Below, one piece after another: positions 1 through 64,000 of a stretch of DNA of 64,000 nt (its first letter is position 1; each line of letters opens with the position of its first letter). This stretch comes from Actinomycetes bacterium (GTDB taxonomy: Bacteria > Actinomycetota > Acidimicrobiia > Acidimicrobiales > Microtrichaceae). The notes under the pieces are model-generated. The model worked only from the letters and a program-made list of their open reading frames with translations. It searched no databases and was not told where the DNA came from. The translations under genes and the position numbers were made by a program. The stretch spans positions 124,001 to 188,000 of the forward strand of contig JAAEPF010000034.1 of the NCBI GenBank assembly GCA_024222295.1, read 5' to 3'.

Positions 1-1
1 C

Positions 2-787
2 GAGCCGGGATTCAAGGTGGCCCACATCGCGGACATCGACACCAACACCACTTGCATCACATTCGTCGAGTGCCTCGGACAGATCGAGCAGTGGTCGAGT
101 GCCAACCCGGACCACCTGCCCCTGATGGTCATGGTCGAGACAAAGGGCGACGACCTGCGTGCCGGCGGCAGCGACCTGGGGATCGACGTCGACACGCTGG
201 GCGTGGAGTTCTCGCGCCCCGAGGAGATGACAGCCGAGTTGTTCGAGGACCTCGAGGCCGAAGTGCTCTCGGTGTTCGACCGCAGCGACATCATCACGCC
301 TGACGACGTGCGAGGGGATTCGGCCACACTTGAGCAGGCCGTGCTCGACAACGGGTGGCCCAGCATCGGTGACAGCCGCGGCAAGGTGCTCCTGTCTCTG
401 GTGGACACCGGCGAGTCGCGTGAGCTCTACGCCGCTGACGCTCCCAGCCTCGAAGGGAGGTTGTTCTTCACCTCGAGTGAGCCGGGGCGGCCCGACGCGG
501 CGTTCCTGCGCATCGACAACTCGCTGGAAAACCAGCCGGCGCTCGACGATGCGGCCCGCGACGGCTACCTGATCCGCACCCGCACCGATGAGCCGGGAAT
601 CCACGCCGTCGGCAACGACGTCACGCTGCGCGACAGCGCGCTGGTTAGCGGGGGGCATTACCTGTCGACCGACTACTACGTGGCAGACCCGGTGACCGGG
701 TTCGTCGTGGCCCTGCCCGGTGGCGTGGTGGCCAGGTGCAACCCGGTCACAGCACCCGAGTCGTGTGCGACCGTGGGCGAGGGCTGA
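2..787 (+). CDS. Ca2+-dependent PI-PLC-like phosphodiesterase, C-terminal part
   Basis: The reading frame is open to the left window edge, so the 5' end is missing; the first in-window start codon (GTG at 17) is probably internal. The visible ~260 residues resemble the Ca2+-dependent phosphatidylinositol-specific phospholipase C family (PI-PLC1): a 'HLPLMVMVETKGDD' segment typical of the TIM-barrel strand with acidic metal ligands, then a 'LSLVDTGESRELYA' strand and a late 'DYYVADP' motif. The family hydrolyses phosphodiesters and is usually secreted, but the N-terminus that would show a signal peptide lies outside the window. It converges with the SpoIID-type gene on the other strand, with about 30 bp between stops. 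Family assignment is from motif recall; substrate unknown. Confidence 0.72.
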   Translation, partial: EPGFKVAHIADIDTNTTCITFVECLGQIEQWSSANPDHLPLMVMVETKGDDLRAGGSDLGIDVDTLGVEFSRPEEMTAELFEDLEAEVLSVFDRSDIITPDDVRGDSATLEQAVLDNGWPSIGDSRGKVLLSLVDTGESRELYAADAPSLEGRLFFTSSEPGRPDAAFLRIDNSLENQPALDDAARDGYLIRTRTDEPGIHAVGNDVTLRDSALVSGGHYLSTDYYVADPVTGFVVALPGGVVARCNPVTAPESCATVGEG

Positions 788-817
788 CCGGCACCGACGG
801 GGTATCCGGAGCCCGCC

Positions 818-2284
818 CTACTTGACGACGTTCTCGCGGCAGCCGAGCAGAACCGGGTCCTCGGTCGGCGTGTCGAGCGCGGCCACACAGGTCGTGTGCT
901 TGCCGGGCGCAACCGGGTGGGTGTCCAGGTAGTAGCCATTGACCGACTGGGTCACCCACATGTCGACCTTGTCGCCGTTCAGTGTCGCCACGAGCACCCT
1001 GGGCGCACCATCGGGGTCGGATGCCGTTCCCGCTACCAGCAGGTTCCGCCCGTCGTGAAGGCGGATGTCGGTCAGCGAACCGGTGGGTGGGGCGGTGTTC
1101 TGCGACGACCCCCCGGATGCCCCGGCGATTCTGAACCTGGTCGAGCGCAGGCCGAGCTTCGAGCGCAGCTGGGCGCCGGTGTAGGAGCGCTGGTTGCCGC
1201 CAGAGTCGGTGAAGGTCACCGAGACCTTGTCGAGTCTTCCCGAGCCGTCGGCGGGGCCCATGCTGATCGCAGTGACCGGTCCCATGCCCAGCTTCTGGCC
1301 GAGGACGGTGGCGGAGAAGCTCTTGCTCCAGCGGTGGTTCTTGTTGTTGCATCCCGAATCTGCGGGATCGGATCTCGCCCTCAGGTAGGGCAGAGCGGAG
1401 TACCAGACGTCCTCGCTGTTGGCTGTGAAGCCGCCCGAGGAACTCGAGTAGACCGCAAGGGCCAGGGTGCCCCCGTAGGTCAGGACCCTGCCGTTCGTGG
1501 CATCCACCGCGGACACCCAGGCCGATCCCATCGCTCCGTACTCCTTGTCGTGGCCGATGTAGTAGCCGTCGAGGAGGGCGTTGAGGTCGTAGTCGGCCGA
1601 CCAACGGCCCGAGCGGGTCGCCTTGGTCTGGGCGATGGTGCGGCCCGCGACGGCCTGAGCCTTGAGGGCCTCGGAGGGCCAGGAACTGGGCATCTCACCG
1701 AGCCCGCGCAGGAAGGCGTTCGTGCTCAGCTCGATGATGATCGCCTGGAGGGTTCCCGCGGTGGGGCCGATGAAGAGCCTTCCACGGTTGAAGCGGTTTC
1801 CGGGTGGTGAGACCTTCAGCGGCGTGCCGGCCATGTCCGCGACCATGTAGGGGACCGTCTGGTTGATCGGCGAGCCGAGCAGGAGCGCCCCCGCTGAGTA
1901 CGACACGGTGAGCGTGCTGTTGGCGGGCAGCGTCCATGTGCCGTTGATCGACGTGGTGCCGCCGGTGGTGAGTGTGAACGTCGAGGACTTGCGCAGCAGT
2001 ACCCTCAGGTCCGTCGACTCGGCCACGGTGGAGACCGCCGCACCCTGGTAGTAGTGGGCGAGGATCTGGGTGTAGTCCGAGCCGCCCGCGGCCATGCCGC
2101 ATGCCCCGTACTGGCTCATCCCGACGCCGTGGCCGTAGCCGCCACCGTCCAGCCGCCAGGATTGCTCCGCACCAGCGGGTGTCGAGGGCCCTGCCAGGAA
2201 CAGCAACAAGGTGAGGACCGCTCCGGCGCCGATGGCGCGGGCGGTCGTATTGCGCGCGGTGACCATGCTCTCCGATCGGCTCAT
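818..2284 (-). CDS. SpoIID/LytB domain secreted protein
   Basis: A 488-residue protein with an N-terminal signal peptide (hydrophobic stretch about residues 16-40 ending PAGAEQ). Next to it is 'GGGYGHGVGMSQYGA', a hallmark of SpoIID/LytB proteins, here N-terminal. The central part (about residues 190-360) carries the SpoIID core: 'LRGLGEMPSSWPSEALKAQA' and 'VYSSSSGG'. SpoIID is a lytic transglycosylase acting on denuded peptidoglycan; in non-sporulating actinobacteria such proteins are secreted wall-associated enzymes of uncertain role. The final ~90 residues look like a separate small beta domain. A second ATG lies six codons in. No Shine-Dalgarno is seen; a TAAGCT hexamer lies 9 nt upstream of the first ATG, suggesting leaderless transcription. 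Confidence 0.88.
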   Translation of the reverse strand: MSRSESMVTARNTTARAIGAGAVLTLLLFLAGPSTPAGAEQSWRLDGGGYGHGVGMSQYGACGMAAGGSDYTQILAHYYQGAAVSTVAESTDLRVLLRKSSTFTLTTGGTTSINGTWTLPANSTLTVSYSAGALLLGSPINQTVPYMVADMAGTPLKVSPPGNRFNRGRLFIGPTAGTLQAIIIELSTNAFLRGLGEMPSSWPSEALKAQAVAGRTIAQTKATRSGRWSADYDLNALLDGYYIGHDKEYGAMGSAWVSAVDATNGRVLTYGGTLALAVYSSSSGGFTANSEDVWYSALPYLRARSDPADSGCNNKNHRWSKSFSATVLGQKLGMGPVTAISMGPADGSGRLDKVSVTFTDSGGNQRSYTGAQLRSKLGLRSTRFRIAGASGGSSQNTAPPTGSLTDIRLHDGRNLLVAGTASDPDGAPRVLVATLNGDKVDMWVTQSVNGYYLDTHPVAPGKHTTCVAALDTPTEDPVLLGCRENVVK

Positions 2285-2414
2285 GAGCTCGCGAGCTTAA
2301 GGCTCCGCGACATCAAGTTGGAGGCGTCCAGTGCGCCGCGCTTTTGTCCCACGTTGGCGGGGCTCGGTGTGCGCCTTCGACTATGTGCCTGCTGTCACCG
2401 CTAGCCTGCGATCC

Positions 2415-2945
2415 ATGACCCGCCAGTGCATGCGCCCAGGTTGTGACCGCCCGGTCGCCGCGTGCCTTACCTACGACACCGAGGCCACCGCCGTGTGGCT
2501 CGACAGTCCGCGCAACGACGGTGAGCCGGCACAGCACGTGTGCAGCGTTCACGCCACCACCCTCACCGCACCGCTCGGCTGGACGATCACCGATCGCCGA
2601 CTGGTCGCGGTCGCGGCCAGCGGGGCTGGCGAGGCCGAGCAGGCCGCGCACGTCGAGGCCGAGTCGAGACCCGAGCCCGAGCGGGAGTCCGACCCCGATC
2701 CGGAGCCGAAAGCAGAGCCGTTGGTCGGGACTGCTGCGACCGTGCAACTGGAGCTGGAGACCGAACCCGGCCCGGCGACGGCGCCCGAGCCCGAACCCCC
2801 AACGCAGGCACCCGCCGCAGCGTCGCCGACCAAACGATCCAAGCCCAAGGGCAAGCTGCTCGACCGGGCCTTCGAGTGGACCGGACCACAGCACTCGGTG
2901 CTCACAACCGGTTCTCCGGAACACGCCGAGGAGCCAGAGGAGTAG
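2415..2945 (+). CDS. DUF3499 family protein
   Basis: A 176-residue protein starting MTRQCMRPGCDRPVAACLTY. The N-terminal ~65 residues match actinobacterial DUF3499: paired cysteines (CMRPGC), a 'CSVHA' Cys/His pair and 'LTAPLGW', suggesting a small zinc-ribbon-like domain. The rest is a Pro/Glu-rich low-complexity linker (about residues 70-145) and a basic tail. A longer in-frame ORF begins at 2331, but the conserved domain starts at 2415, preceded 7 nt upstream by TAGCCT, fitting a leaderless start. Function of the family is unknown. It lies 70 bp upstream of fumarase on the same strand. Confidence 0.85.
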   Translation: MTRQCMRPGCDRPVAACLTYDTEATAVWLDSPRNDGEPAQHVCSVHATTLTAPLGWTITDRRLVAVAASGAGEAEQAAHVEAESRPEPERESDPDPEPKAEPLVGTAATVQLELETEPGPATAPEPEPPTQAPAAASPTKRSKPKGKLLDRAFEWTGPQHSVLTTGSPEHAEEPEE

Positions 2946-3014
2946 CCAGCCGGGTGGCGGGCGGCAACGCCTGCGCCTTTATGCCTCCGGCGGAGCCGGA
3001 CGTACTGTTGGCGC

Positions 3015-4643
<1,629 letters not shown>

Positions 4644-4788
4644 ACGGACGGCTCCCGCCGGTGTCTGCCACCCGCAGTGCTCGCTCTTGCACCGCAGCCG
4701 GGGCCTGCGTGTAGAGTTAACGCCGTTCATGCTGTGACGACGGTCACCGGGTTCACGGATCCGGGCGGCCACTGGGGGCCAATTCCGA

Positions 4789-6486
4789 ATGGGCGAGAAG
4801 ACATCTGTGACCAACCGCATGCCGTGGTCGGGGCGACGACGACGCATCCTGGCGGTGGCGGTCGCGCTGTTCGCCGTGGCTGCTGCCTGCACCGTTCCTG
4901 GTGGCGGTGAAGACCTGGGAAGCCTCAAGCGCTCCGCCTACGGCGCCTACGCCCAGGCCGAAGCAGCGGCCACGGCCGCCGGCACGGGTCAGGCGACCGT
5001 CGAGTTCGTGGTGGCCGACACCCCACCGTCGGTCTTCTACAACTACGTCGTGCCGGACGCCCAGGCAGCGGCATTCGAGGCCTTCATCGGCCTACCCCCG
5101 GGGTTCTCGCTCGCCAAGGTGAAGATGCTCGAGAGCGACGCCCAGGCCAACTACTGGATGAGCCTCAACATCTACCGCGTCACCGGCATCACCACCGGGC
5201 TGCGCGCCGAGTGGAACACCTACGTCGATGACGGCTCCGGTGTGCCCCGGTTCATGATCATCCGCGCACGAGCTGCGGAAGGCTCCATCGACCCGATCGG
5301 CCCCTTGGCTCAACCCGAGCCGTTCAGTCACAGCATCGATGGCAGCAACCTGATCACGACCGCCCTCAACAAGACCGTGATCGAGAACGACATACCGGTG
5401 CTCACCAACGACAACCAGTTCAACTCCACCATCCAGTTGCCCGATGAGATCGACCGGGTGTTCGGCACGCCGACGCTGGAGTGGACCGGTGCCAACGACC
5501 TCATCTACTGGATGAACGGCGTCTATGACCGTGTCATGTACAACGGCAACGTCCACGACGCGGCAATGCTCAGCGTCGACCTCAACGACGTCACCATCCA
5601 GAACGACTCGGAGTTCGTTCCCTACCTGGAAGCCGACCCCGAGCACGTGCTCGTGTACCTCAACCCACTCGAGTTCGCCATCGGTCCCTGGTGGAACGTG
5701 ACCGAGCCCAACGGACTGGTCGAGGAGGGCGAGCGCCTCTCGCTGCTGGCCTTCAAGACCAACCTGTACAGCGGCTTCATGAACACCCAGGCGGTCAACG
5801 TGCTCACCGGCAACGCACAGCCGGTCGTACGAACCCAGGTCGAGGAAGGTCCATCGTCCACCTACTGGCACTGGAAGATCCCCGGCGCCAACCTGGCTGC
5901 GTTCGAGGCCGTGCTCAACCTGCCCGCCGGCATGTCGCCGGCTCCGGTCAAGGTGGACAAGGCCGACGCCGCAGCCGACTACTGGCTCACGCTCAATGTG
6001 TACGAGGTGTCGAGCATCAACTCGGGCCTGCGCGCCGAATGGTCGACCTACGTCGACGACGGCACCGCCACCCGCAAGATCCTGATTGACACCCGTACCG
6101 ACCACGCTTCGCTGGACCCGCTGGTCGGAAACGTCGCACCCAGCACGCTCACCCACACCGAGGCTGGTGGAACCATCAGCACCACCGTTGGTGATCCGGG
6201 CAGCGAGTTCACGTCGTCGTTCGCCGCTCCGGTGCCCGGGCCGGGCAACGCCGTCGTGGCCGCGACCGAATGGGTCAACACCCACGACATCACCTACTGG
6301 GCCAATGGCATCGCTGACAACAACTACTACAACAGCGAGTTCTTCCGGAAGGTCGACGTGGCGCCGGGGTCGGTGAGCATCACCGACAACAGCCAGTGGG
6401 CGACGTTCGTCGGAGCGACCCCCGACAAGGTGTGGGTCAACGCCGGCGAGACGGAATACGTCAACAACCCTTGGCTGGGTGTCTGA
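4789..6486 (+). CDS. Secreted lipoprotein with two similar halves, unknown function
   Basis: A 565-residue protein with an N-terminal membrane segment (about residues 20-36) and a lipobox-like 'VAAAC', so probably lipid-anchored outside the cell. It contains an internal duplication: residues ~65-300 and ~350-565 share 'AAFEAFIGLPPGFSLAKVK' versus 'AAFEAVLNLPAGMSPAPVK', then 'GLRAEWNTYVDDG' versus 'GLRAEWSTYVDDG', and 'DLIYWMNGVYD' versus 'DITYWANGIAD'. The 'LRAEW.TYVDDG' strand faintly recalls acetoacetate-decarboxylase-like beta folds, but no catalytic residue could be assigned. No operon partner; a strong hairpin follows the stop. The start may lie a few codons later (second ATG at residue 11). 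Confidence 0.8.
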   Translation: MGEKTSVTNRMPWSGRRRRILAVAVALFAVAAACTVPGGGEDLGSLKRSAYGAYAQAEAAATAAGTGQATVEFVVADTPPSVFYNYVVPDAQAAAFEAFIGLPPGFSLAKVKMLESDAQANYWMSLNIYRVTGITTGLRAEWNTYVDDGSGVPRFMIIRARAAEGSIDPIGPLAQPEPFSHSIDGSNLITTALNKTVIENDIPVLTNDNQFNSTIQLPDEIDRVFGTPTLEWTGANDLIYWMNGVYDRVMYNGNVHDAAMLSVDLNDVTIQNDSEFVPYLEADPEHVLVYLNPLEFAIGPWWNVTEPNGLVEEGERLSLLAFKTNLYSGFMNTQAVNVLTGNAQPVVRTQVEEGPSSTYWHWKIPGANLAAFEAVLNLPAGMSPAPVKVDKADAAADYWLTLNVYEVSSINSGLRAEWSTYVDDGTATRKILIDTRTDHASLDPLVGNVAPSTLTHTEAGGTISTTVGDPGSEFTSSFAAPVPGPGNAVVAATEWVNTHDITYWANGIADNNYYNSEFFRKVDVAPGSVSITDNSQWATFVGATPDKVWVNAGETEYVNNPWLGV

Positions 6487-6510
6487 GGCCGACGCCTCGC
6501 AATTCCAACT

Positions 6511-6559
6511 GAAAGGGGTGGGTGAGCGGTCGCCGCAGGCGCCGCCACCCACCCCTTTC
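6511..6559 (+). terminator. Strong hairpin after the duplicated lipoprotein gene
   Basis: A perfect 14-bp inverted repeat, GAAAGGGGTGGGTG paired with its complement at 6546-6559, continues inward as GCGG/CCGC after one bulged A and closes on a ~12-nt loop. It begins 24 nt after the stop at 6486. There is no clear U-tract, as is common for actinobacterial terminators. Calling it a terminator is inference from position and stem strength. Confidence 0.75.
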
Positions 6560-6688
6560 GCGATGGTTCGAGCCATTTCGTGCCGGGTGCTGTGACTGCA
6601 ATGCGGAGAGGGTGAGGCAGATTCCCTTCTGGCGTGTCATTGGTCACTGTGCGTACACTTCCGGCAGGCTGAGTTTGGGGAGATTGCT

Positions 6689-7717
6689 GTGAAATCGTTT
6701 GTTCGTCTGGCGGGGGCTGTCGCGGTCATCGCCCTATTTGCGGGCGCGTGCACCACCCCGACCAGCTCCGGCAACAGCACTTCGTCGTGGTCGGTCGATC
6801 CGGTACTGGCCGACGCGGCCACCACGCCCGACCCGCTGGCCACCAACCGGATCTACCAGCCGGTCGGCACCGAACGGGGCGAGCTCGCCGTCATGCTGCA
6901 CGGCACCGGATCCACACCGGCTGCTCACTACGAGATAGCGGGGGCCCTGCGCTCCGATGGGTACCACGTGATCCTGCTTCGCTACTCGGCGTCGCTCGGC
7001 ACCCTGTACGCATGCCCTGATGTCGACGCCCTGACCGATCCCGATTGCCACCGTGCGTTCCGCCACGAGGTCACCTTCGGTGCAGGCGTCCCCGATCCGG
7101 ACGGAGTTGCCCGCGACCACGCGACCGCCAACGTCACCAGCGCGGACTCGGTGGTCAACCGGTTGCTCAAGCTCGTCGACCGTATGGCCACAGTCGTGCC
7201 GGCATCGGGCTTCGGCCAGTTCCAGCAGCAGACCGGTGGCTCCTGCGACGTGACCAATGCCAACTACGGGACCTGCGAGCTCGACTGGTCGAAGGTCTCC
7301 GTGCTCGGGCACTCCCAGGGCGCAGGAGTGGCGCTCTACCTGGCCAAGTTCCACGCCCTGGAGGCTGCAGGCCTGCTGTCCGGCACCTACGACGCCTACC
7401 TCGACGGAGGGGGCGCAGCGACCGCTGCTCCCTGGACCACCGAAGGTGACTTCGACGTACCCGCAGAGTCGATCACGACGCTCATGCATGAGGACGACTA
7501 CGGCGCCGAGAGGATCCGTGCGGTGGCTGATGCCCTCGGCATCAGCGGCCCGGAGGTCTCCGCGACGGTTGTGCCGTTCCTCACCGACCGGCTTATCACC
7601 GACCTGCAGCCAACGTGCCTGTTCGACTCCGTCCCCGGTCACAACTCGACCTCGGTCGACCTGTGCACGCCTGGCAACAGCTACGTCGAGGCGTGGCGGT
7701 TCATGGCTGAGGGCTGA
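6689..7717 (+). CDS. Secreted alpha/beta-hydrolase lipoprotein
   Basis: A 342-residue protein with a hydrophobic N-terminus (about residues 6-20) ending 'FAGACTTP', a lipobox. The mature part shows an alpha/beta-hydrolase layout: 'VMLHGTGSTPA' (oxyanion-loop type HG), nucleophile elbow 'LGHSQGAG' (Ser) and a late 'VPGHNSTSV' that may supply the catalytic His. Four to six cysteines suggest disulfides, fitting an extracytoplasmic enzyme. Substrate unknown. The GTG start has a Shine-Dalgarno-like GGGGAGA about 5 nt upstream. It converges with the CPBP protease gene (24 bp between stops). Confidence 0.82.
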   Translation: MKSFVRLAGAVAVIALFAGACTTPTSSGNSTSSWSVDPVLADAATTPDPLATNRIYQPVGTERGELAVMLHGTGSTPAAHYEIAGALRSDGYHVILLRYSASLGTLYACPDVDALTDPDCHRAFRHEVTFGAGVPDPDGVARDHATANVTSADSVVNRLLKLVDRMATVVPASGFGQFQQQTGGSCDVTNANYGTCELDWSKVSVLGHSQGAGVALYLAKFHALEAAGLLSGTYDAYLDGGGAATAAPWTTEGDFDVPAESITTLMHEDDYGAERIRAVADALGISGPEVSATVVPFLTDRLITDLQPTCLFDSVPGHNSTSVDLCTPGNSYVEAWRFMAEG

Positions 7718-7741
7718 GAAGCGCTCCACCGGCAGACAGGG

Positions 7742-8530
7742 TCAGAACACCTTCAGCGCCACCCAGGCGAGCGCTGAACCCACGCCGTTGCTCGTCGAGT
7801 GCAGCATCGCCGGTGCCAGCACCGAATCGGATCGGTTTCGCATCCATGACAGGCCCATCCCCGCGATCGCGGTGAGCAGGACGCCGCCCACGATCCCTGC
7901 GGCCTGCCCGACGGCGTCGGGCAGGATGTCCCTGAACAGGGGGTTGACGTCGTTGACATTCCAGGACGGCAGGATGTGCCAGAGCCCGAAGAGGCCGGCA
8001 GCACAGGCATCTGCTGTGACCCTCGACCTCGGCCCCTGGCGGATGCGGCTGGCGAACATCGCCGGCAACACGCCACGGAAACTCACCTCTTCGAGCAGCA
8101 CCGTACCGAACGGCACCTCGATCGCGACCTTGTAGAACATGTCGATGAAAGGGATGTCGGCACGCTCGTCGAGGAATAGGGGGCGTGTCCAGGGAATCGT
8201 CAGCCCGACCGCATAGATGGCAATGAGGCCGAGAGAGAAGACAGCGCCCACTCTCAGGCCCGCAGGCAGGGCCTTGCGGGCCAGGCCCATCGTGCGGGCC
8301 CTCTGGCCGTCGGTCTTCACCGCGATGGCGACCACGATTGCCGCGATGCTCAGGTTCCAGGGCACATAAGCCCAGTCCGGCAGTACCCGGTTGGCCATCA
8401 CGTTGGAGAACGTGAGCACTGCGATGACCACGAGCAGGGGAACCACGGACCGACGCCTCAACACGGCCCATTCGGCGGGCTCGTCGGCGTGGTCCGGGGG
8501 ATCCGCGGGTGGTTGCTCGGGAGGGTTCAT
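7742..8530 (-). CDS. CPBP-family intramembrane metalloprotease
   Basis: A 262-residue polytopic membrane protein with about six hydrophobic segments. It carries the CPBP/Abi signature: motif 1 EEVSFRG (E147, E148, R152), motif 2 FGLWHILPS (H185) and motif 3 HSTSNG (H244). These glutamates and histidines form the presumed metalloprotease site of Rce1-like proteins. Roles in bacteria range from prenyl-protein-type processing to bacteriocin self-immunity; nothing here identifies a substrate. Monocistronic. Confidence 0.9.
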   Translation of the reverse strand: MNPPEQPPADPPDHADEPAEWAVLRRRSVVPLLVVIAVLTFSNVMANRVLPDWAYVPWNLSIAAIVVAIAVKTDGQRARTMGLARKALPAGLRVGAVFSLGLIAIYAVGLTIPWTRPLFLDERADIPFIDMFYKVAIEVPFGTVLLEEVSFRGVLPAMFASRIRQGPRSRVTADACAAGLFGLWHILPSWNVNDVNPLFRDILPDAVGQAAGIVGGVLLTAIAGMGLSWMRNRSDSVLAPAMLHSTSNGVGSALAWVALKVF

Positions 8531-8587
8531 CCGGGCAAGACCGTAGTTGCGACACGGCGCCCTGGGTTCACGGCTCTCGTAGCCAAC

Positions 8588-8761
8588 TCAGGTCGCGGAA
8601 CCGCCCTGCAGGTCGGTGCCAGCGGCGGCTGCACACGCGCGGCCGAGAGCCTTGCGTGCTTCGGTGAACGCGTCGACCTGGTCGCAGACCTTCTTGGAGC
8701 GTCGCATGGCCCGCCGCTTCCTGGCGGACTTCGCCGGCCAGGTGTTCCTTCGATCTGCCAT
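8588..8761 (-). CDS. Small basic hypothetical protein
   Basis: A 57-residue ORF starting MADRRNTWPAKSARKRRAMR, very rich in Arg/Lys in its first half with a mildly helical second half. The ATG is preceded by AGGGGG about 6 nt upstream, a good ribosome binding site, which is the main reason for calling it. The charge pattern could suit nucleic-acid binding, but no family was recognised. It is divergent from the amidohydrolase gene starting at 8874. Confidence 0.45.
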   Translation of the reverse strand: MADRRNTWPAKSARKRRAMRRSKKVCDQVDAFTEARKALGRACAAAAGTDLQGGSAT

Positions 8762-8873
8762 GGTGCCCCCTGCACTGGTCCTTGGTGAATGATCGGCAAG
8801 TGCGGCGAGCAGTTGAGTGGGCGGCGGTACAGATCGCTGCGACAATGTGCGGAGTCACTACAAGGGGGACCAA

Positions 8874-10619
8874 ATGGCTGACCTGGTGGTCAAGAACGCG
8901 CTCGTGGTCGACGGCACTGGAGCAGTGCCGAGGCACGCGGACGTGGCGGTCGAGGGTGACCGCATCATCGAAGTCGGTGACGTGGCTGCCAACGGTGCCC
9001 GGGTGATAGAGGCCGATGGGCTCGTGCTCACCCCCGGCTTCGTTGACATCCACACCCACTACGACGGTCAGGTCACCTGGGACTCCACGGTGGCGCCGTC
9101 CTGCCTGCACGGCGTGACGACGATCGCGATCGGCAACTGCGGGGTCGGGTTCGCTCCTGCCGCACCCGACAAGCATGACTGGCTGATCTCGCTGCTCGAG
9201 GGTGTGGAAGACATCCCGGGCACCGCCCTGGCCGAGGGCCTCCCGTGGAACTGGGAGACATTTCCGGAGTACCTCGATGCTCTCGATGCCCGGTCCTTCA
9301 CCCTCGACGTCGGCGCACACGTGCCCCACGCGGCGTTGCGCACGTATGTGATGGGGGAGCGAGGGGCCGACCACACCGTGGCCCCAACCGAGGGCGAGCT
9401 GTCCGAGATGGCATCGATGGTGCGCGAGGCGCTCTTAGCTGGAGCCATCGGATTCGCCACCAGCCGCACCGAAGTGCACCGCACGAGCCTGGGCGACTTC
9501 ATCCCCACGCTCACGGCCTCCGACGCCGAGTTGCTCGCCGTTGCTGTGGCGATGCGCGAGGCCGGCACGGGTGTCGTGCAGCTGATCAGTGACCTGTACC
9601 AGACCAACGACGATGAGTTCTTCCGCCATGAGGTGGACCTGCTCGCACGGTTCGTGGAGACCAGCGGCAGGCCGCTGAGCTTCACGATGCAGCAGGCGTA
9701 CCACGCGCCCGATCGCTGGCGTGAGCAGATGGACTGGGTCGACTCGATGGTCGCCGCCGGCCACGATGTGAAGGCCCAGGTCGCTCCCCGTCCGATCGGG
9801 GTGTTGATCGGCCTGACGGCCACGGCCAATCCGTTCCTCTTCTGCGCCTCCTATGGAGAGATCGCGTTGCTCGACCTTCCGGAGCGCATCGCCGCGATGC
9901 GGGATCCGGAGCGCAAGCGACGGATCCTGGCCGAGCATGCCCAACTCCTCGACGGGCTGGAGCCGGGAATCGTGTCCCAGATCGTCGGCGGGTTCGAGGT
10001 GATGTTCCAGTTGGCTGATCCGGTCGACTACGAGATGAATACGGAGCGGTCACTGGGAGCCCAGGCGAACCGCGCGGGCGTGGACCCGGCCTCGCTGCTC
10101 TACGACACGCTGCTCGGGTCCGACGGCAACCAACTCGTCTACCTGCCGCTGTTCAATTTCGCCAACGGCAACTTCGACGACATCGCCGACATGATTACGT
10201 CGCCCAATTCCCTGTTCGGGCTGTCCGACGCCGGGGCTCACTGCGGCGCGATCTCTGATGCATCGATGCCGACCTCCGCGCTGACGGTATGGGCACGCGA
10301 CAGGCGCGACGGTGACGCGATGCCGATCGAGCAGATCGTGCACCACCAGACCCAGCGCACCGCGGCTCACATCGGCTGGCTGGACCGCGGTGTGGTGGCG
10401 CCCGGCTACCTGGCCGACCTCAACCTGATCGACCTCGATGCGCTGGCCTGCCATCCACCGACGATCGTGCATGACCTGCCCGCAGGCGGCCGCCGATTGA
10501 TGCAGACAGCCGAGGGATACCGCTACACCGTGAAATCCGGTGAACCGACCGTCATCGACGGCGAGCCAACCGGCAACCTGCCCGGTGGCCTGATCCGCGG
10601 CACCCGGCAGACACCTTGA
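8874..10619 (+). CDS. N-acyl-D-amino-acid deacylase-type amidohydrolase
   Basis: A 581-residue amidohydrolase-superfamily enzyme of the D-aminoacylase group. The metal site 'DIHTHYDGQVTWD' (H60, H62) closes the N-terminal beta sandwich; 'GNCGVGFAP' is typical of the family. A late 'SDAGAHCG' supplies the conserved Asp, and the C-terminus returns to the sandwich ('GYLADLNLIDLD'). The family hydrolyses N-acyl-D-amino acids or related cyclic amides, but many actinobacterial members are uncharacterised. The ATG at 8874 is chosen over an upstream in-frame start (8817) because AAGGGGGA sits 4-5 nt before it and the fold begins there (MADLVVKNALVVDG). Confidence 0.9.
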   Translation: MADLVVKNALVVDGTGAVPRHADVAVEGDRIIEVGDVAANGARVIEADGLVLTPGFVDIHTHYDGQVTWDSTVAPSCLHGVTTIAIGNCGVGFAPAAPDKHDWLISLLEGVEDIPGTALAEGLPWNWETFPEYLDALDARSFTLDVGAHVPHAALRTYVMGERGADHTVAPTEGELSEMASMVREALLAGAIGFATSRTEVHRTSLGDFIPTLTASDAELLAVAVAMREAGTGVVQLISDLYQTNDDEFFRHEVDLLARFVETSGRPLSFTMQQAYHAPDRWREQMDWVDSMVAAGHDVKAQVAPRPIGVLIGLTATANPFLFCASYGEIALLDLPERIAAMRDPERKRRILAEHAQLLDGLEPGIVSQIVGGFEVMFQLADPVDYEMNTERSLGAQANRAGVDPASLLYDTLLGSDGNQLVYLPLFNFANGNFDDIADMITSPNSLFGLSDAGAHCGAISDASMPTSALTVWARDRRDGDAMPIEQIVHHQTQRTAAHIGWLDRGVVAPGYLADLNLIDLDALACHPPTIVHDLPAGGRRLMQTAEGYRYTVKSGEPTVIDGEPTGNLPGGLIRGTRQTP

Positions 10620-10676
10620 CCCTGTCAGGGTGCGTGTGTCGGCAAGCGCTGTTGCGCGCTCTAGCATCGACTCCGG

Positions 10677-11393
10677 ATGACTGACACGGAGGAAGACACC
10701 CCCCAGGCACAGGATCCTCCCTCGCGGCCACGCGCCCTCACGAAGGCCGCCATCGCGCTGGTGATCGGAGGAGTTCTCGCGATGGTGTTGCCCGGCCTGC
10801 TGCGGGACGGGGTTTGTGGCCTGGTCAGCTGCGCAGACGTCACGCCCGAGGTGGCGGTCGGGCGACCCGAAGGCACGGGCTTGGCGGTAGTGGTTCCCGA
10901 AGATGCCGCCGGCGAACTCGGCTCGCTGCGGCTCTTCGAGATCACCGGCTCGGAGGAGACCTCGCGGGAGGATCCGGTGATCCCCGGCACCTGGGTCGTG
11001 CAGAGAACCGACCCGGATGCACTGCCAACGGTCGTGCCTTTCGGTGAGGAGCCCGACGGGTTCGAGACGCTCACCGAACTCGACGCCGAGCCCACGGCAG
11101 GTCTGTGGGTGATTGAGGCCTCCTTTGGCTGCGCATCCACACTCGTCAGGTTCGACCCGCAGGAGCTCGACCCCGGCTTCGTGACCACCGGTGACGAGCC
11201 CGTCACGATCGGGGATTTCGAGCGCGATGCGCGGGGATCCCTGCGCTGCGCCACCGATGCGCCCGGTTGGCAGCGCTGGCTGTTCGCTCTCGGCGCCGCC
11301 GCCGCTGCTGTCGGCGCGGTGCTGGGCATAGTCGTCGTGTTCCGCTCGCCGGTGCGCGATGACCGCGACTGGTACGACGACGAGCCGATCTGA
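10677..11393 (+). CDS. Two-TM membrane protein with extracytoplasmic domain, unknown function
   Basis: A 238-residue protein with a short acidic/proline-rich N-terminus, a transmembrane helix at about 21-41, an acidic domain of ~150 residues with three or four cysteines (GVCGLVSC; 'FGCAST'; 'LRCAT'), a second helix at about 200-222 and a charged tail. Topology suggests the middle domain lies outside and may be disulfide-bonded. No family recognised. TAGCAT lies 9 nt upstream of the ATG, consistent with a leaderless transcript. It converges with pcm. Confidence 0.75.
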   Translation: MTDTEEDTPQAQDPPSRPRALTKAAIALVIGGVLAMVLPGLLRDGVCGLVSCADVTPEVAVGRPEGTGLAVVVPEDAAGELGSLRLFEITGSEETSREDPVIPGTWVVQRTDPDALPTVVPFGEEPDGFETLTELDAEPTAGLWVIEASFGCASTLVRFDPQELDPGFVTTGDEPVTIGDFERDARGSLRCATDAPGWQRWLFALGAAAAAVGAVLGIVVVFRSPVRDDRDWYDDEPI

Positions 11394-11413
11394 ACCCCAG
11401 CCAGGGCGCGGCT

Positions 11414-12085
11414 TCAGTCGTCGGGTGTGGGCCCCGGAACCAGCGGCACAAAGGCGACGAGCCCCAGGTCCTCTTCGTCGAATGTTCCGTCTCGGCGCGT
11501 GATTCTGAGCAGGTGCTGCGACCGACCCTGCCTCCCAACCGGGATCACGAGGCGCGCCCCGTCAGCGAGCTGGGACAGCAGCGCCTCGGGGACCTCGGTC
11601 GCAGCTGCAGTCACGACGATGGCGTCGTACGGCGCTTCGTCCGGCCACCCCTCGGTGCCGTCGTGGTGCACGACCTCCACGTTGTCGAAGCCGGCGGCGG
11701 CAATGGCGCCAGCTGCTTGCTCGGCCAGGCTCGAGTGGCGCTCGAGCGACACGACCTGTTCGGCGATGGCCCCGAGCACCGCGGCGCCATAGCCAGATCC
11801 GGTTCCAACCTCGAGCACCCGGGACGTGTCCGTGATGCCGGCGGCCTCGGCCATCAAGGCAACCACGTATGGCTGGGAGATCGTCTGGCCGCGGCCAATC
11901 GGAAGTGGATGGTCGGCATACGCGGAGTCGCCCTGCCAGTCAGCCACGAACAGCTCACGGGGAACTGTGCGCATCGCATCGATCACCCTCGGATCGCGCA
12001 CACCACGGTCGAGCAGTGTTCGCCTGACCATCCGCTCGCGGCGGGTCCGCAAGGCGTCGGCCTGGGAGTCGGCCTCATCGACCAT
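11414..12085 (-). CDS. pcm: Protein-L-isoaspartate O-methyltransferase
   Basis: A 223-residue SAM-dependent methyltransferase that methylates isoaspartyl residues in damaged proteins so they can revert to aspartate. Family motifs: 'VPRELFV', 'GRGQTISQPYVVALM' (the PIMT-specific substrate loop) and the SAM-binding 'VLEVGTGSGYGAAVLG', followed by 'YDAIVVTAA' and 'GARLVIPVG'. Length is normal (about 210-220). It is downstream of the SDR-fusion gene on the same strand with a 28-bp gap, so possibly cotranscribed. Confidence 0.93.
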   Translation of the reverse strand: MVDEADSQADALRTRRERMVRRTLLDRGVRDPRVIDAMRTVPRELFVADWQGDSAYADHPLPIGRGQTISQPYVVALMAEAAGITDTSRVLEVGTGSGYGAAVLGAIAEQVVSLERHSSLAEQAAGAIAAAGFDNVEVVHHDGTEGWPDEAPYDAIVVTAAATEVPEALLSQLADGARLVIPVGRQGRSQHLLRITRRDGTFDEEDLGLVAFVPLVPGPTPDD

Positions 12086-12113
12086 GCTGCCCGGTCTACC
12101 AGTTCTGTGCCGT

Positions 12114-13757
12114 TCAGGACTGGGCGGTCAGCAGGTCACGCATTGCCTGTGCGGCCTCGGCGCCCACGAGGCGGTCGAGAAGCATCCACACGGGGTTGGT
12201 GCGTGGGGAGAACATGGCGGCGCGGTTGCGGCGGTCGCGTTCGCCCGGGTCCTGCCACGCGGCGTCTGCCCCGGCTGCCGCGGGAAGGCCGTTGGCCATG
12301 AGCCGGAGCCACTGGTCGAGGTAGGCGTCGGCGACAGTTGCGAGCTTGCGCAGGTCGTCGGGCTGCACGATCGCGGCGGCCATCCAGGGTGAACGGATCG
12401 ACCACTGGAGCGGGCCGAGTGACGGTACGGGCATCACACCCGGCTGGCCGAGCGCCTCCGAGCGGATGTCGGTGAGCGGGCCGTAGACCGCCTCGGTATA
12501 GTCGAGGCTGGCGCCGAGGTCGAGGCGCGGAGCGAGGTCGAGGCCGAAATGGAAGGTGCCGTCGGTGTTGGGACTGATGGCCGTGTCGACGAAGAAGTGC
12601 GGAATGGCACTGTCGGCAGGTGTGAAGGCATACACCTGGTGGGTGTCCATGCCGAACAGCTCCACCGACATCGCGCTCTGCACCACCCGGAGGCCGTCGT
12701 TGCGGGTGAACACGCGGAACTCGCCGATGCGCTCACCGTCGAGCGGACCGCCGATCGCCTCGAGCGGCAGGAGGGCGTCGCCGTCGTCGCCGGTCTCCTC
12801 AGTGAGTCCGAGGTCAGAGATGATGCGACCGAGCAGGCCGTGCACGATCTCGCGGCCGGTGTGGTCGAGCGGCGGGGTCTCCGGCGGCGGAGGGGCCTGT
12901 CCTTCCTCGGGCAGAGACTCGACTTCGGTGTGCTCGAGGGTGAATCCAGTTGCGAGGAGCGCGTCCACCGACACCGGCTTGGTCGGGGCCTTCAGCTCGT
13001 TGCGGTATTCGAGGGGTGGCAGGCCGTCCAACTCGCAGAGCTTGTCGAAGAAGGGCTGCATCGGAGGCGCGACCTCGGGGTGGGTGAGGTTGAAGGTGCC
13101 GACGATGCGGTTCTCGAGCGCGAAGCGCACAGCGCCCACCACGTCCAGCATGTGCACCCGGTAGAACAACGCCTCGTCGTGGAATGGCACGGACCCGCCG
13201 AGCACCTGGTGGGCCATGCGGATCTTGTCCATGATCGGCGGGTCGTCGCCGCCGGTGATGTCGGCACACCGGAAGATGGCGGTGCGGTCCTCGGCTTCGC
13301 TGCGGTAGGTGCGCTCGGCCAGCTGGAACATCGCCGGGCTCGGGTCGTCGGACTCGGTGAGGGGCGAGCCCTCGTCGATCAGGTCTAGGTGATTGGCGGC
13401 GTCGCCGTACACCGACAGCGACGACAGCATCACCAGGTACGGTTTGCCGGGCACGGCGGCTACAGACTCGGCCGTGTCGACGAGGACCTGGCGGTAGGTG
13501 CGCTGGCGCTGCTCGACGGTCATGGCCTGCTGGGCCGAGGGGCCGGCTGCGATCACGATCGCATCGGCTCCTTCAGCAGCCGCGGCAACTGCCTCAGCGT
13601 CGCCACCGGTGAGCACCGCAACGTCGTCGCAGAACTCCTTGAGCGCCTCGACCTTGCCGGGCGTGGTCGTGGTGCCGGTGACATGGTGGCCCCCGTCACG
13701 GAGCTGGCGGGCGAGCTCCTTGCCGACGAGCCCACAGCCGATGATGAGTACCTTCAT
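12114..13757 (-). CDS. NAD-dependent epimerase-like domain fused to a C-terminal bilin-reductase-like(?) domain
   Basis: A 547-residue two-part protein. Residues 1-~270 form an extended SDR/NAD(P)-epimerase-like Rossmann domain: 'VLIIGCGLVGKELARQL' dinucleotide motif, 'SSLSVYGD' in place of the usual catalytic region, then 'FRCADITGGDDPP'. A Pro-rich linker (~295-315) leads to a ~220-residue C-terminal domain with 'FRVFTRNDGLRVVQS', 'PHFFVDTAISPNTDGTFHFG' and 'SIRSPWMAAAI'. Its alternation of strands around an SPW loop resembles ferredoxin-dependent bilin reductases and RCC reductase; this is a low-confidence fold guess. The ATG at 13757 is chosen over 13820 because AGGGGAT precedes it by 7 nt and the Rossmann motif begins immediately. 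A carotenoid oxygenase gene lies upstream. Confidence 0.75.
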   Translation of the reverse strand: MKVLIIGCGLVGKELARQLRDGGHHVTGTTTTPGKVEALKEFCDDVAVLTGGDAEAVAAAAEGADAIVIAAGPSAQQAMTVEQRQRTYRQVLVDTAESVAAVPGKPYLVMLSSLSVYGDAANHLDLIDEGSPLTESDDPSPAMFQLAERTYRSEAEDRTAIFRCADITGGDDPPIMDKIRMAHQVLGGSVPFHDEALFYRVHMLDVVGAVRFALENRIVGTFNLTHPEVAPPMQPFFDKLCELDGLPPLEYRNELKAPTKPVSVDALLATGFTLEHTEVESLPEEGQAPPPPETPPLDHTGREIVHGLLGRIISDLGLTEETGDDGDALLPLEAIGGPLDGERIGEFRVFTRNDGLRVVQSAMSVELFGMDTHQVYAFTPADSAIPHFFVDTAISPNTDGTFHFGLDLAPRLDLGASLDYTEAVYGPLTDIRSEALGQPGVMPVPSLGPLQWSIRSPWMAAAIVQPDDLRKLATVADAYLDQWLRLMANGLPAAAGADAAWQDPGERDRRNRAAMFSPRTNPVWMLLDRLVGAEAAQAMRDLLTAQS

Positions 13758-13853
13758 TTCGCGTATCCCCTGTTGTCGCTGGATGTGCGCAGCGGACCGA
13801 CCGTAGTCGGCGCTGTTCATTCGGATCGCCTCGACCGGATGGTGCTGGTGGTG

Positions 13854-15281
13854 CTAGGCGGGGAACCAGTTGGCGTGGAAGCCCGACCCGACGAACTGCG
13901 GCATGCCCACCACGGCCATGGGTCCGTCATCGATGCGGCTGGCCTCGAACACGTGCAGTTCGCCGACAGCCGCGCCGCGGTCATAGGCGAGCGCGAGCAG
14001 CCAACCATCGGCCTCGTCGGACGACGCCGGATCCGGCGCGAACACCGGCTCGCCCACGTACCGCTCGCCGCCGAAGTCCCAGACCTGGCGCTCACCGGTC
14101 TCGGCGTCGTAGCGGGCGACCGAGTCGAATCCGCCGAGATGTGCCTCGGGAAGGCTGTGGGCGGCCATGTAGTCGTAGCGGTTGTAGACGCCGTTGAAGT
14201 CGTCGTTGAACCGGCACATCTCGCCACCAAGGTCGTCGAAGTGCTCCCAGCCGGCCTTGTCCGAGGACCGGTCGATCCAGAACTTCGCGGGCAGGGCCGG
14301 ATCGACCTCGACGGAGGAGCCGTCGCTCTCGTAGCCGAAGTCGACTGCGGTCCACCGCGCACCGCGCAACTCGATGCGGTCGCCGTCGTCCCACGCGTTC
14401 CAGAAGTGCTGCACGTGGCAGACGTCGATGTCGTACCACTTGAGGTCCTCGGCGGTCCCCATGCGGGGCATCACACCGAAGCGGGCACCGTTCTCCGGCA
14501 TCCACTTGGCAACCGGCCCACCGTCGTCGCCCCCGATGTTCATCACGATCGGGGAGTCGAGGAACACCGCGTACTGCTCGGTGATGAGGAAGTCGTGCAT
14601 CATCACGGGTGCCGGCAGGTCGATGTCGACCTTGTGCACGAGGTTGCCGGTGGCGTCGATCACGAAGTACTGGATGAAGGGCGGGAAGGGCGAGTAGCGG
14701 AACGAGAACATCTCGCCCGTGCGCGGGTCGAGGCGGGGATGCGCCGACATCGCAGGCATCACGCCGTCGACCTGGCCGTCGTAGTCGAAGTTGCCGATGG
14801 TCTCGAGGTCCGCGGTCACCTCGGTGGGCAGGCCACCCTCCCACAGGGCGAAGTAGCGCCCGGCGTGGCGGATGATGTGCGTATTGGCCGGGTTCTTCAC
14901 CGGGCCGGCGTCGCCGGTGACCGATTGGTCGGGCCAGTTCGCGATGTCGCCGAGTCCGGGATAGATGCCGTGGCCCTCTCGCATCTCCACGCCGAGGCCT
15001 GCGGTCTGGATCCAGCGGTTGCGGTAGGAGGCCTTGCCGTTGTCGAAGGCGACCTCGTGGAGCATCCCGTCGCCGTCGAACATGTGGTACTCGCTGATCG
15101 GCTCGAACATCGGGTTGGGGCCGTTGCGGATGAAGCTCCCGCGCAGACCTGCCGGCAGCTCACCCTTCACGGTGAGGGCTGGCTCGTCGATCTCGGCACT
15201 CACCGGTTCCCACCCACCGGTCAGGTAGTGGTTGCCGACGTCGTTGGTCACGTGGCTGGTCAGCTCGGATACACGGGTCAT
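13854..15281 (-). CDS. Carotenoid cleavage oxygenase (RPE65/CCD family)
   Basis: A 475-residue non-heme iron dioxygenase of the seven-bladed propeller type that cleaves carotenoid or stilbene-type double bonds. The iron-binding histidines are visible: H181 ('MSAHPRLDP'), H229 ('MMHDFLIT'), H292 ('HVQHFWNAWDD') and H469 in the C-terminal 'FHANWFPA'. The N-terminal 'GSFIRNGPNP' and 'HMFDGDGMLH' are family signatures. Length is normal. The ATG has GGGGGC upstream. It lies 97 bp upstream of the SDR-fusion gene on the same strand, so the two may form an operon. Confidence 0.93.
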   Translation of the reverse strand: MTRVSELTSHVTNDVGNHYLTGGWEPVSAEIDEPALTVKGELPAGLRGSFIRNGPNPMFEPISEYHMFDGDGMLHEVAFDNGKASYRNRWIQTAGLGVEMREGHGIYPGLGDIANWPDQSVTGDAGPVKNPANTHIIRHAGRYFALWEGGLPTEVTADLETIGNFDYDGQVDGVMPAMSAHPRLDPRTGEMFSFRYSPFPPFIQYFVIDATGNLVHKVDIDLPAPVMMHDFLITEQYAVFLDSPIVMNIGGDDGGPVAKWMPENGARFGVMPRMGTAEDLKWYDIDVCHVQHFWNAWDDGDRIELRGARWTAVDFGYESDGSSVEVDPALPAKFWIDRSSDKAGWEHFDDLGGEMCRFNDDFNGVYNRYDYMAAHSLPEAHLGGFDSVARYDAETGERQVWDFGGERYVGEPVFAPDPASSDEADGWLLALAYDRGAAVGELHVFEASRIDDGPMAVVGMPQFVGSGFHANWFPA

Positions 15282-15380
15282 GGCGCCCCCACGGCAGTTC
15301 GGCTCGCGCGTGTGCGCGAGCGCCTCAGATTAACAGCGTTCACTTGGTGATGTCCCGGCGAGGCCGGCCGCAGACCGCAC

Positions 15381-17744
15381 CTACTGGCGGGCCATGGCAA
15401 TCTTGAGGCGCTCTTCGGGCGTGATGAGGTGATCCGCGTCGTCGGCGTCGTCTCCGAGGTCGATCTGCACCCACCGCACGATGCCGTTGAAGCTGCTGTC
15501 GCCGGGCGCGTAGTCGTCGCTCACAGCGGTGCCGGTGTCCTCGCCGAGGTCGGTCGTCTCATCCGCGGAGTACACGTTGGGCACGGTCGCCTCGACCCTG
15601 CCTGTGCCGACCTGGTCACCGTCGACGTACAGGCGCACATCGCCGCCCTTGCCGAGCCCACCGCCGTCGTAGTCGAACTCCATGCGTACCTGGTGCTCGC
15701 CTGGCTCGAGTGTGTGATCCGCGTACGTCTTGTACTGGTCCAGGCCCAGCATGTTGTGGCAGTACGCAGGCTTGCCCTCGTGCACGTACAGCGACCAGCC
15801 CGCGTACTGGCCGCCCTGGGCGATCAGCACACCCTCGGCGCCACCGTCTGGCACGACAACCTGTGCGGTCACTGCGTGCGACTTGTTCTTGACATTGACA
15901 ACGCTCGACTCGGACAGGCGCTTCATGCCACGGAACAGCAGCTGCGAGTTGCCCTCGATCAGCAGCGGGCGGCCGGCCAGGTCGCTGTTGAACCGCTCGA
16001 CGCGTCGGTCATCGAGTGGGAACACGCCGTACCGCGTGCCCTCGATCATGAACAAGCGCTGCAGTTCTGCCAGCTTGTCGGGGTTGTCCGCCGCGATGTC
16101 GTGGGCCTGGGTCCAGTCGTCGGGTGCGTACAGCTCCCAGGTGTCCTGGGATATCGGTGGTGTTTCCTCGGCCAGCAGCCACGGTGTGCTGTGGCGGGTC
16201 ACGGCGGTCCATCCCTCGTGGTAGATCCCGCGGTTGACGAACATCTCGAAGTACTGCGTGCGCCGGGTGTCGTCGGCCCCTGCCTCGTCGAACGAGTACG
16301 CCATGTCGACGCCATGCAGGGGCATCTGCGCGACACCGTTCACCTCCTGGGGCTCGGGAAGCCCGGCCGCGGCCAGCACGGTGGGAGCGACGTCGATTAC
16401 GTGGTGGAACTGGTTGCGCACCTCACCGCGTGACTCCATGCCGGCAGGCCAGTGCACCACCGTGCCGTTGCGGGTGCCGCCCCAGTGGGAGGCCACCTGC
16501 TTGGTCCACTGGTAGGGCGTGTCCATGGCGTGTGCCCAGCCGACGGCGTAGTGGTTGAACGCCTCCGGGGTGCCGAACGCGTCGATGCGCTCGGCCATGA
16601 ACTCGGCGGTCTCCACACCGATCACACCGTTGAGCGACAGCAGCTCGTTGTAGGTGCCGTTGGGTGTGCCCTCGGCGGATGCTCCGTTGTCGCCGATGAT
16701 GTAGTACACGATCGTGTTGTCGAGCACGCCGAGGTCGTCGACGGCGTCGACGAGGCGGCCGAGGTGGTGGTCGGTGTGCTCCAGGAATCCGGCGTACACC
16801 TCCATCTGGCGTGCGAGTACGGGCTTGAGGTCATCCGGCGTCTCGTCCCAGCCGGGTATCTGCTCGTGGCGCTCGGTCAGCTCGGCGTCGGGAGGAATGA
16901 CTCCCAGTTCCTTCTGGCGGGCGAAGGTGCGCTCGCGGGTTGCGTCCCAGCCGTCGTCGAATGCGCCGCGATACTTCGCAGACCACTCCTCGGGCACATG
17001 GTGCGGGGCGTGGGTGGCTCCGGGCGCCCAGTACATGAAGAAGGGCTTGTCGGCCATGAGGGCCTTCTGCTGGCGGACCCACTCGATCGCATGGTCGGTC
17101 ATGTCCTCGGTGAAGTGGTAGCCCTCCTCGGGGGAGCGGTCCTGCTCCACGGGCACCGTGTCCTCGTAGATGGCGGGGTAGTACTGGTTGGTCTCGCCGC
17201 CGATGAAGCCGTAGAAGTGCTCGAAGCCACTACCGGTGGGCCACTGACGGAACGGACCCATCGGGCTGGTCTCCCACACCGGCACCTCATGGCACTTGCC
17301 GAACTGGGCGGTCGAGTATCCGTTGAGCTTCAGTGTCTCGGCGAGCGGTGCCGCGGAGTTCGGGCGGATCGAGTTGTAGCCAGGAGCAGAGGTGGCCATC
17401 TCGGTGATGCCGCCCATGCCCACGGCGTGATGGTTGCGGCCTGTAAGCAGCGCCTGACGGGTGGGGGAGCACAGTGCGGTCGTGTGGAAGCGGCTGTACT
17501 TCAGGCCCTGCTGGGCGAGCCGCTCGGCGGTTGGCGTGTTGACCGGACCACCGAAGGCCGAGGATGCCCCGAAGCCGCAATCGTCTATCAGGGCGATGAT
17601 CACGTTGGGCGCGCCCGCCGGGGGACGGAGCGGCTCGATCGGAGGAAAGGTCGACTCGGGATCCTTGGCGTCGAACGTGATGTCACCTGCGTACGGGCGA
17701 TCGGGGATCGGCAACACGACCCGACTCTGGTCGACTTCACTCAT
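15381..17744 (-). CDS. Arylsulfatase (type I, formylglycine-dependent) with C-terminal beta domain
   Basis: A 787-residue sulfatase with catalytic motif CSPTR at residues 92-96 (Cys converted to formylglycine by a maturase not encoded here), metal-binding 'LIDDCGFG' (D54, D55) and 'GDNGAS' for the late Asp/Asn ligands. The N-terminal ~560 residues form the alkaline-phosphatase-like fold; the last ~200 form a beta-rich, LamG-like region ('GGQYAGWSLYVHEGKPAY', 'DVRLYVDGDQVG'). This is the layout of PAS-type arylsulfatases. No signal peptide is evident, so it is probably cytoplasmic. A GAGGAG site precedes the ATG. It is a paralogue of the 39419-41707 gene. Confidence 0.94.
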   Translation of the reverse strand: MSEVDQSRVVLPIPDRPYAGDITFDAKDPESTFPPIEPLRPPAGAPNVIIALIDDCGFGASSAFGGPVNTPTAERLAQQGLKYSRFHTTALCSPTRQALLTGRNHHAVGMGGITEMATSAPGYNSIRPNSAAPLAETLKLNGYSTAQFGKCHEVPVWETSPMGPFRQWPTGSGFEHFYGFIGGETNQYYPAIYEDTVPVEQDRSPEEGYHFTEDMTDHAIEWVRQQKALMADKPFFMYWAPGATHAPHHVPEEWSAKYRGAFDDGWDATRERTFARQKELGVIPPDAELTERHEQIPGWDETPDDLKPVLARQMEVYAGFLEHTDHHLGRLVDAVDDLGVLDNTIVYYIIGDNGASAEGTPNGTYNELLSLNGVIGVETAEFMAERIDAFGTPEAFNHYAVGWAHAMDTPYQWTKQVASHWGGTRNGTVVHWPAGMESRGEVRNQFHHVIDVAPTVLAAAGLPEPQEVNGVAQMPLHGVDMAYSFDEAGADDTRRTQYFEMFVNRGIYHEGWTAVTRHSTPWLLAEETPPISQDTWELYAPDDWTQAHDIAADNPDKLAELQRLFMIEGTRYGVFPLDDRRVERFNSDLAGRPLLIEGNSQLLFRGMKRLSESSVVNVKNKSHAVTAQVVVPDGGAEGVLIAQGGQYAGWSLYVHEGKPAYCHNMLGLDQYKTYADHTLEPGEHQVRMEFDYDGGGLGKGGDVRLYVDGDQVGTGRVEATVPNVYSADETTDLGEDTGTAVSDDYAPGDSSFNGIVRWVQIDLGDDADDADHLITPEERLKIAMARQ

Positions 17745-17849
17745 CTGGGGACTCCTCGGCGCCTCGTCATTCCCGCGTGGCTGCGGGTGGTTCAGGGATG
17801 CTTATCAGAGCTGTCCGCCCAGTGGACCGCGAACCCCCGGCCGCACCGC

Positions 17850-19103
17850 TCACCGAGACGTTTGGAGCCGCACCGGCATGCGTGTGAGGCCATTCATCAG
17901 GCACGATTCCAGTGGCTCGACCTCGCCTGCCCGTTCCCAGGTCGGGAAGCGTTCGAGCAGCTCCTCGAACATCACCTGCGCCTCCATCCGGGCGAGCGCG
18001 GCGCCCAGGCAGTGGTGTTCGCCGATGCCGAACGCGAGGTGCCGGTTGGCGTCGGCCCGCGACGCGTCGAAACGGTCGGCACTGTCGCCGAAGACCACCT
18101 CGTCGCGGTTGGCCGACCCGTAGAACAGCACGAGGTAGTCACCTTCGGAGATCGCCGTGCCGCCGACCGTCGTGTCGGCGGTGGCGCACCGCACGAAGCT
18201 GCGCACCGGTGATACCCAGCGCAGCATCTCCTCGACGGCCACCGGGATTCGCGACAGGTCCTCGGCGAGCCATACGCGCTGGTCGGGATGCTCCGCCAGT
18301 GCCCGTGCTCCGCCGGCGATCAGATTGCGTGTGGTCTCGTTGCCGGCGACCAGCAACGTCATCAGGAACATGAGCAGGTCGTCCTCACTGAGCCGCTCAC
18401 CGTCGATCTCGGCATCGAGCAGCAGCGTGATGATGTCGTCGCGTGGACTGGACCGATGTTCCTCGACCCGCACGCCCAGGTATGCCCAGAGCTCGGCGAG
18501 GTGTTCGGCAGATTGCTCGTCTCCGCCACCTCCGCCGACCTCGATGATCGAGTCGGACCACTGGCGGAACATCGCCACGTCATCACCGGGGACACCGATC
18601 ATCTCGGCGATCACGAGCATCGGAAGCGGCACCGCCACCTGCTCGACGAAGTCGACCTCGCCGGTTGGGTCGCAGGCGTCGAGCGTTGAGCGTGCGATCT
18701 CGCGGATCCGGGTCTGCAGGTGCTGAACGTAACTGGGCTTGAAGGCGCTGGTGACGAGCCGGCGGTGCCGGATGTGCTCGGGCGGATCCATCTCGAGGAT
18801 CGTGTTCGCGCTCTCGATACCGGCGGTGTGCAGTTCCATGCCCTCGCGCGCCACAGGAATCTGGAACATCAACAGGCCGCGGGCTGACGAGAAGAGTCGG
18901 GGCGCCCGGGACACCGCGCGGATGTCCTCGTGGCGGGTTATGCACCAGAACTGCCCGTCTTCGTACCAGTGCACCGGATCGTCTGCCCGAAGGCGGGCGA
19001 ACGCGGTGTCAGGGTCGCGCTGGTAGAAGTCGGCGGTTTCGGGTGCGAAGTCCGCAAGCCTCATGCCCTTGCCCTCCAGGGTCGTCGGCGTCTGCCCGGC
19101 CAC
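17850..19103 (-). CDS. Cytochrome P450
   Basis: A 417-residue soluble bacterial P450. Heme-thiolate loop 'FGIGEHHCLGAALAR' (Cys365), I-helix 'LLVAGNETTRNLI', K-helix ExxR in 'VEEMLRWVSPV' (motif region) and an 'FGSANRDE'-type meander are present. It monooxygenates an unknown hydrophobic substrate; no ferredoxin gene is adjacent. The start is GTG at 19103, set by a near-perfect Shine-Dalgarno (AAAGGAGG) about 6 nt upstream; longer in-frame extensions to 19310 are rejected. It sits between the sulfatase and the F420-type reductase on the same strand. Confidence 0.94.
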   Translation of the reverse strand: MAGQTPTTLEGKGMRLADFAPETADFYQRDPDTAFARLRADDPVHWYEDGQFWCITRHEDIRAVSRAPRLFSSARGLLMFQIPVAREGMELHTAGIESANTILEMDPPEHIRHRRLVTSAFKPSYVQHLQTRIREIARSTLDACDPTGEVDFVEQVAVPLPMLVIAEMIGVPGDDVAMFRQWSDSIIEVGGGGGDEQSAEHLAELWAYLGVRVEEHRSSPRDDIITLLLDAEIDGERLSEDDLLMFLMTLLVAGNETTRNLIAGGARALAEHPDQRVWLAEDLSRIPVAVEEMLRWVSPVRSFVRCATADTTVGGTAISEGDYLVLFYGSANRDEVVFGDSADRFDASRADANRHLAFGIGEHHCLGAALARMEAQVMFEELLERFPTWERAGEVEPLESCLMNGLTRMPVRLQTSR

Positions 19104-19275
19104 CGTATTCCTCCTTTGGTGGGCGGGCCGCGATCGGCGTGTGAGGCTCCGGTGGTGACCGACGAGATACAGCGAGCGATTACCGGCACGAGGCGCTGGC
19201 GCCGCTGTTGCCCGAAGCCGACGATGCGCTGCGGGAGGTGCGCGACTGGCTCGATCGTCTCGCGGTCTTGCGAGG

Positions 19276-19731
19276 TCAGGAAACGGGGTCGACCCGGACA
19301 ACGGCGGCATGTTCGGCCACCACGGCGCGCTGGGCTTCGGTCAGCCCGGCCCTGCGGCTGTACTTGAACCCGCCGAGCTGGCTTCCCATCCACGGCAGTC
19401 GTTGCAGCGTGGCGTCTACCCGCTCGAAGAACTCAGGGTCATCGGGCGTCACCAGCACGCCGCACACATCGACCTGTTCCTTGTGGAAGGTGAGTCGTGC
19501 CGGCCATGGTTCGCGGAAGTTCTTCCACCAGTTCTTGGCTTCTGGCTTGGAGAGCAACACGATCGTCGAGTCACCGTCGCGCTGGTGGCCCACCGGGATG
19601 GTGTACCTGCGCCCGCTGGATCGGCCTTCGTACTCGAGCACCATGAGTCCGCGTGTGGCCGGTCCACCAATTGGTGAGCGGAGCAACCAGACCACCAGCC
19701 GGTTGGCTGGGGTGAACAGGTCGTTCAGCAT
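19276..19731 (-). CDS. Deazaflavin (F420)-dependent nitroreductase family protein
   Basis: A 151-residue protein of the split-barrel Ddn/FDOR group: 'LVLEYEGRSSGR'-type segment, 'PVGHQRDGD' and 'NWWKNFREPWPARL' are characteristic of family members that bind F420 and reduce quinones or nitro compounds. The start is ATG at 19731 or 19737 (MVMLNDLF); the 5' end abuts the 3' end of the tRNA-Arg gene, leaving no room for a leader. Expression is therefore probably by read-through from the tRNA promoter followed by tRNA 3' processing. Confidence 0.85.
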   Translation of the reverse strand: MLNDLFTPANRLVVWLLRSPIGGPATRGLMVLEYEGRSSGRRYTIPVGHQRDGDSTIVLLSKPEAKNWWKNFREPWPARLTFHKEQVDVCGVLVTPDDPEFFERVDATLQRLPWMGSQLGGFKYSRRAGLTEAQRAVVAEHAAVVRVDPVS

Positions 19732-19738
19732 CACCATG

Positions 19739-19811
19739 CGCCCCCGGCAGGATTCGAACCTGCGACGCACGGTTTAGGAAACCGACGCTCTATCCCCTGA
19801 GCTACGGGGGC
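19739..19811 (-). tRNA. tRNA-Arg (CCU anticodon)
   Basis: A complete cloverleaf is readable on the minus strand: acceptor GCCCCCG pairs with CGGGGGC, D-arm GCTCAGGGGATAGAGC, anticodon stem-loop with loop TTCCTAA (anticodon CCU), T-arm GCAGGTTCGAATCCTGC and discriminator G. It is 73 nt; CCA is not encoded (CAT follows). It decodes AGG. Confidence 0.96.
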
Positions 19812-20314
19812 TCAAGCGGCGAGAGTAGCTGCAATCCCAAGCGCCGCTAGCAGTCGCACGCGTGGATGATCGCCGAGGGTTGGTCGGTTTGACCTCTGCG
19901 CTGACCTCCAAGCATCTCGAATTCTGCAGACCTGTCTCCACCACCGCCTCTTGACGGAAGAAGGCTGCACTTGACCCGACAGGATTCCACTCTGATCTGC
20001 TGCGAATCAGACAACGAGGCTCAGGAGGACGGCGAGTACCTATCCAACTAGTTGCTCTCCAACGGAACACGAGGATCCCGAGCGGGTCGTCGAACGTGTG
20101 ATTCAACATCTCTAGTGGCACAGGTAGTGCGCGAACGTGGGGTGTAACCGAGATGTGGATCCCGAATTCCGCGAAGCGGATCGACCCGTAAGGGTCGCTC
20201 ACAGCACCCAAGAAGTCTTGACGGTTCCCAAGTTCCCGTCCCGGGTTGGTCACAGGGACCGCGCAGGATCTGCTGCGACGGCCAACACGTTGACCGCTAT
20301 GGAATGGTTGTCAT
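19812..20314. other. Intergenic stretch without a supportable gene
   Basis: About 500 bp upstream of the tRNA. A minus-strand frame of 159 codons crosses it but runs into the tRNA and loses protein-like composition in its second half, so it is at most a decayed gene. No repeat, RNA gene or promoter was identified with confidence. Base composition is visibly less GC-rich than in flanking genes. Confidence 0.5.
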
Positions 20315-21055
20315 GTGCTCACCGTCGGTGTCGATCTGTCTGCGGATCCTTCGAAGACCGGCATGTGTGCGATCGACTGGGCAGGTCTGGAGATCGTGGT
20401 CCACGAGCGGCCCGTCACCGATGAGCAGATCATCGACGCTGTGGAGCAAGCAGACGTCGCCGGCTTCGATGTTCCGCTCGGGTGGCCCGACGGGTTCATC
20501 GACGCCATCACCGCTCACCGCGACCGCAACGGTTGGCCACCGGTTGAGGTTGATCCACCAAAGGATCGCGAGGCTCTCAGGTTCCGTTTGACGGACCTGT
20601 CCGAGATCGCGAAGGGTGCTCGTCCCCTCAGCGTCTCCACGGATCGCATCGGTGTTGCAGCTATGCGTGGTGCCCGACTGCAGAACCTGCTGGTCGCACG
20701 TGGCGTGCAGGTCGACCGATCCGGGGTTGCGGGCGCGGTGGTAGAGACCTATCCCGCGAGTGCTCTGAAGGCCTGGGGTCTGCAATCCAGCGGCTACAAG
20801 GGGCCAGCGAACCGACCCGTCCTGGAAGGTCTGATCGGGGAGTTCGCTGAGTCCACCAGCGTCTTGGGCACAACCATTCTCGCAGAATCGGGAGCTTGGA
20901 CTGACGACGACTTCGACTCGCTCGTGTGCGCGTGCATAGCCAGAGCAGCCCGCCGTAACCAGACGCTCAGGCCGAGCTCGGAGCACCGCGCTCGCGCGCG
21001 GCGCGAGGGATGGATCCACACCCCGACCGCAACGCTTGGCGAAGTGACCAGTTAG
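20315..21055 (+). CDS. DUF429 family protein (RNase H-like fold)
   Basis: A 246-residue protein starting with GTG. It opens 'VGVDLSADPSKTGMCAI', the first strand of an RNase H-like fold with a conserved Asp, followed by 'AGFDVPLGWP' and 'VVETYPASALKAWG', both diagnostic of DUF429, and a C-terminal 'DDDFDSLVCACIAR' with further acidic residues. DUF429 proteins are predicted nucleases or nucleic-acid-binding proteins of unknown role. No obvious Shine-Dalgarno and no operon partner. Confidence 0.85.
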   Translation: MLTVGVDLSADPSKTGMCAIDWAGLEIVVHERPVTDEQIIDAVEQADVAGFDVPLGWPDGFIDAITAHRDRNGWPPVEVDPPKDREALRFRLTDLSEIAKGARPLSVSTDRIGVAAMRGARLQNLLVARGVQVDRSGVAGAVVETYPASALKAWGLQSSGYKGPANRPVLEGLIGEFAESTSVLGTTILAESGAWTDDDFDSLVCACIARAARRNQTLRPSSEHRARARREGWIHTPTATLGEVTS

Positions 21056-21130
21056 CTGCTCATCGCTTGACACTGAACAGGTCATGATGAGGCCGGATCG
21101 CTCGTGTGTGGCGGGCGGCCCCGCGGATGC

Positions 21131-21481
21131 CTAGCAGTCGGGGTCCTGTAGGAACCGGTCGAAGTCGCACTCGCCGTCGGCGGGGTCGGTGTTCAGTTCG
21201 TCGAGCGGTGTCTCGAACAGCTCCTCGGTGTCGGTATCGGATTCGAACAGGTTCCAGTCGTCCTCTGACCAGCGACCGATGGGGAGGATTCCGCCCGTCA
21301 GCCACATCAAGGTCAACGCGACCGCGGACGGAGCCACGAACGACGCCCATCTAGCGGTGGCATTGTCCAGCCGTGGGCGCGGTGCGTGTCCGCTGCATCT
21401 AGGGGTTGCGTGTCGCTGTCTCGGCGCCCATGACCACAGCTGGGCATCCGATGGTGGTGACGAACATCCCGAGTCCGGCAT
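21131..21481 (-). CDS. Possible small membrane protein with acidic tail
   Basis: A 116-residue ORF whose second half looks protein-like: one hydrophobic segment (about residues 46-66, 'FVAPSAVALTLMWLTGG') followed by a strongly acidic tail ending 'DRFLQDPDC'. The first ~40 residues are less convincing and the real start may be internal. No family recognised and no ribosome binding site seen. Confidence 0.35.
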   Translation of the reverse strand: MPDSGCSSPPSDAQLWSWAPRQRHATPRCSGHAPRPRLDNATARWASFVAPSAVALTLMWLTGGILPIGRWSEDDWNLFESDTDTEELFETPLDELNTDPADGECDFDRFLQDPDC

Positions 21482-21545
21482 CGAACCTGCCGAAGGGTGA
21501 CTCGTTGGGATCAGACACGGTGACGAGCCTGGCTATGTCTCTTTC

Positions 21546-21584
21546 ATGGAGGTAGTCCTACATGGCCCGGAGCCGCGTGATGCG
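21546..21584 (+). repeat. Copy of a ~39-bp segment shared with the region upstream of the His-rich protein gene
   Basis: This segment (ATGGAGGTAGTCCTACATGG at its left end) matches 44463-44501 at 33 of 39 positions. A more diverged relative starts at 23684. At 44463 the segment lies between a divergent hydrolase gene and the His-rich protein gene; here no intact gene follows, so it may be a displaced promoter/5' fragment. Confidence 0.55.
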
Positions 21585-21684
21585 CCTGTCGAAGTGTTCG
21601 GCGACTGCGACGGCTTGGTGGTGCCGTCCAACGTCGCCCGGGCGACCTCGGCACGTCCCGGACGAGGAGTGTGTCTGACGGCTT

Positions 21685-22005
21685 TCATCCGTCGAAGCTC
21701 GAGATCGTGGCGCTGATGATCTCACTGCTGTTGGGCTCGTCCTCGGACGGGATTGCGGCGAGGATCGTCCCGTTCTCGAGATCGATGATCTGCGCGAGAA
21801 GTCCCATTTCCCCGTCGATCCACGAGACGAGGAAAACCTCGGGGCGAAGCTCCCGGATCTGCACCGGTTCGCGCAACTCGCCGCGTCGAGGGGTCATGGT
21901 GACGCGAACGTTGCCTTCGAAGGTGTTGCGGAACTCCCAGCCGTTGTCGTAGGTGTAGCTGATCGTCGTTCCGTCGAATCGGGTGACGGGGTCAGACCAA
22001 GTCAT
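21685..22005 (-). CDS. MoaF/phenolic-acid-decarboxylase-like small protein
   Basis: A 106-residue protein with 'TISYTYDNGWEFRNTF', 'VRVTMTPRRGEL', 'EVFLVSWIDGEMGLLAQIID' and 'NGTILAAI'. This strand order and the TYDNGWE and VSW motifs resemble phenolic acid decarboxylases and MoaF-type calycin-like barrels. Key decarboxylase residues cannot be checked by eye, so activity is open. The ATG at 22005 has GGAGG 5 nt upstream. Monocistronic in a gene-poor stretch. Confidence 0.75.
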   Translation of the reverse strand: MTWSDPVTRFDGTTISYTYDNGWEFRNTFEGNVRVTMTPRRGELREPVQIRELRPEVFLVSWIDGEMGLLAQIIDLENGTILAAIPSEDEPNSSEIISATISSFDG

Positions 22006-22300
22006 GTGAGCCTCCACAGTGCCAGCGTGGTTCTGAGCCTATGTGGACGCGTGGTCGCTCTCTAGGGAACCATGCGCCGTTGAAGTACCCATCGTGAGGA
22101 ACGCGAAGGTGCGCCGTACTCGCCTCTGAGGTGGCCTTGCGGGGGCGGGGCCGGTCGACTTGGCAGATCGAAACCGACCAGACGGGTGATTCCCGGTGGG
22201 GTGTCTCGTTCGATCCGCCCTTGACCAAGTTGGGTGAGTTCGAAACAGCCAACCCCGGCATATGCCCTTGATTGCGCGCTCGAGAGCCGACGTCCCCTGA
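22006..22300. other. Non-coding gap
   Basis: Nearly 300 bp between the MoaF-like gene and the end of the MBL-fold gene. Several short frames cross it but none has a start signal or protein-like composition. No repeat or RNA structure was recognised. Confidence 0.5.
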
Positions 22301-23524
22301 CTAGGACCAGCGGGTACGTCCCTCGTCGAGCAGTTTGGCCGCTGACCGGTAGAGCGAGGCCGAGACGAAGATGTTGCAGTCGTCGGCGAGTTGGCGGCAC
22401 CAGTCGGCCTTGTGGGCCCGGGCCGTGGCGATGGAGGGGTCGTCTCCGGGAGCCAACGCGACGAGGTCGATGACGGCCAAGGCGGTGGGGAGGTCGCCGT
22501 TGTCGGCGACGGAGACCGCGTGGGCGATGACCTGGTCGGCGTCGACGGCATCCAGGATCGCTGACGCCGCTCGGTCGGGGTGGGGTGGGTGCAGGTCGGT
22601 GGGGTTGCGGGAGGCCCACCATCCATTCTCCTCCCGGTATAGGTCGCGAACGATGTAGTCGCGGGCGCCGTAGACCTCGGCCATGTACGGGTGGTCGAAC
22701 AGCTCGGTCGGGTAGTCGAGCTCGCCGATGATCTCCACATCGGTCATACCCCGATTCATGCGGTCGACAACCTCGACCCGCACCCATCGCAGGGCCTCGG
22801 CCATCGCCGACAGCTGCCGGGCGACCTTGCCGGCGCCGCTCACCACCGGTCCGAACTCCTGGACCAGGATGTCGGCACCAAGGGCGTGCATCTCCTCGAG
22901 GGTCTCGGCCCAGCGAATGGTGAACCGCTGGGTGCGCAGGGGCGTGCCAATGTTGGGTATCGACGCGCCCGGGGTCGCCGCCCCGCCATAGAGGATGCCC
23001 TGTTCAGGGAGCCACAGCATGAGGGCGTCATCGGTCTCCGACGGCGCCGCGCGCAGGACGATCGGTCGGTCCGCGTCATCGATCGTGAGCTCGTCGTCGA
23101 AGGTGGTGGTGGGGTCGGTGAGGTCGATGAGGGGATCGAGGGCTGCTGGGGGCACACCGAACTGGATGCCGGCGAGGAGCTTCTGGAGCTCGCGGGTTTC
23201 GCGGTAGCGGTCGTAACGGTCGATCACCCGGCGGTGCGCGACGAGCTCCGGGAGGTGATCCCCGCGTTCGGTGGCGTGGTCCATCCATCGCGGAACGGCG
23301 GTGTTGTAGCCGAGGTGGCCGTGCGAGTAGACGACCGCTCGCACCGGTACCTCTGTGTAGGAGCGCAGCACCTCGATCATCCGCTCGGTGACGTCCCCGC
23401 CCGGACCGGCGTCAATCACCACCACCCCCTCGGCGGTCTCGATGCCGAGACTGTTGCCCTGAGTCGGAAGGAGGTGAATCCCAGGTGCCAGGGTCCTCGG
23501 GTCCTCGGTCGCGGACAGCACCAT
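22301..23524 (-). CDS. MBL-fold hydrolase with alkylsulfatase-type dimerisation domain
   Basis: A 407-residue protein. Residues 1-~230 form a metallo-beta-lactamase-like domain ('GNSLGIETAEGVVVIDAGPG'); residues ~245-390 resemble the alkylsulfatase dimerisation/SCP-like region ('VEIIGELDYP', 'GARDYIVRDLYREENGWW'). The metal motif usually written HxHxDH reads 'SHGHLGYN': the Asp and the third His are replaced by Gly and Tyr. It may bind one metal or be inactive. Alkylsulfatases of this group cleave alkyl sulfate esters; that activity is doubtful here. The ATG has GAGGGAG about 7 nt upstream. Confidence 0.82.
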   Translation of the reverse strand: MVLSATEDPRTLAPGIHLLPTQGNSLGIETAEGVVVIDAGPGGDVTERMIEVLRSYTEVPVRAVVYSHGHLGYNTAVPRWMDHATERGDHLPELVAHRRVIDRYDRYRETRELQKLLAGIQFGVPPAALDPLIDLTDPTTTFDDELTIDDADRPIVLRAAPSETDDALMLWLPEQGILYGGAATPGASIPNIGTPLRTQRFTIRWAETLEEMHALGADILVQEFGPVVSGAGKVARQLSAMAEALRWVRVEVVDRMNRGMTDVEIIGELDYPTELFDHPYMAEVYGARDYIVRDLYREENGWWASRNPTDLHPPHPDRAASAILDAVDADQVIAHAVSVADNGDLPTALAVIDLVALAPGDDPSIATARAHKADWCRQLADDCNIFVSASLYRSAAKLLDEGRTRWS

Positions 23525-23619
23525 CAGCGCACTCCCTCGAATCGTCGGGTCAATTCCAGTTGGTTCGTGTGCGGGTCGCCTCCCCGGCGTGTTCGCGGAG
23601 ACGTTCGACGGTGCCGGGG

Positions 23620-23685
23620 TCCCTCCCTCCCGGCCGCGGGGGCCGCGAACCGCATCCCGCCCGCATCGATCTCGATCTTCTCCAT
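23620..23685 (-). pseudogene. N-terminal remnant of an epoxide-hydrolase-like gene
   Basis: Starting from ATG at 23685, the frame reads MEKIEIDAGGMRFAAPAAG, matching 14 of 19 residues of the intact hydrolase at 43610-44464 (MEQIGIDARGMRFTALAAG). Similarity then stops and the frame turns into Arg/Pro-rich text. The plus strand on the other side also resembles the intact locus (a 'GTCATGCAAGTGG' block). It is therefore a truncated duplicate of the start region of the 44.4-kb locus. Confidence 0.65.
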
Positions 23686-24018
23686 GGAGAAGTTCCTACT
23701 CGGTTCAGAGAGCCCCGTCATGCAAGTGGTGAAGTATTCGGCTGCGGCGCTGGAGTCGATCGACTCGGCCGATCTACTCGAGGTCATCTTCACCGATGCG
23801 ATCTTCCGAGGCGATGGTCAACACCTGCAGCGCCCGCTGCGCCGGAGAGATTGGCATCACCGTCCCCGCCGGCTACAGGTGGTGGCACTGCCAGCACGGC
23901 CCTGCGCCACCAACCAGTGGTCAACTGCCGGACCGCCTCGCTGGCGTAGGTCTGCGGGGTAGTCCCAAGCCCGAAGGTGCCACGCACACCAGTCCCACAC
24001 GGGACTCGACCGCTGCGG
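23686..24018. other. Gene-poor stretch with degraded duplicate sequence
   Basis: About 330 bp between the hydrolase remnant and the end of the unknown gene at 24019. The first ~60 bp resemble the 5' part of the His-rich protein locus at 44.46 kb; beyond that no frame has a convincing start or composition. Confidence 0.4.
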
Positions 24019-24744
24019 CTAGGGATCGGGGGTGTCGAGTTTCATCAACTCGATCTCAGCCGCCTCGACCCGGTCGGCCAGTTCGCCGACCCTTGAGCGG
24101 AGCCGCTCGTTCTCGGCGATGAGGTGCTCGCGTATCTTCACCGGTTCACCGCTGTTGACCAGTAGGTGGGCGCCGATTGCAGCATCGTCTGAGGCCAGAT
24201 CAGCGAGCCGGAGAAGCATCTCGCGGATCAGCCTGACGCCCTCCATGCTGGCGTCGTCCATCAACACCTCATGGTTGTCGTAGTAGACCTCGTTCAGGTC
24301 GTGGACACCCTGCAACAAGCCCAGCGCGGCGGAGATGATCCGAGCACCGTTGGGTCGTTCGATGTCGGAGCCGATCGTCGCCTCTTGGGCTACGTAGGAG
24401 GAGGCGTCGTACTGGCCCTGTTGGATTTGGTTCATCCACCAAGATGTCGACACGGGCCAAGGGTCGTAGGACTTGCTCTGGCCGAGCAGCTCAGCCAAGA
24501 TCGGCCGGGATGCATTGGCAAGCTCCTCCATCTCATCGAGGGTCATTGCTGAGAACCGCAGCGGAGGCCATGTCGTACGGACGTACTCGAGTGAAGAGCC
24601 GGTCTCGTCGTCCAACTCGTTGCGAATCGTTCGAAGCCATTCAGCCCATGGCTTCGCATCGCCGGTTTGGCGCCAGAGGCCCAGCGCTGCCAACGCTCGC
24701 GGGTCCGCTGCTGGAACGTGAGTCTCCGAGTCCCACCTAGCCAC
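24019..24744 (-). CDS. Hypothetical protein with C-terminal coiled coil
   Basis: A 241-residue acidic protein, not recognised. It is Trp-rich in the first half ('LGLWRQTGDAKPWAEWL', 'TSWWMNQIQQGQYD'), mostly helical by composition, and ends with a heptad-like segment at about residues 205-235 ('LIAENERLRSRVGELADRVE'), probably a coiled coil for dimerisation. No signal peptide or membrane segment. It stands alone in a sparse region and has fewer GC-rich codons than the catabolic genes nearby, so it may be acquired. Confidence 0.65.
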   Translation of the reverse strand: MARWDSETHVPAADPRALAALGLWRQTGDAKPWAEWLRTIRNELDDETGSSLEYVRTTWPPLRFSAMTLDEMEELANASRPILAELLGQSKSYDPWPVSTSWWMNQIQQGQYDASSYVAQEATIGSDIERPNGARIISAALGLLQGVHDLNEVYYDNHEVLMDDASMEGVRLIREMLLRLADLASDDAAIGAHLLVNSGEPVKIREHLIAENERLRSRVGELADRVEAAEIELMKLDTPDP

Positions 24745-25064
24745 TGGAGTCTCCGTAACTATCTGGGAGCCTTGGTTTGCCGAGGTCGAGCCGCTCAGTC
24801 AGCGCTGTCTGGCTGCTGCGGGCAATGCCCGCCAAACCGATGTGCAGCGGTGCACTGATTCGTTGTCGTTCCCCCATAACTAACAAATGCTCACACAGCC
24901 GGACCCCTGGTGCAAGCGGTCGAGTCAGTGTCCGAAGGCAACTACACCACGCAACGCAGGTGAGCCTTCGGCTTGCGTGACTACCTGGACCTGGTGACAA
25001 CCTCGAACGCTTCGGTCACATGAGGTTCGGAGTCCTCGCCGCACTCACCTCCTAGGCATCGGCC
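24745..25064. other. Intergenic stretch, nothing recognised
   Basis: About 320 bp between the unknown gene and the SDR operon. Frames here are short and without start signals; no inverted repeat or RNA motif was noticed. Confidence 0.5.
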
Positions 25065-25856
25065 TCAGATAGAGGTGTACCCGCCGTCGGCCATGACGGC
25101 GGAGCCGGTCATGAAGCTGGCATCCTCGCTGAGCAGAAACGCCACGACTGACGCGATCTCCGACGGATCGCCGGCGCGGCTAATCGGCGGGCGCACCCGG
25201 GAGGAAGGTCGGTGCTCGGACCGGGGGGTGGTGGTCGCGTCGGCGGTTTCGATCGCGTGGTCGACGATCTTCGTGGCGACGAAGCCGGGGCAGACGCAGT
25301 TCGCTCGAACGCCGTCGTCGGCGTGCTCTGTGGCGACCACTCGGATGATCTGCAACACACCACCCTTGGACGCCTTGTAGGAGACGGCGCCGCCCCCGAG
25401 CCCATTCACGACCGAGGAGACCGAGCCGGTCGCAACGATGGCGCCACCTCCGCTTTCGATCAGGTACGGGAGCGCGTGCTTGATCGACAGGAACGGGCCG
25501 GTGAGGTTCACTGCGATCACCCGATGCCAGTCGTCGAGCGTCAGCTCCTGGATCCGTCCGCCGGTGGTGATGCCCGCGTTGGCGAACAACCCGTCCAGGC
25601 CACCCATCATTTCCGATGCCTCGGCGAGTACGCGCTGGGTGGCGGATTCGTCGGTGACGTCGAGCTCGTAGGCGGTGGCGGAGCCTCCGGCGGCCTCCAC
25701 GAGCCGAACCGTCTCGGCCGCCTCTTCGGGTCGGACATCGGTGACCGCGACGGCCGCTCCTTCCTCGGCCAGGCGCACACAGGTGGCCCTTCCGATCCCC
25801 GTGCCACCACCGGTGACGAGAACGCGCCGTCCAGCCAGGCGCTCGGTCAGGTCCAT
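25065..25856 (-). CDS. SDR family oxidoreductase
   Basis: A 263-residue classical short-chain dehydrogenase. Cofactor motif 'VTGGGTGIGRATC' (residues ~15-27), 'DVRPEEA' after strand 2 (Asp suggests NAD preference), 'FANAGITTGG' (NAG motif), catalytic Ser in 'ATGSVSSVV' and 'SYKASKGGV' (YxxxK). It oxidises or reduces an unknown alcohol/ketone. It is the last gene of a minus-strand operon with the SnoaL protein (4-bp gap) and the haloalkane dehalogenase. Confidence 0.93.
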   Translation of the reverse strand: MDLTERLAGRRVLVTGGGTGIGRATCVRLAEEGAAVAVTDVRPEEAAETVRLVEAAGGSATAYELDVTDESATQRVLAEASEMMGGLDGLFANAGITTGGRIQELTLDDWHRVIAVNLTGPFLSIKHALPYLIESGGGAIVATGSVSSVVNGLGGGAVSYKASKGGVLQIIRVVATEHADDGVRANCVCPGFVATKIVDHAIETADATTTPRSEHRPSSRVRPPISRAGDPSEIASVVAFLLSEDASFMTGSAVMADGGYTSI

Positions 25857-25860
25857 CGGC

Positions 25861-26295
25861 TCAGCTCTCCTTGGCGACGAAGTCGACCACGAGGCGCCGC
25901 TGGGCGATACGCCAACCGTCGGGTCCTCGTTCGAACACGTCGTGGTAGGCGCCGACCACAGCCGGGCCGTTCAGGGGAGCGGGGCGCTGCTCACCGTCGC
26001 TGAGGTCGTGGCGATACAGGGTCAGGTACACCGTGCCCTCGGCGCGGTCGGTCTCGGTGTGGGACAGGTCGAAGGTCGTGCACACGTGCCGCGATACCCG
26101 GTCGGTTCGGCGCTGGCGTGCCTCGAAGCCGCGCTGCAACTGATCCCGCCCTCGCAGTTCGATGCCAGGCGCAGACCAGATGGCATCGTCTGTGAACAGG
26201 TCGACCACTTCGGCGGCATCGCCCGAATCCACCAAAACGCAGTATCGGAACACAAGGGCTTCGCACTCGGCTCGCACCAGGGCCTCATCGTTCAT
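25861..26295 (-). CDS. SnoaL-like / NTF2-fold protein
   Basis: A 144-residue alpha+beta cone-fold protein of the SnoaL_4 type: 'VFRYCVLVDSGDAAEVVDLF', 'DDAIWSAPGIELRGRDQL', 'SRHVCTTFDLSH' and 'GWRIAQRRLVVDF'. Family members are small isomerases, dehydratases or hydroxylase subunits. ATG at 26295 (MNDEALVRAE) is chosen because the fold starts there; an upstream ATG at 26319 is possible. Middle gene of the operon between the SDR and the haloalkane dehalogenase. Confidence 0.82.
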   Translation of the reverse strand: MNDEALVRAECEALVFRYCVLVDSGDAAEVVDLFTDDAIWSAPGIELRGRDQLQRGFEARQRRTDRVSRHVCTTFDLSHTETDRAEGTVYLTLYRHDLSDGEQRPAPLNGPAVVGAYHDVFERGPDGWRIAQRRLVVDFVAKES

Positions 26296-26415
26296 CCGGG
26301 CAGCGTACGGGACCCTCATTCCCGCCGTGGTCCGCCCGCCGTGGTCCACCCATCCTCCGTTCGGGACCGGATGGCCAAGTCGCTGTTGGCGCCTTCGACC
26401 CCGGCGTGTCACATG

Positions 26416-27471
26416 TCAATCGATCGGGGTGTCGTGGATCCAGTCGGCGATTGCCCGGGCGAGTTCGGGGCCGGCGTCTTCCTGGATGAAGTGTCCGGCG
26501 TCCGGGTAGTCGCGGTGGGGCTGGCCCTCTGCGCCGGCGATCTGGACCCTCGTGGCGTCGCGAGAGGCCTCGTCGCCGAAGATCGGGTCGAGCAGTCCGA
26601 ACATCCCGAGCACGGGTCGGTCGAAGGCGTCGAGTGCGGCCCGGGCCGCTTCGTTGGTCGGCGCTTCGCCGACAGTGTTGATGAGCGACGGGAACATCCG
26701 AGGACCAGCCATGTGGAGGCGGGTGGGAAACGGGGCGTCATAGGCCATGATCTCGGCGTCGGTGATGTCGTCACGATTTATGGCGGCTCGCATCCCGACT
26801 GATGGCATGAAGTCTTTGCCGACCATGGCGTAGTTGATCCACTCGCCAAAGACAGCCATGCCTTGGCGTTCGCCCCCGCCGCCGACGACGAACGGGTACT
26901 CGAGATCCTGGGGTTCCAGCGAGTCGGGCACCGTGAAAGGGGCGAAACCCTCCGGAAGCACCGGGAGGTTGCCGTTGGCGACTACCACTCGGGCGAACCG
27001 GTCCGGGTTGTTGCCCACGCACCGCAACCCGATCAACGATCCCCAGTCCTGAACCACCACGGTGATGTCGGTCAGCCCGGTTGCGTCGAGGAACTCTTCG
27101 ACCCAGGCGACGTGTTGGAGGTAGCGGTAGTCGTCGAGTTGCACCGGCTTGTCGGAGCGGCCGAAGCCGATGAGGTCGGGTGCGACGACCCGCAGGCCGG
27201 CGTCGGCGAGTACGGGGATCATCCGGCGGTACAGATACGACCAATCGGGCTGGCCGTGGAGGAGAAGGACGGTCTCGCCTCCGGGATCTCCGGCGTCGAC
27301 GTAGTGCATGCGCATGCCGTCCACCTCGGCGTAGTTCGGTTCCCACGGGTAGCCGGGCAGATCGCTGAACGCTTCATCGTCGGTACGCGTGAAGGGGCGC
27401 CCCGAGGGGGTCCAGTGGATCTCGTCCTCGGTGCCGGTCACATCGGGTGGCAGCTTGGCTTCATCGGGCAT
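26416..27471 (-). CDS. Haloalkane dehalogenase-like alpha/beta hydrolase (HLD-I type)
   Basis: A 351-residue enzyme resembling DhlA-type haloalkane dehalogenases, which replace halide by hydroxyl. Motifs: oxyanion 'LLHGQPDWSYLYRRM', 'APDLIGFGRSDKP', nucleophile elbow 'VVQDWGSLIG' with Asp plus the adjacent halide-binding Trp, late acid 'FGLLDPIFGD' and base 'DAGHFIQED'. The nucleophilic Asp distinguishes it from serine esterases; epoxide hydrolases also use Asp, so activity is a strong but untested inference. ATG at 27471 has AGAAGG 6 nt upstream. First gene of its operon and divergent from the 27600 gene, with a shared motif between. Confidence 0.85.
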   Translation of the reverse strand: MPDEAKLPPDVTGTEDEIHWTPSGRPFTRTDDEAFSDLPGYPWEPNYAEVDGMRMHYVDAGDPGGETVLLLHGQPDWSYLYRRMIPVLADAGLRVVAPDLIGFGRSDKPVQLDDYRYLQHVAWVEEFLDATGLTDITVVVQDWGSLIGLRCVGNNPDRFARVVVANGNLPVLPEGFAPFTVPDSLEPQDLEYPFVVGGGGERQGMAVFGEWINYAMVGKDFMPSVGMRAAINRDDITDAEIMAYDAPFPTRLHMAGPRMFPSLINTVGEAPTNEAARAALDAFDRPVLGMFGLLDPIFGDEASRDATRVQIAGAEGQPHRDYPDAGHFIQEDAGPELARAIADWIHDTPID

Positions 27472-27519
27472 CGGAGCCTTCTCGGGTTGTTGGAACGTCG
27501 TCCGGGCGAACACGACCGG

Positions 27520-27550
27520 GTTATTGCGCATTAAACTAGCAATTGTTGCG
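27520..27550. promoter_or_regulatory. Operator/promoter-like motif, copy A
   Basis: Lies midway between the divergent starts at 27471 (-) and 27600 (+). The core TGCGCATTAAACTAGCAATT (27525-27544) followed by GTT matches copy B at 34924-34954 (reverse orientation) at 20 of 23 positions. It contains TAAACT and, on the other strand, TAGTTT, both -10-like. A shared regulator is inferred. Confidence 0.6.
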
Positions 27551-27599
27551 GGCCGTGCCGGTCGGCCCACGAGGAGGCAATTATGAGAAGGAGACAATC

Positions 27600-28091
27600 A
27601 TGAGCGGATGGAAGGCAGCTGACGAGATCCCGGTCGCCCACACCCCGAGCGGTGGGTACGACGAAGTGCCGGATCCGATTCTGGGTGGATGTGGCGAGGG
27701 GATCGTCAAGGGGGCGCCCGACCTGCGGGGCTGGTGGGAGGTGACCGAGGTCGTCGCCGACGGCGCCCTTTCGCCGGACCACCCGATGATGGGTTTGCGC
27801 CAACGGATCGAGCAGTGCGGCGACCGCTTCGTCGTGACCGCAGGCGGTGTCGTGCACGACGGGCGAGCCGACGGAACCGAGGAGAACGGAGTGAACGACG
27901 TTGCGGAGTTCGACTTCACCACTCCCATCACGGTGGTTGCGACCTATGAGGACGGGGTGCACTTCCTGCGGCCGGTGGGCCTTCCCGTGGAGGTCACCCG
28001 TACAGTCGAGGACGGCCGGCTCGTCTGGGTCTATGCCGGCACCGAGACCCGGTCCCGCTATCTGGGCCCGGTCGACGAGGTGCCGCAGTAG
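27600..28091 (+). CDS. Calycin/lipocalin-like hypothetical protein
   Basis: A 163-residue soluble protein with 'DLRGWWEVTEVV', 'RQRIEQCGDRFVVTAGGVVHD', 'DFTTPITVVATYEDGVHFLRP' and 'RLVWVYAGTETRSRYLGP'. The alternating beta-strand pattern suggests a calycin-like barrel that could bind a small hydrophobic ligand; no named family was recognised. The ATG has GAAGGAGA 7 nt upstream. It is divergent from the dehalogenase operon and shares its promoter region, so a role in the same pathway is likely. Confidence 0.75.
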   Translation: MSGWKAADEIPVAHTPSGGYDEVPDPILGGCGEGIVKGAPDLRGWWEVTEVVADGALSPDHPMMGLRQRIEQCGDRFVVTAGGVVHDGRADGTEENGVNDVAEFDFTTPITVVATYEDGVHFLRPVGLPVEVTRTVEDGRLVWVYAGTETRSRYLGPVDEVPQ

Positions 28092-28162
28092 GCCTCGACC
28101 GCTGCCCTCGACGTGATCGCTCGCCGGCGGGTGCCAGGGCACGGCGGTGGCCCGGCAGGCTC

Positions 28163-28942
28163 TCAAGTGGCGGCGCTGAGGTTCCAGGCCTCGATCACGC
28201 CCTGGTCACCGGTGACGGCGAGTGAGGTCGTGGGGATGCGGCCGAACAGCCAGCGAACGATGTCGTTGGCCTCGCCGGTGACCGAGTCGGCCGGGAGCGC
28301 CTCGCCGGGATCGATGAGTTCGACGACGAGGTCGTCCGCTCCTCTGCCCACCCGCCATGCGCGATCGAGGTCGACGGCGCGAATCCCGACGGGCATTTCC
28401 GGAAGACCTTCGCCACGCGGATCTTGCTTGGTGACGAGAAGCGCGCCGGGCCACATGTAGCGGAGGGTCTCGTCGATGGAGGTGGCTGCCCGATCCGCAG
28501 GGAGCATCGTGACTTCACCCAACACCTCCTCGGCGTCCCAGACGTGAACGGCTGTCTCGGTCGCCGCACGCAGAACCCAGCCCCGGGCGGTCCGGCGGTG
28601 CTGGAACACGTAACAGGGCGCGTCGAGGTCGCGGCTGGCCACGAACTCGGAGAAGTCCTCCGCGACCCGCATCAGGTAGCCGAGCCGCTCGGCGTTGCCC
28701 CTGGGGAGCGGCGGCTGCGAGTTCCACGATGACTCGAAGTCGATCGGCCGGTCGCCGTGGGTGAGGTTGTGGGTGTACCAACCCGACAGTCCCGATATGA
28801 CGTGGGCGACGAGCTGGCGCATCGTCCACGGGGGACAGGTCGGCACCGGCTCGCGTGATCCGACGATGGCGGCGACCTCCGCGAGTCGGCCTGCCGACTC
28901 CACGATCCAATCTGTCAGCGCGGTGTCATCCATGTCGACCAT
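28163..28942 (-). CDS. Maleylpyruvate isomerase-type mycothiol-dependent protein
   Basis: A 259-residue protein of the DinB/MDMPI group. The N-terminal helical bundle has 'CPPWTMRQLVAHVISGLSGW' (first metal-ligand His), 'ESSWNSQPPLPRG' and 'ATETAVHVWDAE' (later His). A C-terminal MDMPI_C-like domain follows ('DDLVVELIDP', 'GEANDIVRWLFGR'). Such enzymes use mycothiol and a divalent metal, supporting an actinobacterial host. Start ATG 28942 has GGAGCG 6 nt upstream. It is 35 bp downstream of the DUF2855 gene. Confidence 0.87.
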   Translation of the reverse strand: MVDMDDTALTDWIVESAGRLAEVAAIVGSREPVPTCPPWTMRQLVAHVISGLSGWYTHNLTHGDRPIDFESSWNSQPPLPRGNAERLGYLMRVAEDFSEFVASRDLDAPCYVFQHRRTARGWVLRAATETAVHVWDAEEVLGEVTMLPADRAATSIDETLRYMWPGALLVTKQDPRGEGLPEMPVGIRAVDLDRAWRVGRGADDLVVELIDPGEALPADSVTGEANDIVRWLFGRIPTTSLAVTGDQGVIEAWNLSAAT

Positions 28943-28977
28943 TAAGGCGCTCCGATCGGGTGTCCGGATTCGTCGTT

Positions 28978-30063
28978 TCAGGAGAGGTGTCCGGTGTGCA
29001 TCGAGCAGACGAACCCTGACGATGGCTCGGCTCGACCCTCGAGGAGGTCGCGGTAGGTGTCCTCGATCCCTTCCGATCCCTGGCGGTGCTCGATCCTGAG
29101 CCACTGCGTACTTTGATCGACCATGCGGCGATAGGCATGGTTGATGCGAGCCTGCAGCTCTGCTGGTCCCCAGTCCTCGACCCGCTTCGCCGCCTGCCCG
29201 GGGGCGAAGAAGAACTCCGGTTTGGGGCCCGGTATGTCGTGTTCGCCGGCAGGCATCTCTTCCCAGTGTGTGGCGCCGACATTGATCGAGAAGGCCAACG
29301 CATCGCCGAAGTGGGTGTGAACAGCAGCCCTGATCTCCGAGCTGCCGGCCATGTCGACCATGCCGGTGCGCTCCGAGGCGTCGAGTTCGTCGACCTCGTC
29401 GTAGGTGGCGACCTGGTCGTAGAGACCGAGGCCCTCGACGAACGCCCGGTTGCGGGCTGAGGTGAGACCGATTGCCGAGATGTCGGCTCGGCCCGCAAGG
29501 CATGTCGCCAGGGCGATGGACGTCTTGGAGGAGGCGCTGGTGACGATCGTGGAGGTGGCGCCCTCGAAGGTGCGGTCGCCCAGCTGGTCGTCGACGAGGA
29601 ACGAAGTCATGAACATGCCGTAGAGCAGCAGGTACTCGTCCACGCGCTCGAGGTCGAAGTCGGGGTCTTCCTCGATGTTGCGGAAGTCGGTGTAGATGGC
29701 AGCGTGTCTGGCGCGATGGGGGCCGGCGTCGCGGAAGCCGTGCTCGCCCCGCGGGCTGGCATCGATGACGAGTTCCGTGCCCATGGGGTAGAAGCCGAAG
29801 TAGCGGCCACCGACGTGGATGTCGGCGTTGGAGGACTCTGTCACCGTCGCAAGTCCAATGGCTGGGATGCGACCCCATGGGGCCTCTGCGGGGAAGAACC
29901 CCCAGTAATCGAGCATGTCACCGGCCACGGCATAGGTGATGTTGTTGCTCGTGAGCGCGAACCGCTCTACCGAGAGCCGGATCTGCCCATCTGCGAGATC
30001 GGCCTGCGGGGTGCGGATTGCTCGGGTCTGGCGGAGATCCTGACGGCTGACTTCGAACATCAT
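28978..30063 (-). CDS. DUF2855 family protein (MDR/quinone oxidoreductase-like)
   Basis: A 361-residue protein related to zinc-less medium-chain reductases but assigned to DUF2855 by 'RLSVERFALTSNNITYAVAG', 'WGFFPAEAPWGRIPAIG', 'YLLLYGMFMTSFLVDD' and 'IVTSASSKTSIALA', the last replacing the usual Rossmann glycine motif. The family is often linked to fatty-acid or lipid catabolism but has no proven reaction. Start at the double ATG 30063/30060. It is divergent from the SRPBCC-sulfatase operon, 66 bp away. Confidence 0.87.
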   Translation of the reverse strand: MMFEVSRQDLRQTRAIRTPQADLADGQIRLSVERFALTSNNITYAVAGDMLDYWGFFPAEAPWGRIPAIGLATVTESSNADIHVGGRYFGFYPMGTELVIDASPRGEHGFRDAGPHRARHAAIYTDFRNIEEDPDFDLERVDEYLLLYGMFMTSFLVDDQLGDRTFEGATSTIVTSASSKTSIALATCLAGRADISAIGLTSARNRAFVEGLGLYDQVATYDEVDELDASERTGMVDMAGSSEIRAAVHTHFGDALAFSINVGATHWEEMPAGEHDIPGPKPEFFFAPGQAAKRVEDWGPAELQARINHAYRRMVDQSTQWLRIEHRQGSEGIEDTYRDLLEGRAEPSSGFVCSMHTGHLS

Positions 30064-30089
30064 GGCGGCGACAGTACCGTTGTTGGGTC

Positions 30090-30123
30090 CGAATATGCCA
30101 GTGATGCACGCATAAGTTAGGGT
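30090..30123 (+). promoter_or_regulatory. Divergent promoter region with -10 TAGGGT (motif copy C, weak)
   Basis: TAGGGT at 30118-30123 lies 6 nt before the GTG start at 30130, fitting a leaderless promoter. The preceding ATGCCAGTGATGCACGCAT resembles motif copies A and B (GCCAGT..ATGC..GCA) with gaps, so it is only a possible further member. Confidence 0.4.
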
Positions 30124-30129
30124 GATGGT

Positions 30130-30573
30130 GTGGTCGAGATCGTTGAGCGGTCCGAGGTGGCACGTCCGTCGGACGTGGTGTGGGAGGTCCTGGCGGACTT
30201 CGGTGCCATCAGTCGTTGGGCGCCGAACGTGGCCCACTCGTGTCTCACGACCGAGCAGGAGAACGGTGTTGGTGCGGTGCGGCGGGTTCAGGTCGGCCGC
30301 AATGGGCTCCTCGAGAGGGTCGTCGACTGGGATCCGGGCCACCGACTCGCGTACCGCGTCGAAGGGCTACCTCCCGTTCTGAGGTCGGTCACGAACAGCT
30401 GGGAGCTCGAGGGCCACAACGGTTCGACCAGGGTCACCCTCACGAGCCATGTCGACGCCGGCGCCCGACCGCCACAGAAGGTGGTCGCCCGAGTGGCGAG
30501 TCGCGTGATGGCGCGGGCTTCGCGGCAGATGCTCGCCGGTCTGAAGGCACAGCTGGAGCAGGTCCCGTCGTGA
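30130..30573 (+). CDS. SRPBCC (START/Bet v1-like) protein
   Basis: A 147-residue polyketide-cyclase/dehydrase-type protein: 'VEIVERSEVARPSDVVWEVL', 'ADFGAISRWAPNVA', 'GVGAVRRVQ' and 'SWELEGHNGSTRVTLTSHVD', ending in a long amphipathic helix. These proteins bind hydrophobic small molecules in a helix-grip fold. GTG start, probably leaderless. Its stop overlaps the start of the sulfatase fusion by 4 nt (GTGA), indicating translational coupling. Confidence 0.88.
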   Translation: MVEIVERSEVARPSDVVWEVLADFGAISRWAPNVAHSCLTTEQENGVGAVRRVQVGRNGLLERVVDWDPGHRLAYRVEGLPPVLRSVTNSWELEGHNGSTRVTLTSHVDAGARPPQKVVARVASRVMARASRQMLAGLKAQLEQVPS

Positions 30574-33152
30574 CGAGCCGTCCAGACGTCGTCGTACTCC
30601 TGACGGACCAGGAGCGGGCCGCGCCACCGTACGAGTCGGCCCCCGTCGCGGACTGGCGGCGCCAGAAGCTGGTAGGCGCCCAGTGGTTCGAGGACAATGG
30701 CGTGTCGTTCCGCCGGCACTACACGGGCTCTCTCGCATGCGTGCCCAGCCGCCCCACGCTGTTCACCGGCCAGTATCCCGACGTCCACGGCGTCACCCAG
30801 ACCAACGGCCTGGGAAAGATGCAGGACGACTCGAGGATGCGCTGGCTGCGACCGGGCGAGGTGCCGACACTCGGACACTGGTTCCGAGCCGGCGGCTACG
30901 ACACCCACTACGTCGGCAAGTGGCACATGACCCATGCCGACCTGACAGACCCGGCAACCGGCGATGGGCTCGCGACCCACGACGACCACGGCGTGGTCGA
31001 CCCCGCAGCGGTGCAGGCATACCTGGATGCGGACAGGCTCGACGAGTTCGGGTTCTCCGGTTGGGTCGGACCCGAGCCTCACGGCGGCAAGCCCTCGCAA
31101 TCCGGACTGGTGTGCGACCCGATATACGCGGACCGCGCAGTGGCCTGGCTGGAGGACCGCTACGCACGCCGGCGTGCCGGTGAAGTGGATGCATTGCGCC
31201 CCTTCCTGCTCGTCGTCAGCTTCGTCAACCCCCACGACATCGTCTACACGCCCGGCTGGCTCGGTCGGCTCGGACCCGGCAACCCGTTCGCATCCGATCC
31301 CGACAACCCCCCGGATATTCCCCCGTCGCCCAGCTACGACGAGGACCTGGCCACCAAGCCGGCGGCACAGATCGCGTACCGAGCCGCGTATCCCACGACC
31401 TACGGACCGGCGCCGGCGGTTGAGCGGTCGTACCGCGGGCATGCCCAGGAATACCGCAACCTGTACTACCGACTGCACCTCTGTTCCGACGGCCCACTCG
31501 ACCGGGTCCGACGCGCGATAACCGACGGCGGATCCGGCGAGGCCGTGATCGTGCGCAGCTCCGACCACGGCGAGTTGTTGGGCGCACACGGAGGACTGCA
31601 CCAGAAGTGGTTCAACCTCTACGACGAGGCCACACGCGTTCCGTTCGTAATCGCCCGGGTCGGCCGGGAGGCTACGACCTCGCGGGCCGTCGACGACGCG
31701 CCGACCTCCCACGTCGACCTGCTGCCCACCCTGCTCGCCGCAGCGGGGATCGACCGCGCCGAGGTCGCACAGGAGATGGCGGACGCGTTCAGCGAGTTGC
31801 ACGAGCTGCCGGGTCGCGACCTCATGCCCGTGGTCGACGGTGCCGAGCCCGACACCTCGCGCACGGTGTACGCGATGACACGGGACAACATGCCAGAGGG
31901 TGACTCGGGGGCCAGCGGGCTGGCCAGGCGGATCGGTCTGGTCGACTCACAGCCGCCTCCGTTGCGGATCCAGGTGCCGGCACACGTAGCGGCGAACTTC
32001 GAGAGCATCGTGAGCAGGGTCGACACAGCCGATGCCGACCAGGGCGCCGGTCACCTCTGGAAGATCGTGCGCAGCTTCGATGACCCGGCCACCTGGACTG
32101 AGCCGGGCATACGGCACCTTGCGGGAACGGGTCAGGGTGGCGAGCTGTACCGCTCGACGCCCCTGCCCGACCAGTGGGAGCTGTACGACCTGGACGACGA
32201 TCCCAACGAGATGTGCAACCGGTCCGACGACCCGGATGCGCGAGCTGTCTTCGAACTCCTCTCGGACAGGCTCGGGGTCGAGCGCAGAGGCGTCGTTCCC
32301 GATCGCAACCAGCCATGGCCCTACGCCGCCCGAACTCCCACCGGAGGTCCACCCGTGAAGAAGCCACCCCTGCCCGCGCTCGCGGTTCGCAAGGTCCTGC
32401 AGCGCGTCGGCATGCACCCGGATGACACCGAGCAAGTCGATGTCGACGCAACGGGCCGGAGGGCGTTGGTGATCGCCACCAACCACGCCGTCCTCGACGT
32501 CGGAAAGCCAACCGGGGTCTATGCCAGCGAGCTCACGGTGCCGTACTACGCCTTCCTCGACGCCGGGATGACCGTCGACGTCGCCAGCCCCGCCGGTGGT
32601 GTGATTCCCGTGGACCCGACGTCGCTGCGGGCGGTCATGCGAACCGAGGCATGCGACCGATTCCTCGCGGATGATGACTTCAGGCTGAAGGTCACCGAGT
32701 CCCTGGCGGTCGGCGAGCTCGACATGGCCGATTACGACATCGTGTACCTCGCCGGCGGCTGGGGAGCCGCCTTCGACCTCGGCTTCTCCGAGGAGTTGGG
32801 TCGCCAGATCACGGCTGCCAACGATCTCGGGCGGGTCATCGGCGGTGTCTGCCACGGCCCGCTCGGACTCGTGAAGGCCACGGCTGCCGACGGCTCGCCA
32901 CTGGTGGCCGGTCGTCACGTGACCGCTGTTACCGACAAGCAGGTGCACGAGCTCGGGATCGACAGCACGCCGCAACACCCAGAAACCGAGCTGCGAAGTC
33001 TCGGTGCCGACTTCGAGAGCCAGACCCGCTTCCGAGACCCCTTCGCGAACCACTGGGTGGTGGACGGGAACTTGGTGACAGGCCAGAACCAGAACGCCGC
33101 ACCGATGGTGGCGCGCGAGATGCTGCGCCTCTCGGACGAAATGGGCCACTGA
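30570..33152 (+). CDS. Sulfatase fused to a DJ-1/PfpI (Hsp31-like) domain
   Basis: An 860-residue protein with two enzymatic domains. Residues 1-~590 are a type I sulfatase: formylglycine motif CVPSR at 57-61, 'LLTDQERAAP' metal Asp (D13), 'YVGKWHM', 'SSDHGELLGAHG' metal ligands, and a C-terminal 'WELYDLDDDPNE' typical of choline-sulfatase-like members. A proline-rich linker (~600-625) leads to a DJ-1/PfpI domain (~630-860): 'VYASELTVPYYAFLDAGM' with the conserved Glu and the nucleophile elbow 'GGVCHGPLGLV' (Cys ~761), as in Hsp31/glyoxalase III-like proteins. The GTG start overlaps the SRPBCC stop by 4 nt. No stop or frame change separates the domains. Confidence 0.9.
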   Translation: MTSRPDVVVLLTDQERAAPPYESAPVADWRRQKLVGAQWFEDNGVSFRRHYTGSLACVPSRPTLFTGQYPDVHGVTQTNGLGKMQDDSRMRWLRPGEVPTLGHWFRAGGYDTHYVGKWHMTHADLTDPATGDGLATHDDHGVVDPAAVQAYLDADRLDEFGFSGWVGPEPHGGKPSQSGLVCDPIYADRAVAWLEDRYARRRAGEVDALRPFLLVVSFVNPHDIVYTPGWLGRLGPGNPFASDPDNPPDIPPSPSYDEDLATKPAAQIAYRAAYPTTYGPAPAVERSYRGHAQEYRNLYYRLHLCSDGPLDRVRRAITDGGSGEAVIVRSSDHGELLGAHGGLHQKWFNLYDEATRVPFVIARVGREATTSRAVDDAPTSHVDLLPTLLAAAGIDRAEVAQEMADAFSELHELPGRDLMPVVDGAEPDTSRTVYAMTRDNMPEGDSGASGLARRIGLVDSQPPPLRIQVPAHVAANFESIVSRVDTADADQGAGHLWKIVRSFDDPATWTEPGIRHLAGTGQGGELYRSTPLPDQWELYDLDDDPNEMCNRSDDPDARAVFELLSDRLGVERRGVVPDRNQPWPYAARTPTGGPPVKKPPLPALAVRKVLQRVGMHPDDTEQVDVDATGRRALVIATNHAVLDVGKPTGVYASELTVPYYAFLDAGMTVDVASPAGGVIPVDPTSLRAVMRTEACDRFLADDDFRLKVTESLAVGELDMADYDIVYLAGGWGAAFDLGFSEELGRQITAANDLGRVIGGVCHGPLGLVKATAADGSPLVAGRHVTAVTDKQVHELGIDSTPQHPETELRSLGADFESQTRFRDPFANHWVVDGNLVTGQNQNAAPMVAREMLRLSDEMGH

Positions 33153-33202
33153 GACCTCTCACTTCGATCGCCAGTTGAACCACCAGGATGGAGTGTGACT
33201 GC

Positions 33203-33919
33203 ATGCCGAAGTATGGACAGCTGAACGAGGACTACATCGCCACATGGTTCCAGCGGGACGAGCCGGGGGGCCCCATGTGGGCGCTCAACCTCATGAAATA
33301 CCGCGAGCAGGCGGAGTACTCGGACGGGCGCGAGTCCACGCTGAGCGGGATCGAGGCGGACAACCGGTACGCCCCGCACGAACACCTGGCCGCCGTCGGG
33401 TCGCGGATCGTGCTCTTGGCGCCGGTGCTGCATCACCTCGTGGGCGACGGCTGGAAGTGGGACCGCATCGCCATAGCCCAGTACCGCGACCGCATGGCGA
33501 TGGTCGAGATGAGCTCGAACTCCGACTTCCAGAAGGACGAACAACACAAGGAAGCCGGGATGGACTTCACCGTCGTGTTGGCCAGTTTCCCGGTGGACGA
33601 CGCACCGGTACCGCCGCAGGTCTCCGGGGCTCGGGACGGTCAGCTCCTGCTGCTACAGGTGGTCGGTGACGCCTCGACCGAGGACCTCGCCGCCGAAGTG
33701 GAGTCCACCCGGATCGGCCGGCTCTGGGTCGAGGATCGGGTGATCGGCGACGGCCGTAGGTTCGCCGAGGCCCGATTCGACCTGATATCGCCTCAGGTAG
33801 CCGACGCACTGGCGACCCGCGCGTACGTCACCGACGACACGCGCTACGCGCTGATCGCGGACCCGGTCATCGATGACGTTGCGCGTTCCCTGAGCGACCC
33901 GACGCGCGTCCTGTTCTGA
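33203..33919 (+). CDS. Hypothetical protein with dimeric alpha-beta-barrel features
   Basis: A 238-residue cytoplasmic protein. 'GGPMWALNLMKYRE' near the start and 'WDRIAIAQYRDRMAMVEM' recall DUF1330-type ferredoxin-like folds, perhaps duplicated (a second unit around 'GQLLLLQVVGD'). No catalytic motif. Start ATG 33203 (MPKYGQLNED) is used; GGAG lies 9 nt upstream, though ATG 33188 is also in frame. It is 50 bp downstream of the sulfatase fusion, probably in the same operon. Confidence 0.75.
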   Translation: MPKYGQLNEDYIATWFQRDEPGGPMWALNLMKYREQAEYSDGRESTLSGIEADNRYAPHEHLAAVGSRIVLLAPVLHHLVGDGWKWDRIAIAQYRDRMAMVEMSSNSDFQKDEQHKEAGMDFTVVLASFPVDDAPVPPQVSGARDGQLLLLQVVGDASTEDLAAEVESTRIGRLWVEDRVIGDGRRFAEARFDLISPQVADALATRAYVTDDTRYALIADPVIDDVARSLSDPTRVLF

Positions 33920-33939
33920 GTTTTCGCACCCTTCGGGCT

Positions 33940-34698
33940 CTAGGACCAGCCGCCGTCGTGGGCCACGAACTGGCCTGTCACGAAACCGCAGGTACCGTCC
34001 AGGTAGGCACAGCACAGAGCGGCGCACTCCTCGACGGTGCCCAGTCGGCCCATCGGGACGTGCGACTCGACCTGCGAACGAACCTCTGGATCGGTGGCAC
34101 CCGTGGCCTCGAGGAAGGCCGGGAAGTCCATGAAGTTGGTGCCAAGGGCGTTCACCTGGACGCCCTTGGGTGCCATCTCCCGGGCCACGTTCTTGGTCAG
34201 GTGGGTAGCTCCAGCGCGTAGTGCCGAGTAGAGGGGGGCGCCGACGATCGTGCGTGCCCCGGAGGAGCTGGTGATCACCAGTACCTGTCCGGCCTGCCGG
34301 TCGATCATCGGGGGGAGAACCGCCTTCAGGAAGTTGTAGGGAGCGTCGATCAGGCCGCGTTCGAGCTTGGCCAGCTCCTCGGAGGTCGAGTCCAGGAACA
34401 TCCCACCGATGATCTGTCCGGTGAACGCGGTTGCGGCGTCGAGCCGGCCGAAGCGGTCCAGCGCCGAGGCGACGAGCCGTTCGGCGGTTTCCGCCTTGCT
34501 GAGGTCCCAGGCGTTGTCGACGACCTCGACCCCTGCGCCCATGGCTTTCAGGTCGTCGACCAACCCGTCTACCGGATCGCCGATCACGAGGTCATGGCCC
34601 CGTCGCGCAAGTTCGCGGGCAATCGGCGGACCGACATATGTGCTCGTGTTGGCGACGAGCGCAACCCGCCTCTCGTCAGTTCCGCTCGGTTCACTCAT
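33940..34698 (-). CDS. Divergent SDR-like protein with altered active site
   Basis: A 252-residue protein with SDR length and fold pattern ('QVLVITSSSGARTIVGAPLY', 'MAPKGVQVNALGTNF', 'FVTGQFVAHDGGWS'). The glycine-rich motif TGxxxGIG is replaced by 'ANTSTYVGPPIA' and the catalytic YxxxK reads YSALR, with Arg for Lys. It may use NAD(H) differently, be non-catalytic, or belong to the atypical enoyl-reductase-like SDRs. It converges with the 33203 gene (21 bp) and is divergent from the 35042 SDR. Confidence 0.85.
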   Translation of the reverse strand: MSEPSGTDERRVALVANTSTYVGPPIARELARRGHDLVIGDPVDGLVDDLKAMGAGVEVVDNAWDLSKAETAERLVASALDRFGRLDAATAFTGQIIGGMFLDSTSEELAKLERGLIDAPYNFLKAVLPPMIDRQAGQVLVITSSSGARTIVGAPLYSALRAGATHLTKNVAREMAPKGVQVNALGTNFMDFPAFLEATGATDPEVRSQVESHVPMGRLGTVEECAALCCAYLDGTCGFVTGQFVAHDGGWS

Positions 34699-34923
34699 GG
34701 CTTCATCTCCTTGCCTGTCTGGCCGGTCCGGTGGGGACCGGATGCCGGTCGCGCCTCACGGGCCGCACGAGGGCTACTTCCACGGGTATCCCGTTGAGAA
34801 CTGCTCTGCCCGCAGAGGGGACCGGTCCGGTTGTGCAGGGAGCTCTCAGGCACCGTGGGACCACCGAGAGCCCGGGGGCATCAGGTGTCATTGCCGGGTA
34901 CACGGGGTGACCCTATCAGCGCT

Positions 34924-34954
34924 GCGAACAATTGCCAGTAGAATGCGCACCAAC
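34924..34954. promoter_or_regulatory. Operator/promoter-like motif, copy B
   Basis: GCGAACAATTGCCAGTAGAA followed by TGCGCACCAAC. In reverse complement it matches copy A (27520-27550) at 24 of 31 positions overall and 20 of 23 in the core. It lies 88 bp upstream of the SDR start at 35042; TAGAAT inside it and TAGTGT downstream are -10-like. Confidence 0.6.
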
Positions 34955-35041
34955 TAGTGTGTACGTGCGGCTGGGGGTAGGCCACTGCTCCCGGCAGCAC
35001 AACCTGCCACGACGTCCCAGTCGGGGGAGGCGGAGGACGAA

Positions 35042-35860
35042 GTGGAACTCAACGGAAGAAACGCAGTGGTGACGGGCGCCGCGTCGGGCATCGGACTGGC
35101 CCTGACCGAGCGCTTCCTCGCAGAGGGGATGTCGGTTGTCATGGCGGACATCGAGGCCGACAAGCTCGAGAGCGAGGCCGACCGCCTCGCGGCCGACGGA
35201 GCTCGGGTGTCGGCGTTCGAGTGTGATGTCTCCGATCCCGCCCAGGTCCGCGCCCTGCGCGAGAGAGCGGTCTCCGACCACGGTGCGGTGCATGTGCTGT
35301 GCAACAACGCCGGGGTCGCGCTCGGTGCCAGGAACCTCGACACATCGGCCGAGCAGTGGCAGTGGGTCATCGGTGTGAACGTCCTCGGCGCGGCCTACGG
35401 CTGCAGCGAGTTCGGCCCGCTGATGGTCGAACAGGGTGAGGGTCACATCGTCAACACGTCCTCCGAGGCCGGCCTGTGCAGCACCCCGATGCTCGGCTCC
35501 TACCACGCGTCGAAATACGCGGTGGTGGGATTGTCAGAATCGTTGGCGATGGAGCTCGATGGCACCGGTGTGGGTGTGTCGGTGCTGTGTCCTGAACTCG
35601 TCGACACGCAGATCTTCGAATCGACACGCAACGCACCGGCAGAACTGGGCCTGCCCCGCCCGCGCCCAGTGCCCCTGGAGAAGATCGAGGAGTTCATGGG
35701 CAGCAAGGCGATGGCACCCTCAGATGTGGCCGGCAAGGCCGTGTACGCAATACGTCAGAACAACTTCTGGATCATCACCCATCCGGTCACCGAGACCCGC
35801 TACCGCCTGCGCAACCGTGACATGGAATCCGCAACGAATCCCCGGTTCCGAATGGGTTGA
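35042..35860 (+). CDS. SDR family oxidoreductase
   Basis: A 272-residue classical SDR: 'VTGAASGIGLALTERFL' cofactor loop, 'ADIEADKLE' (Asp after strand 2), 'CNNAGVALG', catalytic Ser in 'NTSSEAGLC' and 'YHASKYAVVGLSESL' (YxxxK), then 'VLCPELVDTQIF'. Residues ~225-272 form an extended C-terminal tail seen in steroid/alcohol-type SDRs. GTG start after a GGAGG-like region. First gene of a plus-strand group with a dehalogenase and a TetR regulator. Confidence 0.93.
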   Translation: MELNGRNAVVTGAASGIGLALTERFLAEGMSVVMADIEADKLESEADRLAADGARVSAFECDVSDPAQVRALRERAVSDHGAVHVLCNNAGVALGARNLDTSAEQWQWVIGVNVLGAAYGCSEFGPLMVEQGEGHIVNTSSEAGLCSTPMLGSYHASKYAVVGLSESLAMELDGTGVGVSVLCPELVDTQIFESTRNAPAELGLPRPRPVPLEKIEEFMGSKAMAPSDVAGKAVYAIRQNNFWIITHPVTETRYRLRNRDMESATNPRFRMG

Positions 35861-35923
35861 GCGCGCGGAACCGGCCACTCCCATGGACAAGGACCGAAGA
35901 GCCCGAACCCTGATCGGAGCCCA

Positions 35924-36865
35924 ATGCAGATTCTCCAGACTCCCGACGAGGTGGCAGATGGCCTTCCCGGCTATGACTTCCACCGCCGCTACGCGACCGT
36001 TCCATCAGGAGACGGCCAGGAGATCCGGATCCACGTCGTCGACGAGGGAAGCCAAGAAGGCCACCCGGTCGTCTTCCTGCATGGGAACCCTTCGTGGTCC
36101 TATGTGTGGCGCGAACAGATCAAGGCGGCATCCGCGGCCGGCTTTCGGTCCATCGCACCTGACCTGGTCGGAATGGGGCTCTCCGACAAGCCCTCGGACA
36201 TGTCCGACTACACCGTCGCCCGCCATGTCGAGTGGATCCGTGCGCTGCTGTTCGATCAGCTGCAACTTGCTGCACCGACTTTCGTACTGCACGACTGGGG
36301 CGGGATCATCGGCATGCGCATCGCTGCGGAGAATCCCGATCGGGTGGCGGCGATGGCCATTACCAACACGGGGCTGCCCTGGCGCGACATGGCTGAGCCA
36401 CTTCCCGAGAAGATCGAGGCCGCAGGCCCCTTTGCGGACTTCCAGGCCTTCGCAGCCAGCGCACCGAGATGGGAACCATGGTCGCTGTTGCCGATGGTCA
36501 TGGCCACTGAGCCTTCGCAGGCCCTGGTCGAGGCGTACCGCGCCCCCTACCCGGACGACTCACTGACTGTCGGCAGTCGGGCCTTCACGCAGTTGCTCCC
36601 GACCCGACCGGACAACCCGATGTACGCCGACAACTACGAGGCCTGGCGCTCGCTGGAGCGTTTCGAGAAGCCGGTTGTCACGATCTTCGGTGGCTTGGAC
36701 GTGGTCGCTCCTGACGGCTGGAAGCCGATTTTGGAGCGGATCCCGGGTGCCCAGGGTCAGCCGCATGAGATCCTTGCCGGCGGCGGCCACTTCCTGCAGG
36801 AGGACCTGCCGGAGCAGTACACCGAGGCACTGATGGCGTGGTTGTCAGGCCTTCATGAGCGGTGA
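35924..36865 (+). CDS. Haloalkane dehalogenase-like alpha/beta hydrolase
   Basis: A 313-residue paralogue of the 26416-27471 enzyme. 'FLHGNPSWSYVWREQ' (halide-stabilising Asn), 'APDLVGMGLSDKP', nucleophile 'LHDWGGIIG' (Asp plus halide Trp), acid in 'FGGLDVVAPD' and base His in 'GGGHFLQED'. Length is typical for the family (about 290-310). It lies 63 bp after the SDR, which could act on the alcohol product; that link is inference. Confidence 0.87.
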   Translation: MQILQTPDEVADGLPGYDFHRRYATVPSGDGQEIRIHVVDEGSQEGHPVVFLHGNPSWSYVWREQIKAASAAGFRSIAPDLVGMGLSDKPSDMSDYTVARHVEWIRALLFDQLQLAAPTFVLHDWGGIIGMRIAAENPDRVAAMAITNTGLPWRDMAEPLPEKIEAAGPFADFQAFAASAPRWEPWSLLPMVMATEPSQALVEAYRAPYPDDSLTVGSRAFTQLLPTRPDNPMYADNYEAWRSLERFEKPVVTIFGGLDVVAPDGWKPILERIPGAQGQPHEILAGGGHFLQEDLPEQYTEALMAWLSGLHER

Positions 36866-36912
36866 TGTCGGCATCATCGGGCCTCCTCGGGCGGCCGGTA
36901 CTGTGAGGCGGG

Positions 36913-37539
36913 ATGGTTGATCTGGCCGACACCGAGGAACCGGACGAATCCGATGAGCCGGCGGACGGCCGGGTCGCCCGCCGGGAGCGCAACCGGAATG
37001 CGGTGCTGGACGTCGTGCTCGAGATGTTCGGGGAGGACTCGATGTTCCCCACCATCGAGCAGGCGTCCAGGCGATCGGGTCTTTCGCTGAGATCCTTGTA
37101 CCGGTACTTCGCAGATCCGGGCGAGTTGGTGGACTCCGCCATCAAGCGTCATCAGGAAACCACCGGAGGCCTGTTCCACCTGTCGGCCATCGGTCAGGGT
37201 CCTCTCGAACATCGGATCGCTGAGTTCGTGAAGATGAGGATCCGTGGCTACGAGGTTGTGGGAGCGGTGTACCGCGCGTCAGTTCACAATGCCGGCCGAC
37301 ACCAGCGGGTGCGCGATGACCTTGCCATGAATCGTCGCCGCATGCGCGAGCAGTTCGACAAGCAGTTCAAGCCTGAACTGGCCGAGCTTCGGGGGCAGGA
37401 CCGTGAGGCGGTGGCTTCGGCGGGTGATGTGCTGACACAGTTGGACACCATCGACTTGCTCCGGCGGGACCGCCGGATGACTGCCGTCGAGACCGAACGC
37501 ACGCTGGTCACAGGCCTCGGCGCCATCCTTCACACGTAG
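36913..37539 (+). CDS. TetR/AcrR family regulator
   Basis: A 208-residue repressor-type protein. An acidic N-terminal tail (~1-20) precedes the HTH ('NAVLDVVLEMFGED...SRRSGLSLRSLYRYFADPGELV'). The C-terminal ligand domain is helical and variable. TACTGT lies 8 nt before the ATG, so it is probably leaderless. Position downstream of the SDR-dehalogenase pair makes it the best local candidate to bind the motif copies at 27.5 and 34.9 kb. Confidence 0.87.
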   Translation: MVDLADTEEPDESDEPADGRVARRERNRNAVLDVVLEMFGEDSMFPTIEQASRRSGLSLRSLYRYFADPGELVDSAIKRHQETTGGLFHLSAIGQGPLEHRIAEFVKMRIRGYEVVGAVYRASVHNAGRHQRVRDDLAMNRRRMREQFDKQFKPELAELRGQDREAVASAGDVLTQLDTIDLLRRDRRMTAVETERTLVTGLGAILHT

Positions 37540-37549
37540 GGTCGGAGGT

Positions 37550-39235
37550 TCAGCTCGAGATCCACACCCCGCTGAGCGGATGCCCCCCGGAGAGCTCCTC
37601 CGACGGTTCTGACCCGTCCGGCATCCTCGGCCCCAGCACCCCACGGACCTCGGGGCCGGTGGCAACATTCCATGTGACCCATTCCTGCCACAGTCCGTAC
37701 GCCTCGCTTCCGAACCGTTCGTTGATCTGCTGGTAGGCGGCCCGGCGCTCCTGCGGGTCACCGGATGTGCGCCCGGTGTCGAGCAGGGCGCTGATCTCGG
37801 GGTCCCGGATGCGGGCGAGGTTCAAGCGGGAGTCCGTCTGCCACTGGACGTAGTTGGTGTCCGGCTCGCAGCCGCCGTGGCGACGCCACAGCACGGCGTC
37901 GAAGTCGCCGCCAATGACCGTGCTTATCAAGGCCGCCTGCTCGACGCCCTGGACCTGCACATCGATGTCGGCCTCGTCCCACATCGACTGCAGGAGCTGG
38001 ACATCCTGTGAGTTCTCGGAGTCGGCTCCGTAGACGTAGGTGAAGCTGAGTTGCTCACCCGTCGCTTCCTCGTAGGCCGCGGCATGGCGTGCCGACTGCT
38101 CGAGGTCGAAGTCCGGGTAGCCGGTGTCATCGAGGTGGCCGATGCTGCCTGGTCCGAACGGCCCCGAAGCCATCTCGACACTTCCGTTGTAGCGCACCTC
38201 GTTGAATCGATCCCGGTCGATTGCGTGAGCTGCAGCGAGACGCGCGTCACGGTTGTCGAACGGGGGCTTCGACGTGTTCAGTAGGGAATACCTCACCTCC
38301 GGGCACTCCTCGGAGCGGACCAGAGCGATGGTTCCGGACTCCGCGTCAGCTTCCCAGAGCTCACCCACCGTTGCGGCTGCGGAGTGGGCGAGGTCTACGT
38401 CGCCCGCTGCGACGGCATTGGACCGGGCGGATGCGTCAACAATGGGCCTGAACACGACTCGGTCGAGGAAGGGCAGCTGGTTGCCGTCCTCGTCGGATCT
38501 CCAGTAGTCCGGGTTGCGGACTGCTGTCAGCTGGTCGTTGGGGACCCACTCCTCCAACATGAACGGGCCGGTACCGATCAGGTTCCGATCACATGTCTCG
38601 GTATCGTCCAGCTGGGCCTGAGCCATCACTCCGGCCTGCCCGCCGGAGTACAGCGCCGCCGGAAGTGCTGGCCACGGGATGCTCGTCGTGACCTGAACGG
38701 TCGAGTCGTCCACCACCTCGACGCTCTCGATGGGCTCGAGAACGAAGCGCGTCAGCAGTGGCGTCCTGGTTGGGTAGGCGCCCGTGAAGGCGTCCAGGTT
38801 GTTCTTCACCACCTGAGGGGTGAGTGGTGATCCGTCATGGAAGACGACCCCCTCGGGAAGGGTGATGGTCCACTGCGTGAAGTCTCCGTTGGGCTCGATC
38901 GACTCGGCGAGGAAGGGTACGAACTCTCCATCAGCGTTGGGCGCAGTGAGTGTGTCGTAGATGGACTTGGCTACCTGGAGCCCCGAGATGGCCAGCTGGG
39001 CCTCGGGCAGGCACCAGCCGCCCGATGTCTCGGCCTCGAGGCCGTAGGTCGCCGAACCTCCGTACTGCGGGTCGCCCGGATCAGTGGTCTCGTCGGCTCC
39101 CGAGGCCGCCGGTTCGTCTCCGTTCCCGCATGCCGTGGCAAGCATCACGAGTGATGCGAGCAGGGGCACAACGAGCGGTCTCGCACGCGAACGCGGAGTG
39201 CTGCCGGCGCTGGAGCCTGTGTTCCTGTCGGACAC
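37550..39235 (-). CDS. ABC transporter substrate-binding lipoprotein, peptide/nickel type (family 5)
   Basis: A 561-residue SBP_bac_5 protein: signal peptide with lipobox 'LATACGN' (Cys ~36), 'GGSATYGLEAET', 'LAESIEPNGDFTQWTITLPE' and 'VVFHDGSPLTPQVVKNNLD', 'LIGTGPFMLEEW', 'RDARLAAAHAIDRDRFNEV'. It captures peptides or other solutes outside the membrane. No permease or ATPase genes are adjacent, so it is an orphan component here. GTG at 39235 is chosen because AAGGGGGTGA lies 5 nt upstream; an in-frame ATG exists at 39274. Divergent from the arylsulfatase gene. Confidence 0.9.
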   Translation of the reverse strand: MSDRNTGSSAGSTPRSRARPLVVPLLASLVMLATACGNGDEPAASGADETTDPGDPQYGGSATYGLEAETSGGWCLPEAQLAISGLQVAKSIYDTLTAPNADGEFVPFLAESIEPNGDFTQWTITLPEGVVFHDGSPLTPQVVKNNLDAFTGAYPTRTPLLTRFVLEPIESVEVVDDSTVQVTTSIPWPALPAALYSGGQAGVMAQAQLDDTETCDRNLIGTGPFMLEEWVPNDQLTAVRNPDYWRSDEDGNQLPFLDRVVFRPIVDASARSNAVAAGDVDLAHSAAATVGELWEADAESGTIALVRSEECPEVRYSLLNTSKPPFDNRDARLAAAHAIDRDRFNEVRYNGSVEMASGPFGPGSIGHLDDTGYPDFDLEQSARHAAAYEEATGEQLSFTYVYGADSENSQDVQLLQSMWDEADIDVQVQGVEQAALISTVIGGDFDAVLWRRHGGCEPDTNYVQWQTDSRLNLARIRDPEISALLDTGRTSGDPQERRAAYQQINERFGSEAYGLWQEWVTWNVATGPEVRGVLGPRMPDGSEPSEELSGGHPLSGVWISS

Positions 39236-39300
39236 CTCGTTCACCCCCTTGTCGTCGGCGGCATCGTCCCGCATGCTCGGGCCGGCCCCCTCGACGACAA

Positions 39301-39330
39301 TATGCCATCTATACTAGCAGTAGTTGTTCG
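39301..39330. promoter_or_regulatory. Intergenic motif copy D (weak) between binding-protein and sulfatase genes
   Basis: TATGCCATCTATACTAGCAG followed by TAGTTGTTCG. It shares ACTAGCA...TTGTT and TGC.CAT with copies A and B, with small insertions, and contains ACTA-N4-TAGT. It lies about 90 bp upstream of the sulfatase ATG and 65 bp upstream of the SBP start. Confidence 0.4.
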
Positions 39331-39418
39331 GTTGCGGCGAGGGTCGGTTGCGGCGAGGGTTGCAGGGTCAGGTTCCGCACACGGGGACGGTCCCCCCAGA
39401 CACGAGAGGGTTGCGAGG

Positions 39419-41707
39419 ATGGCTACCAGGATCGCCGGTCGCGAGTGGTTCGAGGGGCGGACCGGACGGACGCTGGAGGAGTCCGATCCATTCTTCAAAC
39501 CGGTCGACCACCCGGGTGACGGGGCGCCGAACGTGTTGGTGGTCCTCTACGACGACCTCGGCTTCAGCCACTTCAACTGCTTCGGCTCCACGCTGAACAC
39601 GCCAAACGCGGACCGGCTCGCAGCCGGGGGTGTGCGGTTCACGAACTTCCACGTCACGCCGTTGTGCTCGCCGACGCGTGCCTCGTTGCTGACGGGCCGG
39701 AACCACCATACGGTGGGCATGCGCGCGGTGGGCAACATGCAGTCGGGCTTCCCGTCCCAGACCGGCGAGGTGACCCACAACGCGGCGACGATGGCGGAGG
39801 TGTTGCGCGCCGAGGGGTATGGCACGTGGGCGGTGGGCAAGTGGCACTTGGTGAACATGGAGGATGCCTCGGCTGCGGGCCCGTTCGACCAGTGGCCAAC
39901 CCAGCGGGGCTTCGACCGGTTCTATGGGTTCCTGCAGGGTGAGACCGACCAGTTCCATCCCGAGCTCACCTACGACCAGCACCACGTCGACCCACCTGCC
40001 ACGGCGGAGGAGGGCTACCACCTGACCGAGGACCTGATGGACCGGGCGATCGGATTCATCCGGGACTCCAAGTCGGTGCGGCCGGACCGACCCTTCTTCG
40101 GCTACGTGTCCCTCGGTGCGATGCACGCACCCCACCAGGCTCCCGAGGAGTACCTGGCCAAGTACCGGGGGGCGTTCGACGAGGGGTGGGACTCGTTCCG
40201 GGAGCGTTGGTTCGAGCGCCAGCGCGAGATGGGCATCATCCCCGAGGGCACCCAGCTCGCGCCTCGCAATCCCGGCGTGAACGCATGGGCGGACCTCTCG
40301 GAGAACGAGCGCACGCTGTTCGCCCGCTTCCAAGAGGCGTTCGCGGCCTTCCTCGACCACACCGATGCCCAGCTCGGCCGCCTGCTCGACGAGCTCGAAG
40401 CGCTCGGTGAGCTCGACGACACACTCATCCTGCTGACCTCCGACAACGGGGCGTCACAGGAGGGCGGGCCCAATGGCCAGCTGCACGAGATGATGTTCTT
40501 CAACATGCGCTTCGACGCGGCGGACGACATGATGCACGGCCTCGAGGACATCGGTGGGCCTGACTCGCACACCAACTATCCGTGGGGTTGGGCCCAGGCC
40601 GGCAACTGTCCCAACAAGTGGTACAAGCAGAACACCCATGGCGGTGGGGTGCGCTCACCGCTGATCGTCCACTGGCCCGCGGGGATCGAGGCGGAGGGGG
40701 AGCTGCGCCACCAGTTCCACCATGTGATCGACATCGCGCCGACCGTGTACGAGGCGCTCGGCATAACCCCACGCGACACCTACGACGGTCATGAGCAGAT
40801 CCCGATCGCAGGCACGCCGATGTCGTACGCGCTCGAGGACGCCTCGGCGCCGACCACACGCAACCTGCAGTACTTCGAGATGATGGGGCACCGCGGGATC
40901 GTCGAGGACGGCTGGAAGGCAGTCACGCGTCGCGACCTGTTCAACGCGCCGGCCGACGCCGACGCCGACGTCTGGGAGCTGTACTACCTGCCGGATGACT
41001 TCTCGGAGTGCAACGACCTCGCGTCGGAGCATCGCGACAAGGTCGCCCACCTGATCGAGTTGTGGTGGGAGGAGATGGAGCGCCATGGCGGACTCCCATT
41101 CGACCTGCGCACACTCGAGCTGTTCAGCACACCCCACCGCCCACACACCCCACACCAAAGCCACCGCTACCGCTACCTGCCACCGATCTCACACCTGCCT
41201 GCCGAGGTCGCTCCCGCGGTTGCGGGCCGGTCCTGGACCATGACCGCCACCGTGTCACGGGACCCCGGTGATGACGGCGTGCTGTTCACCACCGGCACCC
41301 AGAACTCGGGGTACGCGTTCTTCGTCAAGGACGACCGGCTCTGCTTCGACTACAACGCCTTCGGTGACCACACCCTCGTCGTGTCCGACATCGACCTGCC
41401 AACGGACGCAACCGAGCTCACGGTTCGCTTCGACCGCACCGGCCGCCGCACCGGGTCCGTGGAGCTGCGCATCGGCGACGAGCGGCACGGCTACTCCGAG
41501 ATCCCCTGGATCATGAGAATGATGTCCTCTGTGGGCGCGGACGTGGGCAGGGGCACCAACTCGGCGGTCAGCACCGAGTACACCGGGCGCTTTCCCTTCA
41601 GGGGAACCCTGCACGAGCTCACCGTGGATGTCGACAGGACGCGTTCGGAGCGCGAGCGCGAGGCCAACGCGCGGGCCCGCTACGACGCCGAGATCTCCAG
41701 GCAATAG
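39419..41707 (+). CDS. Arylsulfatase (type I) with C-terminal beta domain
   Basis: A 762-residue sulfatase paralogous to the 15381-17744 gene. Motifs: 'LYDDLGFSHFN' (D45, D46), formylglycine site CSPTR at 83-87 followed by 'LLTGRNHHTVGM', 'TSDNGAS' metal ligands and 'FHHVIDIAPTVYEALG'. The last ~170 residues form a LamG-like region ('GYAFFVKDDRLCFDYN'). No signal peptide. ATG 39419 (MATRIAGREW) is used because upstream in-frame sequence is low-complexity and Arg-rich. It may release sulfate from aryl or alkyl esters taken up by the cell. Confidence 0.94.
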   Translation: MATRIAGREWFEGRTGRTLEESDPFFKPVDHPGDGAPNVLVVLYDDLGFSHFNCFGSTLNTPNADRLAAGGVRFTNFHVTPLCSPTRASLLTGRNHHTVGMRAVGNMQSGFPSQTGEVTHNAATMAEVLRAEGYGTWAVGKWHLVNMEDASAAGPFDQWPTQRGFDRFYGFLQGETDQFHPELTYDQHHVDPPATAEEGYHLTEDLMDRAIGFIRDSKSVRPDRPFFGYVSLGAMHAPHQAPEEYLAKYRGAFDEGWDSFRERWFERQREMGIIPEGTQLAPRNPGVNAWADLSENERTLFARFQEAFAAFLDHTDAQLGRLLDELEALGELDDTLILLTSDNGASQEGGPNGQLHEMMFFNMRFDAADDMMHGLEDIGGPDSHTNYPWGWAQAGNCPNKWYKQNTHGGGVRSPLIVHWPAGIEAEGELRHQFHHVIDIAPTVYEALGITPRDTYDGHEQIPIAGTPMSYALEDASAPTTRNLQYFEMMGHRGIVEDGWKAVTRRDLFNAPADADADVWELYYLPDDFSECNDLASEHRDKVAHLIELWWEEMERHGGLPFDLRTLELFSTPHRPHTPHQSHRYRYLPPISHLPAEVAPAVAGRSWTMTATVSRDPGDDGVLFTTGTQNSGYAFFVKDDRLCFDYNAFGDHTLVVSDIDLPTDATELTVRFDRTGRRTGSVELRIGDERHGYSEIPWIMRMMSSVGADVGRGTNSAVSTEYTGRFPFRGTLHELTVDVDRTRSEREREANARARYDAEISRQ

Positions 41708-41850
41708 CGCCGAGATCCTCATCGCGACCGGCTCTGCGACGCGGCATCGCCGGAAGGCGTCGGCCGCTCCACAGTCCGCAGAGCGCCGACCGCTCTGCGC
41801 GAGCAGCCAGGCGGCTGACTGTCGCCGTTCCGCTGGCTAGGTTGCGACCG

Positions 41851-43449
41851 ATGTGGAATCGCTGTCTCCTGGGGGTCTTGGTGCCGGTCGCTCTCGTCGC
41901 GTTCATGGCGTTGGCGTGCACCAGCGACGAGGGTGCAGCGACCGACCCGGCGGCGTCGGGTGTCGCTACTCCCACCAAGGAACTCGACGGTCGAGGCGAC
42001 TCGACCACGGCGCAGATCGTCGACCTACGCCCGTTGGGGACCTCTGACGACCGGCGCATCGTCGACGACCTCGGTCGTGAAGTGCTGTTGCGGGGCGCGA
42101 ACCTCAACTCGCTCGGCGAGTACTGGCAGGGCGACCCCGACCACCCGCCGACTGCGCCCGCCACGGATGCAGATTGGGAGGAGATGGCTCGGCGGGGCTT
42201 CTCGGTGGTTCGGCTGATCATCAACTGGTCACGTGTCGAGCCCGAGCGTGGCCGGATCGACCAGGCCTACCTCGACGACGTCGACGCGTACGTGACGGCT
42301 GCGGGCGATCAGGGCATCTACACAGTCATCGACATGCACCAGGATGCCTACTCGGCATTCATCGCCACCGAGGACGCCGCAGAATGCGGCGGTGATCCCA
42401 CCGCTCGGCCCGGCAAGGGCTGGGACGGTGCTCCGGAGTGGGCGACCATCACCGACGATCTCTCCACCTGCGTGACCGGTGACCGCAACTCCGCGCCGGC
42501 GGTGATTGCTGCGTGGAACCACTTCTACGACGACACCGACGGCATCCGTCAGCGATTCGTGGCCTCCTGGGCCGCCATCGCCGAGCGCTTCGCCGGCCGG
42601 GCAGAGGTTGCGGGCTACGACCTGATCAACGAACCCGAAGTGTCCCGTCCCGCCGCCGCACTGCAGCCGCTCTACGAGGGGTTGCTGGCGGAGACGATCG
42701 ACGCGATCCGCTCGGCGGAGGACGGCGCCCCCTTCGCACACCTCATCTTCGTCGAACCGGCCGTACCGGCTGGTGACCCGACTCTCGGCCCCATCATCCC
42801 CGACCCTGCGGCGGCTGGAGTCGAGACCATCGGCATCGTGGCCGCACCCCACAACTACGCCGAGTCGATCGACACGCTCGGACTCACCATCGAGGAGACC
42901 TTCGACCTCTTCCTGGGCGTGTCCGAGGGCCTCGGCGTAGCGACCTGGATCGGCGAGTACGGGTTCTGGGACACAAGTGACGAGACCCTCGCCAAGGTGC
43001 ACCGGTACGCCGCCGCCGAGGACACCCACGCGCTGGGCGGGGCCTGGTGGCAGTGGCGCCAGGTCTGTGGCGACCCCCACCACGTGACGTGGGGTGAACC
43101 GGTCGAGGGTGAGGTGGTGCACCTCAACGTCGTCGGCTGTCCCACCGACGTCGATCTCGGCCCCAACGAGGCTTTCCTGTCGGTGCTCGGACGCGCCTAC
43201 CCGCGGGCCACTCCCGGGCGCATCACAGACCTGGTAAGCGATCCCGACACCGGCGAGTTGACAGTGGAGGCCGCCGGCGCGCCGGTCGGCGTCGAGGTCG
43301 TCGTATGGACACCTACGGGCTCAGACACCCACGCCGTCTCGACCGCTGGACTGGAATCGTTGACCGAACATGGCGTGGACGGTGGGCGCATCGTCATCGC
43401 CACCACCGTTGCACCCGACTGGAGACTCGAAATCGCCCCGGCGGAATGA
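41851..43449 (+). CDS. GH5 endoglycosylceramidase-like lipoprotein
   Basis: A 532-residue glycoside hydrolase family 5 protein anchored by an N-terminal lipobox ('MALACTSD', Cys ~23). 'LRGANLNSLGEYWQGD', 'FSVVRLIINWSRVEPERG', acid/base in 'GYDLINEPE' and nucleophile in 'WIGEYGFWD' match the EGCase subgroup, which cleaves glycan-ceramide or related steryl-glucoside bonds. A C-terminal beta-sandwich (~445-532) follows the barrel. TAGGTT is 7 nt upstream of the ATG, suggesting a leaderless mRNA; TTG 41842 is an alternative start. Confidence 0.9.
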   Translation: MWNRCLLGVLVPVALVAFMALACTSDEGAATDPAASGVATPTKELDGRGDSTTAQIVDLRPLGTSDDRRIVDDLGREVLLRGANLNSLGEYWQGDPDHPPTAPATDADWEEMARRGFSVVRLIINWSRVEPERGRIDQAYLDDVDAYVTAAGDQGIYTVIDMHQDAYSAFIATEDAAECGGDPTARPGKGWDGAPEWATITDDLSTCVTGDRNSAPAVIAAWNHFYDDTDGIRQRFVASWAAIAERFAGRAEVAGYDLINEPEVSRPAAALQPLYEGLLAETIDAIRSAEDGAPFAHLIFVEPAVPAGDPTLGPIIPDPAAAGVETIGIVAAPHNYAESIDTLGLTIEETFDLFLGVSEGLGVATWIGEYGFWDTSDETLAKVHRYAAAEDTHALGGAWWQWRQVCGDPHHVTWGEPVEGEVVHLNVVGCPTDVDLGPNEAFLSVLGRAYPRATPGRITDLVSDPDTGELTVEAAGAPVGVEVVVWTPTGSDTHAVSTAGLESLTEHGVDGGRIVIATTVAPDWRLEIAPAE

Positions 43450-43609
43450 CGGGAGTTGTCCTGTCATGCGATTCCGGCGTGGGCTGGATCAGACCTCGGC
43501 GACGGGTATGGCGCCGGATGGCCTCATCGGACCCGCCGTTCTCATTCTGGCTACTCGGCTTCTTCACCCATCTATCGGCACGCCACCCGCACGCGAGGGA
43601 TGTCGAATG

Positions 43610-44464
43610 TCAGGGCTCTGGGGTCCTTTGCGTCCGATCTCTCAGGTGGGTGACCACGAGTTCGGTGAGCCTCTCGGGTTCGGCCTGCAGGATCGGCTGG
43701 TGGGCATCCTCGACGATCTCGAGCCAGTACGGTCCGGTCACCCAGTTGGCGTTGGCGTCCACCGATGATCTCGAGACGTTCTCAGAGCCGGGTGGCCAGA
43801 TGAAGGTCGTCGGCACCTCGACGGGGTCGAGGTCCTCACCGGCCCACAAAGGAATGGCCCGGTACCAGTTGTAGACGGCCCGCAGCGCCTCGTCGCTATC
43901 GAGGGCACGACGGTAGGGCTCGCTCTCCTCGGGGGGCACTGCCTGCACCTGGAGCATCCTGTCGAACATCGCACGTTCGTTTCCCTCCCTGGCTGCCTCG
44001 CGGAAGTACGAGAATCGATCGCCCTGGTCCTCCGCGTTGCTCGTCGACGCAGCCATCGCCTCCTTGATCGCGCCCGGATGGGGAATGTTGATGCCCACCA
44101 ATGACCGGACCCGATGCGGGTGTTTCGCCGCGAGGCCCCAGGCGATGCTCGACCCGATGCTGGTGCCCATCAGGTGGAACCGGGCGCCGGGACCCGCCAG
44201 GGCATCTGCAATTGCGAGTGTGTCAGCGATGTATTCGTCGAGGTGGTACGCCTCCACGCCCGCCGGGCGGGCGCCCTCACAGAATCCCCGAAGGTCGTGG
44301 GCCACCACACGGAAGCCCATCTCGGCCATCGGTGGGATCTGGTGATGCCATTCCCAGCTGTTACGGGGCAGCCCGTGCAACAGCAGTACCAGCGGACCGC
44401 TCTCTGGCCCGGCCGCCAAGGCCGTGAACCTCATCCCGCGCGCATCGATCCCGATCTGTTCCAT
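43610..44464 (-). CDS. Alpha/beta hydrolase (epoxide-hydrolase-like)
   Basis: A 284-residue hydrolase: 'LLLHGLPRNSWEWHHQI' oxyanion segment, 'VVAHDLRGFCEGARP', nucleophile elbow 'LMGTSIGSSIAW' (Ser) and catalytic His in 'VEDAHQPILQ'. Ser rather than Asp at the elbow argues for esterase/C-C-hydrolase-type chemistry despite epoxide-hydrolase-like loops. Its 5' end has a truncated duplicate at 23620-23685. Divergent from the His-rich small protein; the two start codons are only 14 bp apart. Confidence 0.88.
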   Translation of the reverse strand: MEQIGIDARGMRFTALAAGPESGPLVLLLHGLPRNSWEWHHQIPPMAEMGFRVVAHDLRGFCEGARPAGVEAYHLDEYIADTLAIADALAGPGARFHLMGTSIGSSIAWGLAAKHPHRVRSLVGINIPHPGAIKEAMAASTSNAEDQGDRFSYFREAAREGNERAMFDRMLQVQAVPPEESEPYRRALDSDEALRAVYNWYRAIPLWAGEDLDPVEVPTTFIWPPGSENVSRSSVDANANWVTGPYWLEIVEDAHQPILQAEPERLTELVVTHLRDRTQRTPEP

Positions 44465-44501
44465 GGAGATAGTCCTACATGGCCCAGGGCCACGTCATGC
44501 A
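44463..44501 (+). repeat. ~39-bp segment with a second copy at 21546-21584
   Basis: 33 of 39 positions match 21546-21584; a diverged relative lies at 23684. Here it covers the boundary between the hydrolase start (on the other strand) and the start of the His-rich protein gene. Confidence 0.55.
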
Positions 44502-44760
44502 AGTGGCGCAGTCAGGCATGATGGCAGGCTACGAAGCGACCGTCGCCCAGGTCCCGCAGAGACTCACACAGGCTGCGGAGATCATCGATGCTCTCTCCAC
44601 CCTGGCCGCAGTACTTTTCGAGGACCAGCACCTCTGCCTGTGGACCAGCCCTAGCGAGTCGACCTGCGGCCATGTCGCCGTCCAGCACGGTGACCACGTG
44701 GACTACCTGCACGACGGCCACCGTCACGCGGCGCACGGCGACCACTACGACGAGCACTGA
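44479..44760 (+). CDS. Small His-rich metal-associated protein
   Basis: A 93-residue protein (possibly shorter; in-frame ATGs at 44497 and 44518). The C-terminal ~30 residues hold about ten His and several Asp: 'CGHVAVQHGDHVDYLHDGHR' then 'HAAHGDHYDEH'. Small actinobacterial proteins ending in this kind of HGDHxDY...HGDH tail commonly sit beside zinc/cation transport genes; here it is next to a CDF transporter and an ArsR regulator. A zinc-buffering or chaperone role is inferred. Confidence 0.75.
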   Translation: MAQGHVMQVAQSGMMAGYEATVAQVPQRLTQAAEIIDALSTLAAVLFEDQHLCLWTSPSESTCGHVAVQHGDHVDYLHDGHRHAAHGDHYDEH

Positions 44761-44779
44761 CTCCGCAACTGAGGCCGCC

Positions 44780-45457
44780 TCAGGCGCAGCAGGTGTCGGC
44801 GAGTGATTCGGCGCGCCACGTCCGGACCGCTTCGACTGCAGCGAATGCGGCGATGGCGAGTCCGGCCAGCGGGTCCGCCCACCACCAGCCGAGTGCCCAG
44901 TTGGCTCCGATGCCGATGAGCACGACAGCCGAGAGCAGCGCACAGAGGTTGGTCTGTGCGGCGTCCGCCTTGGCGGCGGCCGACCCCAGCAGCGGTGCGA
45001 GGCGGGCCTTCGCCCGGGCCAGCAGCGGCATGACGAGCAGCGACACCGCGGCCAGCGCGAGGCCGATGGTGCTTGCCTCGGGCTTGGTGCCGTTCAGAAG
45101 GTCGGTCGTGGCGTCCACGGCAACGTAGGTCGCGAGCGCGGCGAAGCTCAGCGCGATCGCCTTGGTGGCGCGGGCGTCGGCGGGCTGGGTGCACACGCCA
45201 CGCCGTTCCTGGCGGAGCCGCCAGGTCAGGATGAGCGCTGCGGAGACCTCGATGGCCGAGTCCATTCCGAACCCGACGAGGCTCACCGACCCTGCGACGA
45301 TCCCCGCCGCGAGCGCAACAGCGCCCTCGATGGTGTTCCAGCCGATCGTCGCGATGTTGAGCACCCAGGCCTGGCGGACGGCGCGTTGGCGCACGTCGCG
45401 GATCACGCCGGTCGTCGGCGGAGATAGCTCGATCATGCGTCTCTCAGGCCCGGCCAT
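44780..45457 (-). CDS. CDF-superfamily-like cation transporter
   Basis: A 225-residue membrane protein with about six hydrophobic segments. 'GFGMDSAIEVSAA' matches the DSxxE metal site of cation diffusion facilitators, with a second site in 'NWALGWWWADPLAGL'. It lacks the cytoplasmic C-terminal domain of larger CDFs and ends 'LADTCCA' with two cysteines. Probably exports Zn2+, Cd2+ or a related ion. Start overlaps the regulator gene by 14 nt (ATG 45457) or follows it (45436). Confidence 0.87.
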   Translation of the reverse strand: MAGPERRMIELSPPTTGVIRDVRQRAVRQAWVLNIATIGWNTIEGAVALAAGIVAGSVSLVGFGMDSAIEVSAALILTWRLRQERRGVCTQPADARATKAIALSFAALATYVAVDATTDLLNGTKPEASTIGLALAAVSLLVMPLLARAKARLAPLLGSAAAKADAAQTNLCALLSAVVLIGIGANWALGWWWADPLAGLAIAAFAAVEAVRTWRAESLADTCCA

Positions 45458-45794
45458 CGAGGTCCTCGTGGGCGTGGTCGACGGTGAGCGCCAGTCCGGC
45501 TAGCTCGAGCAGGGCCTGGGCGAGCTCGGGGGAGGCGAGGTCGTAGCGGACCTGTCGGCCCTCGCGTGTGGCGGTCACGAGCCCACATCCGCGTAGGCAG
45601 GTGAGGTGGTTCGAGATGTTGGTCCGTCCGACGCCCAGACGGTCCGCGAGCTCTGCTGGATAGGTGGGGCCGGTTGTCAGCTGCAGCAGGATCTGCCGAC
45701 GGGTGGTGTCGGCCAGGGCGGTCCCGACGCGCTCGAGCGTGTCCAGCTCGTGGGAGTCCTCGATCGAGGCGGTCGTAGGGGAAGCAGTATCCAC
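45444..45794 (-). CDS. ArsR/SmtB-family metal sensor, CmtR-like
   Basis: A 116-residue winged-helix repressor close to mycobacterial CmtR: 'LADTTRRQILLQL', 'YPAELADRLGVGRTNISNHL', 'CLRGCGLVTATREGRQVRY' and 'LALTVDH'. The two recognition-helix cysteines that bind Cd/Pb in CmtR (C-L-R-G-C) are conserved; the third, C-terminal Cys is missing, with His/Glu/Asp there instead, so metal preference may differ. GTG start with TACTAT 6 nt upstream (leaderless). Cotranscribed with the CDF gene. Confidence 0.9.
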   Translation of the reverse strand: MDTASPTTASIEDSHELDTLERVGTALADTTRRQILLQLTTGPTYPAELADRLGVGRTNISNHLTCLRGCGLVTATREGRQVRYDLASPELAQALLELAGLALTVDHAHEDLDGRA

Positions 45795-45800
45795 TCCGGC

Positions 45801-45828
45801 ATAGTACAGCCAATCGTGAATTAACGAT
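45801..45828 (-). promoter_or_regulatory. Promoter and operator of the CmtR-like regulator
   Basis: On the minus strand TACTAT (45801-45806) lies 6 nt before the GTG start. Just upstream, ATCGTGAATTAACGAT (45813-45828) is an inverted repeat ATCGT-N6-ACGAT overlapping the expected -35 region, a plausible autoregulatory ArsR-type operator. Confidence 0.6.
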
Positions 45829-46019
45829 CACGTCAACGTTTGCGAACCTCGGGACCAGGGTGCTGAACCCGGCCAGAAGTGCCCGGACCGTAGCCGGCGA
45901 GGATGCGGGCGATGATCGAAACAGGATCGGTTCGTCTCGGGTTGAGACGGTCGACTGGGCCTTCGACTGGCCGAGCCAGCTTCCCCCAAGCGGCCAACGC
46001 GGAGCCAGCACAGTCGAGC

Positions 46020-46355
46020 GACCGAGTTCGTGCAGCGGAGGAAACGCCTGGGCTCGGCGGCTACCGCCAGGGCCGACCGACGCCGCGAGGGGCGAGGCGC
46101 TGGGTGAAGGCCTCGATGGCACTCAACAGGAAGCCGCCGAGGCTGCAGGCGTCGCCTGCGAGACCGTCAATCGATGGCGCAATAAGCACCCGGCATTCAT
46201 CGCCGAGTTGAAGCAGCAGCGACAGAGCCGAGCCCAGGAGCTGCAATATCGGGTTCGCGAGATGGACGCCATGGCGCTGGCGGTCATCGGCGAGGCTCTG
46301 GAGGAAGGTGACCGCTCCGCTGCGATGGGTTGGCTCCGAGCCCGCTCATTTCCAA
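46020..46355 (+). pseudogene. Frameshifted helix-turn-helix protein remnant
   Basis: Two frames each hold part of one protein. 'GLGGYRQGRPTPRGARRWVK' (ending near 46105) is in one frame. 'TQQEAAEAAGVACETVNRWR' and 'ALEEGDRSAAMGWLRAR' (about 46118-46350) are in another. Together they resemble a small HTH protein of the terminase-small-subunit/Helix-turn-helix 23 type, which scans for DNA in phages and mobile elements. At least one frame switch is needed, so it is likely broken. Confidence 0.55.
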
Positions 46356-46640
46356 GAGGTCAACACCGAACCCAAAGGTCCGACGACCCCAGACGAAGTG
46401 ATCGATCAGTTCGTCGACGTTCGCGAGCGAGAGATGCTGCATGAGGCCCAGGACCGAGAAGCGATGAAGCTGGAGGCAACCTTCGCTGGGGCTGTCGCCG
46501 GCATATACCTGTCGTGGTGCTACGACCTCCCCGTGGGCGCCAACATCGTCCTTGTCCTGGCCACCATCTTCGTGATCGCAAGGACGGTGGCACCCCGCCA
46601 CGGCCTGTTGGCCCGCAGGATCGCCACGCAGAGGGTCCAT
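46356..46640 (+). pseudogene. C-terminal fragment of a metal ABC transporter permease plus HTH-protein tail
   Basis: In the third frame the sequence continues 'FQEVNTEPKGPTTPDEVIDQ' (probable HTH-protein tail) and then 'TFAGAVAGIYLSWCYDLPVG' and 'ANIVLVLATIFVIART', 'APRHGLLARR' (about 46476-46625). The second part is characteristic of the last two helices of ZnuB/MntB-type permeases. No N-terminal half is present, so it is a fragment. It ends where the DUF1980 gene begins on the other strand. Confidence 0.6.
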
Positions 46641-46648
46641 TCGTGGTC

Positions 46649-47368
46649 TCACTCGTACGGTTCGCGCGGCTGGTCGATCGGGGTGACGGACTCCGCCAGC
46701 ATCTCCGGCATGGGAACGTCCGCCTCCGGGTCCTCGGCAGCGGGTACCCAGGTCCCGACGACCGTGACCCAGGAGTCCTCGGGAGGTGCCACCCCCTGCA
46801 CCCTCACCTGAACCGGTAGCCCGTCCGCCGCGCAGCACGAGAGGGCGAACCTGGTCAGCAGGAAGTCCTCGCCTGTCGGATCGGCGACGAACCCCGTGAG
46901 CCGCACCGGTTCGCCCTCGAGCTGTCGGTCGTCGTCGTAGTTCACGCGGTAGGTGAACTCCGAGAGGGTCAGGTCGATCGCACCGTTGGTCGGCTCCGGG
47001 GGAGGCGGGTAGGTGGTGTCGACAGGCTCGGGCAGCTGCCGCGACGATTGGCCCGCGACCGCGTACGAGCCGAGTGGAGCAAGCGGGACCACGAACACGG
47101 CGAGGGCGGGTAGAACCAGCAGGTAGGAGATCCAGTTCTCCCGGTGCGAGTGGGACTCGGTGTCGGCTGTGGGTTCAGCTCGGTTGCCTCGCTGCCTGAT
47201 TGCGATACGCAACTGCGAGAACGCCAGGACCAGCAGGACCGAGCCGCTCAGCACCAGCCAGCGGCCCATCGAACCCTTGACGTACAGCAGGTGGTCGTCG
47301 GTGGCGCCCAGCCGGATCAGGAGCACAGCCGGGAACAGCACCAGGATGCCCCGGTCCAGAGCCCTCAC
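46649..47368 (-). CDS. TIGR03943/DUF1980 family membrane protein
   Basis: A 239-residue protein with three hydrophobic segments (about 6-22, 34-54, 82-105), a Pro-rich linker and an extracytoplasmic C-terminal domain containing 'LTGFVADPTGEDFLLTRFAL' and 'SCCAADGLPVQV'. It is the usual partner of the DUF318-type permease encoded immediately upstream (stop/start overlap of 4 nt). In Bacillus subtilis the equivalent pair ycgR-ycgQ is in the Zur regulon (recalled knowledge), which fits the zinc genes here. Confidence 0.9.
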   Translation of the reverse strand: MRALDRGILVLFPAVLLIRLGATDDHLLYVKGSMGRWLVLSGSVLLVLAFSQLRIAIRQRGNRAEPTADTESHSHRENWISYLLVLPALAVFVVPLAPLGSYAVAGQSSRQLPEPVDTTYPPPPEPTNGAIDLTLSEFTYRVNYDDDRQLEGEPVRLTGFVADPTGEDFLLTRFALSCCAADGLPVQVRVQGVAPPEDSWVTVVGTWVPAAEDPEADVPMPEMLAESVTPIDQPREPYE

Positions 47369-48339
47369 AGCAGCAGGCTTCCCACGACGACCCCGGAGCC
47401 GATGGCAACAACGAAGGTGAGCGGCGCGAACCTCCGCGACATGGCCGCACCGAACACGCCGGTCTGCATCGCGACCAGCTTCATGTCAACCATCGGTCCG
47501 ACGACGAGAAACACGAGCCGAGAGGTGAGCGAGAACTGTGTGAGGCCAGCAGCCACGAACGCGTCTGCCTCGCTGCAGATCGACAGGAAGAAGGCCAGAA
47601 GTGCCATGACGATGATCGAGGCGACGCCCGCCCCTCCGATCGCGTCGAGTACGGAACTGGGCACAACCACCTGCAGGGTCGCGGCAGCCAGGGCCCCCAC
47701 GACCAGGTAGCCGCCCGCGTGGAGCAGGTCGTGCGAGGCGGTCGAGGTGAACACCTCCCATCGAGTGCCTTCGGGCAGCTTCTGGCGCAACGCCCGCTCG
47801 ACCCATTGGTCACGACCAATGCGAACCCAGATCAGGCCTACCATGATCGCGGCGAGGAGGGATGCAAGGAAGCGTGCCACGACCATTTCGGGCATCCCGG
47901 GAAACGCCACGGCCGTGGAGATCAGAACGATCGGGTTGATGGCCGGTGCCGCAAGCAGGAAGGTGAGCGCCGCCGGGGGCGCGACACCGTGCGCCACCAG
48001 CCGGCCGGCCACCGGCACCGAACCGCACTCGCAGCCTGGAAGGGCCAGTCCTGAGAGGCCGGCCACAGGAACTGCAGCCCGCGTGTCCGATGGCAGCAGC
48101 CTGGCGATTGCTCCTGGACGGACGTAGGCGGCCACGAAGCCACTGAGCACCACGCCCATGACCAGGAAGGGCATCGCCTGGAGGCTGATCGAGATGAAGA
48201 TCGTGAACCAGGTCTGTACTGCTGGACCGTCGACATAGTCGGTCAGCAGGCCCCGCACTGCGATGAGCCCCAGGCATGCCCACAGCACGTACTCGGCCGG
48301 AGCCCACTCGCGTCGGTTCAGTTCACGAGCGGAGGTCAT
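47365..48339 (-). CDS. Permease, DUF318/YcgR family
   Basis: A 324-residue integral membrane protein with eight to ten helices. Signature blocks include 'QAMPFLVMGVVLSGFVAAYV', 'GLALPGCECGSVPVAGRLV' (conserved GCECG cysteines) and 'FLLAAPAINPIVLISTAVAF'. The family is thought to move metal or oxyanion species; here its partner and neighbours point to zinc. It overlaps the DUF1980 gene by 4 nt and is 53 bp downstream of znuB. Confidence 0.9.
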   Translation of the reverse strand: MTSARELNRREWAPAEYVLWACLGLIAVRGLLTDYVDGPAVQTWFTIFISISLQAMPFLVMGVVLSGFVAAYVRPGAIARLLPSDTRAAVPVAGLSGLALPGCECGSVPVAGRLVAHGVAPPAALTFLLAAPAINPIVLISTAVAFPGMPEMVVARFLASLLAAIMVGLIWVRIGRDQWVERALRQKLPEGTRWEVFTSTASHDLLHAGGYLVVGALAAATLQVVVPSSVLDAIGGAGVASIIVMALLAFFLSICSEADAFVAAGLTQFSLTSRLVFLVVGPMVDMKLVAMQTGVFGAAMSRRFAPLTFVVAIGSGVVVGSLLL

Positions 48340-48391
48340 CAGCTCCGACTGGTTGCTCGGAACGGGATTCGCACACGGCTCACGGGCGAGC

Positions 48392-49258
48392 TCAAGCCGG
48401 TTCCTCAGGAGTCTGTGGAAAGGAACTGCTGCCCATCCTGCGAATGGCTGCAGACAGTTCCTTCACCGTGAACACCAAGAAGAACGCCAGCACCGACAAC
48501 CCGGCGATCGTGGCTCCGCCGGCTGTCCCGTGGTGGAAGCTGATGGCCAGGCCGAGGGTCACGCAGATCGCGCCGATCACGACCGACGCGACCATCACCG
48601 CCGACACACGTCGCACGAGCAGCATCGCTGTGGCCGGGGGCCCGATGAGCAGCCCGAACACCAGCAGGGTTCCGATCGCCTGGAAGGAAGCGACGATCGC
48701 CACCGCCAGCATGACCATCAGCGCGGCATGGGCGGCCACCGGACGCATGCGGAGCGTCGCGGCCTTGTCCTGGTTGAAGGCCAGGGCCAGCATCGGCCTG
48801 TACAGGACGATGCCGGCCGTCACCACCGCACCTGCTGCCACGGCCTGAACACGCAAGTCGCTCGCCGTCACGCCGAGCACCTCACCGAAGAGCAGGTTGG
48901 TGACACTCGTCGCGAATGACGTCGACTTGGACACGATGATCACTCCGAGGGCAAGCATGCCCACGAACAGCAGGCCGATGCCCGTGTCCTCCCGCAGGTT
49001 CGTTCGACTGCTCACCACCGTGACTGCCAGGGTCATCACGAGAGCAGCCGCCAGCGCCCCGACCACGGGGTTGAATCCCCACAGCACGGCCAGTGCCAGG
49101 CCCGGGATCACCCCGTGGGCCAGGGCGTCACCCAGGAAGGCCAGGCCGCGCACCACAACCCAGGTGCCCGCCACGGAGCACGCTACGGAGGCCAGGATTC
49201 CGGCGAGCAGCGCCCTCTGCATGAACTGTGGCTCGAAGGCCTCGGTGAACCAATCCAT
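48392..49258 (-). CDS. znuB: Zinc ABC transporter permease
   Basis: A 288-residue ABC-3 family permease with eight or nine helices: 'WVVVRGLAFLGDALAHGVIP' (EAA-like coupling motif region), 'FVGMLALGVIIVS', 'LLFGEVLGV' and 'FQAIGTLLVFGLLIGPPATA'. It is the membrane component of high-affinity Zn2+ import with ZnuA and ZnuC. Lies 39 bp downstream of znuA on the same strand. Confidence 0.93.
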   Translation of the reverse strand: MDWFTEAFEPQFMQRALLAGILASVACSVAGTWVVVRGLAFLGDALAHGVIPGLALAVLWGFNPVVGALAAALVMTLAVTVVSSRTNLREDTGIGLLFVGMLALGVIIVSKSTSFATSVTNLLFGEVLGVTASDLRVQAVAAGAVVTAGIVLYRPMLALAFNQDKAATLRMRPVAAHAALMVMLAVAIVASFQAIGTLLVFGLLIGPPATAMLLVRRVSAVMVASVVIGAICVTLGLAISFHHGTAGGATIAGLSVLAFFLVFTVKELSAAIRRMGSSSFPQTPEEPA

Positions 49259-49297
49259 TGAGCCATCCTCGCCGATCAGCCGCGCGGCATGGGATCG

Positions 49298-50431
49298 TTA
49301 CGCCAGCGCTTCTGCAATTCGTTCGGCGTTGGAGCGCACCATGACGACGTAGGTCTCGCCACCATCTGGACCGAGGGACTCGCTGAACAGCTCCACTACC
49401 TGCACCCCGCCGGCTTCGGAGGCGAGCGCCTCTGCGAGCTGATTGGGTGAGGAGGTGTCGGCGAACACTGCGGGAACGCCTTCGGTCTCGAGCAGCTCGG
49501 CCAGTTCTGCCAGGTCGGCGGCGCTTGCCTCGGACTGGGTCGACAGCGAGGGAATCACTGCGCCGGCCACCTCGAACCCGTAGCGGTCGGCGAAGTAGCC
49601 GAACACCTCGTGGTTGGTGACGAGGACCTTGCGCTCTTCGGGGATCCCGGCCAGGACTTCCTCCACTTCGGCGTCCAGCGCTTCCAGCTCGGCGACGTAG
49701 GCGTCAACCGAGGTCTGTACCTCTTCGGTGTCCAGCGCCGGGACCGCGTCGATGATGCAATCGGCGATGCCCTCGGCCGCCGCGGCCATGCGGGCCGGGT
49801 CGGTGAAGAAGTGGGGGTCATCTCCGGAGTGGTCGTGGGAGTGATCCTCGTCGTCGGAGTGGCCGTCGTCGTCGGAGTGGCCGTCGTCGTCGGAGTGGCC
49901 GTCGTCGTCGGAGTGGCCGTCGTCGTCGGAGTGGCCGTCGTCGTCGGAGTGGCCGTCGTCGTCGGAGTGGCCCTCGTCGTCGGAGTGGCTCTTGTCGTCG
50001 GAGTGGCCGCTGTCGGCGTACTCGATCGTGTCCACCGAATCGATGGCGACGCATACGGGGGTGCCGTCGCCCTCGGCCGCCTCGATGTTCTGTTCGAGGC
50101 CCTCTTCGAAGCCTGCACCGTTGGTGACGAGGACGTCGGCCGAGACCATCGCTTCGACCTGTTGTGCCGATGCCTGGAACTCGTGGGGGTCCGCCCCCAT
50201 CGGCATGAGCGTCTCGACCGTGGCAGCGTCGCCGAGGAGGTTGGAGACGACGTCGCCGAGGATGCTGGTGGTCACCAGGACGGTCGGCATCCCGTCAGAG
50301 GACTGGCCGGAGTCCGCTGACTCGTCGTCACTGGCGCATGCGGCGCCAAGCAAGGCGGCAACACCGAGAAGGGCGACCAACCCGACGCGGACCCGAAACT
50401 GGGAGTTAGAATGAGAATCGCTCTTGATCAT
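49298..50431 (-). CDS. znuA: Zinc ABC transporter substrate-binding lipoprotein
   Basis: A 377-residue cluster 9 (A-I) metal-binding protein. The signal peptide ends in a lipobox ('LLGAACAS'). 'LMPMGADPHEFQASAQ' carries the first metal His; 'GDDPHFFTDPARM' the second; 'VTNHEVFGYFADRYGF' the third; 'VFADTSSPNQLAEALA' the Asp. Between strands is a His/Asp loop (about residues 138-205) built from repeats of GHSDDD, the zinc-scavenging loop of ZnuA but unusually long. ATG 50431 has TAGTCT 6 nt upstream, so leaderless. Divergent from znuC. Confidence 0.94.
   Translation of the reverse strand: MIKSDSHSNSQFRVRVGLVALLGVAALLGAACASDDESADSGQSSDGMPTVLVTTSILGDVVSNLLGDAATVETLMPMGADPHEFQASAQQVEAMVSADVLVTNGAGFEEGLEQNIEAAEGDGTPVCVAIDSVDTIEYADSGHSDDKSHSDDEGHSDDDGHSDDDGHSDDDGHSDDDGHSDDDGHSDDDGHSDDEDHSHDHSGDDPHFFTDPARMAAAAEGIADCIIDAVPALDTEEVQTSVDAYVAELEALDAEVEEVLAGIPEERKVLVTNHEVFGYFADRYGFEVAGAVIPSLSTQSEASAADLAELAELLETEGVPAVFADTSSPNQLAEALASEAGGVQVVELFSESLGPDGGETYVVMVRSNAERIAEALA
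49846..50010. repeat. 18-bp tandem repeat inside znuA
   Basis: The unit GTCGTCGTCGGAGTGGCC (plus strand) repeats head-to-tail, giving six perfect GHSDDD units flanked by degenerate ones (SHSDDE, GHSDDK, GHSDDE). DNA identity between units is nearly complete, including third positions, indicating recent expansion by slippage. Confidence 0.92.
50412..50427. promoter_or_regulatory. Possible Zur-type site at the znuA start
   Basis: TGAGAATCGCTCTTGA lies just inside the znuA coding start, directly downstream of the TAGTCT -10 (50438-50443). It loosely resembles Fur/Zur boxes (TGA-AATC--TTCA pattern) but symmetry is poor, so this is tentative. Confidence 0.3.
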
Positions 50432-50493
50432 GGATTAAGACTAGAGCCCGGACAGACTGTCGCCAAGTCGCCTAGCGCCAACCACATACGCAA

Positions 50494-51255
50494 ATGAACG
50501 AACCAGCAATCAAAGCCGACCGGGTGACGGTTGCCTACGGGCCCGTCACTGCCCTCGACTCGGTGGATGTGTCGATCCCCCGGGGAACCGTCACCGCGGT
50601 CATCGGCCCGAACGGATCGGGCAAGTCAACCTTCCTGCGCGCGTCCGCACGTCTCGTGACGCCGACGCGGGGGAAGATCCACGTCCCGGCGCTGGACTCC
50701 CCCGGTGGGGTGGCGCTCGTCTTGCAGAGCACCGATCTCGAGGCGGGACTGCCGCTGAGCGTCGGTGAGGCGGTGAGGATGGCCCGCTACCAGCGCCTTG
50801 GCTTGGCAGGCAGGTTCAAGGCCGCGGACAGACAGCTGGTGGAAGCCGCCATCGATCGCCTGGAGCTGGGGCTACTCGTCAACAGGCAGCTCAGCGAGCT
50901 GTCCGGTGGTCAACGCCAACGTGTGCTGGTTGCCCAGGGGCTCGCCCAGGAATCGGATCTGCTGCTGTTGGATGAGCCGCTCACCGGACTCGACATCGCA
51001 TCACGGGACCGGATCTGGTCGATCGTGGCAGACGAGCGGGCCGCGCGCAGGACTGTCGTCGTGTCCACGCATGACCTCGATGACGCCCGCCGGTGCGACC
51101 TGGTGATGCTGGTGGCGACCAAGCTCGTCGCCTTCGGCACGCCGAAGGAGGTACTCGACACCGAGGTACTCCGCGAGGCCTACGGCAACAGGCTGGTCAG
51201 GGTCGACGGCGGATCGGTGCTCCTCGACGATCCCCACCACGACCACGATCACTGA
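50494..51255 (+). CDS. znuC: Zinc ABC transporter ATP-binding protein
   Basis: A 253-residue ABC ATPase: Walker A 'GPNGSGKST', Q-loop 'LVLQSTDLE', signature 'LSGGQRQRV', Walker B 'LLLLDEPLTG' and H-loop 'VVSTHDLDD'. The C-terminus 'HHDHDH' is His-rich, as often in zinc importers. It energises the ZnuB permease. It starts 62 bp from znuA on the opposite strand and is followed 47 bp later by zur. Confidence 0.93.
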   Translation: MNEPAIKADRVTVAYGPVTALDSVDVSIPRGTVTAVIGPNGSGKSTFLRASARLVTPTRGKIHVPALDSPGGVALVLQSTDLEAGLPLSVGEAVRMARYQRLGLAGRFKAADRQLVEAAIDRLELGLLVNRQLSELSGGQRQRVLVAQGLAQESDLLLLDEPLTGLDIASRDRIWSIVADERAARRTVVVSTHDLDDARRCDLVMLVATKLVAFGTPKEVLDTEVLREAYGNRLVRVDGGSVLLDDPHHDHDH

Positions 51256-51302
51256 CCTGCCCGGACGGCATCTCGTTGACAGGGCGGATGTACTCTCGTC
51301 CC

Positions 51303-51746
51303 ATGTCCTCCGAGGAGCTGCACGAGCTCGTCGCCGCACGCCTGCGACGAGCCGGCCAGCGCTACACAACCAAGCGGCGGTCGCTGGTCGAGATCCTCGC
51401 AGGGTCAGATCAGCCGGTCACGATCCACCAGGTGCTCGAGACCGAGCCGTCGATGCCCCAGAGTTCCGCCTACAGGAACATGGCGATTCTCGAGCAGGCC
51501 GAGGCAGTCAACCGGATCGTCACCTCCGATGACTTCGCCCGCTTCGAGCTTTCCCAGGAGCTGACCGAGCACCATCACCACCTGATCTGTACGGCCTGTG
51601 GCCAGGTGACGGACTTCACCCTGCCTCCTTCCTTCGAGGACGACCTGACGAAGCGCCTCGATCGCGCATCGAAGCAACAGGGCTTCGTGGCGGAGGACCA
51701 CCGACTCGACGTGATAGGTACCTGCGCACGCTGCCACGCCCCTTAG
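51303..51746 (+). CDS. zur: Fur-family regulator, probably Zur
   Basis: A 147-residue FUR protein: winged helix with 'RRAGQRYTTKRRSLVEILAG' and 'SSAYRNMAILEQAEAVNRIV', then 'ELTEHHHHLICTACGQV' (regulatory His and structural CxxC) and 'GTCARCHAP' (second CxxC). Position after znuC identifies it as the zinc-sensing member rather than Fur. ATG 51303 has TACTCT 6 nt upstream, indicating its own leaderless promoter; longer upstream frames overlap znuC and are rejected. Confidence 0.92.
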   Translation: MSSEELHELVAARLRRAGQRYTTKRRSLVEILAGSDQPVTIHQVLETEPSMPQSSAYRNMAILEQAEAVNRIVTSDDFARFELSQELTEHHHHLICTACGQVTDFTLPPSFEDDLTKRLDRASKQQGFVAEDHRLDVIGTCARCHAP

Positions 51747-51800
51747 CGCTGCAACAACCGCTGGACAGCACGTCTTCGGCGAAGCCGGATACCTGAACCG

Positions 51801-52346
51801 CTACGGATCGGGCATGGCCTCGTGGTGGGCTCCCAGGAGCACCACGACCATACGGCAAGGCTCGTCGAACGGGTTCTGCCAACGATGACGGGTTCCGTTC
51901 TGGACGATCGTGTCGCCTGGTCCCACCTCGACGGTCGCGCCGTCGTCCAGTTCGAGCAGGGCGCGTCCGGAGACCACGAACTCATAGTCGACCGTCGCAG
52001 TCGTGTGCATGCCGGGGTTCTCGGCCTCCATGTGGCCGGCCATTCCCGGAAGCTTCTCCTCCATCTCCGCGAGCGCAGCCTCGAAGTCGACATCACCAAG
52101 TTCGGCTTCCACTTCGGGTGGCACCGTGAACAACCCGAACCTGAAACCTCCCACCGGAGGGAAGTACAGCGAAGCATCCGGCTTCGATCCGGAGTCAGGA
52201 AACCGGCACGGCTCGTCGCTGCCCCAGAGGCGGAAGAACTCATAGCCCGGCACGATCGCGCTGGTGATCGGTTCCACCACCTCGTCGCTCGCGAACACGG
52301 CCTTCCCCTCGCCGTTGTGGCCGGTGACGACTCGTCTGATTCCCAT
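51801..52346 (-). CDS. Cupin domain protein
   Basis: A 181-residue protein with an N-terminal strand region ('GYEFFRLWGSDEPCRFPD') and a C-terminal cupin: 'TTATVDYEFVVSGRALLELD' and 'PGDTIVQNGTRHRWQNP' give the two conserved motifs with His/Glu/His candidates. Probably a small-molecule-binding or dioxygenase-like barrel; no specific substrate. Isolated between zur and the GH43 gene. Confidence 0.85.
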   Translation of the reverse strand: MGIRRVVTGHNGEGKAVFASDEVVEPITSAIVPGYEFFRLWGSDEPCRFPDSGSKPDASLYFPPVGGFRFGLFTVPPEVEAELGDVDFEAALAEMEEKLPGMAGHMEAENPGMHTTATVDYEFVVSGRALLELDDGATVEVGPGDTIVQNGTRHRWQNPFDEPCRMVVVLLGAHHEAMPDP

Positions 52347-52508
52347 GTCACGCTCCCATGCGCTCGACGCTCGGACCCTAGCTGGCTGATGGGAGCAGGG
52401 GCCCGGAGAGAAGCCGTGCGGGTCGGGCGGCGGCCCGGGCGAGTTCCGGTTCGTCGCTCCTGAGCAGACCGCCCTGGCCGGATCGTCGCTGTCTGGACAA
52501 CTCGTGGG

Positions 52509-53696
52509 CTACTTCGAAACCGCGGGGCGAGGCCGACGCCGACGCAGCACGCCGTACCAGATGGCGAGCACTGCGATGAGAATCGCGGTCACCACGGCCG
52601 CCAGCAGAAGTCCGGCGTTGCGGGCACCCACCCGCTGGGGCACGTCGCCGTCGAAGTCGACGACGTCCACATGGAGCCGCCGTATGCCGCCCGGGCCGGC
52701 CGCGTCGGGGCTCTCCCAGCCGTGGTACACCATCCATACATCGCCGAGCGCCTCGAAGAACTCCTGGCCACCGGGTCCGTGGGCGAACAGGGTGGAGGCC
52801 ATCCAGGGGTCGGACTGGATCCGTTCGCAGGGACCCGAAGGCGAGTCGCATCGGGCCACTCCGATTGCGTACCGCTCACTGTCCCAGGCATTCGCGGAGT
52901 AGAAGAGCACGTAGCCGTCGTCGGTGACGACCATCGAGGGGGCCTCGATGAGTTCGCCCTCCCAACCCTGCTCGGCGGTCAGTAGCTCTGAAGGCTGGCC
53001 GATCAGGGTCCTGCCGTCGGCGCCGAGCTGTTGTGACCAGATGGAGGTCGGCGCCGCACAGCAGTTGCCATCGTTCTTGAACAGAAGCCAATGCCGACCG
53101 GAACGGTCGGTGAGGATCGACGGGTCGATCGAACCCCCCAGGTCCTTCTGGCAGACCAGCGGCTCGCTCGAGTCATCCACGAACGGCCCGACGGGATCCT
53201 CGGCCACAGCGCTCGAGATGCATTGGGTGGAGGTGCCGGCGAGGCGCGTCGAGTAGTAGAGGACGTATCGGTCGTCGAGGGCCAGCACAGCCGGCGCCCA
53301 GACGAAGCCGGGCTCGCTCCACTGCGGGAGCTGCGGCAAGGCGTCGCCCACATAGCGGGCCGTGGGGGAATTGCGCACGACCATCACCGGCACGTTCGCG
53401 TCCGTTGTGTTGGTGCTGTAGGCGTAGAAGGCGTCCCCGGCGGCGAGTACGTAGGGGTCGGCGAAGTCGCCGCCGTGAATCGGCGTGCCGAGCAGCAGTC
53501 CGGCCCCCGGCTGCAGCGACGTCGGCTGACCCTCCAGTTCACCCGTCCCCGCCTCCGGCCCCGCCGTCTGGCGCCGCTGGCCCGGGCTGGCACTCTCGTC
53601 GCTGGCGGAGCAACCGAGAGCGGCCAGGACGGTCAGCACCAAGGCGACCATCGCTGTTGACAGCTTGGCGAAGCGGCAGCCGGCCTCGGTGCTCAC
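52509..53696 (-). CDS. GH43-like glycoside hydrolase, lipoprotein with C-terminal TM
   Basis: A 395-residue five-bladed-propeller enzyme. Lipobox 'LAALGCSAS' follows a signal helix. Catalytic residues of family 43: base Asp in 'GGDFADPYVLAAG', pKa-modulating Asp in 'GGSIDPSILTD' and acid Glu in 'LIEAPSMVVTD'. A transmembrane helix (~362-382) and Arg-rich tail close the protein, so it may be tethered at both ends. GH43 enzymes cleave arabinosides or xylosides. Its GTG start overlaps the TetR stop by 4 nt, so the two are one operon. Confidence 0.87.
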   Translation of the reverse strand: MSTEAGCRFAKLSTAMVALVLTVLAALGCSASDESASPGQRRQTAGPEAGTGELEGQPTSLQPGAGLLLGTPIHGGDFADPYVLAAGDAFYAYSTNTTDANVPVMVVRNSPTARYVGDALPQLPQWSEPGFVWAPAVLALDDRYVLYYSTRLAGTSTQCISSAVAEDPVGPFVDDSSEPLVCQKDLGGSIDPSILTDRSGRHWLLFKNDGNCCAAPTSIWSQQLGADGRTLIGQPSELLTAEQGWEGELIEAPSMVVTDDGYVLFYSANAWDSERYAIGVARCDSPSGPCERIQSDPWMASTLFAHGPGGQEFFEALGDVWMVYHGWESPDAAGPGGIRRLHVDVVDFDGDVPQRVGARNAGLLLAAVVTAILIAVLAIWYGVLRRRRPRPAVSK

Positions 53697-54370
53697 CTGG
53701 CAGCGGGCGTCCTCAAGGGCCCGCCCACGAGCTCCGCTGCGGTACTAACTCGGCTGACGACGCCATCGAACTCGAAGTAGCCCATGCCGGCCTGCAGCAT
53801 GGCGCCGCTGAACGCGAGCAACAAGGTGTCGGCGACCCCGGGGTCAACCTCGTCGCCGAAAGCCGTGCCGAGCCGACCTGCGAGGTCGAGCCCGACACGG
53901 TCCCGGACCCGTTGGGCATCGGGGTCACTCGAGAGGAGAGCCGCGAGGGCGCCCTGGGCCAGTTCGGGTTCGTCGCTGAGAGCCAGTCCGGGCTCTCGCA
54001 GTGCTGCGTCAACCCGCTCTGGCAGCGAGCCCCGGGGGTCGTGTTCGGGATGAGGTATCTGGCGCAGCCGACGCCAGAAGACCTCGGCCACCAGGTGGGC
54101 CTTGGAGGAGAAGTAGGTGTAGGCGGTGGTGTGGGTGACGTCCGCCTCGCTGGCGACCAGCCGGAGTGTGAGGTCGTCGTATCCCCGTTCGCGAAGGACA
54201 CGCTCGGCGGCGTCGAGGAGTGACTGCACGGTCGCCTGTTGGCGCGCCGACATGTGCTGGCGCGTCATGACCCCGTCTGCGATGGCCGTCGCGGGTCCAT
54301 CGCCGGCGTCGGTGTCCTCGGTGTCCTCGGTGTCAGTGTCCCGGTCAGTCACGCGTGTCGATCTTGACAC
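53693..54370 (-). CDS. TetR family regulator of the CYP51/GH43 region
   Basis: A 225-residue TetR protein with an acidic, low-complexity N-terminal extension (~1-35). The HTH is 'VQSLLDAAERVLRERGYDDL...VASEADVTHTTAYTYFSSKA'. The ligand domain is helical. GTG 54370 or 54352 may be the start. It overlaps the GH43 gene (4 nt) and is divergent from CYP51 with an inverted repeat between, so it probably regulates both sides. Confidence 0.88.
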   Translation of the reverse strand: MSRSTRVTDRDTDTEDTEDTDAGDGPATAIADGVMTRQHMSARQQATVQSLLDAAERVLRERGYDDLTLRLVASEADVTHTTAYTYFSSKAHLVAEVFWRRLRQIPHPEHDPRGSLPERVDAALREPGLALSDEPELAQGALAALLSSDPDAQRVRDRVGLDLAGRLGTAFGDEVDPGVADTLLLAFSGAMLQAGMGYFEFDGVVSRVSTAAELVGGPLRTPAAR

Positions 54371-54371
54371 G

Positions 54372-54394
54372 GGTTCTTACATGTGTAAAGTTCC
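54372..54394. promoter_or_regulatory. Probable TetR operator and promoter between regulator and CYP51
   Basis: GGTTCTTACATGTGTAAAGT followed by TCC: arms TTACA and TGTAA flank a 2-bp centre, with outer GGTTC/GTTCC partly symmetric. TAAAGT within it is -10-like for the plus strand and is 7 nt from an in-frame GTG at 54399. Confidence 0.7.
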
Positions 54395-54452
54395 GGCAGT
54401 GAGGCCCTTGGGGGCGCATGGATGGCCCGTGCGCGATGCGCCGGGGTGGGTT

Positions 54453-55817
54453 ATGGGAACTGTGACGCGACCACCGATGGTCTCCGGCGGCGACGACGAG
54501 ACCGGTCACCTCGAGGAGCTCCGCACCGATCCGATCGGGCTGATGCAGCGCACACGCGACGAGTGCGGCGACGTCGGGGAACTGCGCATCGCCGACAAGG
54601 AGGTCGTCCTGGTCTCCGGCGCGGACGCCAACGAGGTGTTCTTCCGCGCTACCGAGGAAGAGCTGAACCAGGCCGAGGCCTATCCGTTCATGACCCCGGT
54701 GTTCGGTGAGGGTGTGGTCTTCGACGCCTCCCCCGAGGAGCGGTCGCGGATGCTGCACAACCAGTCGCTTCGCGACAAGTTCATGCGGGGCCATGCCGAG
54801 ACGATCCAGGCCGAGGTCGAGGCAATGCTGTCCGAGTGGGGCGACGAGGGAGAGATCGACCTGCTCGACTGGTTCGCCGAGCTGTTCATCTACACCTCAT
54901 CCGCCTGCCTCATCGGCAAGAAGTTCCGCGACGAACTCGATGCCACCTACGCGGAACTGTTCCATGACCTGGAGCGCGGCACGGATGCGCTTGCATATGT
55001 GGACCCCTACATGGACATAGAGAGCTTCCGCCGCCGCGACGCGGCGAGGGTGGCGCTGGTGCAGCGGATCGAGTTGATCAAGGACCGGCGCCTGTCGGAG
55101 CCGAAGCCCGACAAGGACGACATGGATCTCGTCGACGTGCTCCTGTCGGTTCGCGACGAGGAAGGCAACCCGCAGTTCAGCGCCGACCAGATCACCGGCA
55201 TGTTCATCTCGATGATGTTCGCCGGCCACCACACCACCTCGGGCACTGCCGCCTGGACCCTCATCGAGCTGCTCCGCAACCCCGACTGGATGGACGGAGT
55301 CGTGGTCGAGCTCGACGAGCTCTACGCAGAGGAGTCCGACGTCACCTATCAGGCGCTGCGCGAGATCCCGAAGCTTGAGTCGTCGGTCAAGGAGGCGCTG
55401 CGGCTGCACCCACCGCTGATCATCCTCATGCGGCTCGCGATGCAGCCGGTTCATGTGGGCGACATCACGATCGAGCCGGGCAAGCTCGTGGCAGCCTCGC
55501 CTGCGGTCTCCAACCGATTGCCCGACGCGTTCGACGACAACGAGGCCTTCGACCCCGCCCGCTACATCGAGCCCCGCCATGATGACCTGGACAACCCGTG
55601 GAACTGGATCCCGTTCGGCGCCGGCCGACACCGCTGCGTCGGGGCTGCGTTCGCCATGATGCAGCTGAAGGCGATCTTCTCGATCCTGCTGCAGGACTGG
55701 ACCTTCGAGATGGCCCAGCCGCCCGAGACGTACCGCAACGACCACTCCAAGATGGTCGTGCAGCTCGAACAGCCCTGCGTCGTGCGCTACCGGCGCCGCG
55801 AGCGGGCAGGTGCCTGA
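54453..55817 (+). CDS. cyp51: Sterol 14-alpha-demethylase-type cytochrome P450
   Basis: A 454-residue P450 very close to mycobacterial CYP51: 'VSGGDDETGHLEELRTDPIG', 'AYPFMTPVFGEGVVFDASPE', 'GMFISMMFAGHHTTSGTAAW' (I-helix), 'KEALRLHPPLIILMR' (ExxR) and heme loop 'WIPFGAGRHRCVGAAFA' (Cys395). CYP51 removes the 14-alpha-methyl of lanosterol-type sterols; the physiological substrate in bacteria without full sterol synthesis is uncertain. ATG 54453 aligns with the mycobacterial start; a leaderless in-frame GTG at 54399 is possible. Its stop overlaps the ferredoxin ATG by one base. Confidence 0.95.
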   Translation: MGTVTRPPMVSGGDDETGHLEELRTDPIGLMQRTRDECGDVGELRIADKEVVLVSGADANEVFFRATEEELNQAEAYPFMTPVFGEGVVFDASPEERSRMLHNQSLRDKFMRGHAETIQAEVEAMLSEWGDEGEIDLLDWFAELFIYTSSACLIGKKFRDELDATYAELFHDLERGTDALAYVDPYMDIESFRRRDAARVALVQRIELIKDRRLSEPKPDKDDMDLVDVLLSVRDEEGNPQFSADQITGMFISMMFAGHHTTSGTAAWTLIELLRNPDWMDGVVVELDELYAEESDVTYQALREIPKLESSVKEALRLHPPLIILMRLAMQPVHVGDITIEPGKLVAASPAVSNRLPDAFDDNEAFDPARYIEPRHDDLDNPWNWIPFGAGRHRCVGAAFAMMQLKAIFSILLQDWTFEMAQPPETYRNDHSKMVVQLEQPCVVRYRRRERAGA

Positions 55818-56029
55818 TGGGGATCCGCATCGATGTCGACAGGGTGCTCTGCCAGGGCCACGGGGTCTGCGAGTCCGAGGCCCCCGCGGTGTTCGAGGTC
55901 GGCTCCTTCCAAGGCCAGCACAACCAGGTCGTCGTGCTCGACGAGGCACCCGGCGACGAACTCCGCGACAGTGTCGAACTGGCGGTGAAGTACTGCCCGA
56001 CCCACGCACTGAAGATCGTCGAGGACTGA
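55817..56029 (+). CDS. [3Fe-4S]-type ferredoxin, CYP51 partner
   Basis: A 70-residue ferredoxin: 'LCQGHGVCESEAPAVFEV' and 'CPTHAL' give C-x2-H-x2-C...C-P, the His-variant cluster motif found in actinobacterial P450 ferredoxins such as the one next to mycobacterial cyp51. It passes electrons to CYP51. Start overlaps the CYP51 stop (TGATG), showing translational coupling. Confidence 0.94.
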   Translation: MGIRIDVDRVLCQGHGVCESEAPAVFEVGSFQGQHNQVVVLDEAPGDELRDSVELAVKYCPTHALKIVED

Positions 56030-56109
56030 CCTTCGCAACGTCGCATCGGCGTCGCGACGCTCAAACCGGACAACAACGAGAGCAACTACCACGAACAGGG
56101 GAAACAACC

Positions 56110-56658
56110 ATGGCTGGATTCGAACGAGCCGAACTCGAGGAAATGGTCGAGCGGTGGCTACAGGCCAACCGGGACGCGGAGGCCGCCGGCGACTGGAGGC
56201 CAATGGCGGATCTCTACACCGAGGACGCCACCTACGGCTGGAACTATGGCCCCGACACCGACTTCATGGCGGTGGGGCGCGACCAGATCCGCGAGTACGC
56301 GCTTGGCAACGAGATGGCCGGTCTCGACGGGTGGACCTACCCGTACGAGGAGATCGTGATCGACGAGACCAAGGCAATGGTGGTGGGGTTCTGGCGCCAG
56401 CGGGCCGATGCCACACGTGACGACGGCACCCACTACGAGGTCCACGGCATCGGCGGCAGCTGGTTCCGATACGCGGGTGACGGCATGTGGAACTGGCAGC
56501 GCGACTGGTTCGACTTCGGCAATGCCGCCGCGCTGTTCATGGAGATGATGGGCGCCAACGCCCTCTCCGAAGGCATGACCGCCCGGATGACCCGCTCCCT
56601 CAAGGGCGATGGGTTCTACGACGCAGGGAAGGCGCCCGTCACCCTCTGGGAACGCTGA
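56110..56658 (+). CDS. SnoaL/NTF2-like protein downstream of CYP51
   Basis: A 182-residue NTF2-fold protein: 'VERWLQANRDAEAAGDWRPM', 'DATYGWNYGPDTDFMAVGRD' and 'YEVHGIGGSWFRYAGDGMWN'. Family members isomerise or hydrate steroid-like or polyketide substrates; ketosteroid-isomerase-like genes also lie near mycobacterial cyp51. The ATG is 80 bp after the ferredoxin, without a strong ribosome binding site (ACAGGGGAAAC 5-14 nt upstream). Confidence 0.85.
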   Translation: MAGFERAELEEMVERWLQANRDAEAAGDWRPMADLYTEDATYGWNYGPDTDFMAVGRDQIREYALGNEMAGLDGWTYPYEEIVIDETKAMVVGFWRQRADATRDDGTHYEVHGIGGSWFRYAGDGMWNWQRDWFDFGNAAALFMEMMGANALSEGMTARMTRSLKGDGFYDAGKAPVTLWER

Positions 56659-56727
56659 CCGATGGCCCCGCTCTCGAACGAGAAGTCGCTCGGCTCAGCG
56701 TCCTCAAGCCGGCGTTCGGGGGCAGGG

Positions 56728-57099
56728 CTACTTCGTGAACTCGGTACCGACGATGCGGCCAGTGTCTGGATCCAGGATGCAGCGATGAGACCAGGCGTTC
56801 GCCACGACCGTGCCGTTGTGGATTGACACGGCGGTCCAGCTCTTCAAGTCGTCCTTGGGTGGATCAGCATCCCACACCACCTCGCCGGTCGGGCTCGCCC
56901 GGACGAGATTGGCGAACGGGTGCCACGCCTCGACCCCAGGCGGCCGATCCATCCAATCAAGAACAGCGGCGCAGTCGTCGCTACCCGGGAGCGCAGCCAC
57001 ATCGAGCACGCGAGATCCGAGAAGCTTCCCGTGCCAATTCTTCCCGCTTGAGTCGGCAGTCCACGCCTCGTCGCTCTCGACCCACCAGTGACGTGTCAT
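56728..57099 (-). CDS. Hypothetical protein
   Basis: A 123-residue soluble protein rich in Trp and acidic residues, not recognised. 'VESDEAWTADSSGKNWHGKL', 'WDADPPKDDLKSWTAVSIHN' and 'RCILDPDTGRIVGTEFTK' suggest beta-propeller-like or repeat strands with a terminal DPDTG turn. No signal peptide. It converges with the CYP51 operon. Confidence 0.65.
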   Translation of the reverse strand: MTRHWWVESDEAWTADSSGKNWHGKLLGSRVLDVAALPGSDDCAAVLDWMDRPPGVEAWHPFANLVRASPTGEVVWDADPPKDDLKSWTAVSIHNGTVVANAWSHRCILDPDTGRIVGTEFTK

Positions 57100-57326
57100 G
57101 GGGCCCCATTCTCATCCGTTGTGCGCTTCCGGTTGACCTCTACGCAATCACACGGGGGCCGCCCGTAGCCTCGCGGAACCCATGCCAGGTCGAGCTGAGG
57201 TCTGCTAGGTGTCGGACTACCCGCTTTCGCGGTCGTCGCAGTACTCGTCCGCGATATCCAGCAGAATCTCGCCATGGAGAACACACAGCAGTGTCAGAGC
57301 GTGAACGCGCCTGACACGATGACGAT

Positions 57327-57803
57327 TCACGTCAGTCCGAGACGCTGATGAGCACGCTGAGAACGCACGCTGGTCAGACAGCTCTGCAATTCGGAAGTCG
57401 ACTCAGCGAAGTGCGGCCAACGAGAGATCAGGAAATCAACCTGCTCACTCAAGACGCGCGGATCAAGCGGAATGGGCTCGTCGTCCATGCACGCTCGCCA
57501 TACGTCGGCATCGAACGCATCGGCCCATCCGACGATGCCAACGTCAACGAACCATTGGCTCTTGTCGCACAAGACGTGAGTCACTACTGCTTTGTCATCA
57601 TGCACGAAGGCCGCGAACTGGTTGCTCCGACCGTTGGCTCGCTGGTCGTCAAGACGAAATCCTGTCTCTTCCAGCCATTCAACCAACTCCAGAACGGGCT
57701 CAGGCGCTTTAACACAGCGTACGGACTGTGGAGCTGACGCTCCCGTTGCTTCTATGCGGTCCGGCAGAGCCGGCGGTACCTTTGGCTGTTCCCAAACGAG
57801 CAC
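57327..57803 (-). CDS. Hypothetical protein
   Basis: A 158-residue soluble protein, no family recognised. 'VLELVEWLEETGFRLDDQRA', 'FVHDDKAVVTHVLCDKSQWF' and 'DVGIVGWADAFDADVW' look like a compact alpha/beta protein; size and pattern recall immunity-type proteins, which is only an impression. GTG start; the first ~25 residues are uncertain. Divergent from the Coq4-like gene by about 20 bp. Confidence 0.55.
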   Translation of the reverse strand: MLVWEQPKVPPALPDRIEATGASAPQSVRCVKAPEPVLELVEWLEETGFRLDDQRANGRSNQFAAFVHDDKAVVTHVLCDKSQWFVDVGIVGWADAFDADVWRACMDDEPIPLDPRVLSEQVDFLISRWPHFAESTSELQSCLTSVRSQRAHQRLGLT

Positions 57804-57825
57804 TCACGCTAGATTCGCTCCAACG

Positions 57826-58914
57826 ATGAAGGGCATCCCGAAGGCTGGCTCCACCGACATCACACGGGCCTCGATACGGGGCATCGTCACCGCGATCTCA
57901 CCCGAGGACGGCCTGGAGCCCACACAGGCGAGCTTGGTCGGGGCTCTGGCCGCATCCCTGTTCGGCGACACGACCGACGTCAGCAGCCTGGAGCCGATCA
58001 GCGAGTCGGAGCTTGCCGACGCGCTGGAGGACACAGGGGCCGAGCAACGCCACCGGATCGTCCACCTCATGGTGCTCGGCGAACTCATCCTGCGCCCGAT
58101 TCCTACAGTCGTGGCGCGCAGGGTCGCAAGCTACGCCGAAGCCCTCAGGATCGAGGACAAGTACGTGCGCATTGCGCGCCGCTACTCACAGGGGGCCTTC
58201 GGGCTGGCGTGGTTGGACCTGGAGCGAAGCGGGTTCGCAGCTCACTGGGAGATGGCCCGGACGGACCAGCTCAAGGCGAGCGTCAAGCTAGCGGGACAGC
58301 TGTCCGCCGGAGTCGTCGACGAGCAGCTTGCCTCACGTTGGGCCTCCTTCGCCCAGATGCCCGCCGATAGCCTCGGTCGTTCGGTGCTCGACATGTACGA
58401 GGGCAGGGGCTTCGCGATTCCGGGCTCGGAAGGGGGCGCCTCCGCCTACCTCGCCCAGCACGACTTCGTGCACGTGCTGGCGGACTACGGCACGAACCTG
58501 AACGGCGAGATCGAGACCTTCTCGCTCATCGGGCGCGCGGATCCCGACCCAAAGGGCTTCGCGTGGCTCGCGACCCTCATAGGGCTGTTCGAGACCGGCT
58601 ACGTGGCTGATGCCGGCTTCTTCAGCGGCGACCTCGAGGAACGGCGCCTCGACAGTACCGAGATGCACGTTCGCCTCGCAGACGCGCTCAGACGTGGCGC
58701 CGCACTCTGCGACACGCTCGGAAGCGACCTCCTCGAGATCGACTACCACGACTTCGTCGAGCGTCCCCTCGACGAGGTCCGTGCAGAGCTGGGCTTCCCA
58801 CCCAAGTCCGACGACGCCATCGCTGCGGGATCACCGGGGGTGTTCGACCCGGCCGGGATGTCGAGGATCCAGCAGCAGTACGCCGAGTCCATGCGCGAGA
58901 CCAACGTTCTCTGA
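57826..58914 (+). CDS. Coq4-like protein
   Basis: A 362-residue mostly helical protein. In the C-terminal half, 'QHDFVHVLADYGTNLNGEIE' contains H-D-x2-H-x11-E, the zinc motif of Coq4 proteins, which organise ubiquinone synthesis and decarboxylate its ring. Residues 1-~180 are a helical N-terminal extension not found in Coq4. Actinobacteria normally use menaquinone, so another quinone-like or prenylated substrate is likely. TAGATT lies 10 nt upstream of the ATG (leaderless). Followed after 18 bp by a small protein gene with its own Shine-Dalgarno. Confidence 0.75.
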   Translation: MKGIPKAGSTDITRASIRGIVTAISPEDGLEPTQASLVGALAASLFGDTTDVSSLEPISESELADALEDTGAEQRHRIVHLMVLGELILRPIPTVVARRVASYAEALRIEDKYVRIARRYSQGAFGLAWLDLERSGFAAHWEMARTDQLKASVKLAGQLSAGVVDEQLASRWASFAQMPADSLGRSVLDMYEGRGFAIPGSEGGASAYLAQHDFVHVLADYGTNLNGEIETFSLIGRADPDPKGFAWLATLIGLFETGYVADAGFFSGDLEERRLDSTEMHVRLADALRRGAALCDTLGSDLLEIDYHDFVERPLDEVRAELGFPPKSDDAIAAGSPGVFDPAGMSRIQQQYAESMRETNVL

Positions 58915-58932
58915 CACTCAAGGAGCAAGCAG

Positions 58933-59277
58933 GTGAAGTTCTCGCAGGCAATCCGGATCCGCACGCAGGATCCGGAGAGGATCGTCGAACTGCTGGCCGA
59001 GTGGGATCGCGGACAGGCCGAAGCCGAGGTGATGGGCTACATAGGCACCCGCCTCCTGGCCGATCGGGACAACCCCGGTGAGTACATGATCCTCGCCGAG
59101 TTCGCCCAGGTCGACGAGGACGTCTCCTCAGCTGAGGAGGCCGAGATCAACAACCAGCGCACAGAGACTGACCAGTGGGCACGGAGCCTGCGGGAGGCCG
59201 TCGAGGGCGAACCCGAGTTTTTCCACTTCGACGAGTTGTACCGAACCGGCATCACCGGCGACCTGCGTACCGGCTGA
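58933..59277 (+). CDS. Small ferredoxin-like-fold protein
   Basis: A 114-residue acidic protein: 'IRIRTQDPERIVELLAEWD', 'GYIGTRLLADRDNPGEYMIL' and 'EFAQVDEDVSSAEEAE' resemble antibiotic-biosynthesis-monooxygenase/dimeric alpha-beta barrel proteins. It may act on or shield a quinone-like intermediate, given the Coq4-like neighbour. GTG start with AAGGAG 8 nt upstream. Confidence 0.75.
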   Translation: MKFSQAIRIRTQDPERIVELLAEWDRGQAEAEVMGYIGTRLLADRDNPGEYMILAEFAQVDEDVSSAEEAEINNQRTETDQWARSLREAVEGEPEFFHFDELYRTGITGDLRTG

Positions 59278-59312
59278 CCCGGCTGGGCGGCCTGGTTAAT
59301 TCACCCGAGTAT

Positions 59313-59849
59313 TTGAACTGGTTCACCGACAGCGGCCGCAACGCGCAGGTCTATGCCTGGACCGCAGCCTTCGCGGCACTCACCCTCACGGCCTTCGGCG
59401 GCATCGTGACACGACTGCTGCCGGCAGCGAACCGATACATCTTCTTCGGGGGAATCATCGCCTGGTTGGTCACCGGCATGGTGCAGGCATGGATCTGGGC
59501 CGGCATGGCGCTCCACCCCGAGGGGCTCGACCCGGCTACCGCTCGCACCCTGTTCGACATCGCGCAGTACTGGGGGCTGATCATCAACGGAGCGACCATG
59601 GCGATGGCCGTTGCCTTGATCCCCCTCGCCTTCTCCGGTTCCCGGCCCGTTCCGCTGTGGCTCGGCTGGTTGTCGATCGTGTTCTTCGTGGAGCAGGGAG
59701 TCGAGACGATCACGGTCTTCGGCGAGAGCGGCTTCATCGCCCCCGGTGGAGCCATGAACCTCTACCTGGGCGGTGTCCTCGGGATGGCCTGGGTCATCGG
59801 CGTGATCGTCTGGAGCTACCAACGGCTGGCCTCCCCCGACAGTGCGTGA
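59313..59849 (+). CDS. Five-to-six-TM membrane protein, start uncertain
   Basis: A ~178-residue polytopic membrane protein ('WTAAFAALTLTAFGGIVTRL', 'IFFGGIIAWLVTGMVQAWIW', 'WGLIINGATMAMAVALIPLA', 'LWLGWLSIVFFVEQGVETIT', 'LGGVLGMAWVIGVIVWSY'). Family not recognised. The frame is open upstream into the preceding gene but has no good ATG/GTG after 59277; TTG at 59313 is used, and CTG codons just after the preceding stop are alternatives. Probably third gene of the Coq4-like operon. Confidence 0.7.
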   Translation: MNWFTDSGRNAQVYAWTAAFAALTLTAFGGIVTRLLPAANRYIFFGGIIAWLVTGMVQAWIWAGMALHPEGLDPATARTLFDIAQYWGLIINGATMAMAVALIPLAFSGSRPVPLWLGWLSIVFFVEQGVETITVFGESGFIAPGGAMNLYLGGVLGMAWVIGVIVWSYQRLASPDSA

Positions 59850-59909
59850 TCGCAGGACTCCGAACTGGGCCCGACCCTCTGCGAGTGGTTCGTCGGCAAC
59901 AGCCGGGAG

Positions 59910-60107
59910 TCAGTCCCCCGCCACCCTGGAGCCGTCGAACGCATCCGGTGCCTCGACGAGGCAGAAGGATTTCCCCTCCGGGTCGTTGAAACAGTAGGTG
60001 AGGAACTTCACGCCGTACTTGTCCTGGACCTCGAGGTCCCGCTTGTGTGCGGCGGCGACGTCCTCGGGTGTCGTATCGCCCAAACCCGGATGGATGTCCA
60101 CGAACAT
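59910..60107 (-). CDS. Short DUF4242 (nickel-binding-like) protein
   Basis: A 65-residue protein matching the N-terminal part of DUF4242/SCO4226-type ferredoxin-like proteins: 'DTTPEDVAAAHKRDLEVQDK', 'YGVKFLTYCFNDPEGKSFCL' and 'VEAPDAFDGS'. The usual C-terminal 'AHG' region is missing, so it may be truncated or a short form. ATG 60107. Confidence 0.65.
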   Translation of the reverse strand: MFVDIHPGLGDTTPEDVAAAHKRDLEVQDKYGVKFLTYCFNDPEGKSFCLVEAPDAFDGSRVAGD

Positions 60108-60168
60108 CGGCACCGCAGGAGTGTAGGCATGGAGGACAACGCGACGGCACAGATGAGGAGCCACACAC

Positions 60169-60696
60169 GTGAGCACCGACACCCCCAGGATCGATGGCCT
60201 TACCCATACGATCGTCCACCCGGGCGGCGACAACGACGCGCCATGGATCCCGGTCCGCAGCCAGCGCAACCCCGACGGCTCCGAATCACATGTGTGGGAG
60301 CGCTGGGTCGCCTTCTCGGTCGAGCCGCTCTACCTGGCGTTGTTCGCCAGGTGGGACCCGGGGATGATCGTGCGTCGCCACGGCCACTACAGCCCCCACA
60401 CCCTCACGGTGCTCGCGGGTGAGTTCACCTGCGGCGACGAGCTGTGCGGTGTGGGCACCCACATCGAACTGCCGCTCGGCGCCTCGTTCGGTCCGTTCGT
60501 GGCGGGGCCCCAGGGCGTCGAGCTGTACGAGGTGATGATGGGCGACCCTCGCTCGTGGAGCGACGAGCCCGCGGCGATGCAGCACATCCTCGCGGAACGG
60601 GGTGTGGAACAGTTGCCCGACCCGCCGATCGAACTCCCGGCCGGCCTCGAGGACTTGCGCGCGGTGTTCAGCGCTGGCGCTGCCGAAGACGACTGA
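60169..60696 (+). CDS. Cupin-type protein
   Basis: A 175-residue protein with a cupin_2-like core: 'DPGMIVRRHGHYSPHTLTVL' (HxH motif) and 'ELPLGASFGPFVAGPQGVEL'. The second motif lacks the usual His pair, so metal binding may be partial. GTG start with GAGGAG about 9 nt upstream. It converges with the amidohydrolase gene. Confidence 0.8.
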   Translation: MSTDTPRIDGLTHTIVHPGGDNDAPWIPVRSQRNPDGSESHVWERWVAFSVEPLYLALFARWDPGMIVRRHGHYSPHTLTVLAGEFTCGDELCGVGTHIELPLGASFGPFVAGPQGVELYEVMMGDPRSWSDEPAAMQHILAERGVEQLPDPPIELPAGLEDLRAVFSAGAAEDD

Positions 60697-60734
60697 ACTG
60701 TGGTCCACGGAGAGCGTTCTGCCCTCCGTGGCGG

Positions 60735-61973
60735 CTACTCGGTGATCCCGAAACGCTGCAGGCCGTAGGCCTCGATGGCGTTGCCGCGCATGACCTTGTA
60801 GCACTCCTCGGCGTTCATGCCGACGGCCGCGAACATCGAATGGGCGACCTTGCGCGAGTGGGGGAAGGTGCCGTCGGAGTGCGGGTAGTCGGTCTCGAAG
60901 AGGATCTGGTCGATCCCGACCTCGTCGCGCTGACGCAGTCCGACCAGGTCGTCGAAGATGCATCCGAAGATGCGTCCCTTGGCGATCTCGCTCGGCAGTG
61001 GTCCTGAACCGCCGACGCCGCCGCGACCCTCGCGGAAAACCGAGTCCATGCGTTCTATCTGGAACGGCATCCAGCCGACCTGGCTCTCCGCATAGGCGAT
61101 CTTCAGATCGGGGAAACGCTGGAGTGTGCCGGAGAACACCCAGTCCACGAACGAGCCCTCTGCGTTCTGGGCGTAGAGCGACATCGAGGTGGCCAGGGGT
61201 GCGTCATCGGAGGTGGTGGGCATGGACGACGACGAGCCGATGTGCATCGACACCGTCACGTCGGCTTCCTCACATGCCTGCCAGAGCACGTCCCACTCGC
61301 CGCTGTACATCGTGGCGCAGCCGAGCTTGGAGGGGTTCTCGGAGAACGCGATCGCGTAGCTGCCCTTGTCGGCACACCGACGGACCTCCTCCGCGGCCTT
61401 GGCGGGATCCCAGAGGGGAACGAGAGTGAGCGGGATCAGGCGGCCTCGGCCGTCGCCGCCGCCCCAGTCGTCGATGATCCAGTCGTTGTAGATCCTCAGG
61501 CACTCGAAGGCGAGGTCCTTGTCGTCGCGCTCGAGGAAGCCCTGGCCACAGAAGCGGGGGAAGATGTTGGGGTAGTTTATGGCCGCCTCGACGTGGTTGA
61601 TGTCCATGTCGGAGAGCCGGTCGGCCTGGTTGTGGGTGCCGGGGCGAAGGTCCTCGTAGGTTGCCGCCACATTGCGTTGTTCTTCGCGGGGCACGCCCGC
61701 GGGGCCATGGAGGAACCCGGTCGGGGTCACGCTGTCCTCGAAGAGCCAGACATCACACAAATGGCCGTCGGGGTGGTTGCGCTCGAAGCCGTAGTGGCCG
61801 CCCTCGAAGATCAGCTTGACCTTCTCCTGCACGACACGTGGACCCGCGGCACGCATGGACGGCGGTAGCTGCTGCTGCCACAGGTCCTTTGGCTCCATCA
61901 CATGGTCATCGACCGAGATGATGAGGGGGAGGTCCTCTTCGGCCGGAGTTTTTTGCTCTGTCGACTGGTTCAT
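60735..61973 (-). CDS. Amidohydrolase family protein (ACMSD-like)
   Basis: A 412-residue amidohydrolase_2 enzyme: 'SVDDHVMEPKDLWQ' replaces the first HxH metal motif, then 'INYPNIFPRFCGQGFLERDD', 'VSMHIGSSSSMP' (metal His), 'YAESQVGWMPFQIERMD' and 'FETDYPHSDGTFPHSR' (terminal Asp and His). This subgroup is common in actinobacteria and includes decarboxylases and hydrolases of aromatic acids. Monocistronic. Confidence 0.9.
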   Translation of the reverse strand: MNQSTEQKTPAEEDLPLIISVDDHVMEPKDLWQQQLPPSMRAAGPRVVQEKVKLIFEGGHYGFERNHPDGHLCDVWLFEDSVTPTGFLHGPAGVPREEQRNVAATYEDLRPGTHNQADRLSDMDINHVEAAINYPNIFPRFCGQGFLERDDKDLAFECLRIYNDWIIDDWGGGDGRGRLIPLTLVPLWDPAKAAEEVRRCADKGSYAIAFSENPSKLGCATMYSGEWDVLWQACEEADVTVSMHIGSSSSMPTTSDDAPLATSMSLYAQNAEGSFVDWVFSGTLQRFPDLKIAYAESQVGWMPFQIERMDSVFREGRGGVGGSGPLPSEIAKGRIFGCIFDDLVGLRQRDEVGIDQILFETDYPHSDGTFPHSRKVAHSMFAAVGMNAEECYKVMRGNAIEAYGLQRFGITE

Positions 61974-62091
61974 CGCGCCACCTGTAGGTCGTTATCCGGC
62001 AAGGCTGCCACTGGGCCGGCCGCCATGTTGAATCCACATTGTACTTGTGCCGCCAATCAGGCGATCCCCGCCAGCCCGCCCGGGCCGCGCG

Positions 62092-62340
62092 TCAGCTCAG
62101 GGCGCCGACTGCCACCACGGAAACGGGTTCGGCGACTTCGTGCGCCCGCGAATGGAACCTGCGGGTGAACTCGACCAGGTCGTCGATGCGGCGGAGGCCC
62201 GCCCCGGTAGTCCACTGCACCAGGGACAGCGAGGTCGGCGGTGCAGGGTCGGCCTCGCCGCGTCGAGTGCCGTAGCGTTCGGCTCGAAGGACGGGAATGT
62301 CGAGTTGTGAACGAGGAGCCAGTGTCAGGAGTCGATCCAT
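62092..62340 (-). CDS. Possible small hypothetical protein
   Basis: An 82-residue ORF with plausible composition: 'ERYGTRRGEADPAPPTSLSL', 'IDDLVEFTRRFHSRAHEVAE' and 'VSVVAVGALS'. It overlaps the start of the BrkB gene by 34 bp if the first ATG is used, so the real start may be internal. No family recognised. Confidence 0.35.
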   Translation of the reverse strand: MDRLLTLAPRSQLDIPVLRAERYGTRRGEADPAPPTSLSLVQWTTGAGLRRIDDLVEFTRRFHSRAHEVAEPVSVVAVGALS

Positions 62341-63323
62341 CCCGCTCGAGACGTCGCCGGGTTCGCGCTACCAGCGAGGTCACCGGCACCGTGCTGCGCG
62401 GCGCTGGTGCCGACCGGGTCGGCGGGCTCGGTGCGGAGATCGCCTTCTTCGGGATGCTCAGCGTCTTCCCGCTCACCATCGCCGTGGCCGCGGCGATCGG
62501 CTTTCTCGAGCCGCTGGTTGGCGTCGAGGCGGCCGGCGAGGTGCGGGACAACGTCGTGCAGGCCCTCGAGACCGCGTTGCCGTCAGACGCGGGCGGGGTG
62601 GTTGAAGCGGTCGAGGATCTCTTCGCCGATACCCGCCCCGGCGTGTTCACCGTTGGCCTGTTGCTGGCGGTGTGGTCGGCGTCGCGTGGATTCCTGGCGA
62701 CGGTGCGCGCCCTCGACCTCGTCTATGACCTCCGCGAACGGCGTAGCTACCTGGAGCTGCGGCTGCTGTCGCTCGGCCTGGCTGTGGCCACCGTCCCTCT
62801 CGTGGCGCTCGCCCTGGTGGCGTTCGTCGTGGGTCCACTCCTCGGCGGCGGAGAGCAGGTCGCCGAGGTATTCGGTGCCTCGGACGCGTTTGCCTCGACG
62901 TGGACATGGTTGCGATGGCCGGCAGCGGTCGGGGTGGTGGCGGCACTCATCACCACCCTGTACCACCTTGCTCCTGACCATCGCACCCCTTGGAGATGGG
63001 ACCTTCCGGGAACCGCTCTTGCGCTATCCGCAGCGGCTCTGGCGTCGGTGGGTCTGCGCGTCTACCTGCGATTTGGTGGGTCCTCCAACGTGTTGATCGG
63101 AAGCCTTGGCTCGGTGCTGGTCGTAATGATCTGGATGTACCTGTTGGCCATCGGTCTGCTGCTCGGCGCCGAACTGAACTCCGTGCTCGCGGATCGAGCC
63201 GGTGTGGAGCAGATTCCCCGCCGAAACCTGAGGATGCCCCGCCTCGAGCGTCTCACCCGGCGATGGGCCGAACTGGAGGGCGAGAATGTCCACGGCGTCG
63301 ACGAATCCGACGGGCCGTCCTGA
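62307..63323 (+). CDS. YihY/BrkB family membrane protein
   Basis: A 338-residue integral membrane protein with six helices: 'GAEIAFFGMLSVFPLTIAVA', 'LLLAVWSASRGFLATVRALD', 'LVALALVAFVVGPLLGGG', 'WRWDLPGTALALSAAALASV', 'GSLGSVLVVMIWMYLLAIGL'. The GxxxA and RGF..L patterns are typical of YihY (formerly called RNase BN). Role unknown; perhaps envelope homeostasis. GTG 62307 is used; no strong ribosome binding site. Confidence 0.88.
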   Translation: MNEEPVSGVDPSRSRRRRVRATSEVTGTVLRGAGADRVGGLGAEIAFFGMLSVFPLTIAVAAAIGFLEPLVGVEAAGEVRDNVVQALETALPSDAGGVVEAVEDLFADTRPGVFTVGLLLAVWSASRGFLATVRALDLVYDLRERRSYLELRLLSLGLAVATVPLVALALVAFVVGPLLGGGEQVAEVFGASDAFASTWTWLRWPAAVGVVAALITTLYHLAPDHRTPWRWDLPGTALALSAAALASVGLRVYLRFGGSSNVLIGSLGSVLVVMIWMYLLAIGLLLGAELNSVLADRAGVEQIPRRNLRMPRLERLTRRWAELEGENVHGVDESDGPS

Positions 63324-63358
63324 ACGTAGCGACAGCAGCGCTACCTGCCGGCGGCGCG

Positions 63359-63505
63359 ATGTGGGTGGGTCCGCACCTGCTCCGCCAGCAGACGGGCACC
63401 GTGCGCATCGCCCGAGCGGTGGCAGCCGGCGTCGTCGTCGGAGCGGTCGTGACCGGGCTCGTCACCTTGGTTCGGGACCCATTCGCCAGCCGTGCGCTGA
63501 ACTGA
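63359..63505 (+). CDS. Possible small membrane protein after BrkB
   Basis: A 48-residue ORF from ATG 63359 with one membrane segment ('AVAAGVVVGAVVTGLVTLV') and a short charged tail. The frame extends upstream over the BrkB end without a better start; an alternative longer form would overlap it by ~80 bp. It may be a genuine small protein cotranscribed with BrkB. Confidence 0.4.
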   Translation: MWVGPHLLRQQTGTVRIARAVAAGVVVGAVVTGLVTLVRDPFASRALN

Positions 63506-63526
63506 GGCCAGGGCTCTGGTCCGTGC

Positions 63527-64000
63527 TCAGACCCGTTCGATGATGATGGCGGGAGCCATGCCGCCACCTGTGCACATCGTGGCGAGGCCGATCTGCCTGT
63601 CCTGGCGCTCCAGCTCGTCGAGCAGCGTCCCAATGAGGATGGCGCCGGTTGCCCCGATCGGATGGCCGAGTGCCATGGCGCCACCGTTGACGTTGACCTT
63701 GTTGCGGTCGAGCTCGAGGTCGCGCTGGAACTTCTCGGACACGACGGCGAACGCCTCATTGATCTCGAACAGGTCGATGTCGTCGATGGTCATTCCCGCG
63801 CGCTCGAGCACCTTGCGTGCAGCAGGCACCGGTGCGTTGAGCATCAGTGTCGGATCGTCGCCCGCGGTGGCGGTGGCAACCACGCGCGCCCGCGGCGTGA
63901 GGCCGTTGGCCTTCGCGTACTCGCCGCTCGCCATGAGGATGGCGGCCGCTCCATCGACGACGCCCGAGGAGTTGCCGGCGTGGTGCACGTGGTTGATCTC
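63527..64000 (-). CDS. Thiolase (acetyl-CoA acetyltransferase), C-terminal part
   Basis: The frame is open to the right window edge, so the N-terminal half is missing. Visible are '[16 protein letters not shown]', '[20 protein letters not shown]', '[15 protein letters not shown]', '[20 protein letters not shown]' (catalytic His) and '[12 protein letters not shown]' (catalytic Cys), all diagnostic of thiolases. It condenses or cleaves acyl-CoA, probably in beta-oxidation. Confidence 0.95.

Follow-up and report, generated by a model that had tools for sequence, protein, structure and literature searches.

What joins the two operons for haloalkane-dehalogenase-like hydrolases (HLDs) in this stretch of DNA, 64,000 nucleotides in all (the window), when almost the same intergenic sequence lies upstream of each? 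The first-pass annotation had reported that the 31-mer at 27520-27550 agrees with the reverse complement of 34924-34954 at 24 positions, and at 20 of 23 in the core. On recounting, the core figure stood and the longer one became 23 of 31. The core, TGCGCATTnnACTnGCAATTGTT, is found at 27525-27547 (plus) and 34927-34949 (minus). With up to three mismatches it has just two matches in the window and the same two in the entire 3.76-Mb genome. A sequence limited to two matches in this genome is not a generic promoter element, and the motif proved to be unique to this region. The significance of the pair itself is modest: in a test that compared all pairs within the window by a composition-weighted score, one of eight Markov shuffles reached an equal pair. 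The earlier wording, far above random expectation, was therefore right in direction and overstated for a pair that is by itself borderline.

The genes around the two copies, and around two looser copies named in the same annotation, are as follows.

25065..25856, minus: SDR, downstream in the HLD operon (Pfam adh_short_C2, E = 2.6e-58)
25861..26412, minus: SnoaL-like protein, downstream in the HLD operon (Pfam SnoaL_4, E = 1.5e-21)
26416..27473, minus: second HLD (NCBIfam PRK00870, 327 bits, cut-off 265)
27600..28091, plus: calycin-like protein, as named in the first-pass annotation (no Pfam or NCBIfam match)
28981..30063, minus: DUF2855 protein, divergent from SRPBCC (Pfam DUF2855, E = 3.8e-93)
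30130..30573, plus: SRPBCC (polyketide-cyclase-like) protein (Pfam Polyketide_cyc2, E = 8e-25)
30570..33152, plus: sulfatase fused to a DJ-1/PfpI domain (Pfam Sulfatase, E = 7.6e-42; DJ-1_PfpI, E = 2.5e-11; CVPSR motif)
33203..33919, plus: protein with no Pfam match, downstream of the sulfatase
35042..35860, plus: SDR, at the head of the operon shared with HLD and TetR (Pfam adh_short, E = 7.1e-51)
35924..36865, plus: haloalkane-dehalogenase-like alpha/beta hydrolase (NCBIfam PRK00870, 312 bits, cut-off 265)
36913..37539, plus: TetR-family regulator, 208 aa (profile match), with predicted operator binding and autoregulation
37550..39274, minus: family 5 extracellular solute-binding protein (Pfam SBP_bac_5, E = 4.9e-67)
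39419..41707, plus: arylsulfatase-like protein (Pfam Sulfatase, E = 4e-63; CSPTR motif)

Both HLDs exceed the PRK00870 family cut-off, and their putative identity as dehalogenases comes from this family membership. We took the start of the second HLD as the ATG at 27473; a further in-frame ATG, at 27531, lies inside the intergenic site. Plasmid dehalogenases, which we searched for a characterised neighbouring regulator, matched at below 60% identity in every case.

When 99 relatives were searched, the 23-mer was matched in one other genome (G048, two mismatches), between the genes for an arylsulfatase and an MBL-fold hydrolase and adjoining an orthologue of the window's TetR. Because of this neighbour we searched the order for the TetR itself, and found orthologues of the 36913-37539 protein across Acidimicrobiales. 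Neighbourhoods of up to 20 kb were taken from 40 genomes, and a matrix was built iteratively from the window and 28 neighbourhoods with closely related TetRs (501,911 bases). It gave 47 distinct sites with a score of at least 18, whereas Markov shuffles, and 195,337 bases surrounding TetRs that are only about 40% identical, gave none. The matrix derives largely from relatives, but the window lay in the refinement search space, and the independent test is that of 19 held-out loci, which have no sampled 60-mer in common with the training set. Seventeen of these carry a site (24 sites in total), and their reversed sequence carries none. According to the gene caller, 46 of the 47 sites are intergenic, the exception being site 3 of the window, where the caller over-extended the DUF2855 gene. 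An independent scan of named genomes gave matches only in MAGs labelled Acidimicrobiia-type or broader actinobacteria (Ilumatobacter, Acidimicrobiaceae, Microthrixaceae and others).

Across the full site set the operator reads as the palindrome TGCCAGT-N3-ACTGGCA, flanked by AT-rich extensions (TAnTGC...GCAnWWGnT) that bring it to about 27 bp. The earlier claim of a conserved intergenic motif thus held, with this palindrome in place of the 23-mer as the regulatory unit. The symmetry is hidden in the strong pair of the window, whose left half is degenerate (TGCGCAT). The window contains four sites.

Operator 1, 27525..27541 (34-mer 27517-27550), plus: core TGCGCATTAAACTAGCA, matrix score 32.9, between the HLD-SnoaL-SDR operon (minus) and the divergent calycin-like gene (plus)
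Operator 2, 34933..34949 (34-mer 34924-34957), minus: core TGCGCATTCTACTGGCA, matrix score 32.1, upstream of the SDR-HLD-TetR operon
Operator 3, 30096..30112 (34-mer 30087-30120), minus: core TGCGTGCATCACTGGCA, matrix score 22.0, in the divergent gap between DUF2855 (minus, true start about 30063) and SRPBCC (plus, GTG at 30130)
Operator 4, 39303..39319 (34-mer 39295-39328), plus: core TGCCATCTATACTAGCA, matrix score 22.1, between the binding-protein gene (minus) and the arylsulfatase gene (plus)

Operators 3 and 4 are the two looser copies, and their scores in the operator spacing confirm them as real. Beyond the four, nothing in the window scored above 9.3, a value reached by the 39295 site read in reverse. 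A third arylsulfatase-like gene (about 15800-17600, minus), a paralogue of 39419-41707, has no operator and serves as an internal negative. Genome-wide scans were made by pattern, not by matrix. The palindrome has four matches in 3.76 Mb, and a loose form of the pattern yielded no convincing further site in the genome, so the regulon looks local. One candidate for a fifth site, at C34:110886, was not accepted, with a matrix score of just 13.8. The window also contains repeats of other kinds: a tandem repeat with an 18-bp unit, GTCGTCGGAGTGGCCGTC, at 49829-50000, and a dispersed repeat, at most about 70 bp long and with CCATGGAGnTAGTCCTACATGGCCC as its tail, present in three partial copies at 21538, 23629 and 44408-44500.

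The first-pass annotation had also proposed that one regulon, perhaps under the TetR at 36913, joins the dehalogenase and sulfatase genes. A single-sequence Pfam search of this protein gave no match. With a profile built from 33 homologues, TetR-family PDB chains were matched along the N-terminal domain (best E = 2.1e-8), which is the region of a TetR-type helix-turn-helix, and the region of the recognition helix, RSGLSxRSxYRYF, shows essentially no variation among the orthologues. The promoter of the protein's own operon carries a palindromic operator, operator 2. Of 298 genomes, 29 have a close TetR orthologue, and 26 of these contain the motif pattern; of the 269 others, 62 do. In this second group nearly all of the matches listed contain one mismatch, although G091 and G123 have an exact match. 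Fisher's test gives p = 1.5e-12 for this co-occurrence, a value that is not a true probability because the genomes are related and their species not independent. The sister TetRs, about 40% identical, have homologous genes next to them but no operator at the score used. At two of these loci (L072 near 11588 and L076 near 8406) we observed a different palindrome, ATTCTGTCAA-nnn-TTGACAGAAT, which suggests that operator specificity has changed within this TetR group.

The same targets recur in other genomes. Strong sites lie upstream of SRPBCC-sulfatase/DJ-1 orthologues in eight genomes and of DUF2855 orthologues in five, and relatives also have operators upstream of the 33188-type protein, of HLD with TetR and of calycin-like homologues. 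Operators lie near arylsulfatase/MBL orthologues at four loci (L047, L051, L056 and L057), and homologues of the 33203..33919 protein come after operators or beside the TetR. Additional targets, or divergent neighbours, in some genomes are genes for GST-like, acyl-CoA dehydrogenase and luciferase-like proteins. A single matrix thus describes sites that recur with TetR orthologues in this genome and its relatives, and comparative genomics supports the proposal of one regulon under the 36913 TetR.

Homologues of the window's DUF2855 protein within its own family are only 37-44% identical to it, compared with 61-67% for orthologues in other families, which come with operators. This identity pattern points to transfer of the cluster. 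Nine loci of own-family DUF2855 homologues lacking the cognate TetR were examined, and no operator was found. Taken together, the closer relationship to other families and the own-family loci without operator make it likely that the whole package was gained by transfer, or else lost in the sisters.

The operators overlap predicted promoters. Measured from the operator centre, TANNNT boxes cluster at +14/15 and at +26 to +28. Many start codons lie about 13 nt beyond such a box, so many targets apparently have leaderless mRNA. The DUF2855 and SRPBCC genes of the window seem to be among these, with promoters of the leaderless type (TACTGT-N7-ATG and TAGGGT-N6-GTG, respectively). At operator 2, a promoter-like TTGCCA-N17-TAGTGT points to the SDR. 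A scan of the region for canonical sigma-70 promoters found none, a result that is uninformative at this GC content. We also considered operator polarity as a pointer to the divergent gene that is served and obtained no support for it: -35/-10 polarity compared with gene direction split 10 to 10.

It is highly likely that each of the four sites is an operator of the 36913-37539 TetR, which would repress four operon groups. We infer from the sequences its binding, repression rather than activation, and the ligand and pathway; computation itself shows that one palindrome is shared, conserved and placed as described, and that it co-occurs with the TetR orthologue. A TetR dimer would bind the palindrome, whose two 7-bp halves suit a dimer site. 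Once bound, it would cover the spacer between -10 and -35, or else the -35 region, a position that suits steric repression, and block transcription. The repressed set would include the regulator's own SDR-HLD-TetR operon, an autoregulation implied by the promoter arrangement that faces this operon at operator 2. It would also include the HLD-SnoaL-SDR operon with the calycin-like gene, the DUF2855 gene with the SRPBCC-sulfatase/DJ-1 operon, and the arylsulfatase gene. The binding-protein gene is a possible further target of operator 4. A small-molecule substrate or intermediate would then release the TetR from its operators. Very probably, the dehalogenase-like and sulfatase genes form one switchable metabolic regulon.

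The palindrome might instead be the site of a different regulator, either another TetR or an activator, that was inherited together with the cluster. Our neighbourhoods were selected by the TetR gene, and linkage alone would give some association; moreover, the sister TetRs adjoin homologous genes with other palindromes. However, the genome-wide matches follow the TetR orthologue even onto contigs away from the TetR gene, operator 2 is upstream of the TetR's own operon, and the symmetry of two 7-bp halves fits a TetR dimer. We consider a different regulator unlikely.

Ordinary promoter elements, with a shared -35 and -10, would account for the overlap of the sites with promoter-like TTGCCA and TANNNT boxes. 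They would not be so rare: the core is matched twice and the palindrome four times in 3.76 Mb, which refutes this explanation. The third sulfatase gene of the window and the DUF2855 homologues lacking a cognate TetR also have no site, and we regard this reading as very improbable. Chance, or a recent event that copied one promoter along with its dehalogenase gene, seems more remote still. It draws on the borderline shuffle result and on the presence of PRK00870-type hydrolases in both operons, but the similarity of the 31-mer pair stops near the operator edges, and in other families within the order operators recur before genes that are not paralogous. The 17 of 19 held-out loci refute it.

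The Acidimicrobiales are largely uncultured and, to our knowledge, their gene regulation is poorly understood. A literature search that covered few subscription journals found no paper on the regulon or its operator. The operator indicates which genes share one pathway, and it ties enzymes without a known substrate (DUF2855, SRPBCC, sulfatase/DJ-1 and the dehalogenase-like hydrolases) to one inducer, so that the substrate can be sought through the regulator. Tentatively, an undescribed TetR and its operator may control an undescribed degradation pathway, conserved in Acidimicrobiales, in which the cleavage of sulfate esters is combined with hydrolysis of the dehalogenase-like type. Its substrate could be a sulfated or halogenated metabolite of marine or sponge origin, and the pathway may have spread between families as a package of regulator, operator and enzymes.

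The predicted regulon is a new one of a known kind, that of catabolic regulons autoregulated by a TetR. KstR and Mce3R, autoregulated catabolic TetR repressors of actinobacteria, likewise use a palindromic operator at several catabolic promoters, their own included, and chains of both are among the PDB matches of our TetR profile. The similarity is weak and mainly in the DNA-binding domain, with KstR chains at an E-value of about 1e-3, below other TetR proteins. The targets here are not cholesterol genes, and the operator appears to differ from that of KstR. In Rhodococcus, the haloalkane dehalogenase gene dhaA is regulated by DhaR, which resembles the present system as a TetR-type repressor encoded next to a haloalkane dehalogenase gene; in contrast to DhaR, the regulon described here would add sulfatases, SRPBCC and DUF2855 proteins, and its hydrolases belong to the PRK00870 group.
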